Source: Ensifer adhaerens
GTDB lineage: Bacteria > Pseudomonadota > Alphaproteobacteria > Rhizobiales > Rhizobiaceae
Direction: 5' to 3'
DNA length: 64,000 nt
Assembly: GCF_001270265.1 (NCBI RefSeq)
Contig: NZ_LGAP01000007.1
Span: 124,001 to 188,000, forward strand
The notes under the pieces are model-generated. The model was not told the origin of the DNA and ran no database searches. It saw only the letters and a list, made by a program, of their open reading frames with translations. Below are positions 1-64,000 of the stretch, piece after piece. Each line of letters starts with the position of its first letter. Within the stretch, counting starts at the first letter, position 1. The position numbers and the translations under genes were made by a program.

Positions 1-165
1 ATTGGTACAGGCCCTGGCCGCCTTCTCACCGTCATCCTGCCCGCAGGCTTCGAACGCTTCTTCGAGGTGGTTGCGGAGCGACGCTTCGGAGACGAGGACC
101 TGGAAGAGATTGCGACCATCGCGGCTGAGTTTGGGATGGAAATACTGGGGCCGCCACCTGCCTGA
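1..165 (+). CDS. cupin-domain protein, C-terminal part (partial)
   Basis: An open frame runs from the window edge to a TGA at 163-165, giving the last 54 residues of a protein whose start lies outside. The stretch GTGPGRLLTVILPAGFERFF followed by an acidic helical tail resembles the C-terminal end of small cupin-domain proteins related to quercetinase-like cupins, in which a loop rich in G and P precedes 'GGFE.FF'. The metal-binding histidines of a cupin would lie upstream, so enzyme function cannot be judged. It converges on the minus-strand cyclase gene, with about 60 bases between the two stops. Family assignment rests on this short motif only. Confidence 0.5.
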   Translation: MGTGPGRLLTVILPAGFERFFEVVAERRFGDEDLEEIATIAAEFGMEILGPPPA

Positions 166-225
166 GTTGCGGCAAGCGTGAATTCACTGCCCGCCCCCAA
201 AGCCGCAGGCTGGTGCTCATGATCG

Positions 226-1374
226 TCACCATGACGGTCCAAGCCACCGAACAATTTCATAAGCCGGCATCGGGCGGTGGAAACCCTTCAGAGTCAATTC
301 GCCAACAGGAATGGATTCGATGAGTGGCTCGACCGCGCCGAAGACCCGCTGGCTGACGAGAATCTGACGGGATTTGGCCTCCTCGCACAATCGGGCCGCA
401 TGGTTCGGAACGGTACCGATGACCGCATAATCCGAGCGCTGGTCGAAGCCGATCTGTCCGATGGTTGCGTGGCCCCGGTCGATGCCGATTCCGAAACCGA
501 GCACATAGCCGCGCTTGCGCCATCGCTCTGAATGCTCGTCAATGGCGTCACGCATCGCCACGGCCATTGAAACAGCTCTCTCGGTGTGGCCGGCGCAGGG
601 CAGGGGGTCGTTGAAAATCACAACAATGCCGTCACCCACGAACCGCTCCAACGTCCCTTCGTGGCGGGTGATTTGTTCACCGAGACAGGAATGGTACTCG
701 CCAAGAACTGTCATCACCTCTTCAGGCTCGGCAGTCTCGGCAAATGCTGTAAAGCCGCGCAGATCGCAGAAAACGACCGTCACCTCGCGGCGGTGGCTTT
801 GGAGAAGCGCGTCGCCATTGCCGGTCGCAACTATGAGATCGGCAACCTGAGCGGGCAGATACCGTCGGAGTCGAGCCATCCGCTCGATCTCCGTGATCTG
901 CTCCGCCACTTTCTGTTCCAGGGATTGGTTCCATGCTGCCAGTTGCGCCGCCTGGTCCTGAAGGCTCCGCGCCTGGGCTTCGACGGTGTCGTGAAGCGCC
1001 TTCTGCCGCAGCATCGAGCGGACGCGTGCCAGCAGCGCCTTGTGCTCGAACGGCTTGGTCAGATAGTCGTCGCCGCCGGCGTCCAACCCCTCGATGACAT
1101 CTCGCGTGTCGGCTTTCGCCGTCACGAGGATGACCGGGATCGATTGTAGCGAAATGTCCTGCTTGAGCAGGCGCACGACGCTGATGCCGTCGAGCTTCGG
1201 CATCATGATGTCGAGAAGGATGAGGTCAGGCTTGACGTCGCGCACTTTAGCAAGCGCCTCTTCGCCATCCGCGGCGGTCACCACTTCGTAGCCATTCGCC
1301 TCGAGGCGCATGCGCAGGATTTCGAGATTCTCCGGCGTGTCGTCGACGGCGAGAATGCGGGGCGGATCGTGCAT
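226..1374 (-). CDS. response regulator with class III adenylate/guanylate cyclase output domain
   Basis: The 382-residue product starts MHDPPRILAVDDTPEN; the open frame continues 65 codons upstream but that part overlaps the preceding receiver gene, so the ATG at 1374 is preferred. Residues about 1-125 form a CheY-type receiver (acidic pair VDD, phospho-acceptor in LILLDIMMPKLDG, VTAK, TKPF). A helical linker (about 130-185) leads to a class III nucleotide cyclase domain with both metal aspartates (FCDLRGFT, FVGDGIVVIFND) and the transition-state Asn and Arg (VPNHAARL). The usual Asp before the Asn motif (GDxVN) is Thr here (GTVPN), so nucleotide preference is uncertain. It follows the receiver gene by 13 bases and is last in the six-gene operon. 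Phosphorylation probably controls second-messenger synthesis. Confidence 0.9.
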   Translation of the reverse strand: MHDPPRILAVDDTPENLEILRMRLEANGYEVVTAADGEEALAKVRDVKPDLILLDIMMPKLDGISVVRLLKQDISLQSIPVILVTAKADTRDVIEGLDAGGDDYLTKPFEHKALLARVRSMLRQKALHDTVEAQARSLQDQAAQLAAWNQSLEQKVAEQITEIERMARLRRYLPAQVADLIVATGNGDALLQSHRREVTVVFCDLRGFTAFAETAEPEEVMTVLGEYHSCLGEQITRHEGTLERFVGDGIVVIFNDPLPCAGHTERAVSMAVAMRDAIDEHSERWRKRGYVLGFGIGIDRGHATIGQIGFDQRSDYAVIGTVPNHAARLCEEAKSRQILVSQRVFGAVEPLIESIPVGELTLKGFHRPMPAYEIVRWLGPSW

Positions 1375-1387
1375 GGTGCAGCCTCCC

Positions 1388-1753
1388 TCAGGCCAGGAGT
1401 TCCCGGACCTTTGCCAGCAGTTGGCGCGGGCTGAATGGCTTGGCGACGTAGCCGTCGCATCCTGCAGCCAGGGCTTTCGCCTCATCGCCCGACAACGCGT
1501 AGGAAGTGACGGCGATGATTGGGATGTGCTGGAGCGCCGGATCGGACTTGATGCGGCGAGTCGCTTCATACCCGTCCATCACCGGTAGCTGGATGTCCAT
1601 AAGGATCAAGTCCGGCCTGTGGGCCGCCGCAGCCGCCACGCCGGCGGCACCATCCGCGGCCTCGATCAGTTCATATTCGGTCGTGGCGATGAGATCGCGG
1701 ACGATCTGGCGATTGTCTTCAGTGTCTTCCACCATCAGGATTCGTTTGCTCAT
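1388..1753 (-). CDS. single-domain response regulator (CheY/DivK-like receiver)
   Basis: This 121-residue protein consists only of a receiver domain: acidic residues in MVEDTEDN, the phospho-acceptor Asp in LILMDIQLPVMDG (near residue 54), VTSYA and the conserved Lys in AKPF. There is no output domain, so it probably passes phosphate on or acts by protein contact, as DivK and CheY do. Its ATG overlaps the stop of the kinase gene (ATGA at 1750-1753), which indicates translational coupling. The receiver-cyclase gene follows after 13 bases. The kinase lacks its own receiver, so this protein and the cyclase regulator are its likely phosphorylation targets; that pairing is inferred from position. 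Confidence 0.93.
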   Translation of the reverse strand: MSKRILMVEDTEDNRQIVRDLIATTEYELIEAADGAAGVAAAAAHRPDLILMDIQLPVMDGYEATRRIKSDPALQHIPIIAVTSYALSGDEAKALAAGCDGYVAKPFSPRQLLAKVRELLA

Positions 1754-4362
1754 GCGGCTTGAACGTGCTCCTCTGCATCGATTGGTATCGTCATGCGGAA
1801 CGTCGCACCGGAACCGGGCACCGATTCCACGCTTATTGTTCCGCCGTGCATTTCGACAAAGCGTTTCGAGATAGCCAGACCGAGACCCGTGCCGCCTTTC
1901 TGCCGGGTGCTGCTGTTGTCGACTTGCTGGAATTCCTCGAATATGAGCGCCTGGTCTTTAGGCGCAATGCCCGGACCGGTGTCCCGTACGACGATCTCGA
2001 AGTGACCATCGGCTGCGTTGGCGAAGATGTCGACAGAGCCCGATTCCGTGAACTTGATAGCGTTGCCGGCAATATTGAGCAGGACCTGGGTCAGGCGGCG
2101 CTCGTCGCCGCGGCCGGTCGGAAGGCCGTTCGCAACTGTCGTTGTGAACGCCAGGCCCTTCTCCCGCGCCAGCGGCTCGACGGCAGCGGCGGCGGTGCGA
2201 ACGATCTGCCCAAGGGAATAATCGTCAAGTGCCAGTGTCAGTTGGCCGGCTTCGATCTTCGAAAGATCCAGCACGTCGTTAATGAGGCCCAGAAGATGGC
2301 GACCGTTGGCCTGCACGCGCGCCACCGTCGCTTTTGCCCTGTCCGGAAGCTCACCGTAAATGCCGTCGACCAGCAGTTCGGTGAAGCCCAGAACCGAGTT
2401 GAGCGGCGTCCTCAGCTCGTGGCTCATATTCGCGAGGAACTGAGATTTGTGGCGGCTAGCGGCCTCGAGCTCCCGGCCCTTTTCCTCTATCTCGCGGAAC
2501 AGCTTGGCGTTTTGAATGGCGAGCACCGACTGGGCGGCAAAGGTTTCCATCAGGTGGACAACCTGCTGGTCGAATTCTCCGGGTTTGCGGCGCCTGACGA
2601 CGAGAGCGCCGACAATCTTGTTCGGCCTGAGCAATGGAACAATCAGCACGCCGCGATATCCCGCGTCGCGGATAATTTTCTGAACGGGAGTCGGCGTTCC
2701 TTCACCGAGTTCGGGCACTTGCACAGGTTCGCGGCGCCGAGCGGCATCACCGATCCCTGGATCATTCAGAGAAATGGTCTGCCCCGAAATGGCGGCAACA
2801 AGCTCTTCGCTCATTCCATAGGTTGCACGAGGGCGGAACTCTTGCCTAGTGCTGCTGAACACAAAGATAGTACCTGCATCCGTGTCCGAGAGTTGCACGG
2901 CCTTTGCGACGATCGTCTGCAGTACGGTGTCGAGATCAAGCGTCGAATTGACGGCCTTGGTGACTTCGCCAAGCGCTTCCAATTCGGCGACGGAGCGCGC
3001 AAGTTCGGCCGTGCGCGCCTGGACCTCTTGGAACAGACGCACATTCTCGATCGCGATCACCGCCTGGTCGGCAAAGGTCGTGAGCAGTTCAATCTGCTTG
3101 CGGTCGAATGGCCGAATCTCGACCCGACGGATTATCAGGCTTCCGATGGCTTCGTCTTCCCGTAGAAGTGGGGCAGCAAGGGTCGTCCGATGGCCAAGCC
3201 GCATCGCCATTTGTCGGCCCGCGGGGAAATCATCGCCTGCGGTGCTAAGATCGCTTACGTGCACGGTCTTCCGGTCTACAAAGGCGCGACCGGCAACCCA
3301 GTCACGGCTGATCGGGTATTTCACGAAATCAATCGGGATCGGGCCGTGATGCGCCCTGATTGTCAGCGACTCACCGTCTTTCAGGAGTATGGCCGCGTCG
3401 TAAGCATCGCAGAGCTTTGCCGCGCTCTCGGCAACGGCATTGAGGACGGGTTGAATGTCGGTCGGGGAAGCGGCGATCGTGCGCAGGATCGCGCTCGTCG
3501 CTATCTGCTGCTCAAGTGTTTCGGTCAGCTCTCGGTTGCGGGTCTCGATTTCCCGGTACAGCCGTCCGAGTTGCGCTGAGGTCTGGTTGACATTGTCGGC
3601 AAGCGCCCCAAGCTCGTCCCGGTTGCCGACCGCAACCTGTTGGGCAAAGTCGCCGGCCGCTATCTGACGCAGACGCGCCTCGATCTTCTTAACGGGGTCG
3701 ACCAGCGACCAGGAGATGACGTAGCCAAGACCCAATGCCAGCAGGATGCTACCCACAGCAAATGACACTACGACCAGTCGCGAGGTATCGTAGGCTCCCT
3801 CCGTCACCTCGATTGCCGTCACCATGTCAGCTTCGGCCATGTTGACCAGCTGGTTTGTCAGCCGTTCGAGGCGGTCGGCCGATGGCATGATCTCATCGAG
3901 CTGGACTTTGCGTGCCTCCTCTGTGCGGCCGGAGCGGATGAGCTCCGCGACGCGCATCACGCCAGCTGTAAACCGGTCATACTCGAGCCGCACCTGACCG
4001 AGCACGCCCGCCTCGCTTGTGGCGACGAATTCCATGCGATCGAGGTCGTAACCGAACTGGCTGAGCTGGCGTAGCGCCGCATCCAGCATTCTCTCGTCTT
4101 GGAGCAAAAGTGCCGTCGAGATGCTGTAGAGCTGGTTGGTCGTGTCGTGCTGGACCTGGCGATAGGCTGCGATCCTACGCTGCAGCTTGATTAGTTCGGT
4201 TGTCTGATCGTTGACCCCGCTCAACACCTGCAACCCGACCGCCCCGAGCGCGATCAACAGTCCGACGATCGATAGGAACGCGATCAGGAGTTTGGTCTGG
4301 ACGCGCACCGGCAGACGCGCAACCCAACTAATCAGCCGGGTCGCGACACTACCGGGCTTCAT
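1750..4362 (-). CDS. membrane sensor histidine kinase (sensor loop, HAMP, two GAF, HisKA, HATPase_c)
   Basis: About 870 residues from ATG 4362; the frame extends 30 codons upstream, but inside the preceding SCO gene. Visible in order: TM1 (about 20-42, TKLLIAFLSIVGLLIALGAV), a helical periplasmic region, TM2 (about 190-208), a HAMP segment (SLVDPVKKIEARLRQIAAGD), a first GAF domain (about 290-440), a second GAF domain (about 455-605), HisKA with the phospho-acceptor His in FLANMSHELRTPLNSVLGF, and HATPase_c with N and G boxes (NIAGNAIKFTESG, DTGPGIAP, GGTGLGLAISKRF). No receiver is fused at the end. Its start overlaps the SCO gene by 14 bases and its stop overlaps the receiver gene by 4. Ligand is unknown; the two binding proteins and the SCO protein encoded just upstream are candidate signal carriers. 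Confidence 0.92.
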   Translation of the reverse strand: MKPGSVATRLISWVARLPVRVQTKLLIAFLSIVGLLIALGAVGLQVLSGVNDQTTELIKLQRRIAAYRQVQHDTTNQLYSISTALLLQDERMLDAALRQLSQFGYDLDRMEFVATSEAGVLGQVRLEYDRFTAGVMRVAELIRSGRTEEARKVQLDEIMPSADRLERLTNQLVNMAEADMVTAIEVTEGAYDTSRLVVVSFAVGSILLALGLGYVISWSLVDPVKKIEARLRQIAAGDFAQQVAVGNRDELGALADNVNQTSAQLGRLYREIETRNRELTETLEQQIATSAILRTIAASPTDIQPVLNAVAESAAKLCDAYDAAILLKDGESLTIRAHHGPIPIDFVKYPISRDWVAGRAFVDRKTVHVSDLSTAGDDFPAGRQMAMRLGHRTTLAAPLLREDEAIGSLIIRRVEIRPFDRKQIELLTTFADQAVIAIENVRLFQEVQARTAELARSVAELEALGEVTKAVNSTLDLDTVLQTIVAKAVQLSDTDAGTIFVFSSTRQEFRPRATYGMSEELVAAISGQTISLNDPGIGDAARRREPVQVPELGEGTPTPVQKIIRDAGYRGVLIVPLLRPNKIVGALVVRRRKPGEFDQQVVHLMETFAAQSVLAIQNAKLFREIEEKGRELEAASRHKSQFLANMSHELRTPLNSVLGFTELLVDGIYGELPDRAKATVARVQANGRHLLGLINDVLDLSKIEAGQLTLALDDYSLGQIVRTAAAAVEPLAREKGLAFTTTVANGLPTGRGDERRLTQVLLNIAGNAIKFTESGSVDIFANAADGHFEIVVRDTGPGIAPKDQALIFEEFQQVDNSSTRQKGGTGLGLAISKRFVEMHGGTISVESVPGSGATFRMTIPIDAEEHVQAA

Positions 4363-4933
4363 CCACGAGGCTGAGAAGATCACTCCGGAACTCCTCCAAG
4401 TCGAAACCAGCGCCGATATACTGCACGCGCAAGCTGCCGCTACGATCCACAAGCGACGTCAGCAGGGTATGATCGACGTCGCCGCTCGCCGTCTTCCTCG
4501 CTATGACGCCATACCTCCGCCCCACATCATGAACGACTGCCGGATCGCCGGTGAGAAACACCCAGCCCTTCACATCGGCGGCGAAAATCTGCGCGTATTG
4601 CTTCAGCACTTGGGGCGTATCCCGCTCTGGGTCGACGGTGATCGAAACGAAGCTGATCTGCGGCCCGAATGCAGAACCGAGCTTGTCTTTCACGCGCGCC
4701 ATGTTGTCGGTCAGCATCGGGCAGATGTCGGTACAGGAAGCAAAGATGAACGCGACGGCGACCACCTTGCCGCGAAGGTCGCGGAGTGACACAGGTACAC
4801 CGTCCTGCGACGTCAGAGTAAAGTCCGGCGCTGCTCCGATAGTCGGCAAGCGCTGGTCGTGCGATGCATCATGCGCCGGCGCTGGCCCGGCTAGCAGCGC
4901 CAACAGCAGAACCTGTGCGGGCCACCTCCTCAT
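4349..4933 (-). CDS. SCO1/SenC-family thioredoxin-fold protein
   Basis: The 194-residue product has an N-terminal signal sequence (MRRWPAQVLLLALLAGPAPA) and an SCO1/SenC/PrrC domain. The copper/thiol motif CTDICP (CxxxC) and the distal His in DHTLLTSLVD are both present, so copper binding or thiol chemistry in the periplasm is plausible. Family members deliver copper to cytochrome oxidase or act as redox sensors, and some regulate two-component systems. There is no oxidase gene nearby. It overlaps the preceding binding-protein gene by the ATGA at 4930-4933 and the kinase gene by 14 bases. That coupling favours a signalling role here over oxidase assembly, which is an inference. Confidence 0.9.
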   Translation of the reverse strand: MRRWPAQVLLLALLAGPAPAHDASHDQRLPTIGAAPDFTLTSQDGVPVSLRDLRGKVVAVAFIFASCTDICPMLTDNMARVKDKLGSAFGPQISFVSITVDPERDTPQVLKQYAQIFAADVKGWVFLTGDPAVVHDVGRRYGVIARKTASGDVDHTLLTSLVDRSGSLRVQYIGAGFDLEEFRSDLLSLVDEAR

Positions 4934-5949
4934 GACTTTAACTCACGCCTCAGTTCGTTGACAAAGCGCCAATCCGCACCATTGGCGATGATTTCGCGGG
5001 GGCCCGACTTGATCATGCCCGTCTCCTGCAGGCGCAGCGCGTAGAAGCGCAGAGAGGCTTCAGCATCATAGTCGTGCCACCTATCGTAGCGGATGTCGTT
5101 CAGAGTCTGCAGTGCGATTTCATAGCTGGGGACGAAACCTCGATCGACCAACTGCTGCGCAATCAATGCCGGATCCGACGCACAGAGATCGGCTGACTTG
5201 AAGATTGCCCGCAGGATACGCTTGGTCGCCACCGGGTATCTGTTCACATAATCCTCGGTGGCGGAAATCATACAGCAGAAATGCTGTGACCATGGTGGGT
5301 CAATGGTCGAATTGAGGATCGTATGGCCGATTTTCTTGGGGCGCAGCATCTGCGCAACGGGTGGTTGGCCGAGGAATGCGTCAAATTTTCCTTCGACGAA
5401 GCTGTTCGCCATCGTCTCATCGTTTGGCACGATGACCCATTCGATATCATTGACGGGATCGAGCCCGACATAGCCGGCCATCAGAGCGACTAACACGTAC
5501 CCCGCCGTCTCGAGGTCAAACACGCCCACCCGCTTTCCTCGCAGATCCGTAATGCTGTGGACGCTGTCGTTGGCGATCAATTCGAGGCATCCAGAATGCA
5601 GGCCGCCAAGCACCTTGATCGGTATGCCGGCGTCGATCGACGAGACATGAACAGGCGCGTAGTTCACACTGAAATCCGTTTCGCCGCGTGCAATCCACAC
5701 CGACTGATCGACCTTTGGGTCGCCTTGCACGTATCGGACATCGGTGAAGCCCTCGGCGCGCAGCAGCTCTCCTGCGGTGTACAAGCCCGCCCAGCAGTAA
5801 GCGCCATCGATCCACCGCGGCAAGCGGACAGAGGTCGTTTCCGGGGCCGGTTCCGCAGCGGCGCTGGACGGCCGGACTTTGAGCAGCTCCGCACTTACGG
5901 CCGCCGTCAGACCAGCCAGAAAGGTGCGACGATTTTGAATGATCTGCAT
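4930..5949 (-). CDS. ABC-type substrate-binding protein, NMT1/SsuA-like (second copy)
   Basis: A 339-residue periplasmic binding protein of the NMT1/THI5-like class, with a Tat/Sec-type N-terminus (MQIIQNRRTFLAGLTAAVSA). Conserved features include the hinge segment ITDLRGKRVGVFDLETAGY and DPVNDIEWVIVP, typical of nitrate, sulfonate or thiamine-precursor binding proteins. It is clearly homologous over its full length to the product of 5992-6999 (shared PWSQ.FCCM and 'ATKRILRAI..ADLC' stretches), so the two arose by tandem duplication. A strong Shine-Dalgarno (AAAGGAGG) precedes ATG 5949. No permease or ATPase gene is linked. Its stop overlaps the SCO start. Ligand cannot be told from sequence. 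Confidence 0.88.
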   Translation of the reverse strand: MQIIQNRRTFLAGLTAAVSAELLKVRPSSAAAEPAPETTSVRLPRWIDGAYCWAGLYTAGELLRAEGFTDVRYVQGDPKVDQSVWIARGETDFSVNYAPVHVSSIDAGIPIKVLGGLHSGCLELIANDSVHSITDLRGKRVGVFDLETAGYVLVALMAGYVGLDPVNDIEWVIVPNDETMANSFVEGKFDAFLGQPPVAQMLRPKKIGHTILNSTIDPPWSQHFCCMISATEDYVNRYPVATKRILRAIFKSADLCASDPALIAQQLVDRGFVPSYEIALQTLNDIRYDRWHDYDAEASLRFYALRLQETGMIKSGPREIIANGADWRFVNELRRELKS

Positions 5950-5991
5950 TGGCCCCCTCCTTTCGTTCGAAAGAGCGCGCCGGCGACCTGC

Positions 5992-6999
5992 TTACGTCTT
6001 CAGCTCGCGTTTCACCTCATTGAGGAAGCGCCAATCGATACCGTTGGCAATGATTTCTTGCGGGCTCGACTTGATCATGTCGGACTCGTGCAGCCGCAGG
6101 GCGTAAAACCGAATCGTGTCCTCGGGATCGTATTCGCGCCATTTGCCGTAAGGCACCTCGCTCATCGTCTGGAGGGCATAATCATAGTTGCCGGTGAATC
6201 CGCCATCGACGATCTGGCGCGCGACCCGCCGCGGCTCGGCGACGCATAGGTCTGCCGCCCTGAGAATGGCGCGCAACACGCGCTTGGTGGCGACAGGGTT
6301 GTTCCGAACGAAGTCCGCATTGCCAGCCAGCATGCAGCAGAAATACTGCGACCAGGGACGATCGATGGTACTGTTTACCACTACGTGGCCGATGTTGCGG
6401 GCGCGCAGTTCCTGGGGCTCGGGTGGAAATCCGAGAAACGCGTCTACTTTTCCTTTGATGAAAAGCTCCATGGGCCTGACGGATGGATCGGTCACCCAGC
6501 GGATGTCCCTTTGTGGGTCAAGCCCGACATAGGCCGCCATGCTGGTCACGAACACGTGCGGTGTTGAACCCAGGCCTTGTATGCCTACAGTTTTGCCCTT
6601 CAGGTCTGTGATGCCGCGAATGCTTTCGTTTCCGAACAACTCGAAGCAGCCCGGATGCACGCCAGCCAGCAGTGTGATCGGGTGGCCCGCATCGATCGCA
6701 AGGACAAGTGGTGCAGCGAAGTTCAAACTGAAGTCCACATCACCGCGTCCGATCTGCTCGGCCTGGCCGTAGCCTGCTTCCGCCGTCACATAGCGGACGT
6801 CTGTGAAACCCTCCAAGTGCAGCAGCTCCTCGGCGACATACTGGGGGGCGATGCAGATGCCCCTGATCTTCGCCAGGCGGATAGTGCTGGTTTCCAACGG
6901 CGCTTCGGCGGCAAACGATTCCGCTGCGCCGACCAAACCAGCGACGACCGCAGACGTCGCGTTTGCCAAGAAGCGGCGGCGGCTTAGCATAAGGTGCAT
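5992..6999 (-). CDS. ABC-type substrate-binding protein, NMT1/SsuA-like (first copy)
   Basis: A 335-residue protein with twin-arginine-like leader (LSRRRFLANATSAVVAGLVG) and an NMT1-type periplasmic binding fold (ITDLKGKTVGIQGLGSTPHVF, LDPQRDIRWV). ATG 6999 is supported by AAGGAG six bases upstream. It is the first gene of the six-gene minus-strand unit that ends with the receiver-cyclase; 42 bases separate it from its paralogue. Both copies keep the shared residues PWSQYFCCM, which may line the ligand pocket. The lack of transporter components suggests a sensing role for the neighbouring kinase, by analogy with binding proteins that dock on sensors; this is inference. Confidence 0.88.
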   Translation of the reverse strand: MHLMLSRRRFLANATSAVVAGLVGAAESFAAEAPLETSTIRLAKIRGICIAPQYVAEELLHLEGFTDVRYVTAEAGYGQAEQIGRGDVDFSLNFAAPLVLAIDAGHPITLLAGVHPGCFELFGNESIRGITDLKGKTVGIQGLGSTPHVFVTSMAAYVGLDPQRDIRWVTDPSVRPMELFIKGKVDAFLGFPPEPQELRARNIGHVVVNSTIDRPWSQYFCCMLAGNADFVRNNPVATKRVLRAILRAADLCVAEPRRVARQIVDGGFTGNYDYALQTMSEVPYGKWREYDPEDTIRFYALRLHESDMIKSSPQEIIANGIDWRFLNEVKRELKT

Positions 7000-7578
7000 G
7001 GTGCTCTCCTTCCCTGGAAAAGCACATCGTTTGGATCACACCCGAATGTTTCGGCAACGGTTCTGGATGATCTGGATCAGAACGATCCCTCGTCAAACTG
7101 AAAAGAAAAGATCCTAGTCAGAATCGCGCTAAAAGTGATTTTCAGAGGGCAGAAACGTCTGTGCGAGGTAATTGTCAATGCAGAGTGCAGCAGCACGTTA
7201 GTTCCGGCCAGATAACTATACGCCTGTGCTGCTCAGGTATCGAGAAAAAAGCTCTCGTATCAACTTCGCAACACGGCGGCGCGAGTCTTTAAATCCCTGA
7301 CCCGTCGAGCTCTTGGTCGTCGTCACCTTCCCAGGGTTGCCCGGTCGCGTGCGCCCCAAGCCTAAAGCCAGTGCGCTTAGATTCGCCAGCGATATGCGTC
7401 GACATCGTACCCATGAAGCTGAAAAACTTCAGGGGCCGCGGGTTCGTATCCCATCAAGGCGAGCTAGTGTGTCTGCTCTCGGGCCGTGAGGCCACATTCG
7501 AATGCTTTGGCTTTCGTGCTTCCGCCATTGCAAGACAATCAGCGTCGTAAAAAACGGGTGGTGGAGACAAAGTTCCAC
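7000..7578. other. intergenic region, upstream of the six-gene operon
   Basis: No convincing gene on either strand. It must hold the promoter of the operon beginning at 6999 and the region downstream of hicB. The part near 7395-7475 has a short hairpin (TGAAG/CTTCA around CTGAAAAA) and a GGTTCGTATCC stretch that faintly recall tRNA arms, but acceptor and D arms cannot be completed. Confidence 0.5.
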
Positions 7579-8019
7579 TTAGGCCCCGAGCCGCGTCTCT
7601 GCGTAGTTATCGTTGTAGTCGTCGTTTGCGTGGCCGATCTCATGCTTGGCAGCTCGAACCAAGAAGCCTGATCGGGTCAACCCTTGGGCTTCGGCGAACG
7701 CATCGATTGCCTTTAGGACGTCTTCTGGCAGAGTGATATTTACGCGAACCGCTCTTTTGGCTTCCGTCTTGACGCCAACTAGAATTGCAACGCCGTCTTG
7801 ATTCTCCGCGTCTGCCATCACCGCCTCCAGTGTGGAGGGTTCGGGAATTGCTTCGCCGTCTTCGGCTAGACCTTCGATGTGTAGGGCTAAGGCTTCTTCG
7901 GCCATAGCTCGCGCATCGTCGAGGTCGGTTCCAGCAGTGATCAGGCCAGGAAAATCGGGAAAGGACACACCGTAATCACTGTCGGCGTCCTTATGGATCA
8001 ATCCGATATAATTGCGCAT
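7579..8019 (-). CDS. hicB: HicB-family antitoxin
   Basis: The 146-residue product has the two-part HicB layout. Residues 1-70 form the degenerate RNase-H-like fold (YIGLIHKDADSDYGVSFPDF, GLITAGTDLDDA, EALALHIEGL), which covers the toxin. Residues about 90-135 form a ribbon-helix-helix DNA-binding motif (VRVNITLPEDVLKAIDAFAEAQG, followed by TRSGFLVRAA). The gene lies 5 bases downstream of hicA, in the toxin-first order usual for hicAB. It neutralises HicA and should repress the operon through the ribbon-helix-helix domain; the palindrome at 8223-8240 is the likely site. Confidence 0.93.
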   Translation of the reverse strand: MRNYIGLIHKDADSDYGVSFPDFPGLITAGTDLDDARAMAEEALALHIEGLAEDGEAIPEPSTLEAVMADAENQDGVAILVGVKTEAKRAVRVNITLPEDVLKAIDAFAEAQGLTRSGFLVRAAKHEIGHANDDYNDNYAETRLGA

Positions 8020-8024
8020 GTTCG

Positions 8025-8213
8025 TTACCTCAGTTTAAGTCCGGCTTGTTTCTCGATACTCTTCAGTGTTCCGATCGGGATGTCCCGTTTCGGGTGTGGA
8101 ACAGTGACGCGCCCGGGTTTCTCGGGATGCTTAAACTGAACATGGCTGCCCTTGGTGGCGACCTCGTACCAGCCATCCTTTTGCAAGGCCACAATGATAT
8201 CACCGCTCTTCAT
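8025..8213 (-). CDS. hicA: HicA-family mRNA interferase toxin
   Basis: A 62-residue dsRBD-like toxin, MKSGDIIVALQKDGWYEVATKGSHVQF, with the catalytic His in the GSHVQFKHP motif and the usual end TLKSIEKQAGLK. The open frame extends 42 codons upstream, but ATG 8213 matches the family's start and length. HicA cleaves mRNA when freed from HicB. All family residues that can be checked are intact, so the toxin is probably functional. The pair sits at the edge of an IS-rich block, a frequent position for stabilising modules on plasmids. Confidence 0.92.
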   Translation of the reverse strand: MKSGDIIVALQKDGWYEVATKGSHVQFKHPEKPGRVTVPHPKRDIPIGTLKSIEKQAGLKLR

Positions 8214-8222
8214 TTCCAGATT

Positions 8223-8240
8223 ATACACACGAATGTGTAT
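8223..8240. promoter_or_regulatory. palindromic operator candidate of hicAB
   Basis: A perfect 7-bp inverted repeat, ATACACA-CGAA-TGTGTAT, ends 10 bases upstream of the hicA ATG. Ribbon-helix-helix regulators such as HicB bind short palindromes of this kind in their own promoter, so autoregulation is likely. The position is seen directly; binding is inferred. Confidence 0.6.
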
Positions 8241-8379
8241 GGTGACAAGCGCAACGTAGTATGACTCCGGTTCCTCAGTGATAGGTGAGGTTCTCAAATA
8301 GGCCACCAATGCGCGACGGACACTTAACGATCGAAGCATGTTCCCGTTATGTGCTTAGAAAATCACATAATGTATCAGG

Positions 8380-9580
8380 CCTTTATCAACGAAAGACAGC
8401 AATAGCCTTGCTATCCATGGGTTGCCATGCGATTCTTCGGGCATGATCCGAGCGAGATGAGAATGTCGGAAACGATGCTTGCAGCGCTTACCAACATTCG
8501 GACCGCGGAAGATATGATCGTGGCCTTTCGCGATGAGGAGCAGTGTCGGAGGTTGCTGGAAAGCATGGTGTGGCCGGCTGGGAGAGTTTGCCCTGCCTGT
8601 GGTTACAAACGTTCGATCGCGATAGCCGGCCGCGATATGGGCAAGCGGCGTGCGCGTCCGGGTCTCTATCAATGCTCCAGCGGTGATTGCCGGTTCCAGT
8701 TCACGGTGACGACCCACACGCCTCTGCATTCCACAAAGCTTCCTTTGCGTGTCTGGCTGAAGGGCATGTGGCTTATGTTGCAGTCGGATAAAGGTTTGTC
8801 CTCGGTGCGCCTGGCCGAGGCTCTGGGGGTGAGCCAACCCACAGCCTGGCGGATGGGACACGCGCTGCGTCTCATGGCGGCGCGCGAGCACATGCTCGAT
8901 GGCACGGTGGAGATCGACCATTTTCATCTCGGTGGGCGACCGAGAAAAAATCCGGACGATCCACCGCCTGGACGAGGCCGAAAAGGTCTGCCAAATACGC
9001 AGAAGACACCGGTCATGGCGATGGTGCAGCGACCAGATGACGTCACACCCGGCACTCCGGCCGGTGACGCCCGTGCTGCGGTGGTGACTGGTCTTTCGCT
9101 ACGTGCAGCGGCGCGTGCCGTCGAAACGCAGATCGAACCCCATGCCCGTTTGATGAGCGATGAGGCGAAGGCGTTCATGGCCATTGGCGAGAACTATGCC
9201 AGGCATGACACCGTGAAGCATTCCAGCCGCGAATACGTTCGCGACGCCGTCCATGTCAATTCGGTCGAAGGTTTCAATTCCCGCGTCCGTCGCACAATTG
9301 CCGGCGTCTTTCATCATATCAGCCCGCAGCATGCGGACCTGTATTTCCACGAGATCGGCTTCCGCTGGTCACAGCGCATTGTTACGGGCCAGGCTGTGCG
9401 GAAAAGCCGAAATGGCAGGGAACGCATGAAAACCCTGTGGTCACGGGTGCCGCCGGCGCTGCAATTGCTGCAAGTCTTTCGCGCTGCTACCGGCCGTCAA
9501 ATGCGCAGAAGTCCGGATGGTGGGATCATCGTCAAATCAGCAGTCGCTGTCTTTGGTTGTCTAATCGCTCCCCGCAAAAC
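8380..9580 (+). mobile_element. IS1595-family insertion sequence (approximate limits)
   Basis: The element carries the IS1595-type transposase gene. Inverted sequences flank it: CAACGAAAGACAGC at 8387-8400 and, on the opposite strand, CAACCAAAGACAGC at 9546-9559 (13 of 14 match), which I take as parts of the terminal inverted repeats. The outermost bases and the 8-bp target duplication could not be fixed with certainty, so the limits are estimates. Confidence 0.6.
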
Positions 9581-9680
9581 AAGTCTTTTTTGCATTATTT
9601 CACTATGGTCCGTTTGCTCGGCTTGTCGCACGTGGCCGCCCGATTTCGATAAACAATCGCGTAGCATGGTCGTTACGTAG
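8427..9680 (+). CDS. IS1595-family transposase
   Basis: The 417-residue frame starts MRFFGHDPSEMRMSE. An N-terminal zinc ribbon is visible (CPACGYKRS ... YQCSSGDCRFQF), then a helix-turn-helix-like segment (SSVRLAEALGVSQPTAWRMGH), then the ISXO2-type DDE domain: Asp in VEIDHFHLGGRPRKN, Asp in LMSDEAKAF, and VNSVEGFNSRVRRTIAGVFHHIS with the third acidic residue. The frame runs through the presumed right inverted repeat (encoding VAVFGCLIAP) and on into flanking DNA, so the last 40 or so residues are probably not native to the element. Whether the transposase still works is unknown. Confidence 0.88.
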   Translation: MRFFGHDPSEMRMSETMLAALTNIRTAEDMIVAFRDEEQCRRLLESMVWPAGRVCPACGYKRSIAIAGRDMGKRRARPGLYQCSSGDCRFQFTVTTHTPLHSTKLPLRVWLKGMWLMLQSDKGLSSVRLAEALGVSQPTAWRMGHALRLMAAREHMLDGTVEIDHFHLGGRPRKNPDDPPPGRGRKGLPNTQKTPVMAMVQRPDDVTPGTPAGDARAAVVTGLSLRAAARAVETQIEPHARLMSDEAKAFMAIGENYARHDTVKHSSREYVRDAVHVNSVEGFNSRVRRTIAGVFHHISPQHADLYFHEIGFRWSQRIVTGQAVRKSRNGRERMKTLWSRVPPALQLLQVFRAATGRQMRRSPDGGIIVKSAVAVFGCLIAPRKTSLFCIISLWSVCSACRTWPPDFDKQSRSMVVT

Positions 9681-9944
9681 GAATGCGTCTTTGAAGTACG
9701 TTTGCCAGGAGCACGGTTGTCTTCGCGGTCGGCAACTGAGGCCGCCGCAGTATGGGTTTCGCTGGATAGGTCTTCCAATGTTGATAACGCAGTTCAAGAC
9801 GTAACCCTTGCTGCAACCAAATACGCGGAATAACCCGACCCACGTCCCGGCAAGGACGTCTCGATGCATCCGAAGCAATGGACGCAATTCTGATAGCTCC
9901 TTGACTTACATCATCTGTGCGCTCCCGACGTTTTTATCATCAGT

Positions 9945-10970
9945 TCAGGCGGTTGTGCCGATAGTTCTCTCAAAGAGCTGACCAGTCTTCAGCATCGTGT
10001 GCATGATGACGACGAGCTTTCTCGCCACAGCAATCGCCGCCCGCTTGAAGCCGATCCTTTCCCTCAGCTTCAGGCCCCATCTGCGAAGTGCGCTGTCGGC
10101 CTGGGCTCGGGTCAGGATAACCCCAGCCGCTTCGTACAAGAGAACCCGCAGATATTTGTCGCCGCGCCGCGATATGTGCCCGTCATAATCAACTTCACCG
10201 GACTGATAACGCCGGGTGGTCAGACCCAGCCATGCTCCGACAGCGCGGGACGTCTTGAAGTTTTCCGGTGCTTCGATTGCTGCCGTGAATGTTGCCGCTG
10301 TAACCGCACCGACACCTGGAATGGACATGAGCAATCGGCATGGAGTGCTCGTTCGCGCGGTGGCAACAAGCTGCCGGTCAAGCTCTGCAGCCCGGGTGCG
10401 GATACTGCACCAAGCTTCCAGCAGTGGCACGATGATCTGTTCAAGCATGCCATTGCTGGCAAGCAGCCTGCGCACATGGGCTTCAAAGACGCGTCCTGCT
10501 CCTTTCGGAACAATGAGCCCGAAGGTTTTCATGAGACCTCGTATCTGATTGGAAAGATCAGTCACAATTTTGATCAACTGACCGCGGGCACCGACAAGGG
10601 TACGGGTCAGCATGCTGTTAGAATCCTTCACCCGGACTGCTTTGTAAAAGCCAACCTCGGCAAGATGAGCCAAGCCGTCGGCATCGTTTGCATCGGTCTT
10701 GTTCGTCGCCATATTGAGCGCCGCTTTGGCGTGCCGAGCATCAATGCAGATTGCCGGGACACCCTGTGCAGTCAGCTCATGGTAAAACCAGACCGACAAA
10801 GGTCCCGTCTCGAATACCACGCGCTTTGCTTTCGGAGCGCGTTCACGGATAACAGCTGCCAGTAATTGCGGATCGGATGCGCATTTTCCACGCCATACCC
10901 GCTTGCCATTTCGCCGCACCGAAATCGCGGTGTCTTTCAACGATACGTCGAGCCCGATATATTCTTCCAT
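9945..10970 (-). CDS. IS110-family transposase
   Basis: From ATG 10970 (MEEYIGLDVSLKDTAISV) the protein has 341 residues; GGGAAAC lies just upstream, and the frame extends 24 codons further without family similarity. The N-terminal DEDD RuvC-like domain is visible (GLDVSLKDTAI, FETGPLSVWFY, NKTDANDADGLAHLA), followed by a coiled segment and the C-terminal transposase_20 domain (LMSIPGVGAVTAATFTAAI, FKTSRAVGAWLGLTTRRYQSG, ISRRGDKYLRVLLYEAA) that carries the catalytic Ser region. IS110 elements have no clear terminal repeats, so the element ends cannot be set. The gene appears complete. Neighbouring IS1595 and IS21 elements make this a nested insertion hot spot. Confidence 0.93.
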   Translation of the reverse strand: MEEYIGLDVSLKDTAISVRRNGKRVWRGKCASDPQLLAAVIRERAPKAKRVVFETGPLSVWFYHELTAQGVPAICIDARHAKAALNMATNKTDANDADGLAHLAEVGFYKAVRVKDSNSMLTRTLVGARGQLIKIVTDLSNQIRGLMKTFGLIVPKGAGRVFEAHVRRLLASNGMLEQIIVPLLEAWCSIRTRAAELDRQLVATARTSTPCRLLMSIPGVGAVTAATFTAAIEAPENFKTSRAVGAWLGLTTRRYQSGEVDYDGHISRRGDKYLRVLLYEAAGVILTRAQADSALRRWGLKLRERIGFKRAAIAVARKLVVIMHTMLKTGQLFERTIGTTA

Positions 10971-11042
10971 GGTTGTTTCCCGTTCGATGCTTGGGACAGG
11001 CCCCGCGCCATGATCCCGTTTTTCCATCTTGTCGGGGAACAA

Positions 11043-11494
11043 CCACCTTGGCGACGTCGTGGAAATATCCGTTCAGCAGCCAGTAGGGCACCGCTCCCGC
11101 GATTACCCCATGTTGATAAAGGCCATGTATCAGAAGGAACTCGATCCCGGCCGGCTGACGTAAGGTCTTAATCTGCTTCGGCTTCCCGCATGATTTTATA
11201 GGGATCGGCGCCGATGCTTTACTCACCTTGGGGAACTCGGCTGTCTCCAGGCGGCGCTCGCCGAGTTCAAAGTTAGAAATAAAACTTTGCAGTTGGCCAA
11301 TGCGCTGGCCTAACGTCAGATTCGCGGCCATCGGCGAGATCACCCGAGCTCGGTCGTCGAGCGGTTGACAGAGGCATGCAGGTGGGCGTGAGATGAACTG
11401 CGGCTCCGCGGCAATCCACGACCACGAGGATTCATCGGGGAAGAGATTCGGCAGGTTTGGGCGGAGTTCTTCACATTCTGCGGAGCGGTATGTC
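11043..11494. other. region between IS110 and the split RNase Z-like gene
   Basis: No recognisable gene. A 166-codon minus-strand frame (10843-11343) spans the IS110 start but shows no family motif and is probably chance. The region should contain the IS110 end and the promoter of the RNase Z-like gene that starts near 11495. Confidence 0.4.
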
Positions 11495-11646
11495 GTGTTT
11501 CTTGTTCAACCGAGGTTGGTCAATGAGCCTTTCGGGGATGCAGGCCTCCTGCTTGATTTCAATTTCACGTCGCGTGCTATCCTTTTCGATCTCGGCGACC
11601 TGGCCCCCCTTCCGGCTGGTACAATTTCCAAGATCCGGCAGGTATT
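11495..11646 (+). pseudogene. RNase Z-like metallo-hydrolase, 5' part, split by IS21
   Basis: The frame reads [20 protein letters not shown] then a segment ending [17 protein letters not shown], which is the N-terminal strand region of RNase Z-like metallo-beta-lactamases. A GTG at 11495 with GCGGAG upstream is a plausible start; the frame is open further upstream but without similarity. At 11647 the IS21-family element begins. Joining 11646 directly to 14276 keeps the frame and gives ..KIRQVF-VSHMHMDHFAGF.., with the metal-binding HxHxDH motif just after the joint. The rejoined protein would have 336 residues, a normal length for this family. Confidence 0.8.
11641..11646. repeat. IS21 target-site duplication, left copy (GGTATT)
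   Basis: GGTATT at 11641-11646 is repeated at 14270-14275, directly outside the two ends of the IS21 element. Removing one copy and the element restores the reading frame of the RNase Z-like gene. Confidence 0.75.
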
Positions 11647-11824
11647 TGCGGGTTTCGGCAAAGTCCGGACAGGGTTTCCGGTAATCTCCGGACACAGTTT
11701 TCAGTAATTCCCGGACAGTGATTCCGCTAAATCCCGGACAGTTTTCCGGCGGCGGTTTGACGGTTGGTTCGCGGCTGCGCCGTCTTGTTGGTTAAGCCTC
11801 TCACGACAACGTTGAGAGGGGCCG

Positions 11825-13375
11825 ATGCCGAGACGGAAGCAAGCAAGACGAACGACAGTGAGGGATATCCGGACCATTCTGCGCCTGACCCACGAAGAGG
11901 GTCTTTCGGTGCGCGAGATTGCCGAGCGGCTGAAGATCGGCAAGAGCTCGGTATCGACCTATTTGCTGCGATCTCGGGAGGCCGGGCTTTCGTGGCCGTT
12001 GCCAGTCGGCGCGGACGAGGATGCAAAGCTGGAGCGGCGGCTGTTCGGCCGAGCCGGTCGACCGCCGCGCGATCTCGGCGAGCCGGACTGGGCGGTGGTG
12101 GTTCGGGAGCTGAAGCGCAAAGGGGTGACGCTGACGCTTCTATGGCAGGAATACCGTGCCAATCATCCCGATGGTTACGGCTTCACGTGGTTCTGCGAGC
12201 AGGTTGCCACCTTTCGGCAGCGCACGAGTGTAGCGTTCCGCAATCGGCACGCGGCGGGCGCCGTGATGCAGACTGACTATGCCGGGCCGACGGTGCCGGT
12301 GATCGATCCGGCGACCGGTGTCATCCATCCGGCCCAAATCTTTGTCGCGGTGCTGGGCGCCTCCAACCTGACCTTCGCCCATGCCAGCTTTAGCCAGCAG
12401 TTGCCGGATTGGATCGACGGCCAGGTGCGTGCTCTGACCTTCTATGGTGGGGTCACCAAGGCAATCGTGTGCGACAACCTCAAATCAGGGGTGGCCAAGG
12501 CCCTTTGGTTCGAGCCGACGTTGACTGCGACGTTCGCCGCCATGGCGGAGCATTACGACACCACGATCCTGCCGACACGCAGCAGGAAACCGCGCGACAA
12601 AGGCCGGGTCGAAGGCGCGGTGCTGATCGTGGAACGCTGGATTCTGGCCCGGCTCAGGAACCGCACCTTCTTCTCGCTTGCCGCCCTCAACACGGCGATT
12701 GCCGAATTGCTCGAGGAGCTGAACAACCGGACGATGCGCCACGTCGGCAAAAGTCGCCGCGAACTGTTCGAGGAGATCGAGCGGGCAGCATTGAAGCCTT
12801 TGCCGGTGATGCCGTTCGAATATGCGGAATGGAAGTCGGCGAAGGTTCACCCGGACTATCATGTCGAGGTCGACAAGACCTTCTACTCGGTGCCGCATCG
12901 GCTGATCGGATGCACCCTGCAGGTGCGGCTCACCCACCGGGTAGTCGAGATCTTCCACGATCACCAGCGTGTCGCCAGCCATGTTCGCCGCTCCCAGCGT
13001 TCCGGCCACGTTACCATCAATGACCATATGCCCAAGGCGCATCAGCGCTATGCCAACACCACGCCGGCCAATCTGATCGGCCGTGCGACCCAGATCGGCC
13101 CCAATGCCGCTATCCTGGTCGAACGCATGATGCGCGACAGGCCGCATCCGGAACAGGGATATCGCTCGGCCATGGGCATTCTGTCGCTGGCGCCGCGCTA
13201 TGGATCACAGCGCCTCGATGCCGCCTGTGAACGAGCGCTCACCATCAATGCCGTCACCTATTCCTCCGTCGCCTCCATCCTCAAATCCGGCCTCGACCGG
13301 GAAAGACCGCAGGCTGAACATGCGGCCCCCACGCCTGCGCATACCAATATCCGTGGCCGATCCTACTACCAGTGA
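11825..13375 (+). CDS. istA: IS21-family transposase IstA
   Basis: A 516-residue DDE transposase. Residues about 15-60 form a helix-turn-helix ([36 protein letters not shown]). The rve/DDE core has Asp in [14 protein letters not shown] (near residue 150), Asp in [11 protein letters not shown] and Glu in [15 protein letters not shown]. The C-terminal part ([21 protein letters not shown]) matches the usual IstA tail. It is read from ATG 11825 and its TGA overlaps the first bases of the istB region, so the two are translationally coupled. IstA binds the element ends and catalyses cut-and-paste transposition with IstB. Confidence 0.95.
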
Positions 13376-13386
13376 AGGAAGCAAGA

Positions 13387-14163
13387 ATGCTGACAAATCC
13401 CACCCTCGACCAGTTGCATGCCCTCGGGCTGACGGGCATGGCCGCCGCCTGGCGCGAATTGACCGAGCAGTCCGGCACCAATGAGCTCAGCCGCGATGAG
13501 TGGCTCGGCCTGATGCTCGACCGCGAAGTCGCCCTGCGCGCCGACAAGCGCATCCGTAACCGGCTCGCCTCCGCCAAGCTACGCTTTCCCCAGGCCTGTA
13601 TCGAAGATATCGACTTCGCCGCCGCCCGCGGTCTCGACCGGCGCAACACCATGGCGCTAGCCCAGGGGCAATGGCTCACCGCCCATGAGGGCCTGATCAT
13701 CACCGGCCACACCGGCACTGGCAAGTCATGGTTGGCCTGCGCCTTCGGCAGGCAAGCGGCAAGGCTCGGTCACTCCGTCCTCTATGTGCGCGTGCCGCGC
13801 ATGTTCGAGGATCTCGCGCTTGCCCGCCTCGATGGCTCTTTCCCTCGCCTCATCGACAAGCTCACCCGCGTCCAGCTCCTCATCCTCGATGACTTTGGAA
13901 CACATGCGCTCTCCGATCAGCAGCGCTTCCACCTCTTCGAAATCGTCGAGGAGCGCTATCAGAGAAAATCCACCCTGATCACAGCCCAGGTCCCCGTGGC
14001 AAGCTGGCACGACCTTATTGCCGACAGCACCGTCGCCGACGCCATACTCGACCGCATCGTGCACAATGCTCACCGCATCACCCTCCGGGGCGAGAGCATG
14101 CGAAAGCAAAAAAGCGCTCCCCTCTTGACGGCTGCAGAAAACGGCGAAATCAATCAACCCTGA
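13387..14163 (+). CDS. istB: IS21-family helper ATPase IstB
   Basis: The start is taken at ATG 13387 ([20 protein letters not shown]), preceded by AAGGAAGC; a GTG five codons upstream overlaps the istA stop. The 258-residue protein is a DnaC/DnaA-like AAA+ ATPase with Walker [16 protein letters not shown], Walker [13 protein letters not shown] and a sensor-like segment [14 protein letters not shown]. IstB binds the target DNA and stimulates IstA. All ATPase motifs are intact. Confidence 0.94.
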
Positions 14164-14269
14164 TGGTAACCAGGCTGCCGAGGACCAACCTCGTCAAACT
14201 GTCCGGACTTTAGTGAAAGCGCCGTCCGGGATTTAGCGGAATCAATGTCCAGCTTTTGCGAAGCGCGCA

Positions 14270-15134
14270 GGTATTCGTGTCGCACATGCATATGGATCAC
14301 TTCGCGGGCTTTGACCGGATACTCCGTTTGCTCCTTAACCGGACGGCAGAGCTGCAAATATTCGGTCCTCCCGGTCTGACAGACGCCGTCGAGGCAAAGC
14401 TGCGATCCTACACGTGGAATCTTCTCGATGAGACTTCGGAGGATTTCTCGATCATTGCCGCAGAGTGGAATCTCAAAGACGAGCTGACGCGGTCGCGGTT
14501 CAAGGCACGCAATAAATTCGCCCGCGATCCGCTCGGGGTAGAGGCGCTTGCTTCCCGACGTCTCCTCATGGAACCTGACTTCCACGTCGAAGCGATTGAG
14601 CTCGATCACGGAATACCATGCCTAGCATTCGCGTTTCAGGAAAGCTTGCGGGTGAATGTGCACAAGGCGAGGCTGGATGGGCTTGATCTCCCGGTCGGGC
14701 CTTGGCTGACCGGGGTCAAGCAGCTCGTGCGGTCTCACGCGGACCCGGGCACAATCATCACAATCCCGGGTCGCCGCGACATGAAACTGGGTGATCTTCT
14801 TAGTGCTAAGGTACTCGTCACCGGTCCCGGAGAGCGTATCTGCTACGCAACGGACCTAGCATTCACCGAGCCGAACCTGTCACGTTTGCTTGCCTTAGCA
14901 GAAGAGTCGGATTACCTCTTCATCGAGGGCGGGTTCCTTGATGAGGACGAGGACATCGCAGCTTCCAGGAGGCACCTGACGGCATCTCAGGCGGGAAATA
15001 TCGCCGCAGCGGCACGCGCGGCCAGATCCGTTCCCATGCATTTCTCGCCCCGTTATCTCGGCCGAGAGCAATTGTTGTTGGATGAGTTTCAGAAGGGACT
15101 TACCGCTGGGCTCGCCATCCGGTTCTCTGGCTAG
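14270..15134 (+). pseudogene. RNase Z-like metallo-hydrolase, 3' part, split by IS21
   Basis: The frame continues from the IS21 right end as QVFVSHMHMDHFAGFDRI, carrying the HxHxDH zinc motif, and ends at 15134. Further metal ligands are visible: the Asp in CYATDLAFTEPN and His in RRHLTASQAGNIAAAA and SVPMHFSPRY. It could only be translated alone from a TTG at 14256 inside the IS end, without the N-terminal strands, and is then unlikely to fold. It belongs with 11495-11646; together they encode one MBL-fold RNase Z-like protein. The target-site copy GGTATT occupies 14270-14275. Confidence 0.82.
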
Positions 15135-15571
15135 CAATCACTGTGCGCAAGCGTGGCGTTGTGCCGAAAACCGGGAAGTGTCCGCTCGTGAGTTGTCGCT
15201 TGGCACTTTATTGGGGTCTTCCTCGATTTGTGTGGTTCATTCGCCGTTAGCGACGATGCCGCTAACGGGCGGGCATGCGAACGAAAACGAAATGGTCGCC
15301 CGGGCGAATAAGTGGTCTTGTCGAAAATGCGCGCGGGCGGAACCGACCATGACTCGAAGTGAGGAACGGAGTTCCAGGCTTCGCGCGGGCTAAGCGCGGA
15401 AAAACAGGGCTGCAGACTTCGCGACACTGGGGCTGGATTGTACCAGTCACAAGAGGTACCGCGTTTTTGAAGGTCCGGCCGGCTTTCGCGCCGCGGGGAG
15501 CTGTGGTGTTCACCGTGCAAGCCAAAATGTCTGCTGGGCTTCTTGGATTACAGAAGCCGCGGTCGATCCCA
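15135..15571. other. gene-free stretch between RNase Z-like part and hydrolase
   Basis: Both flanking genes end here (convergent). Several frames are open because of the high G+C, but none shows a family motif or a plausible start signal. I see nothing else in it. Confidence 0.5.
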
Positions 15572-16396
15572 TCAAGGCGATAGATGGGGGACGCCTCTTT
15601 CTGGCGACTCCAAAAAGCGGATGATGTCGTCAACCATGCGGGCGTCCCAAAGATCGTTGTGTCCAGAGCCGTCGTAGACCAGCATCTGCTTGGGCTCGGG
15701 AGCGGCTTGATATAGAGCCTCGCCCGAAGGCAGCGGGATGATGGCGTCCCGCCGACCATGGATAAACAGCTTCGGCTGCCTCAGCTTCGCTATTCTTAGA
15801 TCCGAGCGGAAGGGATCCTTGATGAGAAGGGCGACCGGAAGGAACGGGTAGTGCGTCTGTGCGAGCGAAACAACCGACTGGAAAGCAGACACAAGGATGA
15901 CGGCGAAAGCCGGCCTTTCCCCCGCCGTATGCACAGCGACACCACTTCCCAGCGACTGGCCCAGCACAACGATCTCGCCGTCGGAGCGAGTTGAAAGCCA
16001 ATCGAACGCTGCAATGCCGTCGGTCAGTAGCCCGTCCTCGCTCGGCGTCCCGGTTGATCCAGGATAGCCGCGATAGGAAATTGCGAGCAGGCCGATGCCG
16101 CGCGCGGCCAGCGCCCGAGCGAGAAAGCCATAGTTGCTGACCCGGTCGGCGTTTCCAAGAAAGAACAACACCTTCGGCTGGCCGGGTTCGCCCTGGCTGT
16201 AGAGTCCATGAAGCGTCTCTCCGTCTCGCGTTCGGATGTAGACGTTCTCGCCCCAGCTCGCGTGTTCTGGAGGTCGTGTCGTGCTTGCGCCGGGGTAGAG
16301 GAGGGTGCGCTGCGACAGATACATCAGGCCGACAAGCGAAATGTAAGCGAAAGCCGCCGTCAGCGGAACGATCAGCAGGAGTTTCGTGGCACTCAC
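15572..16396 (-). CDS. membrane-anchored alpha/beta hydrolase (ABHD13/BEM46-like)
   Basis: About 274 residues from a GTG at 16396 (preceded by GGGCGGA); a TTG ten codons upstream is the other choice. A single N-terminal membrane helix (about 5-30, KLLLIVPLTAAFAYISLVGL) is followed by an alpha/beta hydrolase domain. The elements seen are SQRTLLYPG, FFLGNADRVSNYGFL, ISYRGYPGSTG, the nucleophile elbow VLGQSLGSGVAV (Ser), the acid in IHGRRDAIIPLPSG and the base in GSGHNDLW. This arrangement matches the BEM46/ABHD13-like serine hydrolases of bacteria, whose substrates are mostly unknown. No partner genes adjoin it; flanking DNA is gene-poor debris. Confidence 0.87.
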   Translation of the reverse strand: MSATKLLLIVPLTAAFAYISLVGLMYLSQRTLLYPGASTTRPPEHASWGENVYIRTRDGETLHGLYSQGEPGQPKVLFFLGNADRVSNYGFLARALAARGIGLLAISYRGYPGSTGTPSEDGLLTDGIAAFDWLSTRSDGEIVVLGQSLGSGVAVHTAGERPAFAVILVSAFQSVVSLAQTHYPFLPVALLIKDPFRSDLRIAKLRQPKLFIHGRRDAIIPLPSGEALYQAAPEPKQMLVYDGSGHNDLWDARMVDDIIRFLESPERGVPHLSP

Positions 16397-16946
16397 AGCA
16401 TCATGTCCGCCCGTGCGCTCGCCCAATATTCAGAGCCTGCCCTCGACGCCAAATCGTGCCTCCACCCGGATCTTCGAAACGGTCACGATGGCCAAAAGTG
16501 GACCTGCTGTCGCTGCGCCCCTGCCTGGCGACAATCAGGGGATCGTAATCTGCTCTCATCAGCCTACAACAAATAGGGACTCGGGCAACTCTTTCGCTTA
16601 AGGCAGTGTTTGGCCCCGTCCCGCAAACGCCCGCTGGAAAGGCGAACAGGACATTTCAGCTGGGCCATCTGGCCCGCAACTCCTCCCGCAGCGTGTCTAC
16701 TGCGATCGAGAGGTGGTCAGGAGCTTAGGTGGGCGCCGCACCCACGCGACTTAATGGACGCTTCGTCTCACGTTGCTTGTGGCGGTGCACCGGCTCCATA
16801 ACTGCAGCACTGGCGAGCCTAGTCCCAGGGTTCCTTGCGCAGCCCCTTCGGATTTCCCGACCCTGCCGGGCAGCGCCTTGCCGTCAACCGACCTGCCCGC
16901 AACGTAAAACTGTTCTAGGTCTTCCCATAAGGCAAAGCGGGCTTGG
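16397..16946. other. gene-poor stretch
   Basis: No supported gene or RNA on either strand. It would hold the promoter of the minus-strand hydrolase. The rest looks like decayed or shuffled DNA similar to the following 1 kb. Confidence 0.45.
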
Positions 16947-17267
16947 ATGACCAAGATCACGGTGGCGTCGAACTACTCGCTCAACATGAGCGATTTCGAT
17001 CTCAGCACAATCTATTACAGGACATCATACGTTGAGACGGGGACGCTGTTTCGGGTGGTGTATTCGAACGGTGTTCATTGAGGAGTTCCGCGGCGCACCG
17101 GGCTCACCTACAGCGCCTATGGTGAGCCAATAACGGGGACGATTGCAAGCTTCTCCGCCTGGTTTAACGGACAGCGGCTCTTCAATGTGGAGGGCTCGAT
17201 CGCCGTCACCAAGATTGTCGCCGCCGCGCAGACCGTCGACACCACCAAGGATTACTTCGTTCTCTAA
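16947..17267 (+). pseudogene. remnant of a rhizobial RTX/calcium-binding-type protein, N-terminal part
   Basis: From ATG 16947 the frame reads MTKITVASNYSLNMSDFDLS and stops at a TGA near 17080. After frame changes the text continues GLTYSAYGEPITGTIASFSA and later FNVEGSIAVTKIVAAA, ending at TAA 17265. This order (YxAYGEP..G, IEG/VEG..I..) resembles the domain in front of hemolysin-type Ca-binding repeats in many rhizobial secreted proteins. At least two frame breaks separate the pieces, and no GGxGxD nonapeptide repeats follow. It is a dead fragment; family assignment is by recollection of the motif order. Confidence 0.5.
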
Positions 17268-17647
17268 TCCAGATGCTGCGATGCAGGCGCTTTTTGGGCA
17301 CCTATTCCTCAGGCCGATGATATGTGGGCTTGAAGGCCGCTACCGCGGGAAAGCAGATCGGGCGAACGAATTAAGTGGCCGACAATTACCGCTTGGCAAC
17401 TCTAACTCTGGGGAGGAGGCGCCGACGCGTTGGTTGCGTTCAACGTCTCCTTTCCGGAGGAAAACCAAACGCGGAGGTTGGCATCGGGTCAGTTAAGGCA
17501 CACTGAAAGCGGCAGCCCGCATATGGCCAAGACGCCTTCTTGACTCGCAAAGTGGACTTCCGTTCGCGCAGTTGATGTTCACGTTTTGGAGAATCTAAGC
17601 GAAGTGTTCATGGCAAATTTGCAGGAAGGAGGCTGAGCCCCTACCCT
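17268..17647. other. gene-poor stretch
   Basis: Nothing recognisable. It may contain further decayed sequence downstream of the RTX-type remnant, but no reading frame gives a convincing match. Confidence 0.4.
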
Positions 17648-17836
17648 TCAAAACAGGCATGATGCACTTCGCTGAAGGGCGATTTCCTCTGTCTTGAGGT
17701 CGAAGCTGGTCTGCATGTTCATCCAGAATTCGATTTTGTCCGTGAACGCAGGTCGAGCAGTGCGACCAGGAAGTGCAGGTTTTGGATTCGATTTCTTCAA
17801 GAGCGCCGTGGTCACGGCGACGCGGCTTGGCACCAC
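17648..17836 (-). pseudogene. higA-like antitoxin remnant, C-terminal end
   Basis: A short minus-strand frame contains KIEFWMNMQTSFDLKTEE, which corresponds to the conserved C-terminal segment of HigA/VapI-type antitoxins ('PEFWLNLQ..YDL'). The helix-turn-helix region that should precede it is absent or out of frame: the upstream residues read MVPSRVAVTTALLKKSNPKP and show no XRE pattern. No higB partner is seen. The call rests on this one motif. Confidence 0.45.
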
Positions 17837-17963
17837 GTCCCCTGCCTTTATCCATTCGAAATCGGACCTGGCATGGTGGAACTCGACCGGCCCGGGTTGC
17901 GCGCGACAGTTGAGCGGTTAAGATCGGGCGAAGCCGCCTGTAAGCGAAAGTTGCCTTTTGACG

Positions 17964-18893
17964 ATGATGAAGTCCAGCCTTGAACACCTGCCTGATGCCA
18001 AGAGGCGGGAACTCGCGCGTGCGGTCGAAATCCTGCGCGAGGAGTTCGAGGATGCGTTGAAAGAGGGCACGGCCGAATTCAAGAAAAAGGGGCGGATCCT
18101 CAAGGTCATTCTGTTCGGTTCGTTCGCCCGCGGCGACTGGGTTGACGAGCTGCACACGGCCAAGGGCTATCGCTCCGATTACGATCTGTTGGTGATCGTC
18201 AACAACCGCAAGCTCACCGACTTCGCCGCCTATTGGAACAACGCCGCCGACCGGTTGCTGAACGATCGGATGCTGAAGGGCATGCAGGTGTCGTTCATCG
18301 TGCATTCGCGACGGGAAGTGAACACAGAGCTTAGAGGCGGTCGGGACTTCTACTGCGACATTCGCAAGGAAGGCATCGTGCTTTACGAACTCGACAGCGA
18401 GCCACTGGCCGAGCCGCAGCCGATGTCAATCGAAGAGCAGTTCAAGGTTGCGCGAGGGCACTATGAAAGCCGCCTTCCGCATGCTGTCATCTTCATGAAG
18501 GGTGCCGATTTCTATTGGAAGGAAGGCCACACCAATCACGCAGCCTTCGAACTGCACCAAGCAATTGAGCACGCCTATTCAACCGTGCTTCTTGTGCTGA
18601 AGAACTACGGCCCACCGACGCACAATTTGCGTTCCCTACGTGGCTTTGCAGAAGAACTCGACCGGAGGCTGGCGGACGCATGGCCAAGTGAACAGCAGCG
18701 GTACGTAGCTTGGTTCAACACCATTAATGAAGCCTATGTGAAGGCACGATACTCCAAGCATTATCGGATAAGCGATGAGGCACTCACCTTCCTCGCCGAG
18801 CGCACTGCGGTTCTCCATGACCTTGTCAAAACCGTGTGCGAAGACCAGCTGGCAAGGTTAGCCAGCGAAATTGCCAGACGAGATCAGAATTGA
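17964..18893 (+). CDS. nucleotidyltransferase (MNT) fused to a HEPN domain
   Basis: About 309 residues from ATG 17964; a TTG at 17958 and ATG 17967 are alternatives. Residues about 45-140 form a pol-beta nucleotidyltransferase fold: LFGSFARGDW followed by the metal pair in RSDYDLLVIVN, with a third candidate acidic residue downstream. Residues about 165-300 form a HEPN domain (HYESRLPHAVIFMKGADFYW, AAFELHQAIEHAYSTVLLVL, KARYSKHYRIS). In split MNT-HEPN toxin-antitoxin pairs the MNT protein inactivates HEPN RNase by nucleotidylation. Here both sit in one chain, and the canonical RX4-6H RNase motif is not evident (RYSKH has three residues between). The role is unknown. It stands alone among decayed genes. 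Confidence 0.85.
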   Translation: MMKSSLEHLPDAKRRELARAVEILREEFEDALKEGTAEFKKKGRILKVILFGSFARGDWVDELHTAKGYRSDYDLLVIVNNRKLTDFAAYWNNAADRLLNDRMLKGMQVSFIVHSRREVNTELRGGRDFYCDIRKEGIVLYELDSEPLAEPQPMSIEEQFKVARGHYESRLPHAVIFMKGADFYWKEGHTNHAAFELHQAIEHAYSTVLLVLKNYGPPTHNLRSLRGFAEELDRRLADAWPSEQQRYVAWFNTINEAYVKARYSKHYRISDEALTFLAERTAVLHDLVKTVCEDQLARLASEIARRDQN

Positions 18894-19259
18894 ATGAGTG
18901 GCGACTGTGATTTGCCTGATCCGCTCGCCAGGCCGGACAGGGGATGGGCCCCTGAGGTGGCTCTGGAACCACCCCTCGATCAAGCGGAGCGGCTTGCCGG
19001 GCCTAGTCTTCCCGGATCCCGGCCGGTGGCCGTCGCTATGCTGATCCTCCGAGGCGAGGCTTTAACCGGCCAAGCCGCGCGCGAACGGGCTCTGGCAGCG
19101 TTGCTGCCGGCGCCTGGTGTGCTCATTTTTCGCAAGCGCGCCGCGGAGCGGCGACCACGACATGATCAGTGTCAAACAGCGCTGCCGCTCCCAACTGAAA
19201 AATGCCGCTCGCCTGATTTAGCGCGGCTGATTGTTCCGATTGAGCTGGGGAAGCCCGGA
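18894..19259. other. gene-poor stretch with one copy of a 27-bp repeat
   Basis: A 166-codon plus-strand frame exists but is low-complexity and partly opposite the nodT-like remnant, so it is not called. The stretch contains the dispersed repeat at 18980-19006. Confidence 0.45.
18980..19006 (+). repeat. 27-bp dispersed direct repeat, copy 1
   Basis: The 27 bases beginning TCAAGCGGAGCGGCTTG and ending GGGCCTAG occur identically at 28322-28348. In one frame both copies encode KRSGLPGL, and preceding bases are also similar. It is probably a trace of a common mobile or plasmid sequence carried in two places. Confidence 0.7.
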
Positions 19260-19765
19260 TCATGTCCGCACTTCCTCCGCTACGTTCAGCCCAGACCGCG
19301 CCCCTTCGATGCTGCGTCGCTTGCCACCGAACAGGTCGATCTCCCAGCTTGCATCGAAGCCGGATCGATACGTCGAAGACGTGTTGGCGCTTAAGTTCTC
19401 GCCAGCGGGTGTTCGAGACCTGTTGGGGAAGCTGCGCCGCTGCCTGTCGGAAGCAGATTGGCCGTTTCCTGGCGTAGGCTGGCGCGCGCTTCGCGCACGC
19501 GCGCCTTCGCCGCCACGACTGAGCGGTTGTTCTCGATCGCCTGGCTGACAAGCGCAGTCAACAGCGGATCGTTGAAACGGGTCCACCACTGCGACAGCTC
19601 GGCGGGTTGCGCGGCAATCTTGCCGGCATTGCCCGACCATGTCGCCGGTATCAGCAGGTTTGGCCGCTCGTAGTCAGGTCCGACGACACAGCCCGCGAGA
19701 AGCGATGTGTAGAGGACGGTGGATACCAGCTTGATGTGGAATCCGGGTGATCGTTGAGCATGATT
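19260..19765 (-). pseudogene. NodT-type outer-membrane efflux lipoprotein, frameshifted and truncated
   Basis: On the minus strand, a lipoprotein signal (LVSTVLYTSLLAGC) leads into VVGPDYERPNLLIPATWSG and ALVSQAIENNRSVVAAKARV, the start of an RND outer-membrane factor of the NodT family. Near 19430 the frame shifts; the continuation SGFDASWEIDLFGGKRRSIE is in another frame and stops at 19260 after EEVRT. The remaining two thirds of the protein are missing. No in-frame ATG precedes the signal sequence. It lies directly downstream of the permease and adaptor genes and was presumably their third operon partner. Confidence 0.8.
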
Positions 19766-19822
19766 TTTGCAGGCATCGGAACTCCGGCCGTGAATTTTCT
19801 CTGTGATGCGAAGGAGGGCACT

Positions 19823-19844
19823 CCCACCCCTCATGAGGGGTGGG
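19823..19844. terminator. 22-bp perfect palindrome over the RND permease stop codon
   Basis: The bases 19823-19844 form a perfect palindrome built on CCCACCCCTCA/TGAGGGGTGGG, and the permease TGA lies at its centre. It could fold into a strong RNA hairpin at the end of the coding region. No T-run follows, so intrinsic termination is doubtful; it may protect the mRNA end. Confidence 0.4.
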
Positions 19845-22800
19845 TGGCCTCAGCAGCGAGCGGCGCCGCGGCTGCGTCGTCCTCATGCTGCGGTCGCTTG
19901 ATACGCAGGACCTTGAGGACGAACACGAAGAAGACCGGCACGAAGAAGATCGCCAGCACCGTGGCCGAGATCATCCCGCCGAGAACGCCCGTACCGATGG
20001 CGTTCTGGCTGGCCGCGCTCGGACCCGTCGCGATTGCGAGCGGCACGACGCCTAGCGTGAAGGCGAGCGAGGTCATGATGATCGGGCGGAAGCGCAGGCG
20101 TGCCGCCTCCACGGCCGAGTCCAGCAGGCTGCGCCCGCTCGCATAATAGTCCTTGGCGAACTCCACGATCAGGATCGCGTTCTTGGCCGAAAGCCCGATG
20201 ATCGCGATCAGGCCGACCTTGAAGTAGATGTCGTTGGACATCCCCCGCAGCATGATGGCGAGCACGCAGCCGATGACGCCGAGCGGCACTACCAGGATGA
20301 CCGAGACCGGAATCGACCAGCTTTCGTAGAGCGCGGAAAGGAGCAGTACGACGAACAGGATGCTGAGCGCGAACAGGATCGGCGCCTGCGTGCTCGACTT
20401 GATCTCCTCGAGCGACAGGCCCGTCCATTCATAGCCGAACCCCTTCGGCAGTTCGGCGGCGAGGCGCTCCATCTCGGTGATGGCGTCACCCGACGAATAG
20501 CCCGGTGCCGGAGCGCCGGACAGGCGCACCGCCGGATAGCCGTTGTAGCCGATGATCTGTAGCGGCCCCTTCTGCCATTCGATGCTCGCGAAGGACGACA
20601 TCGGCACCATGCCGCCGTTACGGTTGCGCACGTTCAGCTTCATCAGGTCGTCGGTCTGAAGCCGGCTTTCGTCCTGGGCCTGCACGACGACGCGCTGCAT
20701 CCGCCCCGCGTTCGGGAAATCGTTGATGTAGGCGGAGCCGAGATTGGCGGTGATGGTGTCGTTGATGTCGGCGAAGGTGACGCCGAAGGTGTTGGCCTTC
20801 TTGCGGTCGATGGTCATGACAGCCTGCGCCGCGAAGGGCAGGCCCTCCGGCCGGATGCCGACGATCTTGCCGCCGGCGCCGGCCTTGCCCATCAGTTCGC
20901 CCGCCGCCTGCTGCAGCGCCGCCTGGCCGAGGCGGCCACGGTCCTGAAGGCGGAAGGTGAAGCCAGCGGAGGTGCCAAGCCCTTCGATCGGCGGCGGTGA
21001 CAGCGCGAACGACATCGCATCCTTCAGGCCGAAGAGCTGCATGTTGATGCGGTTCGAGATGTCTTGTGCCGCGTTGCCTGCACCACGCTCGGCCCAGTCC
21101 TTCAACGTAACGAACATGATCGCGGAGTTCGCGCCGTTGCCCGAGAAGCTGAAGCCCTGGATGGCGACGACATTGGCGACGCCGGGCTCGTCATTGAAGA
21201 ACCCTTCGATCTGTTCGAGCGTGGCGATCGTCCGGTTGCGGCTCGCTTCCGACGGGCCGAGGACGTCGACGATGATATAGCCCTGATCCTCATCAGGCGC
21301 GAAGGCGCTGGGAAGACGCACGTACATGTAGCCAAGCCCCAGGCAGAACGCGAGGTAGACGATCATGAGGCGGCCGGGCCGACGTGCCATGGCGGCAGCC
21401 GTGCCGGCATAGCCGTTCGTCAACCGGTCGAACTTGCGGTTGAACCAGCCGGCAAGACCCTTCTTCTCGTGAAGCCCGTGCGGGATCGGCTTGAGGAAGG
21501 TCGCACAAAGGGCTGGCGTCAGGGTCAGCGCCAGCATGGCCGAGAACAGGATCGACACAACCATGGTGATGCTGAACTGGCGGTAGATCACGCCGACGGA
21601 GCCGGGGAAGAAGGCCATCGGAATGAACACGCAGGAGAGCACCAGCGTGATGCCGACGATCGCGCCGGTGATCTGGCCCATGGCTTTGATCGTCGCCGCC
21701 TTCGGCGACAGGCCTTCTTCGGCCATGATGCGCTCGACGTTCTCGACGACGACGATGGCGTCGTCGACCAGGATGCCGATTGCGAGCACCATCGCGAACA
21801 TGGTGAGCACGTTGATGGAGAAGCCCGTCGCCATCATGATGGCGCAGGTCCCGAGCAGCGCGATCGGCACGACGATCGTCGGGATGAGCGTGTAGCGGAC
21901 GTTCTGCAGGAACACGAACATCACGACGAAGACAAGCACCATTGCCTCGATCAGCGTGTGAACGACCTTCTCGATCGACGCCTCGACGAATGGGCTCGTG
22001 TCATAGGGGATGGTGTAGCTGATGCCTTCGGGGAAGAAGGCAGAGAGCTCCTCCATCTTCGCCTTGATGGCGGTCGCGACTGCCACGGCATTGCCGGACG
22101 ACGAGAGCTGGATGCCGACATTGGCGGCCGGCCGGCCATTCAGGCGGCTGGAGATGTTGTAGTTCTCCGCGCCGATCTCGATACGGGCGACATCCTTCAA
22201 GAGGACGGTCGAGCCGTCCGGATTGGCGCGCAGGACGATCTCGCCGAACGCTTCCGTATCGGCGAGCTGACCGTGAACGAGCACGGTGGCGGTCAGATCC
22301 TGATTGAGCGGATTGGGAGCCGCGCCGATCTGGCCGGCGGCAACCTGGGCATTCTGCGCGGCGATGGCGGCATTGATATCGGCGGCGCTGATATTGTAGC
22401 CGACCATCTTGTCGGGATCGACCCAGACGCGCATGGCGCGCTGTGCCGAGAACAACTGGGCACGGCCGACGCCGTCGATGCGGCGCAGCTCGCCCAGAAT
22501 GTTGCGGCTGAGATAGTCGCCGAGCGCGACCTGGTCGCGCCTGCCGTCGGTTGACGTCAGCGTAACGAAGAGCAGGAAGCCGGTGCTGGCCTCCTCGACG
22601 GTGACGCCCTGCTGGACGACCGCGCGGGGAAGGCGCGATTCGATGCGACGGATCGCGTTCTGCACGTCGACCGCAGCCAGCTTGATGTTGGTGCCGGACT
22701 CGAGCGTCACCGTGATCGAGACGGTGCCCGACGTGTCGGAGGTCGACTCGAAATACTGGAGATCGGGAACGCTGTTCAGCTCCTCCTCGATCAGACGCGT

Positions 22801-22983
22801 GACGCCTTGATAGAGGTCGGTCGGGGACGCGCCGGGATAGGTGGCGGTGAGGGTGAGTTGCGGCGGGGCGACCTTCGGATACTGCGAGATCGGCAGGAAG
22901 GGCAGCGCGATCAGGCCGCCGATCGCGAGGAATATCGCGATCACCCAGGCCATGATGGGGCGATTGATGAAATAAGTCGACAT
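19831..22983 (-). CDS. RND multidrug efflux permease (HAE1/AcrB family)
   Basis: The 1050-residue inner-membrane pump starts at ATG 22983 (MSTYFINRPIMAWVIAIFLA); the 49-codon upstream extension covers the adaptor's end and is not native. Typical features are seen throughout: the N-terminal helix, porter domain text (ATYPGASPTDLYQGVTRLIE), the TM4 proton-relay pair in LAIGILVDDAIVVVENVERI, and the TM10 Lys in GLIAIIGLSAKNAILIVEFA. Length equals that of AcrB/MexB. It should export hydrophobic drugs or plant compounds, powered by protons, with the adaptor encoded 11 bases upstream. The outer-membrane gene behind it is broken, so another chromosomal channel would be needed. Resemblance to rhizobial/agrobacterial AmeB or BepE types is general, not specific. 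Confidence 0.95.
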   Translation of the reverse strand: MSTYFINRPIMAWVIAIFLAIGGLIALPFLPISQYPKVAPPQLTLTATYPGASPTDLYQGVTRLIEEELNSVPDLQYFESTSDTSGTVSITVTLESGTNIKLAAVDVQNAIRRIESRLPRAVVQQGVTVEEASTGFLLFVTLTSTDGRRDQVALGDYLSRNILGELRRIDGVGRAQLFSAQRAMRVWVDPDKMVGYNISAADINAAIAAQNAQVAAGQIGAAPNPLNQDLTATVLVHGQLADTEAFGEIVLRANPDGSTVLLKDVARIEIGAENYNISSRLNGRPAANVGIQLSSSGNAVAVATAIKAKMEELSAFFPEGISYTIPYDTSPFVEASIEKVVHTLIEAMVLVFVVMFVFLQNVRYTLIPTIVVPIALLGTCAIMMATGFSINVLTMFAMVLAIGILVDDAIVVVENVERIMAEEGLSPKAATIKAMGQITGAIVGITLVLSCVFIPMAFFPGSVGVIYRQFSITMVVSILFSAMLALTLTPALCATFLKPIPHGLHEKKGLAGWFNRKFDRLTNGYAGTAAAMARRPGRLMIVYLAFCLGLGYMYVRLPSAFAPDEDQGYIIVDVLGPSEASRNRTIATLEQIEGFFNDEPGVANVVAIQGFSFSGNGANSAIMFVTLKDWAERGAGNAAQDISNRINMQLFGLKDAMSFALSPPPIEGLGTSAGFTFRLQDRGRLGQAALQQAAGELMGKAGAGGKIVGIRPEGLPFAAQAVMTIDRKKANTFGVTFADINDTITANLGSAYINDFPNAGRMQRVVVQAQDESRLQTDDLMKLNVRNRNGGMVPMSSFASIEWQKGPLQIIGYNGYPAVRLSGAPAPGYSSGDAITEMERLAAELPKGFGYEWTGLSLEEIKSSTQAPILFALSILFVVLLLSALYESWSIPVSVILVVPLGVIGCVLAIMLRGMSNDIYFKVGLIAIIGLSAKNAILIVEFAKDYYASGRSLLDSAVEAARLRFRPIIMTSLAFTLGVVPLAIATGPSAASQNAIGTGVLGGMISATVLAIFFVPVFFVFVLKVLRIKRPQHEDDAAAAPLAAEATHPS

Positions 22984-22994
22984 GGGTCCCCTGA

Positions 22995-24170
22995 TCACTT
23001 CTGTGCTGCGGTGGGTTGCTGGTCGGAAACCTTCAACGGCTCCGGCGTCACTTTGCCGCCCGGCTGGGCCTTCATGACACCATCCACGATCACGCGGTCT
23101 CCGGGTTTCAGGCCGTCCTCGACGATCCAATTGCCGCTGGTGACGCGTCCGAGCTTGACGTCACGTGCTTCAACGGTGTCGCCGTCGCCAACAACGAAGA
23201 CCTGTGCGGCGCCCTCCATGGTGCGATTGATGGCTCGCTGGGGCACAACGATCGCATTACGGCGAACGGCCTGCTCGACCCGTACCCGCACATAGAGGCC
23301 GGGAAGAAGGTCGCCCTTCGGATTCGGGAATTCGCCGCGCAGCGTGACCTGACCCGTCGTCGCATCGACCCCGGCGCTGGAGAACAGAAGACGCCCTTCG
23401 TGCCCATAGACACTTCCGTCATCGAAAACGAGCTGGACGCTAATCTGGCCCGGAGCCGGGCTGTCGAGCAGACCTTGTTCGACAGCGCGCTTCAGCTTGA
23501 GCAGTTCTGCGGCCGGCTGGGTGAAATCGGCGTATACCGGGTCGATTTGTTGGATCAATGCGAGGTTCTGTGTGCCATCCGCAACGACGAGCGCACCCTC
23601 GGTGATCAGGGCGCCGCCGATGACGCCTGTAATCGGCGCGCGTACTTCGGTGTATCCCAGATTGATTTTGGCTTCCTTGAGCACAGCTTTCGAAGCAGCA
23701 ACATCAGCCTCGGCCTGCTTGACTGTGACTTCGGCCGTTTCGTACTCGACGCCGCTGGCTATATTGCGCTCGCGCAATGTAAGCTGGCGCTTAAGTTGCT
23801 GGCGGGAATTTGCCAGCGTGGCTTCAGCCCTCTGAAGCGCCGCTTCCGCACTTTCGACCCGTACGCGGAACAGTTCTGGATTGATGCGATAGAGAACGTC
23901 GCCCTCCTTGACGAGTGCGCCCTGTTCGAAAACCCGCTCAAGCAGAATTCCGGACACGCGGGCGCGAACTTCCGAAATACGGGTTGCCGCGACACGACCT
24001 GGGAGCTCATTGAGGACGGGTACGGCTTGCTCGGCGACTGTAAGCACACCAACCGTGGCCGGTGCAGCGTCGTCGCCCCACTGCGCAAAGGTAACGCTGT
24101 TTGCCGCAAGAAAAATGCCTCCGGCCGCCAAGCAGGCACGGGAGCGGTTACTGATCTTATTCAGTTTCAT
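22995..24170 (-). CDS. RND efflux periplasmic adaptor (membrane fusion protein)
   Basis: The 391-residue protein starts at ATG 24170 (MKLNKISNRSRACLAAGG); a GTG four codons upstream is possible. A signal sequence is followed by the adaptor layout: beta-barrel and lipoyl halves (PGRVAATRISEVRARVSGIL, then VLYRINPELF), an alpha-hairpin with coiled-coil character (AEATLANSRQQLKRQLTLRE, EADVAASKAVLKEAKINLGY), the second lipoyl half (TEVRAPITGVIGGALITEGA) and membrane-proximal domain (VVPQRAINRTMEGAAQVFVV). No lipobox Cys is evident. Eleven bases separate it from the permease gene, so the two are co-transcribed. Confidence 0.95.
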   Translation of the reverse strand: MKLNKISNRSRACLAAGGIFLAANSVTFAQWGDDAAPATVGVLTVAEQAVPVLNELPGRVAATRISEVRARVSGILLERVFEQGALVKEGDVLYRINPELFRVRVESAEAALQRAEATLANSRQQLKRQLTLRERNIASGVEYETAEVTVKQAEADVAASKAVLKEAKINLGYTEVRAPITGVIGGALITEGALVVADGTQNLALIQQIDPVYADFTQPAAELLKLKRAVEQGLLDSPAPGQISVQLVFDDGSVYGHEGRLLFSSAGVDATTGQVTLRGEFPNPKGDLLPGLYVRVRVEQAVRRNAIVVPQRAINRTMEGAAQVFVVGDGDTVEARDVKLGRVTSGNWIVEDGLKPGDRVIVDGVMKAQPGGKVTPEPLKVSDQQPTAAQK

Positions 24171-24285
24171 AATTCCGATCACTAAAGTTCAGCCACGGAG
24201 CCCTATTGAGGCTTCCGAAAGCAGGATTTAACTGGGAAAGGGAGGTTCGACGCGCCGGCGGGACGAGCGACCGGCTACGAGTCAT

Positions 24286-24310
24286 TAAGGCGTTTCGGCA
24301 AAACGCCTTA
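24286..24310. promoter_or_regulatory. perfect 10-bp inverted repeat upstream of the RND operon
   Basis: TAAGGCGTTT-CGGCA-AAACGCCTTA lies about 115 bases upstream of the adaptor start. It could be a regulator site or a hairpin ending an upstream transcript; the sequence does not decide. Confidence 0.45.
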
Positions 24311-24442
24311 GCCTGCATCTTAAACTATTGGTGATCTTTGCCGACATCTTCGCTTCTACCCTCTTCATTGAAGAGGCGCGTGGCTTCGCGACAGAATCCA
24401 TGCGCCTCAAAAGGCGCCGTAGACTCGCGAAAGCGATTGATA

Positions 24443-24463
24443 CTCACTATGAACTATAGTGAG
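24443..24463. promoter_or_regulatory. TetR-operator-like palindrome upstream of the RND operon
   Basis: CTCACTAT-GAACT-ATAGTGAG is a perfect 8-bp inverted repeat with 5-base spacer, 21 bp in all, the size and form of operators used by TetR-family efflux repressors. It is about 270 bases from the adaptor start. No repressor gene is present in the window near it. Confidence 0.5.
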
Positions 24464-25145
24464 CGCCGGACCACTACCCGGCCGACCATTATCGGCAACG
24501 CTCGCCTTAAACGTCAAATTTTGGGGGTTTGCAAGGAGTTTTTATCGGGCGGGGCCTGTTGAGAGAGAAATAAAGGAACTCCATTGTGGAAATAAGCAGA
24601 CTTCATGAATAAAATAGTGCGTAATTCGCATTATTTCTGTGCTTAATAAAGTAAAACTTAAGAGATATATGAAATGACTTGGAATATATCTCGGTTTATC
24701 AGAATTTTTTAACAGTTTAATGCCGCTGGTGATCGTTGCAGCACGGCTCTTGCTGACTATATCCTGGGCATAACCAAGGCCAACTTTGCGGTTTTCGGTG
24801 CGATTGTAAACGCGAGCAGCGCTATGGCGGATCGCAGCTGACGGTTTCGTCCGAGCGTCAGCGGATCATGCTGTCGCTTGGCAGGTAAATGTGAGAATGC
24901 GGCTGTTTCAGTTCGATTGGAAAGTCGCCGGTATGGAAAATGGCGATCCCACCCGTTGGGAAACGGGCTTCCCAAAGTAGGGGCGAAAACCGACCAGATA
25001 AGGATCGTAGACCATATAGCGCTAGTTGTGACACAGCACAATTAACGCACATAAGGGTACCCCTTCAGCTTTCCATACCCCCCAACAGCCCGGCTCATTG
25101 AAAGCCGGTATGCGCTTGCGTATCTTCTTTGCAACCGAAGGAGAT

Positions 25146-25838
25146 TTAAACCATGAGCGCAACGCCTAGCCCATCCATCACCGGCCGTGATTGCCGGTCG
25201 TTGTTGCGCAGAAAAACGGCAAATCGGCTAACCCGCTCGACGAGCGACGTCACATTCGCCTTTCCGAACTTCTTGCGGAATTGAATGAGATCGCATTCCC
25301 AATGGCCGAACTGCTTGCGCGCAGCAACGGTGTCGGGACGGTAGAGAATGTTGACATCCGGGCTGAACCGCCGGCCATGACGACGCTTGGCATGACGCGG
25401 CCGACGTCTGGCGCGGTGCTCCGGCAGATGCCGCCAGAGCTTGATCGCATGCCCATCCGCCGAATAGGCAAACTTGTAGATCGTCTCATGGCTGACAGAA
25501 ACCGGATGGCGCTCCAACTGCAGCCGACCGGCAATTTGCTGCGGCGACCAGCCATGCATGATGCGCTCAATCACCGATTGGCGCAGATGCGAGAACCGGG
25601 CAAGCTTGCGCAGCTTGGCGCGCCGTTCTCGAGCCATATCATTGGCCGTCACGCAGTAGTAGCCGTTGAGGTCCGGCATCTTCTCATCCACAAACGCATT
25701 GCGTCGGAGTTCGCGGAAAATGGTCGAGCGATGTCGGTGTAGTTTCTCGGCAATTACGTCAACGCTGATGCCAGTCGATCGCCAGCGGGCAATCTTGCGG
25801 CGTTCATCCATATCGATCTGGGAGTAGGTGCGCTTCAT
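25146..25838 (-). pseudogene. IS30-family transposase, 3' truncated
   Basis: The frame starts MKRTYSQIDMDERRKIARWR, with the IS30 helix-turn-helix (VIAEKLHRHRSTIFRELRRN) and the start of the DDE domain (FGHWECDLIQFRKKFGKANV, TSLVERVSRFAVFLRNNDRQ). It ends after RPVMDGLGVALMV with a stop read from adjoining DNA. About the last 100 residues, with the second and third catalytic acids, are missing. A full IS30 transposase has about 320-380 residues; this one has 230. The junction at about 25170 abuts the start of an unrelated plus-strand gene. Confidence 0.85.
25153..25171 (+). pseudogene. 5' stub of a gene cut off by an IS30 remnant
   Basis: ATG 25153 is preceded by a strong Shine-Dalgarno (GAAGGAGATTTAAACC) and reads MSATPS before the sequence enters the IS30 remnant at about 25168-25171. 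Upstream lies CCATACCCCCC (25074-25084), a C-tract of the kind bound by CsoR/RcnR/FrmR-type regulators. The rest of the gene is missing on the other side of the IS remnant. Its identity is unknown. Confidence 0.45.
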
Positions 25839-25954
25839 GTCACGTTCCTTGCAGGCGACAAACCGTTGTTATCTACTGCAAGTCGCACTTCATCCTTGAA
25901 CCCAACCAGTCAGGCGCAAAAGCAAAACAAAACTCGGGAGTTTCGCGACATGGT

Positions 25955-26845
25955 CTAGCCTTGAGCCAAGGCCTCAACGCTCTTTTGTCGCCGCTTCGAT
26001 TTCGTCAGAACATCAAAGATCACCGCTCCCATGACCAGGCCGCCACCAGCCCACGTGGCCCAGGCGGGAAACTCCCCGAAGGCCAGCCACACCCAAAGCG
26101 GCGCGAGTGGGTTTTCCATGCTGCCTATCAGGGCGGAACGCGTGGCCGAGATCAGCCGCGTTCCGATCGTCATCAGCAGCAGGCCGAGACCGAACTGGAC
26201 GGCTCCGAATAGCACAAGGTCTAACATGACCGGGGCTGCCACCTGCATGGGCTGAGCGAATGGCAGAGCCACAAACGCGCAGAGAAAGGCCGACAATGAG
26301 GCGGCCGGGAGCATGGAAGCATGCCGGTTCTTGCGGATGATGACCATCATTGCGGCATAAGATAGCGCCATCGTTGTCGCGAAGGCGTAGCCTGCCAGAT
26401 AGTCGCTCGAAGCTTGCGGATTGACGATGATCATCACCCCAACCAGGGCTGTGAAGCTTGCCGCCCATGTCGCCCATTCTTCCCGCTCGCCCGCGAAGAC
26501 AAGGGCGAGCGTGGCGGTCATGAACGGAATTGCGGCGTGGATTGTCATCACGTCTGCCACCGGGGCCAGGCGAAGGGCATTGATAAAGCAGATGGTCGCG
26601 ACAGTGGATAGGATCATGACCCAGAAGCCAGCCATCCCCATGGCCCGGATCGCCCCCCACAGGTCTTTCCGGTAACGCCAGACCACATAAGCGCCGATGA
26701 ACAGCCCGCCGAAGATCCCGCGCCAGAACAGGACCGTCCAGACATCGAGCGTGATGAGCCGGGTGAAATACCCGGAAAGGCTATAGGCGATCGCAGAGCC
26801 TATAATCAGCAGTGTGCCGAGCCATTTGTTTTGATCATCTTCCAT
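25955..26845 (-). CDS. EamA/DMT-family inner-membrane transporter
   Basis: The 296-residue product has about ten hydrophobic helices in two EamA repeats (first: LLIIGSAIAYSLSGYFTRLI ... LALVFAGERE; second: GYAFATTMALSYAAMMVIIR ... GSMENPLAPLWVWLAFGEFP). The motif 'E.P..PLW...FGE.P' near the end of the second repeat is typical of drug/metabolite exporters. The substrate cannot be read from the sequence. It is divergent from a WYL-type regulator gene with a 77-bp shared promoter region that contains two inverted repeats, so that regulator probably controls it. Confidence 0.9.
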   Translation of the reverse strand: MEDDQNKWLGTLLIIGSAIAYSLSGYFTRLITLDVWTVLFWRGIFGGLFIGAYVVWRYRKDLWGAIRAMGMAGFWVMILSTVATICFINALRLAPVADVMTIHAAIPFMTATLALVFAGEREEWATWAASFTALVGVMIIVNPQASSDYLAGYAFATTMALSYAAMMVIIRKNRHASMLPAASLSAFLCAFVALPFAQPMQVAAPVMLDLVLFGAVQFGLGLLLMTIGTRLISATRSALIGSMENPLAPLWVWLAFGEFPAWATWAGGGLVMGAVIFDVLTKSKRRQKSVEALAQG

Positions 26846-26851
26846 TGCAGC

Positions 26852-26904
26852 CCCCTTGCATCCGGAGCTTTGTACTCCGATGCTACTGACACCGTTTTGT
26901 CAGT
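26852..26904. promoter_or_regulatory. two inverted repeats in the EamA/WYL divergent promoter
   Basis: ACTGACA-CCGTTT-TGTCAGT (26885-26904) is a perfect 7-bp inverted repeat. Next to it, GCATCCGGAG ... CTCCGATGC (about 26858-26883) is nearly perfect. Both lie between the two divergent start codons, the right place for sites of the WYL regulator. Confidence 0.55.
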
Positions 26905-26922
26905 GGTGTTTGGAGCCTGCGC

Positions 26923-27609
26923 GTGCGCCGTGCCGATCGTCTTTTCGATATCATTCAGGCGCTACGCGGAAAGACGCAGCCCACGACAGCCGCTGCGCTG
27001 GCGCAAAAACTGGAAGTGACTACCCGCACCATCTATCGCGACATCGCGACCTTGCAGGCTCGTCGGATTCCGATCGAGGGTGAGCCTGGGCTTGGCTATC
27101 TGCTACGAAAGGGGTTTGATCTCCCACCCCTGATGTTCACGATGGAGGAAATCGAAGCCATCACGGTCGGAGCAAACCTCGTTCATCGCATTCGCGATCC
27201 GAAATTGCAGGAAGCGGCCGAAAGCGTTCTGAGCAAGCTTCAGCATGCCGTCCCGAAGGAACTGCGCTCTTATCTTGTATCTCCCCGGTTCTATGTATCG
27301 GAAGGGGACACGGTGCGACCTGGAGGGATCGAACTGCTCGACGTGCGCAATGCCATCCGGACATGTCGCAAAATCGCCATCACCTACATCGACGAGCAAC
27401 AGCGCCGATCACGGCGCACGATCTGGCCTATCGCCACGGTTTACTATGTCGATGTCACATTGATCGCCGCCTGGTGCGAGCTTCGCGGGGATTATCGCCA
27501 TTTCCGGGCAGACCGTATCGTGCAATCAGAAGTGCTCGAAGAGCGGTATGCCGCTGATAGCAGCCCTATGATGGTCGAGTGGATGGCCAAGCGTTCGCAG
27601 AATTCCTAA
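26923..27609 (+). CDS. YafY-type transcriptional regulator (HTH plus WYL domain)
   Basis: The 228-residue protein starts at GTG 26923. The N-terminus is a DeoR/HTH_11 domain (RRADRLFDIIQALRGK, LAQKLEVTTRTIYRDIATLQ) with the usual wing RRIPIEGEPGLGYLLRKGF. The C-terminal WYL domain shows KIAITYIDEQQRRSRRTIWP, VTLIAAWCELRGDYRHFRAD and RIVQSEVLEERY. WYL domains bind ligands or nucleic acids and switch the HTH. It is divergent from the EamA transporter gene and likely regulates it and itself. Confidence 0.9.
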   Translation: MRRADRLFDIIQALRGKTQPTTAAALAQKLEVTTRTIYRDIATLQARRIPIEGEPGLGYLLRKGFDLPPLMFTMEEIEAITVGANLVHRIRDPKLQEAAESVLSKLQHAVPKELRSYLVSPRFYVSEGDTVRPGGIELLDVRNAIRTCRKIAITYIDEQQRRSRRTIWPIATVYYVDVTLIAAWCELRGDYRHFRADRIVQSEVLEERYAADSSPMMVEWMAKRSQNS

Positions 27610-27760
27610 GTTTAGCGACAAAATCGTCGGCGCTGATTTTGCAGGGGAATTTCTGTCGCAAAACCCGCGCGCAGAAGTCAGTCTTTTGCAAGGAAGTTTT
27701 GCGACACGTTCCATTTCCGTTTCGGCCGACAGACGTTTGGGTCCTTGACTGTCAGGATAT

Positions 27761-27958
27761 GTCGCCGAACTCGGAAGTGTGTTCCTCGCCGCCGATCTCG
27801 GCCTTGCGATCGAACCGCGCGACGATCACGCCGCCTACATCGCCTCCTGGCTGAAGGCATTGAAAAACGACAAGCGACTTGTGTTCCAGATGGCTGCCCA
27901 TGCCGAACGGGCCGTCACCTTCCTGCACGGCGCAGACGGCCGGCAAGAACTCAAATGA
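27761..27958 (+). pseudogene. ArdC-type antirestriction protein, C-terminal remnant
   Basis: Reading from 27761 gives VAELGSVFLAADLGLAIEPR, then DDHAAYIASWLKALKNDKRL and AAHAERAVTFLHG, ending at TGA 27956. This is the conserved end of ArdC-like (DUF1738, zincin-type) antirestriction proteins common on rhizobial plasmids. The ssDNA-binding N-terminal half and the HExxH region upstream are missing; the preceding 150 bases do not continue the frame. It marks former conjugative-plasmid sequence. Confidence 0.75.
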
Positions 27959-28559
27959 AGACGTTGACGACCGCGCCGCCGTCTGAGCGGCAGAGAATGG
28001 GCGAGGGATATTCGAGCGCGCCGCCTCGTATCGTTGCACCGAATATCCCCACGGCTGCCACCGTGTGCCAGTATCTACTCTCCTATCGCGGCCGGCGCCA
28101 TCCACTGAGCGAGGGATGGCCACAGAAACCCGGTGCGCTGAAAAAAATCGGCCCGCAGCCCCGGCTGCGGGGCGATCTTCGGACAGGTCCTCAGGGGCCG
28201 ATCGTCGAAGTATCGGATCTATCACGACACAGTGCCGAGGGCTTCGGGATTTGGGATCTCATAGAAGCCCAAGGCGGGAGTACAACGACTACCGGGATCG
28301 AGGGGAATAGCCATCCCAAGGTCAAGCGGAGCGGCTTGCCGGGCCTAGGCTTGCCTAACGGAGAAGGCGCGACGATTGCCTCGGGCACCGTGCCGACAGG
28401 GACTGCGCAGGCACATCCTTTGCGCGCATTAATGGGAGGTATCGAACGTGATGCTGCTCCTGAATCTGCTTCAGGCTATGATATAGTATGATGTATTGCG
28501 CAGTAGCTTGATACGCTTTTCCATATCATCATTGCGCCTGCCTGCAGAACGGCCTATAT
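27959..28559. other. gene-poor stretch between the ardC remnant and hipB
   Basis: A 248-codon plus-strand frame crosses the region, but its first part is out of frame with the ArdC remnant and the rest has no recognisable motif. The second copy of the 27-bp repeat lies here. From about 28490 the sequence turns A+T-rich toward the hipBA promoter. Confidence 0.5.
28322..28348 (+). repeat. 27-bp dispersed direct repeat, copy 2
   Basis: Identical to 18980-19006 (TCAAGCGGAGCGGCTTG...GGGCCTAG). In the open frame it encodes VKRSGLPGL. It lies just downstream of the ArdC remnant; copy 1 lies next to the nodT-like remnant. Confidence 0.7.
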
Positions 28560-28598
28560 ATTATCCTATATATACAGTATCGGATGATACAGGATAAT
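28560..28598. promoter_or_regulatory. nested inverted repeats at the hipBA promoter
   Basis: An outer pair ATTATCCT (28560-28567) / AGGATAAT (28591-28598) encloses an inner palindrome GTATC-GGAT-GATAC (28577-28590). The TATCC/GGATA halves recall the known E. coli HipB operator halves, but the spacing here differs (not 8 bases). The right half ends four bases before the hipB ATG, so binding would block expression of the operon. Confidence 0.6.
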
Positions 28599-28601
28599 GA
28601 T

Positions 28602-29192
28602 ATGGCATATAAGACCGAGCACATTACCCGGCAGATACGCGCGGCGCGCGAGGCCATGAAGATGAGTCAGCGCGAGTTAAGTACGCGCTCGGGTCTGACG
28701 CAAAGCCATATTTCCCAAATAGAACGGGGCACTATGGAGCCGGGGCTTTCCAGTCTCGTGGACGTAGCGCGCGCACTCGACCTCGAGATCGTCCTTGCTC
28801 CGAAAAAACTGATGCCGGCGATCCGTAACATCCTCGAGAGTGCATCGATCACGAGCGATACGCTGACATCGGACCAGCGCAAGCTGGTGGGACGTCTTGA
28901 TCGGTGGTTGGCAAAGATCAGGGATAAGTTCGCCATCGCCTCGGAAGCAGATACATTCAAAGACAGCCTCGCGCTCCTACGGCATTTGCCCCTGTCGGCC
29001 GACGAGCTGGACAGACTGAAGGACGCAACCGTTCACCTCGATCGCTGGCAGACCGATCCACCGACCCGTCAGGAGCTAAGCGAGTTCGTTCGCGCGGTGA
29101 GGCAGCTGCGTAATTCGGCGGTGCATCGTGACCGCGATGACGCGGTTCCCCGTTCGGCTTATGCGCTGGATGAGGAGGACGATAATGGCTAA
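28602..29192 (+). CDS. hipB: HipB-like XRE-family antitoxin with long C-terminal extension
   Basis: Start at ATG 28602 (MAYKTEHITRQIRAAREAMK) is favoured by AGGA eight bases upstream; an ATG at 28584 is possible. Residues about 8-65 form an XRE helix-turn-helix (MSQRELSTRSGLTQSHISQI, ERGTMEPGLSSLVDVARALD). The protein has 196 residues against about 88 in E. coli HipB; the extra 120 residues are charged and helical and of unknown role. It overlaps hipA by 8 bases and should repress the operon and neutralise HipA. Confidence 0.88.
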   Translation: MAYKTEHITRQIRAAREAMKMSQRELSTRSGLTQSHISQIERGTMEPGLSSLVDVARALDLEIVLAPKKLMPAIRNILESASITSDTLTSDQRKLVGRLDRWLAKIRDKFAIASEADTFKDSLALLRHLPLSADELDRLKDATVHLDRWQTDPPTRQELSEFVRAVRQLRNSAVHRDRDDAVPRSAYALDEEDDNG

Positions 29193-30414
29193 GGTCACGG
29201 TGTTGGATGTCAGGCTCTACGGCGAACCGATCGCGACCCTGACCAACCTGCAGGACGGACGCACCATCCTCGCTTTCAACGAGACCTATATCGAAGACGA
29301 TAAACGGCCGACGCTCAGCCTTGCGTACAAAGACCCGTTCGGTGCCCTCATCACCAAATCCCGGCCATACAACATGGTGGTGCCGCCGTTCTTTTCGAAC
29401 CTGCTGCCGGAAGGACCGCTGCGCAGATATCTCGCCGATCGTGCCGGCGTCAAACCGACGCGGGAGTTCTTCCTGCTCTGGATGTTGGGGCGCGACCTGC
29501 CAGGTGCTGTGACCGTGCATCCCGCCGAGGGGGACGATACGCCCCCGGATGACGAGCGGGCCGACATCGAAGCACGGCCGAATGCGCTGCGCTTTTCGCT
29601 GGCCGGTGTGCAGCTGAAATTCTCGGCGTTCAAGAACGAGGGAAAGGGCGGTGGTCTGACCATTCCGGCCGAGGGCACGGGTGGCTCATGGATCGTGAAA
29701 TTGCCGTCGCAGCAATATAACGGCGTGCCCGAAAACGAGTTCGCAATGATGACGATTGCCCGCATGATGGGCATGGACGTACCCGAGATCCAGTTGGTCG
29801 ACCTCGATGCCGTGAGCGGCATGCCCCAAGGCCTCGGCGAGCTGCATGGGCAGGCGCTGGCGATCAGGCGTTTCGATCGCACTTCGGATGGACCGGTGCA
29901 CATCGAGGATTTCGCACAGATCTTCGGCGTATGGCCCGACGACAAATACCGTAAAGGCAATTACCGAATGATCGGTCGTGTTATGGGGATCGAGACGGGT
30001 GCAGCCGACGTAGCCGAGTTCGTCCGGCGCCTGGTGTTTAGCGCACTGATCGGCAATGGCGACATGCACCTGAAGAACTGGTCGCTCATTTATCCCGACC
30101 GGCGCACGCCAGCGCTTTCGCCTGCGTACGACCTGCTATCGACGATCCCCTATATTGAGGGCGAAGACACGGCGGCGCTAAACTTCTCCCGCACGAAGAC
30201 TATGGCGGCCTTGTCGACAGACGAGCTTGCGCATCTGGCCGCCAAGGCGGAGCTGCCCGAAAAGCTGGTGCTCGACACGGCGCGCGAGACGGTCGAGCGT
30301 TTCAGGGCGGTATGGGAAACCGAGAAGAACAACCTGCCGATGGCCGCGAAAGTCCGCGACACGATTGATGCGCATGCACCGACGATCGAGCTTTATCGCG
30401 AGTTCACGCAGTAG
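29185..30414 (+). CDS. hipA: HipA-family Ser/Thr kinase toxin
   Basis: From ATG 29185 (MAKVTVLDVRLYGEPIATLT), with GAGGAGGA just upstream, the protein has 409 residues. The N-terminal couple_hipA domain is visible (NMVVPPFFSNLLPEGPLRRY). The kinase core follows: FSLAGVQLKFSAFKN (activation/P-loop Ser region), WIVKLPSQQYNGVPENEFAM with the nucleotide-binding Lys, LAIRRFDR, the catalytic ALIGNGDMHLKNWSLIYPD with Asp and Asn, and the metal Asp in LSPAYDLLST. All key residues are intact. E. coli HipA phosphorylates glutamyl-tRNA synthetase and causes persistence; the target here is unknown. Confidence 0.93.
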   Translation: MAKVTVLDVRLYGEPIATLTNLQDGRTILAFNETYIEDDKRPTLSLAYKDPFGALITKSRPYNMVVPPFFSNLLPEGPLRRYLADRAGVKPTREFFLLWMLGRDLPGAVTVHPAEGDDTPPDDERADIEARPNALRFSLAGVQLKFSAFKNEGKGGGLTIPAEGTGGSWIVKLPSQQYNGVPENEFAMMTIARMMGMDVPEIQLVDLDAVSGMPQGLGELHGQALAIRRFDRTSDGPVHIEDFAQIFGVWPDDKYRKGNYRMIGRVMGIETGAADVAEFVRRLVFSALIGNGDMHLKNWSLIYPDRRTPALSPAYDLLSTIPYIEGEDTAALNFSRTKTMAALSTDELAHLAAKAELPEKLVLDTARETVERFRAVWETEKNNLPMAAKVRDTIDAHAPTIELYREFTQ

Positions 30415-30462
30415 CTGGGACATGAGAAGGGTAGGGCGCCATCCGCAGATGTCGCTCTTCGG

Positions 30463-31197
30463 CTAGGCATTGACCGTGCCGAGCCGTGCCGCCCCGTGAC
30501 GTAGGCGGACAAGGTCCGCTTCGCCGTGGAATGCAGGTCGTGCTCGAGGAGAGGATTTTGTCGTTAAGCGAATTGTTTCGCGAGCGGGCACGGCACCAAG
30601 GCCTCGAACTGAGGCGTCGGGCCCGTCGGCTCCCTTGGTCAATGGAGCGCGCCAGAACAGAAAGACGTTGTAAGTCGGCGGCCGGAAAGTGTTGTAGCCG
30701 CTGGGCACGACGCCGTCGTAGTCGGGAGAAAGCAGGAGATAGAGACCGCCCTGTCCCTTGTCAGGGCCGCCGACGCCGACGTCGGTCAGCGCCCGCTGCC
30801 AGAAATCCGTGAACATGCCGATCAGACCCGGAAGCGCGACGACGACCAGCGGGCCATCTTTTTTCAGATCAAGGTAGCTCTGCGCGTAGATGACGTCGGC
30901 GTTAGGCGTCGGAATGATCGCCTTGGCGTCCATCCGCTTCTTCCAGGTCGGCAGAATGTTATATCCGGAGCCGAACTTCGCTTCAGAGCCATCACGGATC
31001 GCGAGCATGTTCACGGCGGCTAAACCGCTGAGATAGACCTGCACGGCGCGCTGGAAGAAAAGTTCGTCGCGCAGTTCCTGCCGTGTCTCCTCGGTCGGGT
31101 ATCCATTCGGAAAGGGCGCGTCGGCCAAGGCATAACCGACGCCCCACCAGAGCCGTTCACTGAACAGTAGCTCTCGGCGGATCAATTTGCTGAGCAA
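30463..31197 (-). pseudogene. DUF1254/DUF1214-type protein fragment
   Basis: The 244-codon frame contains a good DUF1254 segment (ELRDELFFQRAVQVYLSGLA, GSGYNILPTWKKRMDAKAII, PTPNADVIYAQSYLDLKKDG, IGMFTDFWQRALTDVGVGGP, YLLLSPDYDGVVPSGY). The family normally has 400-500 residues with a signal peptide in front and a DUF1214 domain behind. Here the N-terminus lacks a signal and the text after PDASVRGLGA becomes low-complexity, consistent with a frameshift or truncation near 30600. It is called a fragment although the middle is well preserved. Confidence 0.7.
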
Positions 31198-31262
31198 TCG
31201 GGTGAAGTCGGCCTCGGATTTTCGCGTCGCCTCTTGTTTTCAATCGTTCATTGCAAGACGGA

Positions 31263-31280
31263 GCGTCACAAAGCTGTCAT
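31263..31280 (+). promoter_or_regulatory. Pho-box-like site upstream of the Nudix gene
   Basis: GCGTCAC-AAAG-CTGTCAT is two heptamers spaced 11 bases apart; the second is a perfect PhoB half-site and the first keeps GTCA. It lies about 45 bases upstream of the Nudix start, suggesting phosphate-starvation control. Only one and a half sites match well. Confidence 0.5.
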
Positions 31281-31325
31281 AAACGGCGCCAAGCTTCGGG
31301 TCGCATTTCATAGAGGCCGTGAAAG

Positions 31326-31838
31326 ATGGCAGAGCAATTCTCGCAGACATGGGACGCCGTCCCACAAGATGCCGCCGGCTGTTCGCGAGTGCGCGTCGCA
31401 CAGGCAGGTGCGATCTGCTATCGAATCTCAGTGGATAGTCCTCCCGAAGTGCTGCTTGTCGCGAGTCGCCGAAATGGTTGCTGGGGAATACCCAAAGGGC
31501 GCATCGAAATAGGAGAAACGTCTGGCGTGGCGGCTGCGCGGGAAGCGATGGAAGAGGCTGGCGTCAAAGGCCGCGTATCGAACGATTCGATTGGCTCGTT
31601 TGTCTACACGAAGGATAGCAGCAACCTTACCTATCACCTCGATGTGCATCTTCTCGAAGTTCGGGAAACGCTGTTGGATTTCCCCGAGAGACAGAGCCGG
31701 AAACTGCTATGGGCCCCGTTTGAAACGGCGCTTCAGGAAATCTTTCATCCCAGGCTCCGAGATCTGTTGCGGCTCCTCCCTGGCGAAATCCAGATGGGCT
31801 GCTTCGTCGGAGGCCTGCGATCACTTGGCTCGCCTTGA
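31326..31838 (+). CDS. Nudix hydrolase
   Basis: From ATG 31326 the protein has 170 residues. The Nudix box is complete: GRIEIGETSGVAAAREAMEE continued by AGVKG (GX5EX7REUXEEXGU). The sequence in front (VLLVASRRNGCWGIPKG) is typical of DIPP/MutT-like hydrolases that cleave diphosphoinositol or nucleoside polyphosphates. The last dozen or so codons overlap, in another frame, the start of a DHA2 transporter fragment, so the original C-terminus has probably been replaced at a recombination joint near 31815. The catalytic domain is intact. The Pho-box-like site upstream would fit a role in phosphate limitation. Confidence 0.87.
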   Translation: MAEQFSQTWDAVPQDAAGCSRVRVAQAGAICYRISVDSPPEVLLVASRRNGCWGIPKGRIEIGETSGVAAAREAMEEAGVKGRVSNDSIGSFVYTKDSSNLTYHLDVHLLEVRETLLDFPERQSRKLLWAPFETALQEIFHPRLRDLLRLLPGEIQMGCFVGGLRSLGSP

Positions 31839-32091
31839 TCGCACCTGTCGTTGTCTCGCTGATCGGCGCCTGGATTACGACTCATGCCGGCTGGGAATGG
31901 AACTTCTTCATCAACCTGCCGCTTGGCCTCCTCGGCGTCGTGCTGGTGGCCTCCTTCGTGCCGCATGCGGCAGATGAAGGCTTGCGGCCTTTCGATCTCG
32001 AGGTTTTCTGTTGACCGGCAGCGCGCTCTCGCTGACGCTCGCAGGGCTTGGGGCATCGCGATACCCTCGCTGGTTTTGCCTGCGGCGGTAA
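31817..32091 (+). pseudogene. DHA2-type MFS transporter internal fragment
   Basis: In the frame starting about 31817 the text reads ITWLALIAPVVVSLIGAWIT, then HAGWEWNFFINLPLGLLGVV and LRPFDLE. After a one-base shift near 32005 it continues LTGSALSLTLAGLG. This matches the TM6 region of EmrB-type 14-helix transporters ('W.W.FxINxPxG'). No start, and nothing of the remaining three quarters, is present. It joins directly onto the Nudix gene. Confidence 0.75.
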
Positions 32092-32267
32092 GGGACTTGC
32101 ATCGCATCCTGTGCGATTTCGTGAGGCACCATAAGGTTCCCCGGGAGCCAAATACCAAGGAAAGCCGCGTCGCGCGATCGTCCAGCGGCATCGCCGTCGG
32201 CCTCCATCTGGACCGCGACCTGAATGACCAGTTCGCAGAGTGATCTTAGACAGCCGGCTAATTTCGC

Positions 32268-32292
32268 CCCCGGATGGCTTGTGCTTCCGGGG
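32268..32292 (-). terminator. hairpin downstream of matC
   Basis: CCCCGGA (32268-32274) pairs with TCCGGGG (32286-32292) about 16 bases past the matC stop. The stem is G+C-rich but no T-run follows on the minus strand, so it is a weak terminator candidate. Confidence 0.35.
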
Positions 32293-32307
32293 ACGGCGGT
32301 CCTGCCC

Positions 32308-33654
32308 TCAGACGAGGCCGGGCACGACGAACACCGACCAGGCAACGATCGGTCCGATGATCGCGATCAGTGCACTGTAGACCAGCAGTTGCCGCAGCAC
32401 CTGCTCGCGCTTGTCGTCCGGCGCGTTGGCGACGACGAGCGCGCCATTGGTGGAGAACGGGCTGGTGTCGACGATCGTCGTCGATATGGCGATTGCCGCC
32501 ACGACGCCGATGGCGCTGATGTGCCCTTGCAGGAGGAACGGAACGGCGAGCGGGATGATGGCGCCGAGCAGCGCGGTCGATGAGGCAAAGGCCGAAACGA
32601 TGGCGCCGGTGAAGCAAAGCAGCAGCGCCACCAGGAGCGGCATGCCAAGGTTCGATATGCCGTTGGCCACATAATCGACCGTGCCGGCCTTCTCCATGAC
32701 GCCGACATAGGTGATGATGCCGGCGATCAGAAGCACGGTCGACCAGCTGACCTTGTCGATCGCCGCCTTCTGCGTCTTCGGCGAAATAAGGGCGAGGGCG
32801 ACAGCTACGGTGATCGCGACCAAACCGACATTGAACTTGAAGACGAGCGCACCAATGCCGAGCGCCGTCAATCCCATCAAAGTGAAGACCTTTTCCGGGG
32901 TCAAGCGCAATGTCTGTAGAGTGTCCGCCGCCGTACCGTAGGCGTGCTCCCTGATCGGCTTGGCAGGCGTGCCGCCATGGCCCCGGATCGACGCCGATAC
33001 ACCCTCGGGATGCAATTCAGGCAGAGGACCGGAGACCCCTTGTTTCTGCTTCATGACGTGCGCGCCGCCGAAGACGAAGAAGACCAGCACGGCGATCGCC
33101 AGGTTGAAGAAGAAGCTGGAGAGGAACAGCGATGTCGGCGCGAAGGGCAGGCCGGCCTTGACGACAATCTGGTTGGTGATGCCGCCATAGACACTGATCG
33201 GCGAGAAGCCGCCGGCCTGTGCGCCGTGGATGACCATCAGTCCCATCATCACCGGATGGATGCGGTATTGCACGGCAAAGCTGAGCGCCACAGGGGCGAG
33301 GATCGCCACAGCCGCCGGTCCGAGTGCGCCAAAACCGGTGATGATGGCGGCCACGACGAACATCACCCAGGGGATCCAGGCGACATGTCCGCGCACCAGC
33401 CGCACGGCGCATTCGACGAGCCAGTCGATGGTGCCGTTAATCTGCGCGATGGCGAAGAGGTAGGTGACGGCGACAAGCGTCAGGAACAGGTCGCTTGGGA
33501 AGCCGGCGAAAATGTCATTGGCCTTCATGCCGATGATCAGCGAGCCGAGCAGGAAGGTGCAGCCGAATGCCAGCGCACCCATGTTGATCGGTTGGACCGT
33601 CGCGATGACGAACATGGCGATAAGCAGCAGTATGGATAGGATTTCGATACCCAT
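32308..33654 (-). CDS. matC: malonate (dicarboxylate) carrier MatC
   Basis: The 448-residue membrane protein (MGIEILSILLLIAMFVIATV) has 11-12 hydrophobic helices and the dicarboxylate-carrier MatC-type N-terminal domain (NMGALAFGCTFLLGSLIIGM, ANDIFAGFPSDLFLTLVAVT). A repeat-like second half contains SWSTVLLIAGIITYVGVMEK and ends SVFVVPGLV. It imports malonate as the last gene of matABC: matA decarboxylates malonyl-CoA made by matB. The 104-bp gap to matB contains a hairpin. The assignment rests on the gene context and the well-known rhizobial matABC order. Confidence 0.92.
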   Translation of the reverse strand: MGIEILSILLLIAMFVIATVQPINMGALAFGCTFLLGSLIIGMKANDIFAGFPSDLFLTLVAVTYLFAIAQINGTIDWLVECAVRLVRGHVAWIPWVMFVVAAIITGFGALGPAAVAILAPVALSFAVQYRIHPVMMGLMVIHGAQAGGFSPISVYGGITNQIVVKAGLPFAPTSLFLSSFFFNLAIAVLVFFVFGGAHVMKQKQGVSGPLPELHPEGVSASIRGHGGTPAKPIREHAYGTAADTLQTLRLTPEKVFTLMGLTALGIGALVFKFNVGLVAITVAVALALISPKTQKAAIDKVSWSTVLLIAGIITYVGVMEKAGTVDYVANGISNLGMPLLVALLLCFTGAIVSAFASSTALLGAIIPLAVPFLLQGHISAIGVVAAIAISTTIVDTSPFSTNGALVVANAPDDKREQVLRQLLVYSALIAIIGPIVAWSVFVVPGLV

Positions 33655-33714
33655 GATTCCCCTCCCTCCGACGCTTCCAGCGCCGGCAGCTAGTGTTCTT
33701 CAAGATTGGATTGT

Positions 33715-33746
33715 TCCCTGCGCCTTCCTCCCAGAGGGAGCAGGGA
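33715..33746 (-). other. hairpin in the matB-matC gap
   Basis: TCCCTGC (33715-33721) and GCAGGGA (33740-33746) can pair, with an inner CTCCC/GGGAG pairing. It may stabilise the upstream mRNA or tune matC expression. Confidence 0.35.
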
Positions 33747-33758
33747 CGGGTCACGTCG

Positions 33759-35267
33759 TTATGTGTAAAGGTCGGCGTATTTCTGCCGCAGAACGTTCTT
33801 CTGGACCTTGCCCATGGTGTTGCGCGGCAGATCCTCGGTGAAGATGATGCGCTTGGGTTGCTTGTAGCGGGCGAGCCGGTCCTGGAGCGCGCCCAGGATC
33901 GCCTTTTCATCGAGCGTCGCGTCGGGCTTGCAAACAACGATGGCGGTGACGCCCTCGCCGAAATCGGGATGCGGAACGCCGATGACCGCGCTCTCGGCGA
34001 CCCCCTCGAGCTGGTCGATCTCGCCTTCCACCTCTTTGGGATAGATGTTGTAGCCGCCCGAAATCACCAGGTCCTTGCTGCGGCCGACGATGTGGACATA
34101 GCCTTGTCCGTCGATCTTACCGAGGTCGCCGCTGATGAAGTAACCGTCGGCGGTGAATTCCGCGGCCGTCTTCTCCGCCATGCGCCAATAGCCCTTGAAG
34201 ACGTTCGGTCCCTTGATTTCAATCATGCCGGTTTCTTCGGGTGCAACCTCGGTGCCGGTCGCCGGATCGGTGACGCGCACCGTCACGCCGGGCAGCGGAA
34301 AGCCGACCGTTCCGGCAATCCTATCTCCATCATAGGGGTTCGACGTGTTCATGTTGGTTTCGGTCATGCCGTAGCGTTCCAGGATCGCAAGACCGGTGCG
34401 CTTCCTGAACTCCACATGCGTTTCGGCAAGCAGCGGCGCCGAACCGGAGATGAAGAGGCGCATGTTCGCGACGGCCTGCCGGTCGAGGCGCGGGCTCTGC
34501 AGCAGGCGCACGTAAAAGGTCGGGACGCCCATCAGGAGAGTCGCCTGCGCCATCAACGACACGACCTCGTCCGGGTCAAATTTCGGTAGCAGGAACATCG
34601 AAGCGCCGGCAAGCAATGTGACGTTGGTGGCGACGAACAGGCCATGGGTGTGGAAGATCGGCAAGGCATGGATCAACCGATCGTCAGCCGTGACGCGCCA
34701 GTAGTTGCGCAAGGTCAGCGCGTTTGAGAGCAGGTTGCCGTGGGTGAGCATCGCCCCCTTGGAACGTCCGGTCGTTCCCGACGTATAGAGGATCGCTGCC
34801 AGATCGTCGGCCGTGCGTGAGGCATCGACGAAGTCGGCTTGTTCGTCTCTCGCGAGATCGAGAAGCGAGCCGGTACCATCGGCGTCAAGGGTTTCGACAA
34901 TCGCACCGTGAGGCTCGGCGATCGTTGAGACGCCTTCTCGGGCACTCGAGGACACGACAACCAGCCGCGGTTCGGCATCGCCGATGAAATAGTCGAGCTC
35001 GGCGAGCGTATAGGCGGTATTGAGCGGCAGATAAACCGCGCCTGAGCGAAGGCAGGCGAGATAGAGGATCAAGGCCTCGGAACTCTTGTCGACCTGCACG
35101 GCAACCCGGTCGCCTGGGCGGATGCCGAGCGTATCCATCGCGCTTGCGATACGGCCCGACAGATCGAGCGCATCCATATACGTCCAGGTACGGCCACCGT
35201 TCACCCGAATGAATGGCGCGTCACCCGATGCAGCGGCCCTTATGGCGTCGAAAAGATGGTTGCTCAC
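33759..35267 (-). CDS. matB: malonyl-CoA synthetase MatB
   Basis: A 502-residue acyl-CoA synthetase of the adenylate-forming family. Motifs in order: the P-loop-like ILYTSGTTGRSKGAMLTHGN, the core GMTETNMNTSNPYDGDRIAG, the hinge/ATP region GYFISGDLGKIDGQGYVHIV and the catalytic Lys near the end, EDLPRNTMGKVQKNVLRQKY. It makes malonyl-CoA from malonate, ATP and CoA. Placement between matA (24 bases upstream) and matC supports malonate as the substrate. Confidence 0.95.
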   Translation of the reverse strand: MSNHLFDAIRAAASGDAPFIRVNGGRTWTYMDALDLSGRIASAMDTLGIRPGDRVAVQVDKSSEALILYLACLRSGAVYLPLNTAYTLAELDYFIGDAEPRLVVVSSSAREGVSTIAEPHGAIVETLDADGTGSLLDLARDEQADFVDASRTADDLAAILYTSGTTGRSKGAMLTHGNLLSNALTLRNYWRVTADDRLIHALPIFHTHGLFVATNVTLLAGASMFLLPKFDPDEVVSLMAQATLLMGVPTFYVRLLQSPRLDRQAVANMRLFISGSAPLLAETHVEFRKRTGLAILERYGMTETNMNTSNPYDGDRIAGTVGFPLPGVTVRVTDPATGTEVAPEETGMIEIKGPNVFKGYWRMAEKTAAEFTADGYFISGDLGKIDGQGYVHIVGRSKDLVISGGYNIYPKEVEGEIDQLEGVAESAVIGVPHPDFGEGVTAIVVCKPDATLDEKAILGALQDRLARYKQPKRIIFTEDLPRNTMGKVQKNVLRQKYADLYT

Positions 35268-35291
35268 TTTCGCCTCCTCCGATCCTTGAAT

Positions 35292-36683
35292 TCACCATTT
35301 GCGCGAACGGCTGGCAGCCTTGCTGGCGACAGTGCCGCGGCGGCCTTCGCCGTTCTGATTGAGCAAGCCCTTGACCGCCGGTGAGGCAACCACTTCGCCA
35401 CGCTGCGCCAAGGCCTCGTGGTTGGCGACGATGTCCTCGAGCTGGTAGAGATAGTTGACCATAAGGCCATGCGCCTGCTGCATCGCCTTGGCCGAGCGGT
35501 CGCCGAGAAAGTTCAGCCTCTCCAGTCGGGCGCCGTTGCCGAGATGAAACCGCGCCACCGGGTCGATTGGGCGACCCTCCGGTGTCCGTTCCATCAGGAA
35601 ATAGCGCGCCGCAAGCGGCAGCAGCACGCGCTCCACCTCGACCGCCATGTTCTCGTCATCGGCCCATTTCGGGTCATCGAGCAGCGTCAGAGCCTTGCGA
35701 TCCGCAGCCGACAGGTCACTCGCGGCATTGTGGGACTTGAGCCACCGGGCAAAGCCTGGAACGGGCGAGAGCGTGACGAAATTCTTCAGCGATGGTAGGT
35801 CCTTGCGCAGGTCTTCCACCACCTGCTTGATCAGGAAATTGCCGAAGGAAATGCCGCGCAAACCGTCCTGGCAATTGGAGATCGAATAGAAGACGGCGGT
35901 CGTCGCCTCGTCGGCATTGATCTGCTCGCGACCCTCGTCGAGAACGTCGCCAATAGCACTCGGCATCCATCGCGTGAGCGCCACTTCGACGAAGACAAGC
36001 GGTTCGTCCGTGAGCCTCGGATGGAAGAAGGCGAAGCAGCGGCGATCGGCGGGGGCCAACCGGCGGCGCAATTCTTCCCAGCCGGAAATCTCGTGCACGG
36101 CTTCGTATTTGATGATCTTTTCCAGGATGTGAGCCGGCGTCGACCAATCGATCGGCCGAAGCGTCAGGAAGCCGCGGTTGAACCAGGAACCGAAGAGGTG
36201 GGTGAAATCGGCGTCGAGCGCCTGGAAGCCGGTGGCTTGCTCTTTGGAGGCAATCAGCTGCTCACGCATCCGGACGAGCTTGGCCGTACCGCTCGGCGCG
36301 TGGTTCAATCGGCGCAGCAGTTCCTGCCGCCGCGGTTCGGCCGCCTGGTGGAGGGCAATAATCGCGGTTGAACTCTTGTCGGCGCGGTAATTTTCAATCG
36401 CCTGGTCGAGTTTTGCCGTGTCGGGTCCGAACTTGTCGGAAAGCATTTGAAAGAACCGCTGCACTCCCTCGGCGTCGAGTGCGTCCCAGCGGGCGAGTAT
36501 TTCGGCGGCAAGGGCCATGCCGGAAGCTTCGCCCCGGCTCGATAGCAGCATCTCGCAGAGAGTTTCGAGATCGGCCTTGGTTGCGACCCCGGAGGCGCGT
36601 GAACTGGAAAACAGGAGCTTGCGTCCGCGATCGGTGATGCTCTGCAGCATGTCCGTGAAAAAAGAGGCCTCTGGCATGCCCAT
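35292..36683 (-). CDS. matA: malonyl-CoA decarboxylase MatA
   Basis: The product (463 residues from ATG 36683, with AGAAGG upstream; ATG 36677 is equally possible) belongs to the MCD family. Recognisable are the helical N-terminal domain (LCEMLLSSRGEASGMALAAE), and the acetyltransferase-like catalytic domain: FAFFHPRLTDEPLVFVEVAL, SISNCQDGLRGISFGNFLIK and FVTLSPVPGFARWLKSH. It converts malonyl-CoA to acetyl-CoA and CO2. It is the first gene of matABC, divergent from matR. Confidence 0.95.
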   Translation of the reverse strand: MGMPEASFFTDMLQSITDRGRKLLFSSSRASGVATKADLETLCEMLLSSRGEASGMALAAEILARWDALDAEGVQRFFQMLSDKFGPDTAKLDQAIENYRADKSSTAIIALHQAAEPRRQELLRRLNHAPSGTAKLVRMREQLIASKEQATGFQALDADFTHLFGSWFNRGFLTLRPIDWSTPAHILEKIIKYEAVHEISGWEELRRRLAPADRRCFAFFHPRLTDEPLVFVEVALTRWMPSAIGDVLDEGREQINADEATTAVFYSISNCQDGLRGISFGNFLIKQVVEDLRKDLPSLKNFVTLSPVPGFARWLKSHNAASDLSAADRKALTLLDDPKWADDENMAVEVERVLLPLAARYFLMERTPEGRPIDPVARFHLGNGARLERLNFLGDRSAKAMQQAHGLMVNYLYQLEDIVANHEALAQRGEVVASPAVKGLLNQNGEGRRGTVASKAASRSRKW

Positions 36684-36766
36684 TCTCCCCTTCTCAAATC
36701 GCTGACCTGGTTGCGTTCTGCTTCCCATCGAGCGGCCTCGTCTGTAGTATGTAAGCTGTCACATTG

Positions 36767-36774
36767 CGTATACG
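36767..36774. promoter_or_regulatory. second MatR-type half-site palindrome (CGTATACG)
   Basis: CGTATACG, inside TTGCGTATACGACG, shares the TATA core of the nearby 14-bp operator and lies in the matA-matR intergenic region. It may be a secondary site. Confidence 0.4.
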
Positions 36775-36784
36775 ACGTCAATTG

Positions 36785-36798
36785 TCTTGTATACAAGA
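36785..36798. promoter_or_regulatory. MatR operator, 14-bp perfect palindrome
   Basis: TCTTGTATACAAGA is a perfect palindrome between the divergent matA and matR genes. It closely matches the site I recall for Rhizobium MatR (TCTTGTA/TACACGA). It also shows that the TTG at 36787, inside the operator, is not the matR start. Confidence 0.8.
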
Positions 36799-36807
36799 TC
36801 GATATTT

Positions 36808-37479
36808 ATGTATGAGGAAGCGGAACAGATGTCCGAAAATGTCGGCCGATGGCTTCGGGACGAGATTGAAACCGCAATTCTTTCCAACGAGTTCTCCCCT
36901 GGCGAGCGCTTGGACGAAATGGTGCTTGCCAGTCGTTTCGGAGTCTCACGGACGCCGGTGCGCGAAGCGCTGATGCAGCTCGACGCCATCGGCCTGATCG
37001 AAATTCGACCTCGCAGAGGGGCCGTCGTCATCGATCCGGGACCGCACCGCGTCTATGAGATGTTCGAGGTGATGGCGGAACTGGAGGGGCTCGCCGGATC
37101 GCTGGCCGCGCGTAGGCTAGACGATAAGACCCGCGAAGCGATCGCGGCAGCGCACAGGCGTTGTGAGCTTTCGGCGGAGGCCGGTGACAGCGATGCTTAT
37201 TATTACGACAACGAGGCATTCCATAAGGCGATCTACGCCGCCAGCCGGAGCGACTTCCTCGAGGAGCAGTGCACGCAATTGCACCGCCGCCTGCGCCCCT
37301 ATCGACGGCTTCAACTGCGCGTCCGCAATCGGCTCGCGACATCCTTCACGGAACATTGTGCCATTGTCGATGTCATTTTTGCCGGGGACGGGGAGGAGGC
37401 GCGGCGCCTGCTCAGGGCGCATGTCGGGATTCAGGGCGAGAGGTTCAGCGATCTGGTTGCAAGCATGGCGACCAGATGA
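36808..37479 (+). CDS. matR: GntR-family (FadR/FCD) regulator MatR
   Basis: About 223 residues from ATG 36808; ATG 36829 (MSENVGRWLRDEIETAILSN) with GAGGAAGCGG upstream is also plausible. The winged HTH is typical of GntR proteins (FSPGERLDEMVLASRFGVSR, TPVREALMQLDAIGLIEIRP). The FCD ligand domain has the metal/ligand residues in DNEAFHKAIYAAS and FTEHCAIVDVIFAGDGEEA. In Rhizobium, MatR represses or activates matABC in response to malonate. The palindromes in the 125-bp divergent region are its likely sites. Confidence 0.92.
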   Translation: MYEEAEQMSENVGRWLRDEIETAILSNEFSPGERLDEMVLASRFGVSRTPVREALMQLDAIGLIEIRPRRGAVVIDPGPHRVYEMFEVMAELEGLAGSLAARRLDDKTREAIAAAHRRCELSAEAGDSDAYYYDNEAFHKAIYAASRSDFLEEQCTQLHRRLRPYRRLQLRVRNRLATSFTEHCAIVDVIFAGDGEEARRLLRAHVGIQGERFSDLVASMATR

Positions 37480-37559
37480 CCGACCTCGAACCTCGGACGA
37501 CGGCAGGGACTGCTATCTTGACGCGGTTCTTCGGCACTCCTCCCGTTCAGCGGCTCGGG

Positions 37560-37860
37560 ACGGGCGCTCCGCCGCGATAGTCGTAAAAGCCCCTCCCGAC
37601 CTTCCGCCACAGCCAGCCGGGCCGGCATATTTCACCAGCAGCGGGCCGGGCCGGGTACTTAGTATCGGCGAGCCCGCCTTGGAAAACGTTCATGATGTCG
37701 AGGCGATGAAGTCGGCGAGTTCCAACGGTCCCATTGGATGATTAGCGCCGAGCTTCATGCTCTGCTCGATATCGACAATCGAACCGACGCCTTCGTAGAG
37801 CGTATAGACCGAATCGTTGATCATCTGAATCAGGATTTTCCTGATCTCTATGGGAGGAAC
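37560..37860 (-). pseudogene. 3-hydroxybutyryl-CoA dehydrogenase, C-terminal remnant
   Basis: The minus strand reads REIRKILIQMINDSVYTLYE, GVGSIVDIEQSMKLGANHP, MGPLELADFI, and after stops and shifts LDIMNVFQGGLADTKY and VGRGFYDYRGGA. These are the consecutive conserved blocks of the C-terminal 3HCDH domain. The NAD-binding N-terminal half is missing and at least two frame changes interrupt the rest. The fragment abuts the truncated traG end, marking a recombination joint near 37860-37980. Confidence 0.8.
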
Positions 37861-37977
37861 TTCCCTCGGGAGACTGTGACTTCCATCTTTGTCTTTATCC
37901 CAACGAGTGTCACGTCACCTGCTTCTTCGCGCCGCCGGAGGGCATATGAGAACGACAGAGTTGCCAGCAGTTCGAAT

Positions 37978-38868
37978 CTATTCAAGGCGAAGAAGCTGGT
38001 CCGACATCGTGCTCGATGCCAACTGCAACGTCGAGAGGTTTCGCCGTGTTCGGGATTCCTCTGCAACGATGTTGAGGATGAGACCCGCGATCAGTGCCTT
38101 GGCTTCCTCATTCCAATGGGCCTCCCCGGACATGGCGGGTTGGTCGCAGACAAGGGCATCGGCTAGCGTGCTGGCGTCTTCCGCGACATCGAGGCCGTCA
38201 CGGTCGAGAGCATCAAGGGGATTGAACGCGGCAGAAGGCTGTCCCGACACACCAAAAGGATCCAGCACATAGACCGGTCCGAATTTTAGGCGAGCGCGAC
38301 CGGTGATCTTGGCATTCTCGCCCTTGGGGTCGATGCAGATCACAGAACGATCGGCAGTCAGAAGATTGGGGATGATGGTACCGATTCCCTTGCCGGTCCG
38401 CGTCGGCGCCATGGTCAGCAGATGGGCTGGGCCGTCATAACGCAGCAGCTTACCGCTCTTGCCGTTGCGTCCGATCAAAAGCCCGCCGCTGGCAGACGTG
38501 AGAGGGGCTATTTCCTTGTTGGTGGCGAAGCGCGCCGAGCCGTGTGTGTCATCATCACCGGTTTCTCCAAAATGCAGAATGATCGGCGCGGTGATGGCCC
38601 GAAACGTGACGAGGGCAATGATCGCCAATGTTATGAGGTCCAGGGAGATATACGGGATTGTTCCCGAACCATAGCCGAGATCCTTCAAGGCAAACCGACC
38701 GCCCATTCCGACGACATTGAGAATGGCGAGCATGAATAGGATTTGCAGGACGGGTTTCCATACCCGGAAAGGCAATTTGATCAACCCGACGAACGCCCAG
38801 ATCGGGTCACGAAGAGCGGCGCGTGTCATGTTCCTCGATGCGGCCCATGCTAGGCGGGGATGGATCAT
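37978..38868 (-). pseudogene. traG: TraG/VirD4-type coupling protein, C-terminally truncated
   Basis: The 296-residue frame has the N-terminal membrane helices (AFVGLIKLPFRVWKPVLQIL, LITLAIIALVTFRAITAPII) and Walker A (LLTMAPTRTGKGIGTIIPNL) with the following VICIDPKGENAKITGRARLK. Family members have about 550-650 residues; here the frame stops after STMSDQLLRLE, before Walker B and the hexamer-forming C-terminal half. It cannot drive conjugation by itself. Its ATG overlaps the traD stop by four bases. On related plasmids the order traG-traD-traC faces oriT and traA, as here. Confidence 0.85.
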
Positions 38869-39167
38869 CCATTCGTCTCCGCATCGCTCCCTCTGTTCGC
38901 GTGCGCGGTTTCCTGTATCAGCAGGCCGGCGAACAGCTGTTTATCAATCTCGCGCGTGAGGAATCCGGGGAGTTCTTGGGCCAACCAATCGGTCAGCGCG
39001 CGCGAAACGTCGTCTTTGCCATGTTCGAGGCGATCGAGCACGAGCGCTCCTAGCAAAACCTTGCGCCTGGTGTCCTCAGCGCGCTCCTGTTTTCCCAATC
39101 GGGCTTTTAGCGTTTTTCGTTGCGCTTCGAGCTGAGCCAGGCGTTCCTCTATGCTCTTTCGTGCCAT
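38865..39167 (-). CDS. traD: conjugal transfer protein TraD (mobilisation accessory)
   Basis: A 100-residue charged, helical protein (MARKSIEERLAQLEAQRKTL, KARLGKQERAEDTRRKVLLG, ALVLDRLEHGKD) matching the short TraD proteins of Ti/Sym-type transfer regions, which assist relaxosome assembly. The last third (FLTREIDKQLFAGLLIQETA) is usual for the family. It is translationally coupled to traG. The traC gene that normally precedes it is not found in the 625 bases up to traA. Confidence 0.8.
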   Translation of the reverse strand: MARKSIEERLAQLEAQRKTLKARLGKQERAEDTRRKVLLGALVLDRLEHGKDDVSRALTDWLAQELPGFLTREIDKQLFAGLLIQETAHANRGSDAETNG

Positions 39168-39793
39168 CCTGTTTCCTTTCGCTTGTGGACGTCGGGTTTC
39201 AGATGAAGGAGGGCGCCTGTCTGCGCCTCTCCCGAACTAGCTAATTCGAACTATCAGTTGCTTCGACGCCTTCGCTGAGACATGCAAAGTCACAGTTTGC
39301 GAAATCGAACTCCGGCGATTGCTTTGCAACGTGTTTGCCGACGACATCAAGATTGGCCCAACTGCAGGTGGAGATGTACGCCGCACCACATCGGTTGCCT
39401 TCTTGCTGGGGGTGCAAGCGAATTCGTGAACCGGCTGCTTTCGATAAGCAGTACCGTGACGATCTATGTCACTTTGTCGCCGTTGTTCGGGGAGCGCCAA
39501 TGTCCCGACTCGAGCACCAGCCTCGTCTTGAAGTTTGCGCATTCTGTCGATCCCTGATTTGCTCGACCAGCATATCCGATTGCGCGAGCATCTCAATGAA
39601 ATTTTGCAATCAAAGGTTACTTTAATCTCAAGCATCCACCTCATATCTCATGATGAGAACCGCTTCATGTAGGGCCTGCCTGAACGTTACATCGCGGCCG
39701 AGTTATCGCAGCGAACGAATTTATAAGGGCGCACTTACGAGTTGCTGTGCAACTCGGTGCTTGGTATGGTTGTGCGACTTTGGAGGGTGTCGT
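39168..39793. other. intergenic region with oriT; traC missing
   Basis: No traC-like coding sequence can be read on the minus strand, and no other gene is supported. The right end contains the oriT hairpin and the promoter of traA. The left part looks like unrelated inserted DNA. Confidence 0.55.
39725..39766 (+). other. origin of transfer (oriT), Ti/Sym plasmid type
   Basis: AAGGGCGCA (39725-39733) is the nic-region core of quick-transfer Ti/Sym oriT sites, followed as expected by a hairpin: CGAGTTGC-TGT-GCAACTCG (39738-39756), and a C-rich/GGTGCTTGG tail. It lies 30-70 bases upstream of the traA start, the conserved position. The nick site is inferred from the family. Confidence 0.75.
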
Positions 39794-42700
39794 TTGGCCA
39801 TCTACCATTGCAGCATGAAACCGATCGCACGAAGCGGCGGCCGAAGCGCGGTTGCCGCGATCGCCTATCGATCCGCGACGAAGATCGTCAACGAGCGCGA
39901 CGGCATCGTGCATGACTTCACGCAGAAGCGAGGGGTCGAACACTCCGAGATCATTCTTCCCGATGGTGTCGATGCATCGTGGGCACTGGATCGCTCAACG
40001 CTTTGGAATGCAGTGGAGCGCGCCGAGGTTCGCAAGGATGCTCGGGTTGCGCGTGAGTTTGAAATCGCACTTCCACATGAGGTGAGTGCGGCCGATCGTT
40101 TGGCACTGACACGCGGCTTTGCGCGGGAACTGGCAAACCGTTATGGCGCCGCGGTGGATTTCTCCATCCACCAGCCGCAAGGCGAAAGCGATATCCGGAA
40201 TTTTCACGCCCATGTGGTGATGACGACACGGGTGGTGACCGAGCATGGGCTCGGCGAGAAGACGCTGATCGAGCGCGAGAACAAATGGCTCCTGAACAAC
40301 GATCAGCCGACATCGCATATGCAGCTTCGCGATATCCGACAACTCTGGGAGCACCGTGCAAACCGGCATCTGGCAAGACTCGGATTGGATGTTCGGGTAG
40401 ACCACCGCTCCCATTTGGAACGCGGTCTCGAGATCGAGCCGACCGAGCATATGGGCGTCCATGCTTCGCAGATGGACCGGCGTGGGCTGGACGTGTCGCG
40501 AGCACGGATTGATAGGAAGGCGGCGCGGTCGAATGCCGACCTGATCCGCAGGAAGCCCGAGCAGGTTCTGTCCATCATCACCGGCGAGAAGAGTGTGTTT
40601 GACCGCCATGATGTCGCCCGCGCGCTGCATCGCTACATCGACGACGTGAACGGGTTTCGCAATGCCTTTGCGGCGGTCATGGCGTCACCGGCATTGGTCG
40701 AGTTGAAGCCTGAGACGGGAAGGGAACTGGCGCGGTATTCGACGCGCGAGATGGGGGAGATCGAGCATGCCATGGTCGCGAGCGCCGAGCGGATGGACCA
40801 GTCGTTGCGCCACGGCGTTGAACGGCTTCATGTCGATCAGGCACTGAGCATCCAGAACGATGCGATCAGGGCAAGGCTAGCTGCCTCGCTCTCTGGAAAA
40901 GTTGAACACGGTGAAATGGGGCTCACCGATCAGGAGCGGGCGATCGAGCGTTCCGGGTTGAGCGAGGAGCAGCGCGTCGCCGTTGAGTATGTCACCGGTC
41001 CGGCGCAGATCGCGGCGGTGATTGGCTTTGCGGGCGCCGGAAAATCCACCATGCTTGCTGCTGCGCGCGATGCCTGGGAGCGGCAGGGTTACCGGGTCCA
41101 TGGTGCAGCACTTGCCGGAAAAGCGGCGGAGGGATTGGAGGAATCCTCCGGCATTGCCGCGCGCACGTTGGCGTCGTGGGAGTATGGCTGGCAGGCGGGC
41201 AGGGGGCAGCTTGGCAAGGGCGACGTTCTGGTGATCGACGAGGCCGGCATGGTCGGAAGTCAGCAGTTGGCGAGGTTCGTGATCGAGGCCGAGGCACGGG
41301 GTGCGAAGCTCGTCCTTGTCGGTGATCACGAACAGCTTCAGGCGATCAGGGCGGGATCTCCGTTCCGGGCGATTGCGGAACGTGTCGGTGCTGTCGAGCT
41401 TTCCGAAATTCGCCGGCAGAGTGAAGCTTGGCAGCGGGAGGCGTCGTTCGCATTCGCCACCCATCGCACGGGTGAGGGGCTTGTCGCCTATGCCGATCGC
41501 GGCGCTGTAAACTTCTCGGAGATTAGGGACGAGGCGCGCGCCGTTTTGGTCCGTGATTATCTCTCCGATCTGGCAAAACGCTCGTCCGGATCGCGGATTG
41601 CATTGGCGCATCGGCGCATCGATGTTCGTGCAATCAATGCCGATATCCGTGTGTCGCTTCAGGAGCGCGGGCGGCTGGCTCGAGGCGGACAAGAGCAGGG
41701 TGAGCTTGGGCGCGAGGTCGTCTATCAGACCAATGACGGCAAGCGGTCTTTTGCGCCGGGCGACCGGATTGCGTTGCTGGAGAACAATCGCGACCTCGAT
41801 GTTAAAAATGGGATGCTAGGAACGGTGCTAGCCGTCGGGCCGGGTGCACTACAGATACGTCTCGACGGCGGCGGGCAAAACAATGGCCGTGTGGTATCCA
41901 TACCCGTGAATAGTTATCAGGCCTTTGACCATGGCTATGCGACGACCATTCACAAATCCCAAGGGGCAACTGTCGATCGCGCATTCGTCATGGCGTCCGG
42001 CACTATGGATCGGCATCTGACCTACGTTGCCATGACGCGCCACCGCGATCTTGTGCAGCTCTATGTCGGTCGCGACGAGCTGAAGGACATGAAGGCACTC
42101 AGCACCAGCATGAGCCGATCGGGCGCGAAGGAAACGACGCTCGATTACGCGCGCGTCTTTGCCGAGCGGCGAGGTATTGCGGAAGAGTTCGGTGTCCGCA
42201 GCGAGATTGCTGTCACCCTTTCGCCAGGTCCGGCTGAGGACCGGTCTGTTGCTCCCGACAAGGCTGATGAGCGCGTTCGCGCGGGGCTCCAGCCGTCGGT
42301 CAAAGTTGGTGCGCAGCAGCGCGGTCAGGGTATCGAGATGCCGCCTGAAAAGGTCGAGCCGCTTGTGCCGGCGGTCTCGCGTTATTCCCGCAGCGTCGAG
42401 GATGTGGCGCGCGAGAAGGCAAGGCCCGACTTCGAGCGGGCGATGGAGGCGGTGCGGTCCATTGGTCGGCATGTCTATGTCGATCCGGACGGTGTTGCCG
42501 GCAAGCTCAGCGTTGCCATCATGGACACGGGCATGGCGGCGCAAGCGCTGGCGGCATCCGTTGCCGAGCGTCCGGAGCAATTTGGACAGCTACGTGGCAA
42601 GTCCGGTCTTCTGGGCAACAACAAGGAGCGCAAGGCCGCGCGCCATTACGCCAAGGCGCTGGGCCACCACGTCGCGTCGGCCGGTCGGACCTGGGAACGC

Positions 42701-43102
42701 CGACTTGAGGCCGAGTGCCAGTCGGAAAAATGGAACCGCGAGAAGCGGGATGTCGTCGAGGTTCCGGGGCTCACACCCCGAAGTGAGGCCATCCTGAAGC
42801 AGCTCGACGGCTTGTCGCGATCGGAGAAGCCGAAATTCCTCGAGCAGCTATCCGGCACGCCGGAAGGAAAGCAGGCGCTTGAGGAGGCGAGACAAGTTGC
42901 CCAGGCACTGGAGCAGCGATTTGGCAGCGCTGACCCGCGCGATTTGAAGAAGGAAAACCTGCGGCTTGGGCCGGACGTTTTCGCCAACCTTGAACGGATC
43001 AAGGCTACGGCCCGCATTGCCGATCGCGCTCAGCGAGCAGAGCTGTCGCGTCAATATGAGCTGAAGCGGAGCCTCAACAAGGGGCTGGGTTTGGGGATGT
43101 GA
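39794..43102 (+). CDS. traA: TraA relaxase-helicase of Ti/Sym-type conjugation
   Basis: The start is TTG 39794 (MAIYHCSMKPIARSGG), with GGAGGG eight bases upstream; the frame continues 48 codons further through the oriT and is not native. The 1102-residue protein equals Ti-plasmid TraA in length. N-terminal MobA/MobL relaxase: HSEIILPDG, ANRYGAAVDFSIHQPQGESD and the metal His pair in NFHAHVVMTTR. Central RecD-like helicase: GFAGAGKSTMLAAARD (Walker A), VLVIDEAGMVGSQQLARF (Walker B), LVGDHEQLQAIRAGSPF, and GYATTIHKSQGATVDRAFVM ... YVAMTRHR. The C-terminus is the usual extended domain. It nicks oriT and unwinds the strand. traF and traB, which normally follow, are absent. Confidence 0.95.
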   Translation: MAIYHCSMKPIARSGGRSAVAAIAYRSATKIVNERDGIVHDFTQKRGVEHSEIILPDGVDASWALDRSTLWNAVERAEVRKDARVAREFEIALPHEVSAADRLALTRGFARELANRYGAAVDFSIHQPQGESDIRNFHAHVVMTTRVVTEHGLGEKTLIERENKWLLNNDQPTSHMQLRDIRQLWEHRANRHLARLGLDVRVDHRSHLERGLEIEPTEHMGVHASQMDRRGLDVSRARIDRKAARSNADLIRRKPEQVLSIITGEKSVFDRHDVARALHRYIDDVNGFRNAFAAVMASPALVELKPETGRELARYSTREMGEIEHAMVASAERMDQSLRHGVERLHVDQALSIQNDAIRARLAASLSGKVEHGEMGLTDQERAIERSGLSEEQRVAVEYVTGPAQIAAVIGFAGAGKSTMLAAARDAWERQGYRVHGAALAGKAAEGLEESSGIAARTLASWEYGWQAGRGQLGKGDVLVIDEAGMVGSQQLARFVIEAEARGAKLVLVGDHEQLQAIRAGSPFRAIAERVGAVELSEIRRQSEAWQREASFAFATHRTGEGLVAYADRGAVNFSEIRDEARAVLVRDYLSDLAKRSSGSRIALAHRRIDVRAINADIRVSLQERGRLARGGQEQGELGREVVYQTNDGKRSFAPGDRIALLENNRDLDVKNGMLGTVLAVGPGALQIRLDGGGQNNGRVVSIPVNSYQAFDHGYATTIHKSQGATVDRAFVMASGTMDRHLTYVAMTRHRDLVQLYVGRDELKDMKALSTSMSRSGAKETTLDYARVFAERRGIAEEFGVRSEIAVTLSPGPAEDRSVAPDKADERVRAGLQPSVKVGAQQRGQGIEMPPEKVEPLVPAVSRYSRSVEDVAREKARPDFERAMEAVRSIGRHVYVDPDGVAGKLSVAIMDTGMAAQALAASVAERPEQFGQLRGKSGLLGNNKERKAARHYAKALGHHVASAGRTWERRLEAECQSEKWNREKRDVVEVPGLTPRSEAILKQLDGLSRSEKPKFLEQLSGTPEGKQALEEARQVAQALEQRFGSADPRDLKKENLRLGPDVFANLERIKATARIADRAQRAELSRQYELKRSLNKGLGLGM

Positions 43103-43210
43103 ACCGTTTCAACGACGCAGATGACAACTGGGCAGTTGAGGCACGGGTTGATCGTCACGCGCTTCGCAGCAAGTGGGGCAAAGCAATGCTCAATTCTCTG
43201 CAGCTACGGC

Positions 43211-43474
43211 TCAGGTGATGTTGTGCATCTCGGCGCGCGTCGGGATCGTCTGCTGGTATGTGCGGCTCATGTTCTGGACGCCGAGTCCCACGCTCGACAC
43301 CTCGAGCGAGTCGAGCTTGCGTCGTCCGATCTCTGATTTGGAAGCCCCGGTGGAAGCGGCCGGCCGTGTCGTTGTCTGAGCGACCACCGCGTTTGCGCTA
43401 GCCACGACTGTCAGACCTCCCGCTGCCAGCAGCAGTCCACGTCTGTTGAGTTCCATCCCCGTTTTCATCGTCAT
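43211..43474 (-). pseudogene. exported aldo/keto reductase, N-terminal stub
   Basis: The 87-codon frame begins MTMKTGMELNRRGLLLAAGG with a strong Shine-Dalgarno (AGGAAAGGA). A Tat/Sec-type signal is followed by RRKLDSLEVSSVGLGVQNMS and TYQQTIPTRAEMHNI, the first two strands of an aldo/keto reductase. It stops at 43211, where the sequence changes to DNA downstream of traA. About 280 residues, including the catalytic Tyr/Lys/His, are missing. Full homologues occur at 44685-45674 and 49716-50858. Confidence 0.8.
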
Positions 43475-43517
43475 CTCTGTTCCTTTCCTGGTTTGTGAGT
43501 TTTAGAGATCCCGGACC

Positions 43518-44514
43518 TCACCGCGACTGTTCCCAGAAGCGGGTGGCCTCCGCGATCCAACCTTCCGCGCTGGTACCGACGCCCGTGCCGAACCCGTGGC
43601 CAACGGAAGGAAACTTTCGATACTCGACACGCGTGCCGAGCCGCCGCAGTTCGGTGATCCGGCTTTCCATGGAGGAGGGCGGAGCGATGCCGTCATCCGA
43701 CCCCACGACGACGAAGGACGGCGGTTCGCTGTCAGAGCGGTCTGAATGCGCGGTATAGGCCATGACGACCGCTGCGGGTTTTGGCAGGTCATCCCCGCCG
43801 AACGCAGCGACCCCGTGCGATCCGATAGCCGCCGCCATCCGCGCACCGGCCGAGCTGCCCCAGAGGGAATAGCCATTCGTGGCGACATCGAGCCTTTTGC
43901 TGTTCTTGAAGACGAAGGAGATGGCGGCTGCGAGGTCCTGCGTGGGGAGCCTGCCGCCTTGGCCGACACGGTATTTCAGGACAAGGACGTTGTAGCCCAG
44001 TCGGTTGATTTCCACCGCGTAGGGAAAGCCCTCGTGGACGGAGCCGACATATGCGAACCCGCCGCCCGGCGAGACGACCGCGAACGGCGCTCCTGGCCTG
44101 CCGCGGAAGAAGAACAATCCAGTATTTGGCCTTGGTTGGGTCGTCACGTTTTTCGGCATCGGAATAGATGTCGTAGAAGACTTGGTTCCCGCCTGCCGCG
44201 TCTTCGATCATGCGGTTTAACCCGCCGAGCACCGTCGCGGTCTCGACGGCGCTGTGGTAGGGAAGCAAGTCGCCGATGTCGCGCAGCTCCATCCGCTCGT
44301 CGTAACGGCGATCGTCCCAAGGCAGGACGTGACGCGCGTAACCCAAGAATGAAGGGTGGAGCAGGATATCCCCGACCGTGCTTTTGGCGGAGAGATGACG
44401 CCGTTCGGCGTTCTCGGAACGCTCGGACGTCGGCATCGCGGTTTCGGTCCTTCCAGTCGAGGGGTCGAATAGCAGTGGCAGAGCCGCCAGGAGGACGGTC
44501 TTCAGGCTGCTCAA
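43518..44514 (-). pseudogene. exported alpha/beta hydrolase (acetyl-esterase-like), frameshifted
   Basis: A TTG at 44514 with GAAGGGAG upstream starts a signal sequence (SSLKTVLLAALPLLF). The frame reads RHVLPWDDRRYDERMELRDI and VFYDIYSDAEKRDDPTKA, then a single-base shift at about 44110-44150 moves the text to another frame: NTGLFFFRGRPGAPFAVVSP, GGGFAYVGSVHEGFPYA, the nucleophile region GYSLWGSSAGARMAAA (Ser in GSSAG), the acid in VVVGSDDGIAPPSSM and the base in FPSVGHGFGTGVG. Correcting the shift gives one protein of about 331 residues. Either a true inactivation or a sequence error. Confidence 0.8.
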
Positions 44515-44655
44515 TGGCGGACTCCCTTCAATGGTTTCCGTCGGCGCATCGATCATCCACGTGCGGCCGTGTCACGAGATGGAGGACAAGTTCTTTGGTC
44601 TCCGGCCCGAGCGGCGCTGGCGTGTTGATCTCCCAAGACGTGGCTATGGCATTGA

Positions 44656-47124
<2,469 letters not shown>

Positions 47125-47214
47125 CGGGTGTTCCGTTCTGCGCTTGGCAAGGCCGTCCTCCACGGCGAAGCTGCGGTGTCCATGCCAGAAAGATATATTC
47201 CTTGCCGACCTTTT

Positions 47215-47233
47215 CGATTAGGAGCACTAATCG
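47215..47233. promoter_or_regulatory. CGATTAG palindrome in the MFS-LysR divergent promoter
   Basis: CGATTAG-GAGCA-CTAATCG is a perfect 7-bp inverted repeat 28 bases upstream of the LysR start, with a further CTAAT at 47254. It shares the GATTAG core with sites at 51799 and 53613. Confidence 0.6.
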
Positions 47234-47260
47234 GGATGAAGCTATAAGGACGCCTAATGA

Positions 47261-48154
47261 ATGCCGCAGGAGAACTTCAACGATTTGGTCGCCTTCGTCA
47301 CGGTCGCCCGCGAGGAGAGTTTTACCCGGGCGGCCGTCAAGCTCGGCGTCTCGCAGTCCGCGTTGAGCCAGACAGTGCGGGGCCTTGAGGAGCGGTTGGG
47401 TCTGAGACTGCTGACAAGGACGACACGGCGCGTCTCACCGACGCCTGCGGGAGAGCGCCTCCTTCTGACGGCGGGGCCGCGGTTCGATGAAATCCAGACA
47501 GAACTGTCGGCACTCAGCGAGATGCGGGACAAACCTGCCGGAACCGTCCGGATCACGGCGGGTGAACACGCCGCGATCTCCGTTCTCGCACCCGCACTTG
47601 AAAAAATTCTTCCCAATTACCCGGACGTCAAAGTCGAGATTACCGTCGACTACGGACTGACGGACATCGTCGCGGAACGTTATGACGCGGGTGTTCGGCT
47701 TGGTGAGCAGGTCGCCAAGGACATGATCGCCATCAAGATCGGACCGGAGATGCGCATGGCCGTCGTGGGCGCGAAGTCGTATTTCCAACACAATCCGTGG
47801 CCCGAGACACCCCAGGACCTCACGGCCCACAACTGCATCCAGATTCGCATGCCGACCTATGGAAACATATTTCCATGGGAGTTCGAAAAGGACGGGCATG
47901 AGGTCAAGGTCAGGGTCGAAGGCCAGCTCGTCTTCAATAACTTGGGAATGCGTCGCGACGCCGCGCTACGCGGCCTTGGTCTGGCGTATATGCCCGAGGA
48001 CCAAGTGGTGGATGAGGTCCGCAGGGGTGACTTGATCCGGGTTTTGGAAGACTGGTGCGAGCCGTTTTCGGGCTATCATCTGTACTACCCCAATCGAAGG
48101 CATACCTCTCCGGCATTTGCGGTTGTCGTCGATGCGCTTCGCTTCCGGGGATAA
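47261..48154 (+). CDS. LysR-family regulator
   Basis: A 297-residue regulator with N-terminal HTH (FVTVAREESFTRAAVKLGVS, QSALSQTVRGLEERLGLRLL) and a PBP2-type effector domain (VEITVDYGLTDIVAERYDAG, VRLGEQVAKDMIAIKIGPE). It is a close paralogue of the product of 53733-54626: both end with DWC[EQ]PFSGYHLYYP[NS]RR and share the AGVRLGEQV block. The two probably recognise similar operators. Divergent from the MFS/AKR unit. Confidence 0.93.
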   Translation: MPQENFNDLVAFVTVAREESFTRAAVKLGVSQSALSQTVRGLEERLGLRLLTRTTRRVSPTPAGERLLLTAGPRFDEIQTELSALSEMRDKPAGTVRITAGEHAAISVLAPALEKILPNYPDVKVEITVDYGLTDIVAERYDAGVRLGEQVAKDMIAIKIGPEMRMAVVGAKSYFQHNPWPETPQDLTAHNCIQIRMPTYGNIFPWEFEKDGHEVKVRVEGQLVFNNLGMRRDAALRGLGLAYMPEDQVVDEVRRGDLIRVLEDWCEPFSGYHLYYPNRRHTSPAFAVVVDALRFRG

Positions 48155-48430
48155 TGCACCAGCAACGTCACCGGTTTCTGCGCCCACGTTGTGTCGTAGC
48201 CATGTTCTGTGATCGGCCAATGTTGGGCGCACGTACGGGTCAGCTGGTTGAGATCACGCGCACTGGGCGTGCTCCAATTGCGGAGGACGGCTTTATCGAA
48301 TCGAAGCCAAACTGCGCGGCCTCGACGCAACGGCTACAAGCAGGACCAGATTGATGAACTCATACCTGGGAACAAATCCGTTCTCCTGTAGCAAGTACAG
48401 ACAATGACAACTGTCGGCCCAAAGCCGACC
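48155..48430. other. gene-free gap between LysR and the DUF4405-type gene
   Basis: Both flanking genes end here. No gene, repeat or hairpin was recognised. Confidence 0.5.
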
Positions 48431-49144
48431 TTAGCGCGCATCTGGAAGCCGACGATGCCGCCCATTCTGGGCCAGGTTCAGCATACTTGCCAATTTCATC
48501 GCGTAGTGCGCAGAGCATACGTAAAGCACGATGATCGAAGCGATGTGGAGAAAGAACCCAACGGAGGGTTGGCTGAAATCCCAGAAGTTCATCGTTATCT
48601 CGGCCATAAGTCTCGATCTGATACCGATCACGAATGAACTATGGATACCATAGGCGGCAATGGCGACGGCCAATGTGCGAAGGACAGCGGTCCTGACATT
48701 GCTCCGGTCACTGATCCGGAGCCATCCACTCGTCACGCCCATGATCATTGACCATCGCATGCCAATGTGGACGGAAACGATGATGAGCGCCCAATACGCG
48801 GCGAGCCCATGAATTTGACGGGCGCTATAGCCTCCGCTGAACGGCAGGAAGCTGAACATGCTGCGCGATATCATGAGGCTCGTCACCAGGAGCGCCAGCA
48901 TAGTCGAGAGCAGAGCGACGATGACGACGATGTTGACCCATCCACGCAGGTTGTTACGGCCGCCCATCGAAGCCCTTGCATACCAACGTCGGTTGAAAGT
49001 GTTGTGGGCGATCAGCAGCGCGAACATGACCGTTCCGATGATCTCATGCGCCACGTTGCCGAGCCGATCATAGGCCAAGGCTGCCATCAGCAAGCCGCCC
49101 GCAGCGAAAGTCATGCCCAGCCGGATGGGAAGCGAGGGTGTCAC
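48431..49144 (-). CDS. six-helix membrane protein, DUF4405-type (putative cytochrome b-like), copy 1
   Basis: The 237-residue protein has about six hydrophobic helices. Conserved histidines sit in NVAHEIIGTVMFALLIAHNT, in ARQIHGLAAYWALIIVSVHI and in CSAHYAMKL, at matching places in the homologue at 60135-60905. Paired intramembrane histidines of this spacing are what a b-type diheme membrane cytochrome needs. Its ATG overlaps the stop of the P460-like cytochrome gene by four bases, so the two proteins are made together. A membrane partner for electrons to or from the periplasmic cytochrome is inferred, not shown. Confidence 0.82.
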   Translation of the reverse strand: MTPSLPIRLGMTFAAGGLLMAALAYDRLGNVAHEIIGTVMFALLIAHNTFNRRWYARASMGGRNNLRGWVNIVVIVALLSTMLALLVTSLMISRSMFSFLPFSGGYSARQIHGLAAYWALIIVSVHIGMRWSMIMGVTSGWLRISDRSNVRTAVLRTLAVAIAAYGIHSSFVIGIRSRLMAEITMNFWDFSQPSVGFFLHIASIIVLYVCSAHYAMKLASMLNLAQNGRHRRLPDAR

Positions 49145-49611
49145 GGAAGATAGTCCCGCATCCGGTCGATCGTGAACATGAAGTCATTGCTGGCCTGCGA
49201 CTGATGGCACGACTCGCATCGGTCAGCAATCGCGGTCCGGTTCACCTGCTTGTCGAGGCCGAACTGTTGGAAGTGCCAGTCGCCTGTACGACGCTCTTCT
49301 TCGACGTCAAGACCCCAGTCCACGCCCTTATGCATCACGAAATAGCCCGTGAGTTTGTAGTCCGTCCAGATGCCGAGCACCAACCGGGTGCCGGCTGGCA
49401 GTGGCTTTCCGGATTTCGAGAGCTCGATCGTTTCGGGAAGAGCGAACGCTTCTTCCTTCGATGAGCCACGGTCGTAAGTCGCATAGAGGTCGAATTTGTC
49501 GAAGTCCGCGGGAAAGGTGGCGCGATTGGTGTCCGCCCTCGCTCCGACCCCAAGCGGAAGAAGGATCGTGACGGTGACTGCGATGAGGGAAATTATGCGC
49601 GTAGAGAGCAT
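49141..49611 (-). CDS. exported P460-like cytochrome (single CxxCH), copy 1
   Basis: Start at ATG 49611 (MLSTRIISLIAVTVTILLPL), giving 156 residues with a signal peptide cleaved near GARA-DT. The body matches the cytochrome P460 family pattern: LPAGTRLVLGIWTDYKLTGY, FVMHKGVDWGLDVEEERRTG, DWHFQQF, and the C-terminal heme c site RCESCHQSQASNDFMFTIDR. In true P460 proteins a Lys crosslinks to the heme and the enzymes oxidise hydroxylamine or NO; whether that Lys exists here cannot be told. Closest relative in the window is the product of 59665-60138. Confidence 0.82.
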   Translation of the reverse strand: MLSTRIISLIAVTVTILLPLGVGARADTNRATFPADFDKFDLYATYDRGSSKEEAFALPETIELSKSGKPLPAGTRLVLGIWTDYKLTGYFVMHKGVDWGLDVEEERRTGDWHFQQFGLDKQVNRTAIADRCESCHQSQASNDFMFTIDRMRDYLP

Positions 49612-49715
49612 GAAGAGCCTTTCTCGGTACATTGATTTTCGGGCCAGTCATAGCCAGAGGCGGCAAGGCTTGGCCGAGCACCGCCTGGGTGCCCAGCATG
49701 ACAAACGTCCTGCGG

Positions 49716-51747
<2,032 letters not shown>

Positions 51748-51798
51748 AGCCACATTCCTTCGTTGTCTGAAGGCAAGATAGGTCACGCGGAGAGTGCC

Positions 51799-51820
51799 GA
51801 TTAGGCGGTATTATCTGCAT
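51799..51820. promoter_or_regulatory. GATTAG...TGCAT motif upstream of the SDR-AKR unit
   Basis: GATTAGGCGGTATTATC followed by TGCAT, and 5-10 bases later CTTAGAAACC, is nearly repeated at 53613-53634. The two differ only at three positions within 22. A LysR-type T-N11-A arrangement can be read within it. Confidence 0.6.
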
Positions 51821-51937
51821 GTACTTAGAAACCGCGTTTCTAAATAGGCGCTTTTGACGACAACGCCTGGTAGCGATTCCTCGGCTGCCAGGCGGCTTTC
51901 TGATGTGACTTTCCTGGAGACAGAACTGATCGAGCTG

Positions 51938-53002
51938 TCAGACGGCGTTGATGTGCGTGCCAAACCAGTCGAGCACGAGCTGCGGGTTCTGGCCAAAGTA
52001 GTTGTATCCCTGGAAGCGCTGATCCGTGCCTTCGATCCAGAACAGCTTCTTATCCTTCGACGAGATGGTGTCGTAGATTTCCTGGACATTGGATGGCTTG
52101 GTCAGGAAGTCATCACGAACCTGGGCGACGAGGGTCGGCACGGTAACCGCCTTGGCATATTCCATCGGCCAGACGTCCGCGAGATGAAATCCGGTCCGCT
52201 TGTGGAACGCGACGTCGAAGCGTTCCAGGCCGTTCTCGATCTTCTGGTTTTCGACCGCTGTCTGGACGAATACGCTCGGCGAGACTGGCTGCAGCGCGAT
52301 CATCGCCTTGATGTGTTCGAACTCCGCCGGGTGCTTCTGCATGCCGACGATGGTTGCATTGGCTCCGAGGCAGCGGCTGTAGAGGACCGTTTTCATGTCC
52401 TTGGTGTCGGGCCTGGATTTGGCGTATCGCATCGACCCGACGACATCACGATATTCAAGGACCCCGTGGCCGTTGACGCCGCCGCTGCCCGTGCCGCTGC
52501 GGCCGTGGTTGCGCATGTCGTAGGCGATGATGTTGTAGCCTGCATCATGCAGGACCTTGTATTCCGGCAGGAAGTTCACCTCGAAGCCGCCGAAATTGGT
52601 CCACGGCTCAAGGTGGCCCGGATATCCGTAGCGATTGCAGGGCATGGGATGGTTGCAAATGATCAGGCGATCTGAATCGGCGGGAATGAACCAGCCCTCG
52701 ATCGTGACGCCGTCCATCGCGGGGAAGAAGATTTCCTCGTAGTCCATGCCATACTCATGCGGCCAGCGCAGAATGGGAGTGCGGGTCGAGTGCGCCATCA
52801 GATCGGCCATGCCGTTGATAAACTCTTCTGAGTTCGTGTCGGTCACGGCCGTTGTCGCTTTCACGTCTGCGGCCTGCGCGCTGGCAGAGGCGGCGGCCAT
52901 GATAGGAAGGGTGGCGAGTGCCGCGCCGGCTTTCAAAAGCTGCCGACGGCTGCTCGACGCTGCACTGTCCTGTTGAAGGGTGGTGTCACTTGGGTTGCCC
53001 AT
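51938..53002 (-). CDS. exported alpha/beta hydrolase with Cys at the nucleophile elbow
   Basis: Start ATG 53002 (MGNPSDTTLQQDSAASSSRR), with GGAGCCGG upstream; 354 residues. A Tat-type leader (SSRRQLLKAGAALATLPIMA) is followed by an alpha/beta hydrolase body: IICNHPMPCNRYGYPGHLE, YNIIAYDMRNHGRSGTGSGG, and the elbow VLYSRCLGANATIVG, in which Cys takes the place of the usual Ser. The acid is probably in AQVRDDFLTKPSN and the base position is unclear (IEGTDQRFQGYNYFGQNP). Cys nucleophiles occur in dienelactone hydrolases. Function unknown. It lies 80 bases downstream of the DUF1330 gene, same strand. Confidence 0.82.
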   Translation of the reverse strand: MGNPSDTTLQQDSAASSSRRQLLKAGAALATLPIMAAASASAQAADVKATTAVTDTNSEEFINGMADLMAHSTRTPILRWPHEYGMDYEEIFFPAMDGVTIEGWFIPADSDRLIICNHPMPCNRYGYPGHLEPWTNFGGFEVNFLPEYKVLHDAGYNIIAYDMRNHGRSGTGSGGVNGHGVLEYRDVVGSMRYAKSRPDTKDMKTVLYSRCLGANATIVGMQKHPAEFEHIKAMIALQPVSPSVFVQTAVENQKIENGLERFDVAFHKRTGFHLADVWPMEYAKAVTVPTLVAQVRDDFLTKPSNVQEIYDTISSKDKKLFWIEGTDQRFQGYNYFGQNPQLVLDWFGTHINAV

Positions 53003-53082
53003 TTCCGGCTCCTTCTTGACGAGAGGTCGATGTGTGAGGGAACTTGCGGCGGCGCACGGGTCGTGATCCGCGTCGTTGCCCG

Positions 53083-53460
53083 TCACTGCTTGGGAGGAAC
53101 GAAGCCCTCGGTGATCACGACCGAACCTTCGGTCGAGGCTACGCGAAACTTCCTTGCGGCGGTGTATTCCGGCGAGTCGTAGAACCGTTGGGCGTCCGCA
53201 ACGCTCGGGAACTCGGCGATGGCCATGACGGACTGTGGCTTGCCTTCGACTGCTGTCGCATTCAGGTTGAAAACGATGACCTTGCCGCCGAACTGCGGAG
53301 CCAGCGGGCCTGCCTCTTCCATATATTTCTGGAAGCCAGCCTGATCCTTGATCGTGTAGTTGGCGATCATGTAACCGGGTGCCTGCGCATCCTGTGCATG
53401 ACCAGCAGAGCCGAAAGCCAAGGCGATGGCGATCGCTGCGCCGAATACGAGTGTCTTCAT
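53083..53460 (-). CDS. exported DUF1330-family protein
   Basis: From ATG 53460 (MKTLVFGAAIAIALAFGSAG) the 125-residue product has a cleavable signal (HAQ-DA) and a DUF1330 ferredoxin-like domain (GYMIANYTIKDQAGFQKYME, VIVFNLNATAVEGKPQSVMA, FPSVADAQRFYDSPEYTAAR). Family members are small stress-related proteins of unknown activity, usually cytosolic; export is notable. It heads the unit with the hydrolase gene. A GATTAG-type motif lies 150 bases upstream. Confidence 0.88.
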   Translation of the reverse strand: MKTLVFGAAIAIALAFGSAGHAQDAQAPGYMIANYTIKDQAGFQKYMEEAGPLAPQFGGKVIVFNLNATAVEGKPQSVMAIAEFPSVADAQRFYDSPEYTAARKFRVASTEGSVVITEGFVPPKQ

Positions 53461-53612
53461 GTTAGATGTCCCTTTGTGTCGATTGGCCAAGTTTCTCCGT
53501 CGGCACGATCAGGCGGATCGTGTCCCTCGGAGAAACAGAGAATGTGTGAGAAATCCGGCGGCGTTTCCGTCCAGCTTTCATGACGTGGACTGTAACTGGG
53601 ATCGATCCGTGC

Positions 53613-53634
53613 GATTAGACGGCATAATCTGCAT
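53613..53634. promoter_or_regulatory. GATTAG...TGCAT motif upstream of the DUF1330-hydrolase unit
   Basis: GATTAGACGGCATAATC followed by TGCAT, then GCTAGAAACC, matches the site at 51799-51820 almost base for base. GATTA and TAATC form an inverted repeat around GACGGCA. It lies between the LysR stop and the DUF1330 start. Confidence 0.6.
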
Positions 53635-53732
53635 AAAGCTAGAAACCCCAGAGATAAATCCGTTCCGCAGTTCGAGGTGCTCTGTAGGAGGACCCACCGC
53701 GCTGTGACGGGCAGCGCATTAGTCTGCTGCGA

Positions 53733-54626
53733 CTATCCCTTGTAGCGGAGCGCTTCGAGCAGGAGTGCGAAGGCCGGGGTGTGCTGGCGTCTGCTCGGAT
53801 AGTAAAGGTGATAGCCGGAGAAGGGCTGACACCAGTCCTCCAGTACGCGCACCAGCCGTCCTTCCGCGAGGTGGTGGGACACCTGGCTTTCGAACGTGTA
53901 GGCCAACGCCAGCCCGTCGAGGGCGGCCGCTTCCAGCATTTCTCCGTCGTTGAGAATGAGCGGTCCATTAACCCGGACCTCAAGCTCGACACCGTCCCGC
54001 TCGAACTCCCATGCAAAGAGGCCGCCGCCCGTGGTCTGGCGATAGCTGGCGCAACGGTGGTCGCCAAGGTCGCGCGGTGTTTCCGGTGCCTTGTGTCTGG
54101 CGAAGTAGGACGGCGAGCCGACGACAGCCATGCGCAAATCCGGGCCGACCTTGACCGCCACCATGTCTTTCTGGACTTGCTCACCCAGGCGGATGCCCGC
54201 ATCGAAGCGGCCCGCGACGATATCGGTCAGTCCTTCCTCCAGACTGATTTCGACGGAAATGTCGGGATAGTCAGGGAGAAGCTTCGACAGCACGGGCCAG
54301 AGCACGGTTTTCGCCGCATGCCGGAATGTGGTGATGCGGATCGTTCCGGCGGGTTTGTCGTGAAGCGCCGTCAGCGCCGCGAGTTCGCTGTCGATGTGGT
54401 CAAAGGCAGGCCTGAGGCCATTGAGCAATTTTTCTCCGGCATCGGTCAGCGACAGGCTCCGGGTCGTTCGTGACAGCAGCCGTACTTTGAGGCGTTCCTC
54501 CAACGTGCGGACAGCATAGCTCAATGCGGACTGGGACAGCCCCAGCTTGGCGGCGGCTCGGGTAAAACTACCTTCTTCGGCGACTGCTATAAATACGGCC
54601 AGGTCGCTGAAGTCGCCTTTTCTCAT
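53733..54626 (-). CDS. LysR-family regulator
   Basis: A 297-residue regulator (MRKGDFSDLAVFIAVAEEGS) with HTH (FTRAAAKLGLSQSALSYAVR, TLEERLKVRLLSRTTRSL) and effector domain (VEISLEEGLTDIVAGRFDAG, IRLGEQVQKDMVAVKVGPDL). It is a close paralogue of the product of 47261-48154. It is read toward the DUF1330/hydrolase and SDR/AKR genes and is the likely regulator of one or both through the repeated GATTAG motif. Confidence 0.93.
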   Translation of the reverse strand: MRKGDFSDLAVFIAVAEEGSFTRAAAKLGLSQSALSYAVRTLEERLKVRLLSRTTRSLSLTDAGEKLLNGLRPAFDHIDSELAALTALHDKPAGTIRITTFRHAAKTVLWPVLSKLLPDYPDISVEISLEEGLTDIVAGRFDAGIRLGEQVQKDMVAVKVGPDLRMAVVGSPSYFARHKAPETPRDLGDHRCASYRQTTGGGLFAWEFERDGVELEVRVNGPLILNDGEMLEAAALDGLALAYTFESQVSHHLAEGRLVRVLEDWCQPFSGYHLYYPSRRQHTPAFALLLEALRYKG

Positions 54627-54866
54627 TTATCAATCCCATTTCTAACTCCATACGGATTATAGGGGCAGCGGAGTAAAGTAGCAAACTCTGCGATGGCAAA
54701 CCGTGTCCCGAGAATACGATGTGGGGGTTCTCCTTTTGGCGCAGAGTTGCCATGGCACTCCACGTTTGTTGGCATTTGTTATCGAGTACAGAACTTATCC
54801 TGCCCGGTGCAATCGCGCACCGGTAACCTTGGCCTTTCCGTTTCGGGCCGCGCGCGCTCGCCGGCA

Positions 54867-56177
54867 TCAATCGGTCAATACATACAGATCGACTTGTCTT
54901 TGCCTGTTCCGAACGTTCGTGGAGCCCAGGTATTTGAGGCCGCAATCGCTGCCCGCCGCAATCGCCGTCTCTCCGCTCAAGAGACAACTCGTGCCATACT
55001 CCTTGTTGAGGGACTCCAGCCTCTGTGCGAGATTCACGGTGTCTCCATATAGGGTGTACGACAGTCTGTCGTCGCTTCCGACGGTTCCGGCGGCCACCGG
55101 TCCACTGGCCACGCCTATGCGAAGCCTTAGCCTGTGTCCCCCGAATTCGCTTTCATCTGTAAGCCGTAGAATATCGCGCGCGGCCGCGACCGCCCGTTCA
55201 GCATGGTCGTCGACTGGCAGCGGCGCATTGAAGGACGCGACGAAAGCGTCACCCATGTAGCTGACGACCAATCCGCCATTTCCGGCGACCACCGCAGCCG
55301 TGGCCGAAAACAGTTCGTTCAGGACGGAGATGAGGACTTCGGGCGGCAGCTTCTCCGCGATGGCGGTGAACTCCTCCACGTCGGCGAACAGCAACGTGGC
55401 GTCTCGCATCTGCGGACGCAGATATCCCTCGTTACTGGCCAGTTCCTGGACAACGTGAGGGGGAACATACTTGCCGAAGATGCGCTGCATGCGGCGGCGT
55501 CCCGTTTCCGCGACGGCCCTGGCCTGTACCACATGACGTGCACGGTGAACCGCAAGAGCCGCGATCCCGGTGACCGCGCCGATGATGAGGACTTCTTGCA
55601 GTCGCGAAGCCATGCCCAAAAAGCTCGGGCTGAGGACCACCGAATAGAAGGCGTCCCTGTTGGGGGCGAGTGGAAGGTCCTCGTAGCTTAGAAAATCCCC
55701 CATGTTGAAGATAATCCAGGCAATCGAGGCCACGAGCCCCGCCACTGACCATGCTCCCGTCCAGATAACAAGCCGTGGCGAGAGAGTCAGTACCGACGCG
55801 ACAATGACGATGTAGTAGAAATGAACCCTGCTTGTCAGGAAGACCAGATTTTGAGGGACGTCGTCACCACTGCTGAGAGGCGCGAATGATATGACGGCGG
55901 AGATCAACAGGGCATCCATTGCGAAGAACGCGAACCGTGCTGCGATCTCGTAGCGGGTGTCGACTGCCGCCAGCGGCAGGAGGCCAATTGCGGCGAAGAG
56001 CAAGAATAGACCAGCGATCCAGAGATTGTTCGGATAGTAGTAACCCCACAGCGCCGCTCCCGCCATCAGCGACGCTGCCACGGTCCGACCATACACCGCG
56101 AGCTTGAATCCCCTCCGCTCAGCGAATGCAAGTGCGCGGCTGGTCGGCTCGGCCAGTGTTGGCGTGCTGTTTTCCAA
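54867..56177 (-). CDS. membrane-bound class III adenylate/guanylate cyclase
   Basis: The start is uncertain: the frame is open to 56504, but TTG 56177 (ENSTPTLAEPTSRALAFAE) has GGAG seven bases upstream, and GTG 56195 is an alternative. About 436 residues: six membrane helices (about 30-215; e.g. NNLWIAGLFLLFAAIGLLPL, RFAFFAMDALLISAVISFA), a signalling helix (QRIFGKYVPPHVVQELASNE), then the cyclase domain with both metal Asp (LLFADVEEFTAIAEKLPPEV; VVSYMGDAFVASFNAPLP), substrate Asp and transition-state Asn/Arg in TLYGDTVNLAQRLESLN. All catalytic residues are present. Divergent from the hydrolase-cytochrome operon at 56493. Confidence 0.88.
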   Translation of the reverse strand: MENSTPTLAEPTSRALAFAERRGFKLAVYGRTVAASLMAGAALWGYYYPNNLWIAGLFLLFAAIGLLPLAAVDTRYEIAARFAFFAMDALLISAVISFAPLSSGDDVPQNLVFLTSRVHFYYIVIVASVLTLSPRLVIWTGAWSVAGLVASIAWIIFNMGDFLSYEDLPLAPNRDAFYSVVLSPSFLGMASRLQEVLIIGAVTGIAALAVHRARHVVQARAVAETGRRRMQRIFGKYVPPHVVQELASNEGYLRPQMRDATLLFADVEEFTAIAEKLPPEVLISVLNELFSATAAVVAGNGGLVVSYMGDAFVASFNAPLPVDDHAERAVAAARDILRLTDESEFGGHRLRLRIGVASGPVAAGTVGSDDRLSYTLYGDTVNLAQRLESLNKEYGTSCLLSGETAIAAGSDCGLKYLGSTNVRNRQRQVDLYVLTD

Positions 56178-56492
56178 GACATATCTCCACGACACTTGAT
56201 GTGGGCCGCCGGAGCCAGTGAAATTACTACGACGGTGCAAGCGCGCAAACTTTGAAAAATGGACGATCTTGTGGCGGCCCTCGACTGCGGAACTGCTTGA
56301 AGAATGTGCCGTCATCAGCGCCGGACCACTATTTGCGGCGTTTTGAGGTTGATGCGCCCTCCCAAACCTCGTCGATAATCTAATCAACAATTCGTGATTG
56401 ATTAGGACAGCTAATAACCTCATCCGGTTTGTGACGGCTAATCCTGCCGGCTCGGTCGGGATATCGTTTCTCATCGCAATCCCGGGAAGAGC
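56178..56492. other. intergenic region between the cyclase and the 56.5-60.9 kb operon
   Basis: Contains a perfect palindrome (56380-56405, listed separately) and further CTAAT motifs at 56410 and 56439. It must carry the promoter of the six-gene plus-strand unit. Confidence 0.55.
56380..56405. promoter_or_regulatory. CTAATCAA/TTGATTAG palindrome upstream of the hydrolase-cytochrome operon
   Basis: CTAATCAA-N10-TTGATTAG is a perfect 8-bp inverted repeat, about 90 bases upstream of ATG 56493. Its GATTAG/CTAATC halves match the sites at 47215, 51799 and 53613, pointing to the same kind of LysR regulator. Confidence 0.6.
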
Positions 56493-57581
56493 ATGATGAG
56501 ACACGAATTCAAAACGCTGGCGTCAGTACTGATACTTCTGCCTGGTCTGGGTGCATCGCTTCCGGCATCCGCCTCCGACGTTGCCAAACCGGAACCGCTC
56601 GTCATACAGGAGCAGGGCAGTTTCGCAGCGGGCGGCAGCGCAGTAACCACGCCTGGCACGTTCAATAACAACGCCCCGACGTCGGAAGGCCAGACGCTTC
56701 ATGGCGATCATCTCTACGCCTTCTACCAGGTTCCGCAAAACCCGAAGCCCCTCCCGATCGTCATGCTCCATGGAGCGTTCCAGTCTGCCCGCAGTTGGGA
56801 GACGACCCCGGACGGACGTGAAGGTTTCCAGAACATCTTCCTGCGTCGAGGATTCCCTGTCTATCTCGTAGACCAGCCACGTCGCGGGCGAGCCGGAAAC
56901 AGCACGGCGGCGGCGACGATCGAGCCGACGCCCTACGACCAACTGTTCTTCGACCAGTTCCGTATCGGCAAATGGCCCAACTACTTCGAGAACGTGCAGT
57001 TCGACCGTGATCCCGAAACGCTCGAGCAATTCCTTCGCTCCGTCACGCCGAATACGGGTCCATTTGACGCCAGGATCGTCTCCGATTCGATGTCGGCGCT
57101 GTTCGACAAGACGGGGCCTGGTGTCCTGTTCACGCATTCCCAGGCAGGGGGACCTGGCTGGCTGACGGCGATCAAGAACCCGAACATAAAGGGCATCGTG
57201 GCGCTCGAGCCTGGCAGCGGTTTCATCTTCCCGGACGGTGAGGTTCCCGCCGACATGCCCAGTGCGGCCGGCACACTCAAGGCCGAAGCCGTCCCCGCCG
57301 CGGACTTCGAGAAACTGACGCGCCTGCCGATCGTCATCTACTACGGTGACAACTTCCCAACTGAGCCGACAGCCGAGCGCGGCCAGGACAACTGGCGTGT
57401 GCGGTTGGCGATGGCCAAGCTCTGGGTTGACACGGTCAACAAGCATGGCGGCGACGCGACGCTCGTTCACCTCCCGGAGATCGGAATCAAAGGCGGCACG
57501 CACTTCCTGATGTCGGACCTGAACAACGTCGAGATAGCCGACCAGGTCTCGAAATTCCTCGCCGACAAGAAGCTCGACTGA
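56493..57581 (+). CDS. exported alpha/beta hydrolase (esterase-like)
   Basis: A 362-residue protein with a signal sequence (KTLASVLILLPGLGASLPAS, ASA). Hydrolase features: the oxyanion region PIVMLHGAFQSARSWETTPD, FPVYLVDQPRRGRAGNST, elbow VLFTHSQAGGPGWLT (HSQAGG with Ser), acid region IVIYYGDNFPTEP and base in GIKGGTHFLMSD. This matches a family of large esterase-like secreted proteins of unknown substrate. It is first in a plus-strand unit followed by a DLH-like hydrolase 89 bases on. Confidence 0.87.
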   Translation: MMRHEFKTLASVLILLPGLGASLPASASDVAKPEPLVIQEQGSFAAGGSAVTTPGTFNNNAPTSEGQTLHGDHLYAFYQVPQNPKPLPIVMLHGAFQSARSWETTPDGREGFQNIFLRRGFPVYLVDQPRRGRAGNSTAAATIEPTPYDQLFFDQFRIGKWPNYFENVQFDRDPETLEQFLRSVTPNTGPFDARIVSDSMSALFDKTGPGVLFTHSQAGGPGWLTAIKNPNIKGIVALEPGSGFIFPDGEVPADMPSAAGTLKAEAVPAADFEKLTRLPIVIYYGDNFPTEPTAERGQDNWRVRLAMAKLWVDTVNKHGGDATLVHLPEIGIKGGTHFLMSDLNNVEIADQVSKFLADKKLD

Positions 57582-57670
57582 ACCCCGGACAGGCGACGTC
57601 ATTGCGCTGCCCGTGATGAAAGCGACCGCAGTTCCGACATCGGAATATTCCGTCCACCAGGAGTATCGAT

Positions 57671-58747
57671 ATGAAAAACACCCCGATCAAAGCCACGATG
57701 GTGGCCGCGATGATGATCTTCTCTGCCGACGAGGCAATGTCCGACGACTATAGGAAGAATCCGTTCACCCTTGCATACGCTGGAGCGATCACGGCGAACG
57801 AGCCCGGCAAGGTCAACATCCATCCAGTACAGTACAAGCTGAACGGCGTTGATATCGCGGCGAACGTCTACACCCCCGCCGGCTACGATCCCGCCAAAAC
57901 GTATCCCGCCATCGTGGTGGCGCATCCGAATGGCGGCGTTAAGGAACAGGTTGCCGGGCTTTACGCCCAGCGCCTCGCGGAGCAGGGTTATATCACGATC
58001 ACGGCGGATGCGGCCTATCAGGGCGCGAGCGGCGGTCAGCCCCGCAGCGTCGACAAGCCCGCCAACCGGATCGAGGACATCCACGGCATGGCGGACTTCA
58101 TCACGCGCTATGCCGGGGTCGACGCGGAGCGGCTTGGGCTTCTTGGTATCTGCGGAGGCGGTGGCTATTCATTGGCCGCTGCAGAGACCGATAAGCGGTT
58201 CAAGTCGATCGCCACACTGAGCATGTTCAATTCCGGGCGCGTCCGTCGCAACGGTTACAACGACAGCCAGCTTGACACTATCCAGGCACGCATGCGGCAA
58301 GCGTCCCTCGCACGGGCGCAGGAAGCCGGCGGCGGCGAAGTCTTGTATTCCGGCGACGCCAACCTGACGGACGAACAGATCGCCGCGCTTCCGTTCGACC
58401 TCTATCGCCAGGGCTACGAATATTACTGGAAGACGCACGCGCATCCGAACTCGACCTTCAAATACACGACGAGCAGCCTTGTGGACCTGATGCGGTTCGA
58501 CGCGACCGACCAGATAGAGCTGATCGACCAGCCTCTCCTCATGATCGCCGGGAGCAAGGCCGACAGCCTTTATATGACGGAGGATGCCTTCGCGAAGGCT
58601 ACCGGCACCAAGAACAAGGAAGTGTTCAAGATCGAAGGTGCGACGCACATCGAAACCTACTGGGTACCTAAGTACGTGGACGCCGCGATGAACAAGCTGA
58701 CACCCTTCTACACGACCACCCTTTCGCAGGAGACGCTGGCTCAATGA
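57671..58747 (+). CDS. exported dienelactone-hydrolase-like alpha/beta hydrolase (Cys elbow)
   Basis: A 358-residue protein (MKNTPIKATMVAAMMIFSAD) with a signal-like N-terminus. Hydrolase blocks: VYTPAGYDPAKTYPAIVVAH, PNGGVKEQVAGLYAQRLAEQ, ITADAAYQGASGGQPR, and the elbow LGLLGICGGGGYSLAAAE where Cys replaces Ser. Acid candidate: LMIAGSKADSLYMTEDA; base: KIEGATHIETYW. The GICGGG elbow is like that of dienelactone hydrolases and some DUF-type acetyl xylan esterase relatives. It overlaps the CMD gene by 4 bases (ATGA). Confidence 0.86.
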   Translation: MKNTPIKATMVAAMMIFSADEAMSDDYRKNPFTLAYAGAITANEPGKVNIHPVQYKLNGVDIAANVYTPAGYDPAKTYPAIVVAHPNGGVKEQVAGLYAQRLAEQGYITITADAAYQGASGGQPRSVDKPANRIEDIHGMADFITRYAGVDAERLGLLGICGGGGYSLAAAETDKRFKSIATLSMFNSGRVRRNGYNDSQLDTIQARMRQASLARAQEAGGGEVLYSGDANLTDEQIAALPFDLYRQGYEYYWKTHAHPNSTFKYTTSSLVDLMRFDATDQIELIDQPLLMIAGSKADSLYMTEDAFAKATGTKNKEVFKIEGATHIETYWVPKYVDAAMNKLTPFYTTTLSQETLAQ

Positions 58748-59157
58748 AACTGAAATCGTCTTTCATCGCCATGGCAATCGTCGTTGCAGGCACAGCTCAT
58801 TCTCCGGCTTTCGCCCAGGAGCAGCCATCTTCAAACCTTGAGTCGGCCAGATCGCGCACCCAGCAACTGATGGGCGGCATCGCACCCAAGCTGGCCGATC
58901 TCACCGACGATGTTCTCTATGCCGACATCTGGGAACGTCCCGAGCTTTCGAAGCGGGACCGCAGCCTCGTCACTGTCAGCGCCCTGATCGCCCTCAACCG
59001 TCCCGACCAGTTACGCTCCCATCTCATCCGCGCGCGGGACAACGGCCTGACGGAAGCCGAGCTCGTCGAAACGATTACCCACATGGCCTTCTATTCCGGT
59101 TGGCCGAGCGCGGTGTCTGCCGTCGCAATCGCCAAGGACGTCTTTGCGGAGAAGTAG
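58744..59157 (+). CDS. exported carboxymuconolactone-decarboxylase-family protein
   Basis: A 137-residue protein with signal peptide (KLKSSFIAMAIVVAGTAHSP, AFAQ) followed by a CMD/AhpD-like domain (LSKRDRSLVTVSALIALNRP, DQLRSHLIRARDNGLTEAEL, VETITHMAFYSGWPSAVSAV). The CxxC pair of AhpD-type peroxidases is absent; the shorter CMD form with the conserved 'H...G.T..E..E' is present. Many such proteins are periplasmic and linked with AKRs and SDRs. ATGA-coupled to the hydrolase gene; the cupin gene follows 4 bases on. Confidence 0.9.
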   Translation: MKLKSSFIAMAIVVAGTAHSPAFAQEQPSSNLESARSRTQQLMGGIAPKLADLTDDVLYADIWERPELSKRDRSLVTVSALIALNRPDQLRSHLIRARDNGLTEAELVETITHMAFYSGWPSAVSAVAIAKDVFAEK

Positions 59158-59161
59158 GTTC

Positions 59162-59641
59162 ATGCGCACGAAATCTGCCATCACAGTCGCCCTGGCGCTC
59201 AGTGCCACGACGGCATTCGCCGAACCCGACCGGGCCGTTTCGGTCACCCGCGCCGGATCGCAGGTTCCTACAAAGGGATCGCCCGACAACTTCACCGGGG
59301 CCGTTAAGGTGGAATCCCGCTTCCAGGCAACGCCGCCTGCGCGTGTCGGCGGTGGCCTCGTGACCTTCGAACCCGGGGCGCGAACCGCCTGGCACACCCA
59401 TCCCCTCGGTCAGATCCTGATCGTTACGACTGGGTCAGGACGGGTGCAGCACTGGGGAGGTGAAATTCAAGAAATCGGGCTCGGCGATACCGTTTGGATT
59501 CCCCCCGGCGTGAAGCATTGGCACGGGGCAAGTCCGGAAGCCGGCATGTCGCACATCGCCATCTCCGAAGTGTTGGACGGAAAGTCCGTGCAGTGGCTGG
59601 AGCACGTTTCGGACAAGCAGTACGGCGGATCGGTCGATTGA
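59162..59641 (+). CDS. exported cupin-domain protein
   Basis: From ATG 59162 (MRTKSAITVALALSATTAFA), preceded by AAGTAGG, 159 residues with signal peptide. Single cupin barrel: first motif FEPGARTAWHTHPLGQILIV (His pair and Glu/Gln position), second motif GDTVWIPPGVKHWHGASPEA (His). The metal-binding set His-His-(Gln)-His is intact. Such cupins are often encoded with CMD proteins in rhizobia. The frame could start six codons upstream, but the signal favours ATG 59162. Confidence 0.93.
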   Translation: MRTKSAITVALALSATTAFAEPDRAVSVTRAGSQVPTKGSPDNFTGAVKVESRFQATPPARVGGGLVTFEPGARTAWHTHPLGQILIVTTGSGRVQHWGGEIQEIGLGDTVWIPPGVKHWHGASPEAGMSHIAISEVLDGKSVQWLEHVSDKQYGGSVD

Positions 59642-59664
59642 TCGAGGCGAAATCGAGGTAGTTC

Positions 59665-60138
59665 ATGAACAGTATCGCAAAGACATTTGGTGCCGCGGCG
59701 CTTGTTGCCAGCACTGTCCTTCTCGTCGGCATGCAGGTCCACGCGGAACCGAACCGCACGACGATGCCGGATGTCGGCAAGCTGATCCACTACACCACGG
59801 TGGAGCGTGGCGAGGTCACTGAACACATCATGACGACCAGGGAGGCCATCGAGGCGGTCCAGCGGGGAGAGCCAATCCCCGCCGGCACACATGTCGTGCT
59901 CGTCGATTACCGTGACGGAAGCGTCTTCCGCTACTTCGTCATGGAGAAGGGCAAAGACTGGGGCCTCGACTATGACGAAGCGCGCCGAACGGGCGACTGG
60001 CAGTTCCAGTGGTACAAGCCGGACGGTTCCATCAACATGGAAGAGAACACCGCGCGCTGTCAGCGGTGTCACACCTCGCGGGCTGACAGGGACTTCCTGT
60101 ACACGTTCAACGACATGCGGCGGTTCGAATTCGAATGA
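59665..60138 (+). CDS. exported P460-like cytochrome (single CxxCH), copy 2
   Basis: A 157-residue protein with signal peptide (MNSIAKTFGAAALVASTVLL, cleaved near VHA-EP). Core blocks match the P460 family and copy 1: PNRTTMPDVGKLIHYTTVER, IPAGTHVVLVDYRDGSVFRY, FVMEKGKDWGLDYDEARRTG, DWQFQWYKPDG and the heme c motif ARCQRCHTSRADRDFLYTFN. The shared block DWGLD.[DE]E.RRTGDW.FQ is the family hallmark here. It overlaps the DUF4405-type gene by 4 bases (ATGA). Confidence 0.83.
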   Translation: MNSIAKTFGAAALVASTVLLVGMQVHAEPNRTTMPDVGKLIHYTTVERGEVTEHIMTTREAIEAVQRGEPIPAGTHVVLVDYRDGSVFRYFVMEKGKDWGLDYDEARRTGDWQFQWYKPDGSINMEENTARCQRCHTSRADRDFLYTFNDMRRFEFE

Positions 60139-60905
60139 ACGGTGTCTTCCGCGTGCGCCTGATCCTTGATTTCATTGCAATCTGCTTGATCGTCGCGTGC
60201 CTGGCCTATTGGTGGCTGGACAACTTCGCCCATGAGATCTTTGGGACGGCCCTGTTCGCGCTGGTGATCGTTCACAACGTCTTCAATCGGCGCTGGTACG
60301 TAGGTGTGGCGAGGCGGAAGATGGATGTCGTTCGCGTCGTCAACATCGCAACGATCTTCGGTATGGCCGTCGCAATGACGGTCATGCTGGTGACGAGCCT
60401 GCTGATATCTCGCGACCTCTTCCCCTTCATAGCCCGCGACGGTGTCTTCGCCGCCAGGGAAATTCATATGTTTACGGGATACTGGGTACTGCTAATCATC
60501 GCCCTCCACCTCGGGACGCGCTGGCAGTTGGTGATGAACGTCGGCCGCGGATTGGTCTGTCTGTCCGATCGAAATCTCTATCGCACTGCGATCCTGCGAT
60601 TAGTGGCGGTCGTCGTGGCGGCGTGGGGCGTGAGAAGTTCGCTGGAGATGGGGTTCGGGTCCAAATTGCTTCTAGAGTACTCTCTGGATATGTGGGACTT
60701 CAACGAGTCGAGTCTTGGGTTCTTCGTCAACTACGGCTCGATCGTTGGCCTCTACGCTGTCATTACCCACTACGGGCTGCTTATATTTAGGGTCGCACCC
60801 GGTCAATCAGTGGCCGACGCTAGCGGTAAAACGCAACTCGACCAAAAATCTTCCAGTGAAGTACAATTCAGAATCGTCAAAGATTCCGGTGGTCCGATTG
60901 CTTAA
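60135..60905 (+). CDS. six-helix membrane protein, DUF4405-type (putative cytochrome b-like), copy 2
   Basis: A 256-residue protein with six hydrophobic helices. The histidine-bearing motifs are NFAHEIFGTALFALVIVHNV (HE-x13-HN), AREIHMFTGYWVLLIIALHL followed by GTRW, and VITHYGLL. All recur in the product of 48431-49144 in the same order, so they are probably heme ligands. A C-terminal soluble tail of about 35 residues is unique to this copy. Translationally coupled to the P460-like gene; last gene of the plus-strand unit. Confidence 0.82.
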   Translation: MNGVFRVRLILDFIAICLIVACLAYWWLDNFAHEIFGTALFALVIVHNVFNRRWYVGVARRKMDVVRVVNIATIFGMAVAMTVMLVTSLLISRDLFPFIARDGVFAAREIHMFTGYWVLLIIALHLGTRWQLVMNVGRGLVCLSDRNLYRTAILRLVAVVVAAWGVRSSLEMGFGSKLLLEYSLDMWDFNESSLGFFVNYGSIVGLYAVITHYGLLIFRVAPGQSVADASGKTQLDQKSSSEVQFRIVKDSGGPIA

Positions 60906-61323
60906 AGTGGTGGCCGGCAGTTCGTTTCCGCTCAAGAGCGTCATTCTTGCCGGCTGTTGCGGACATAAATATTTCATGGTCCGACCGACGCAATTACAAA
61001 GGACCTTGGAGGCCAAATCGGTACCCTGTCTCAGTGAGTTTTCGCCACGATTGACAAGGCTTCGTGGGTGAACCGATCTGTCAAAGCTTGGAAGGTCGAG
61101 CCGCTGCTCAGGCTTGGTGTGCATTCAATATAGCAGCTCTATCGGGCTAACCACGAACGGGAAGGTGTGGATCTGTCCCGCACCCTCCAGGTTCGTTGCC
61201 TTAGCTGAAGGAACGACCGGTCACTAGCTTTCGAGCTCCACAAGGCCGGCATGAGCAAATTTCGGAGTTCGCGGGCCGTAAATCGAAGGCGAATTTCTAC
61301 GATTTCGAGTTATGAGCTGCATT
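60906..61323. other. gene-free gap between DUF4405-type gene and SDR
   Basis: Two genes end here (convergent). No hairpin with a T-run and no gene was recognised. Confidence 0.5.
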
Positions 61324-62073
61324 TTAAGCTAGGGTCATGCCGCCATCGACATGAAGCTCGATCCCGTTGACAAAGCTTCCTGCATCGGAGGCGAGGAAGA
61401 GTGCGGCGCGCGCCAACTCTTCCGGTTGGCCGAGACGGCCTGCGGGGATCAGGGAAGCCATGTAATCCTCGAACGCCGGCCGCTCGGCCTCCGATACGCC
61501 CAGCTTGGCGAGGATCTCGGTCTCGACCGGTCCCGGGCTCAGGATGTTGACGCGGATCCGCCGCGACTTGAATTCGAGCGCCCAGTTTTTCGCAAAGGCG
61601 GCGGTTGCTGCCTTTGAACCGGCATAGACCGTATGATCCGGGAGGATCTTCGTGGCCGCGAGCGAGCTCGTAACGATGATGCTTCCGCCGTCGCGGATCA
61701 GAGGGGCGATTGTCTGCACGCCGAAGAACACGCCGCGCGTATTGATTGCGAAGTGCCGGTCATAGTCTTCCGGAGTCACCTCGGCGGAGGGTGTGAGATT
61801 GATGACCCCAGCATTGGCCATATAGATGTCGAGCCCGCCGAAGCGGCTCTTCACGGTGTCCGCCAGCCTGCGATGATCCTCGAGGTCGGCGGCATCGCCC
61901 ACGAAGCCGATGGCCGACGGACCAATTTCTTGCACCGCGCGGTCGACGACATCCTGTCGCCGCCCGGTAATGATGACCTGCGCTCCTTCTTCCGTGAACA
62001 GCCGAGCAGTCGCCTTGCCGATCCCGCTATTTCCGCCGGTGATGACGGCGACCTTGTCTTTGAGGTGTTGCAT
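61324..62073 (-). CDS. short-chain dehydrogenase/reductase (FabG-like)
   Basis: A complete 249-residue SDR (MQHLKDKVAVITGGNSGIGK). Motifs: TGGNSGIG, NAG (IYMANAGVINL), catalytic Ser in IIVTSSLAATKIL, YAGSKAATAAF (YxxxK), and a C-terminal NGIELHVDGGMTLA. It reduces or oxidises small alcohols/ketones with NAD(P). It is divergent from a LysR gene (62168), which most likely controls it. Confidence 0.94.
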   Translation of the reverse strand: MQHLKDKVAVITGGNSGIGKATARLFTEEGAQVIITGRRQDVVDRAVQEIGPSAIGFVGDAADLEDHRRLADTVKSRFGGLDIYMANAGVINLTPSAEVTPEDYDRHFAINTRGVFFGVQTIAPLIRDGGSIIVTSSLAATKILPDHTVYAGSKAATAAFAKNWALEFKSRRIRVNILSPGPVETEILAKLGVSEAERPAFEDYMASLIPAGRLGQPEELARAALFLASDAGSFVNGIELHVDGGMTLA

Positions 62074-62167
62074 TGTTTATCTCCTTTCAACGAGAAATTA
62101 GATAAACGCTGCCACCCTGCGTCATTAGATCATGGGCGGGCACATGATCTGTGCCGCGGAGGCGCAA

Positions 62168-63064
62168 ATGCCGAACCTGCTCAACGAGATGCCCGGATTG
62201 ATGGCTTTTGTGCGGACGGTAGAGGCCGGATCGTTCAGCGCGGCGGCCCGCGATCTGGGGACGACACCGTCAGCGGTGTCGAAAAGCGTGGCGCGCCTGG
62301 AAAAGAAGATTGGCGCCCGGCTGTTCCTGCGCTCCACACGCGCCCTGATGCTTACCCAGGACGGGCAGTTTTTCTTCGACCGCGTTGCGCCGCTGTTGCG
62401 GGACCTGGATTCAAGTGAAGAGGCGATCAGGTCCGACGTTGCGCCCTCGGGCCGCTTGCGCATCAGCATGCCTAACGAAATGGCGCCTCTACTGCTGCCG
62501 CGCCTCTTCGGAAGCTTTGCAGCCGACTATCCGAACCTGCATCTCGAAGTCGGACTGACGGATCGGTTTGTCGATCTGATCAGGGAGGACTACGACGTTG
62601 CGCTGCGCGTCGGAAATCCCGCTCCGGCGGACCTCATGGTTCGTCACCTGGCCAACCTGCCAATGACGATCGTCGGGTCTCCGACCTTTCTGAAAACCTG
62701 GGGCAATCCTGCAACTGCCGAAGCGCTGGCGGCTCTGCCCTTCGCCCGCTATGTACTGGGTGGCGTCACGCAGCCTCTGCGTCTGCCGGATGGGACGAGT
62801 TTCATTCCCTCCGGGCGCGTCGATTGCGACTCAGGAGCCGCACTCATTCAGGCTGCGCTCAGTGGGCTGGGAGCGGCCTATCTTCTGCGATGTCTGGTCG
62901 CGAAAGACCTGGAAGGCGGCACGCTTGTTACACTCGCGACGGGGTTCGCGTTCCCCAGCGCTCCCTTTAATGCCTTGCACGCCTTTGGACGCACGGTGCC
63001 GTTGCGCGTAAAACTGGTCTGCGATTTCATCGCCCGCGAGGCAAAAGCCCTCGAAGCCATCTGA
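62168..63064 (+). CDS. LysR-family regulator (CrgA/DsdC-like subgroup)
   Basis: From ATG 62168 (MPNLLNEMPGLMAFVRTVEA), with GGAGGCGC upstream, 298 residues; the 12-codon upstream extension is unlikely. HTH: GSFSAAARDLGTTPSAVSKS, VARLEKKIGARLFLRSTR. Effector domain of the PBP2_CrgA type (RLRISMPNEMAPLLLPRLFG, LHLEVGLTDRFVDLIREDYD). It differs from the two other LysR proteins of the window. Divergent from the SDR gene with about 95 bases between starts; likely its regulator. Confidence 0.92.
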   Translation: MPNLLNEMPGLMAFVRTVEAGSFSAAARDLGTTPSAVSKSVARLEKKIGARLFLRSTRALMLTQDGQFFFDRVAPLLRDLDSSEEAIRSDVAPSGRLRISMPNEMAPLLLPRLFGSFAADYPNLHLEVGLTDRFVDLIREDYDVALRVGNPAPADLMVRHLANLPMTIVGSPTFLKTWGNPATAEALAALPFARYVLGGVTQPLRLPDGTSFIPSGRVDCDSGAALIQAALSGLGAAYLLRCLVAKDLEGGTLVTLATGFAFPSAPFNALHAFGRTVPLRVKLVCDFIAREAKALEAI

Positions 63065-63084
63065 GCAACTGATGTTGGGGTTGG

Positions 63085-63786
63085 TCAGATTCCAGGTCCT
63101 CCGCTCTCGCGCATCGTCGGGGGCAAGGTCTCCCATGCCCTGATCAGCTCGCCGATGGAACGGACCTCCATCTTGCGCATGACATTGGCACGGTGCAGCT
63201 TGACCGTGACTTCGCTGATGCCGAGGTCGAAGGCGATCTGTTTGTTGAGGCGTCCGCGCGTCACCACCTCGCGCAGGATTTCACGCTCGCGATGCGTCAG
63301 CGTCCCTAAACGTTCAAGATTGCGCTTGACGATGATCGCTTCCGCGCGCCGGGCCCCATCCAACGCGATAGCGGCTATCACCGCATCGAGCAGCGTCTGG
63401 TCCGACACCGGCTTGGTGAGGAAATCCACGGCGCCCGCCTTCATCGCTTGAACCGTCATCGGGATGTTGCCATGACCGGTCAGGAAAATGATGGGTTTGG
63501 CAATGCCACTCTCGGCCAGACGGTGTTGCAGGTGGAGCCCGCTTGCTCCTGGCATATGCACGTCCAGGATCAGGCAGCCCGGGCTATCCAATATGTCAAC
63601 GGCGTTGAGCACTTCCTGGGTCGAGGCGAAACTGACGGGCTGGAAGCCAGCTGAGAGGATCAACTCCGACAAACCCTCGCGCACAGCTGCATCGTCATCG
63701 ACGACAATGACAATGGGTTCGGCTGCATTATTCTTGTCCTGTGGTAACAGGAGGGCTGATTTTCCGGCCGACTGATTAATTCTCAT
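63085..63786 (-). CDS. FixJ/NarL-family response regulator
   Basis: From ATG 63786 (MRINQSAGKSALLLPQDKNN), with GGAGGGTG just upstream, 233 residues. Receiver domain with VVDDDAAVREGLSELILSAG, the phospho-acceptor LILDVHMPGASG, FLTGHGNIPMTVQAMKAGAV and DFLTKPV; LuxR-type HTH at the end (TLTHREREILREVVTRGRLN, KQIAFDLGISEVTVKLHR). The GHGDIP-like segment is typical of FixJ. It follows the partial receiver gene with no gap to speak of, suggesting a common operon with an upstream kinase outside the window. Confidence 0.92.
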   Translation of the reverse strand: MRINQSAGKSALLLPQDKNNAAEPIVIVVDDDAAVREGLSELILSAGFQPVSFASTQEVLNAVDILDSPGCLILDVHMPGASGLHLQHRLAESGIAKPIIFLTGHGNIPMTVQAMKAGAVDFLTKPVSDQTLLDAVIAAIALDGARRAEAIIVKRNLERLGTLTHREREILREVVTRGRLNKQIAFDLGISEVTVKLHRANVMRKMEVRSIGELIRAWETLPPTMRESGGPGI

Positions 63787-63787
63787 G

Positions 63788-64000
63788 TCACCCTCCATCT
63801 CTCGATTTTTGCAAGGCCTCGCTTATGGCGATGAGCAGGGCAGGGGCATCGAAGGGCTTGCGGAAAAAGCCGTTAATGCCCTGGGCGCGGCCCTGATCTG
63901 CGATTTCGTGGCGGCCTGTAACCAGGAATACCGGCAACTCCGGACGCGCCTTCTTCACCCGGTCACGAAGTTCGAAGCCATTCATGCCGGGAATGCCGAT
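63788..64000 (-). CDS. receiver-domain protein, C-terminal part (partial)
   Basis: The last 70 or so residues of a receiver domain: GIPGMNGFELRDRVKKARPE, LPVFLVTGRHEIADQGRAQG, INGFFRKPFDAPALLIAISE. The phospho-acceptor Asp lies beyond the window edge. It may be a single receiver or the end of a hybrid kinase. Its stop lies 1 base before the start of the FixJ-type gene, indicating one operon. Confidence 0.85.
   Translation of the reverse strand: MGIPGMNGFELRDRVKKARPELPVFLVTGRHEIADQGRAQGINGFFRKPFDAPALLIAISEALQKSRDGG

Follow-up and report, generated by a model that had tools for sequence, protein, structure and literature searches.

A conserved gene cassette that may couple exchangeable periplasmic binding proteins to a sensor kinase and a nucleotide cyclase

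In a 64,000-nucleotide stretch of Ensifer adhaerens DNA (the window), genes for two binding proteins, an SCO protein, a sensor kinase, a receiver and a receiver-cyclase lie in one row, which raises the question of what such an assortment would do together. Judged from the sequence, one sensor kinase and cyclase inside the cell appear to be switched by small-molecule catchers that lie beyond the inner membrane and whose set can change. A modular envelope-sensing cassette was the best explanation found, and its chances are put at about even.

The six ORFs are all on the minus strand: SBP2, the first gene (6999-5992, 335 aa), SBP1 (5949-4930, 339 aa), a SCO1/SenC-type periplasmic protein (4933-4349, 194 aa), a sensor histidine kinase (4362-1750, 870 aa), a single-domain receiver (1753-1388, 121 aa) and a receiver-class III nucleotide cyclase (1374-226, 382 aa). 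The junctions measure +42, -4, -14, -4 and +13 bases in operon order, the SCO gene overlapping SBP1 by 4 bp and the kinase gene by 14 bp. Pfam detected NMT1/NMT1_2 in both binding proteins, SCO1-SenC, HAMP-GAF(2)-HisKA-HATPase_c, Response_reg, and Response_reg+Guanylate_cyc. These coordinates and domains agreed exactly with the six-gene operon given in a preliminary description of this DNA and bore out its two NMT1-type binding proteins without permease or ATPase. No permease or ATPase ORF was present between the six genes in the window, and the operon does not qualify as that of an ABC importer. Outside the window lies a third paralogue of the binding proteins, also on the minus strand (ORF G000:C67:122278-123309), 0.7 kb to the left of the window and 0.9 kb beyond the cyclase stop.

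The preliminary description had proposed a search of other genomes for this gene order. The order binding protein(s)-SCO-kinase-receiver-receiver/cyclase was found in 38 of the 39 fetched loci (38 distinct records) with this binding-protein family beside a kinase, or in 37/39 if the nearest binding protein had to lie within 400 bp of SCO; 34 of the 39 had been retrieved with the kinase as query, from the best 80 of 145 matches, so the sample carries this ascertainment. The same order was present in three annotated plasmid records, one of which, pMVF16-4, duplicates L048. A permease or ATPase among these genes in relatives had been named as grounds for abandoning the proposal; it was sought and was absent from the 39 loci and the annotated records. 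An ABC ATPase signature was detected in none of the 39 operons and elsewhere in the stretch in 3/39, the scan having missed two annotated ABC systems, some 10 kb away from the operon, that are truncated where L107 and L108 end. Linked transporters are recognisable, since three distant relatives of ordinary function (L120, L122 and L124) adjoin permease/ATPase ORFs. Contiguous binding-protein arrays held between one and seven members across the 39 loci; the orphan, transporter-free character of the binding proteins was upheld, but not their number as two. Chance neighbourhood was ruled out by the synteny (38/39 loci), and a broken or cryptic ABC importer by the lack of transporter parts inside the operon in 39 loci. 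The cassette is a conserved accessory, mobile gene cluster of rhizobia and some other soil bacteria.

With the arrangement established, the part of the kinase that receives the input was considered. Hydropathy placed transmembrane helices at about 25-43 and 198-216, with a periplasmic helical domain (44-197) between them, followed by HAMP, two GAF domains, HisKA and HATPase_c. The sensor model (pLDDT 72) predicts an all-helical periplasmic domain between two transmembrane helices, as in the sensors of MCP2201, PcaY, NarQ and Tar; the structural match to these four-helix bundles was weak (best E 2.1e-3), however, and 4HB_MCP_1 scored 22.3 bits, below the Pfam cut-off of 27. Between Sinorhizobium and Microvirga, identity was 74-75% in the periplasmic domain, 63-67% in the kinase catalytic core and 39-41% in the GAF domains. 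The sensor was more conserved than the kinase in all 141 pairs with kinase identity of 62-68% (sensor mean 75%), pairs that largely mirror one split and are not independent; among dCache kinases, 16 pairs at 60-70% kinase identity gave a sensor mean of 44%. At kinase identities of 55-62%, mostly comparisons with L119, whose sensor is homologous and 50% identical, the sensor was less conserved than the kinase in 35/38 pairs. The GAF kinase described earlier held for the window, where two GAF domains are present, but not as a constant feature, the cassette kinases having two, one or none. This variable copy number and the low conservation weaken the GAF domains as the main input, and on sequence grounds it is the helical domain in the periplasm that is conserved as input.

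These data also bear on an unlikely alternative, in which the binding proteins serve a permease/ATPase from another locus and the kinase only co-regulates, with the signal entering by the cytoplasmic GAF domains. The fold commonly serves importers, the relatives in L120, L122 and L124 are transporter-linked and the window kinase does have GAF domains; nevertheless, transporter genes were absent from the operon in 39 loci, the GAF domains, two to none in number, show the lowest conservation of any region, whereas conservation at matched distance is highest in the periplasmic domain, and all three sampled genomes with the binding protein also had the kinase cassette. Those three genomes were the same throughout the sampling, in which the binding protein was found in 3/397 genomes of the order, 1/385 of the class (the window's own) and 3/398 of the phylum, usually with only five candidates scored per genome. 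The kinase sensor domain was found in 1/16 genomes of the genus. S. fredii NGR234 retains a binding protein of this kind; no match to the kinase or to SCO turned up within 22 kb.

The binding proteins themselves share marked features. Five cysteines were invariant in 111/111 aligned proteins (in SBP1: C52, C121, C225, C226 and C256, along with H118), an aligned twin-arginine pair occurred in 109/111, and a Tat motif with hydrophobic stretch in 105/111, four of these in over-extended starts. SBP2 carries this cysteine set and an SRRRFL signal; both window proteins have the sequence marks of a Tat signal and would be exported by that route. The AF2 model of SBP1 (pLDDT 89.1) adopts over residues ~34-339 the fold class of CmpA/NrtA/SsuA and fungal THI5, at 13-17% identity, from which the cassette proteins differ in the Tat signal and the five invariant cysteines. 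Together with H118, the cysteines would make up a thiol or metal site on which ligand capture or protein integrity depends. Signalling is not the only setting in which the cysteines occur, since the transporter-linked relative L120 shares C52, H118, C121, C225 and C226. DszB and MqnD belong to the same fold class, and a further reading, which appears very unlikely, takes the Cys-rich proteins for periplasmic enzymes akin to THI5, DszB or MqnD, with the kinase sensing their product or substrate. In its favour, a profile alignment pairs C225-C226 with Cys two and three of the CCCFC motif of THI5, the HMP-P synthase, a motif given as iron-binding and essential in the fungal enzyme (PMC10512395); CCCFC itself is absent from the binding protein, which has FCCM at the aligned place.

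The SCO protein matched SCO1-SenC at 113 bits (cut-off 22.8), and its CxxxC and histidine (C67, C71 and H155) were kept in 32/32 aligned proteins. It was present in 38/39 loci with Cys-type binding proteins and in 0/41 other loci with the kinase-receiver-cyclase trio. That SCO itself reads copper or thiol redox and passes the signal to the kinase, the binding proteins being regulated passengers or copper-ligand carriers, is quite improbable. The overlap of the SCO and kinase genes, the constant CxxxC and His in 32/32 and a binding protein-cupredoxin fusion in L101 would suit it, but the copper fusion occurs in one locus, 41 other trio loci lack an SCO match, and L119 has the binding protein, kinase, receiver and cyclase with a 50% identical sensor and no SCO. 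In L119 the binding protein, with all five cysteines, lies directly beside the kinase; if the L119 system works, it does so without SCO, which speaks against SCO as a requirement. SCO is best read as an accessory thiol/copper partner that the arrangement can do without; that it acts on the binding proteins' cysteines is a tentative suggestion. The earlier proposal was partly supported: one conserved cassette that unites orphan binding proteins with SCO, kinase, receiver and receiver-cyclase was upheld (38/39 loci), and the place of SCO was revised, as it is absent from L119 and from 41 other trio loci.

The trio recurs behind unrelated binding proteins. Upstream ORFs were available for 33 further trio loci; 19 had a PF04392-cluster binding protein upstream, 16 of these within 150 bp and 10 with a 4-bp overlap, and six loci had two to four such proteins. 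Pfam was run on three members of this cluster (L071, L085 and L101); the clustering, at E 1e-6, took in a 594-aa ORF of L070 that is probably wrong-frame, while the second L070 member (323 aa) stands. No alignment column had Cys in at least half of 27 PF04392 proteins (of 29 members, two dropped for length). In L101 (Methylomirabilota), the single case of its kind, the PF04392 protein forms a fusion with a SoxE cupredoxin, which has the motif C-x4-H-x4-M. Four tandem Peripla_BP_6 proteins precede the trio in L089, and dCache was detected by Pfam in the kinases of L071, L097, L100 and L089. In the other 13/33 loci, the position directly upstream held no member of these binding-protein families, and a clear transmembrane pair was missing from some of their kinases.

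On the output side, the phospho-acceptor D53 of the single receiver was kept in 38/38 aligned proteins. The last protein combines a receiver (D55) with a class III cyclase domain that has the metal-binding D204 and D248 and the transition-state residues N324 and R328. In base recognition, Lys with Asp/Thr selects adenine and Glu with Cys guanine. Neither the canonical adenylate nor the guanylate pair occupies these positions in the cyclase, which has R244/A317, so cAMP and cGMP cannot be told apart by prediction; R244 was conserved in 34/34 cassette cyclases and 22/23 others, with A or S as partner in the cassette.

In the path that we infer from the observed gene order and its conservation, domains, catalytic residues, invariant cysteines, sensor conservation and the swapping of binding proteins and sensors in relatives, the export, docking, phosphotransfer, SCO role, ligand and product would be as follows. 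One to several Tat-route NMT1-type binding proteins, without a transporter of their own, would each capture a small ligand and, once loaded, dock onto the four-helix-type periplasmic domain of one kinase, changing its activity. The kinase would phosphorylate the single receiver, acting as shuttle or sink, and the receiver-cyclase, whose phosphorylation would change cyclic-nucleotide synthesis. Paralogous binding proteins would be exchangeable ligand adaptors for one output, and SCO would reduce or metallate their Cys/H118 site. This route from binding protein through kinase to cyclase is given an even probability. Counted in its favour were the conserved order (38/39), overlapping genes, absence of an ABC ATPase inside the operon, sensor conservation, Cys and Tat data, PF04392/Peripla_BP_6 swaps and the distribution of SCO (38/39 against 0/41); counted against it were the three pairs without contact in PMC11113362, the 13/33 trio loci without binding protein, the 35/38 pairs with a less conserved sensor, the non-independence of the 141 pairs, L119, the L120 cysteines, S. 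fredii NGR234 and the weak four-helix match.

Sensor kinases activated by binding proteins include TorT-TorS, ChvE-VirA, LuxP-LuxQ and AioX-AioS. As in such systems, the binding protein gene adjoins that of a membrane kinase that has a domain in the periplasm, and no linked transporter is needed (PMC11113362); the neighbourhood was conserved in 38/39 loci, with SCO between. According to that source, the kinase was encoded beside its activating binding protein in 10/11 characterised couples; three nearby pairs tested showed no contact, and the paper cautions that neighbouring genes are not necessarily linked in function. The cassette differs from the four named systems in its variable tandem paralogue arrays per kinase, the intervening SCO and a receiver-cyclase output in place of a DNA-binding regulator, with contact here a presumed step. 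In cyanobacterial CyaC-type phosphorelay adenylate cyclases, a single polypeptide carries histidine kinase, receivers and class III cyclase; the cassette likewise places them in one signalling chain, but as three separate proteins, with a transmembrane sensor and the non-canonical R/A at base recognition. No published description of such a modular sensor kit, nor any named system of this composition, was found in the open-access literature, in keeping with the preliminary description.

If the path is correct, the input breadth of a second-messenger pathway would be set by the number of exchangeable binding proteins per strain and not by the kinase, and nature would offer a ligand-adaptor system with swappable parts, read out as a cyclic nucleotide, along with a testable role for SCO proteins beyond the assembly of cytochrome oxidase. 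Exact residues and surfaces to probe are provided by the invariant cysteines and by the sensor domain with its unusual conservation. More speculatively, and with considerable doubt, the trio could be a general plug-in back end for orphan binding-protein arrays of unrelated families with a matching sensor; the rhizobial form would be a receptor dependent on metal or thiols, its interchangeable Tat-exported binding proteins having their cysteines loaded or reduced by SCO, and strains would retune their sensing by trading binding-protein genes.

Regarding the origin of the arrays, only 1/161 within-locus binding-protein pairs exceeded 80% identity (mean 53%), which argues against local duplication, and the median best match in another locus was 94%, to which related strains contribute. 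Avoidance of similar paralogues within arrays was unsupported, 493 of 2000 shuffles being equally low. A symbiosis-specific system was likewise unsupported, the cassette being sparse across the sampled genomes; a NodA search of the genome gave no match, nor did its control search, and NifH-family matches were weak. Finally, a promoter/terminator scan returned 8 promoter-like sites against 2.2 expected, 3 of them on the operon strand.

The six minus-strand genes of the operon (226..6999) were rechecked by ORF coordinates, and the positions and intergenic distances previously reported (+42, -4, -14, -4 and +13 bases) proved correct. Pfam confirmed the identity of each: two NMT1-type binding proteins, an SCO protein, a sensor kinase, a receiver and a receiver-cyclase. 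The window (G000:C67:124001-188000) belongs to a genome 7.46 Mb in size, and the nearest named relatives of the cassette belong to Ensifer/Sinorhizobium. A paralog that makes a third binding protein was found 0.7 kb left of the window on the operon strand (minus; G000:C67:122278-123309, equivalent to L106:14278-15309 in the stretch spanning the left flank); it has all five of this family's invariant cysteines. Between this gene and the cyclase is a small plus-strand ORF, judged cupin-like by eye.

The preliminary description had proposed a signal path without permease or ATPase, and a search for its gene order in other genomes. Genome contigs were scanned with the kinase; the best 80 of 145 matches gave 75 loci, 34 of them with the binding-protein family. 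These 34, the plasmid records L107 and L108 (both distinct), L109 (the same record as L048, counted twice) and two genomes reached through the binding protein (L118 and L119) made 39 loci, 38 of them distinct. The order binding protein-SCO-kinase-receiver-cyclase was found on recount in 38 of the 39 (34 loci being from the best 80 of 145), the named genera being Ensifer/Sinorhizobium, Rhizobium, Mesorhizobium and Microvirga; the sole exception, L119, lacks SCO. Under a stricter rule (neighbours <400 bp apart), the 39 arrays comprised one binding protein in ten loci, two in eight, three in six, four in eight, five in three, six in two, seven in one and none in one, L058, in which a fragment lies in between. 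A signature scan of the 39 loci detected no ABC ATPase inside the operon; signatures appeared in three of the 39 stretches, all outside it. The annotated ABC genes of L107 and L108, about 10 kb from the operon, were missed because they are cut by the stretch ends, and in L108 a short gene (390 bp), annotated as "ABC transporter permease", also lies on the opposite strand, 3 kb upstream. The cassette is a real, conserved variant of binding-protein-activated two-component signalling, in an apparently undescribed arrangement. Its mechanism is one that we infer, and a published study cautions that a kinase gene and the binding-protein gene beside it may have no functional link (PMC11113362).

Among the best 80 of 145 kinase matches, 41 other loci lacked these Cys-type binding proteins. 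The kinase was adjoined by both receiver and cyclase in 34 of them, and five of the remaining seven hit a contig end. The upstream tally covers 33 loci, eight of the 41 being without an upstream ORF: PF04392-cluster binding proteins preceded the trio in 19 (16 within 150 bp, 10 with a 4-bp overlap, six with two to four copies), four Peripla_BP_6 paralogs did so in L089, and neither family was found in 13. Among 27 PF04392 proteins no conserved cysteine was detected, and 26 carried an RR signal. Thus both components of the input, the binding protein and the sensor domain, vary while the back end is constant. No other comparative clue to function is as strong as this input swap, which is nevertheless a correlation. 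A caspase/FGE-sulfatase or HlyD-like protein, not a binding protein, lies upstream in the trio loci L087 (at 5470-7278), L090 and L093; Pfam identity was tested on L087 for the former and on L090 for the latter.

The periplasmic domain of the kinase was predicted to be all-helical (model pLDDT 72) and matched four-helix sensor domains weakly (best E 2.1e-3). Identity to four Microvirga kinases was 74–75% in this domain, 63–67% in the kinase core and 39–41% in the GAF region. Among the 141 pairs at 62–68% kinase identity the sensor was more conserved than the kinase in every one (sensor mean 75%); most of these pairs reflect a single Rhizobiaceae/Phyllobacteriaceae-Microvirga split; in dCache-type trio kinases at 60–70% kinase identity the sensor mean was 44% (16 pairs). 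At 55–62%, mainly in comparisons with L119, the sensor mean was 53%, below the kinase in 35 of 38 pairs, which counts against an especially conserved sensor. Of 34 cassette kinases, 21 were long and 13 short; the GAF domains detected by Pfam numbered two in the kinase of the window, one in that of L057 and none in that of L119.

Residues C67, C71 and H155 were kept in all 32 SCO proteins. The window's genome encodes two further SCO-family proteins, on other contigs. SCO accompanied the Cys-type binding proteins in 38 of 39 loci and had no match in the 41 other trio loci (best 80 of 145 kinase matches); this co-occurrence supports a putative thiol or copper role. The pairing may also reflect one evolutionary gain, and L119, a module without SCO, counts against the argument for such a role. 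A second, independent hint of copper comes from a Methylomirabilota MAG, in which the trio adjoins a fusion (L101:2395-3888) between a PF04392 binding protein and a SoxE/sulfocyanin (cupredoxin) domain with a C-x4-H-x4-M motif.

Regarding the output, the cyclase retains the metal and transition-state residues; among solved cyclases, P. aeruginosa CyaB (E 8.5e-33) comes nearest to it. Arg takes the place of the base-recognition Lys in all 34 cassette cyclases and in 22 of 23 others; the partner position in cassette cyclases is Ala or Ser. A Crp-type cNMP-binding regulator (Pfam; L066:6760-7833) lies directly upstream of the trio in one relative, consistent with a cyclic-nucleotide output. A candidate cNMP-binding-like ORF was noted by eye at L077:8390-8965.

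The cassette is rare and accessory in tallies of sampled genomes and in plasmid records (6 of 72,556), and S. fredii SMH12 and NGR234 hold decayed or lone pieces. In NGR234 (pNGR234b, L132:10449-11450) a lone binding protein was found, kinase, SCO and cyclase having no match in 22 kb; in SMH12 (L133) kinase and cyclase remnants are separate. A little upstream of the operon, transposase-like ORFs (window 8427-13375), all but one recognized by eye, fit a mobile setting; a Mu-transposase C-terminal domain was matched at 11825-13375. Given an AcrB-family efflux pump (19831-23130) and a 1150-aa MobA/MobL relaxase-helicase (39650-43102) that matches the BID domain weakly, the region looks plasmid-borne. 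Two small minus-strand ORFs (7579-8339) are by eye a candidate HicB/HicA toxin-antitoxin pair, and left of the window (L106:1884-12536) a 2540-aa ORF is followed by candidate type I secretion ATPase and adaptor ORFs (by eye).

Additionally, a transporter-linked relative of the binding proteins, with four of the five cysteines, was found at L120:4483-12861 beside YcaO, TfuA, a permease, an ATPase and a Cys/Met-metabolism PLP enzyme. This neighbourhood offers a lead towards a possible sulfur-containing ligand, and relatives of the L120 binding protein were present in 79 plasmid records.
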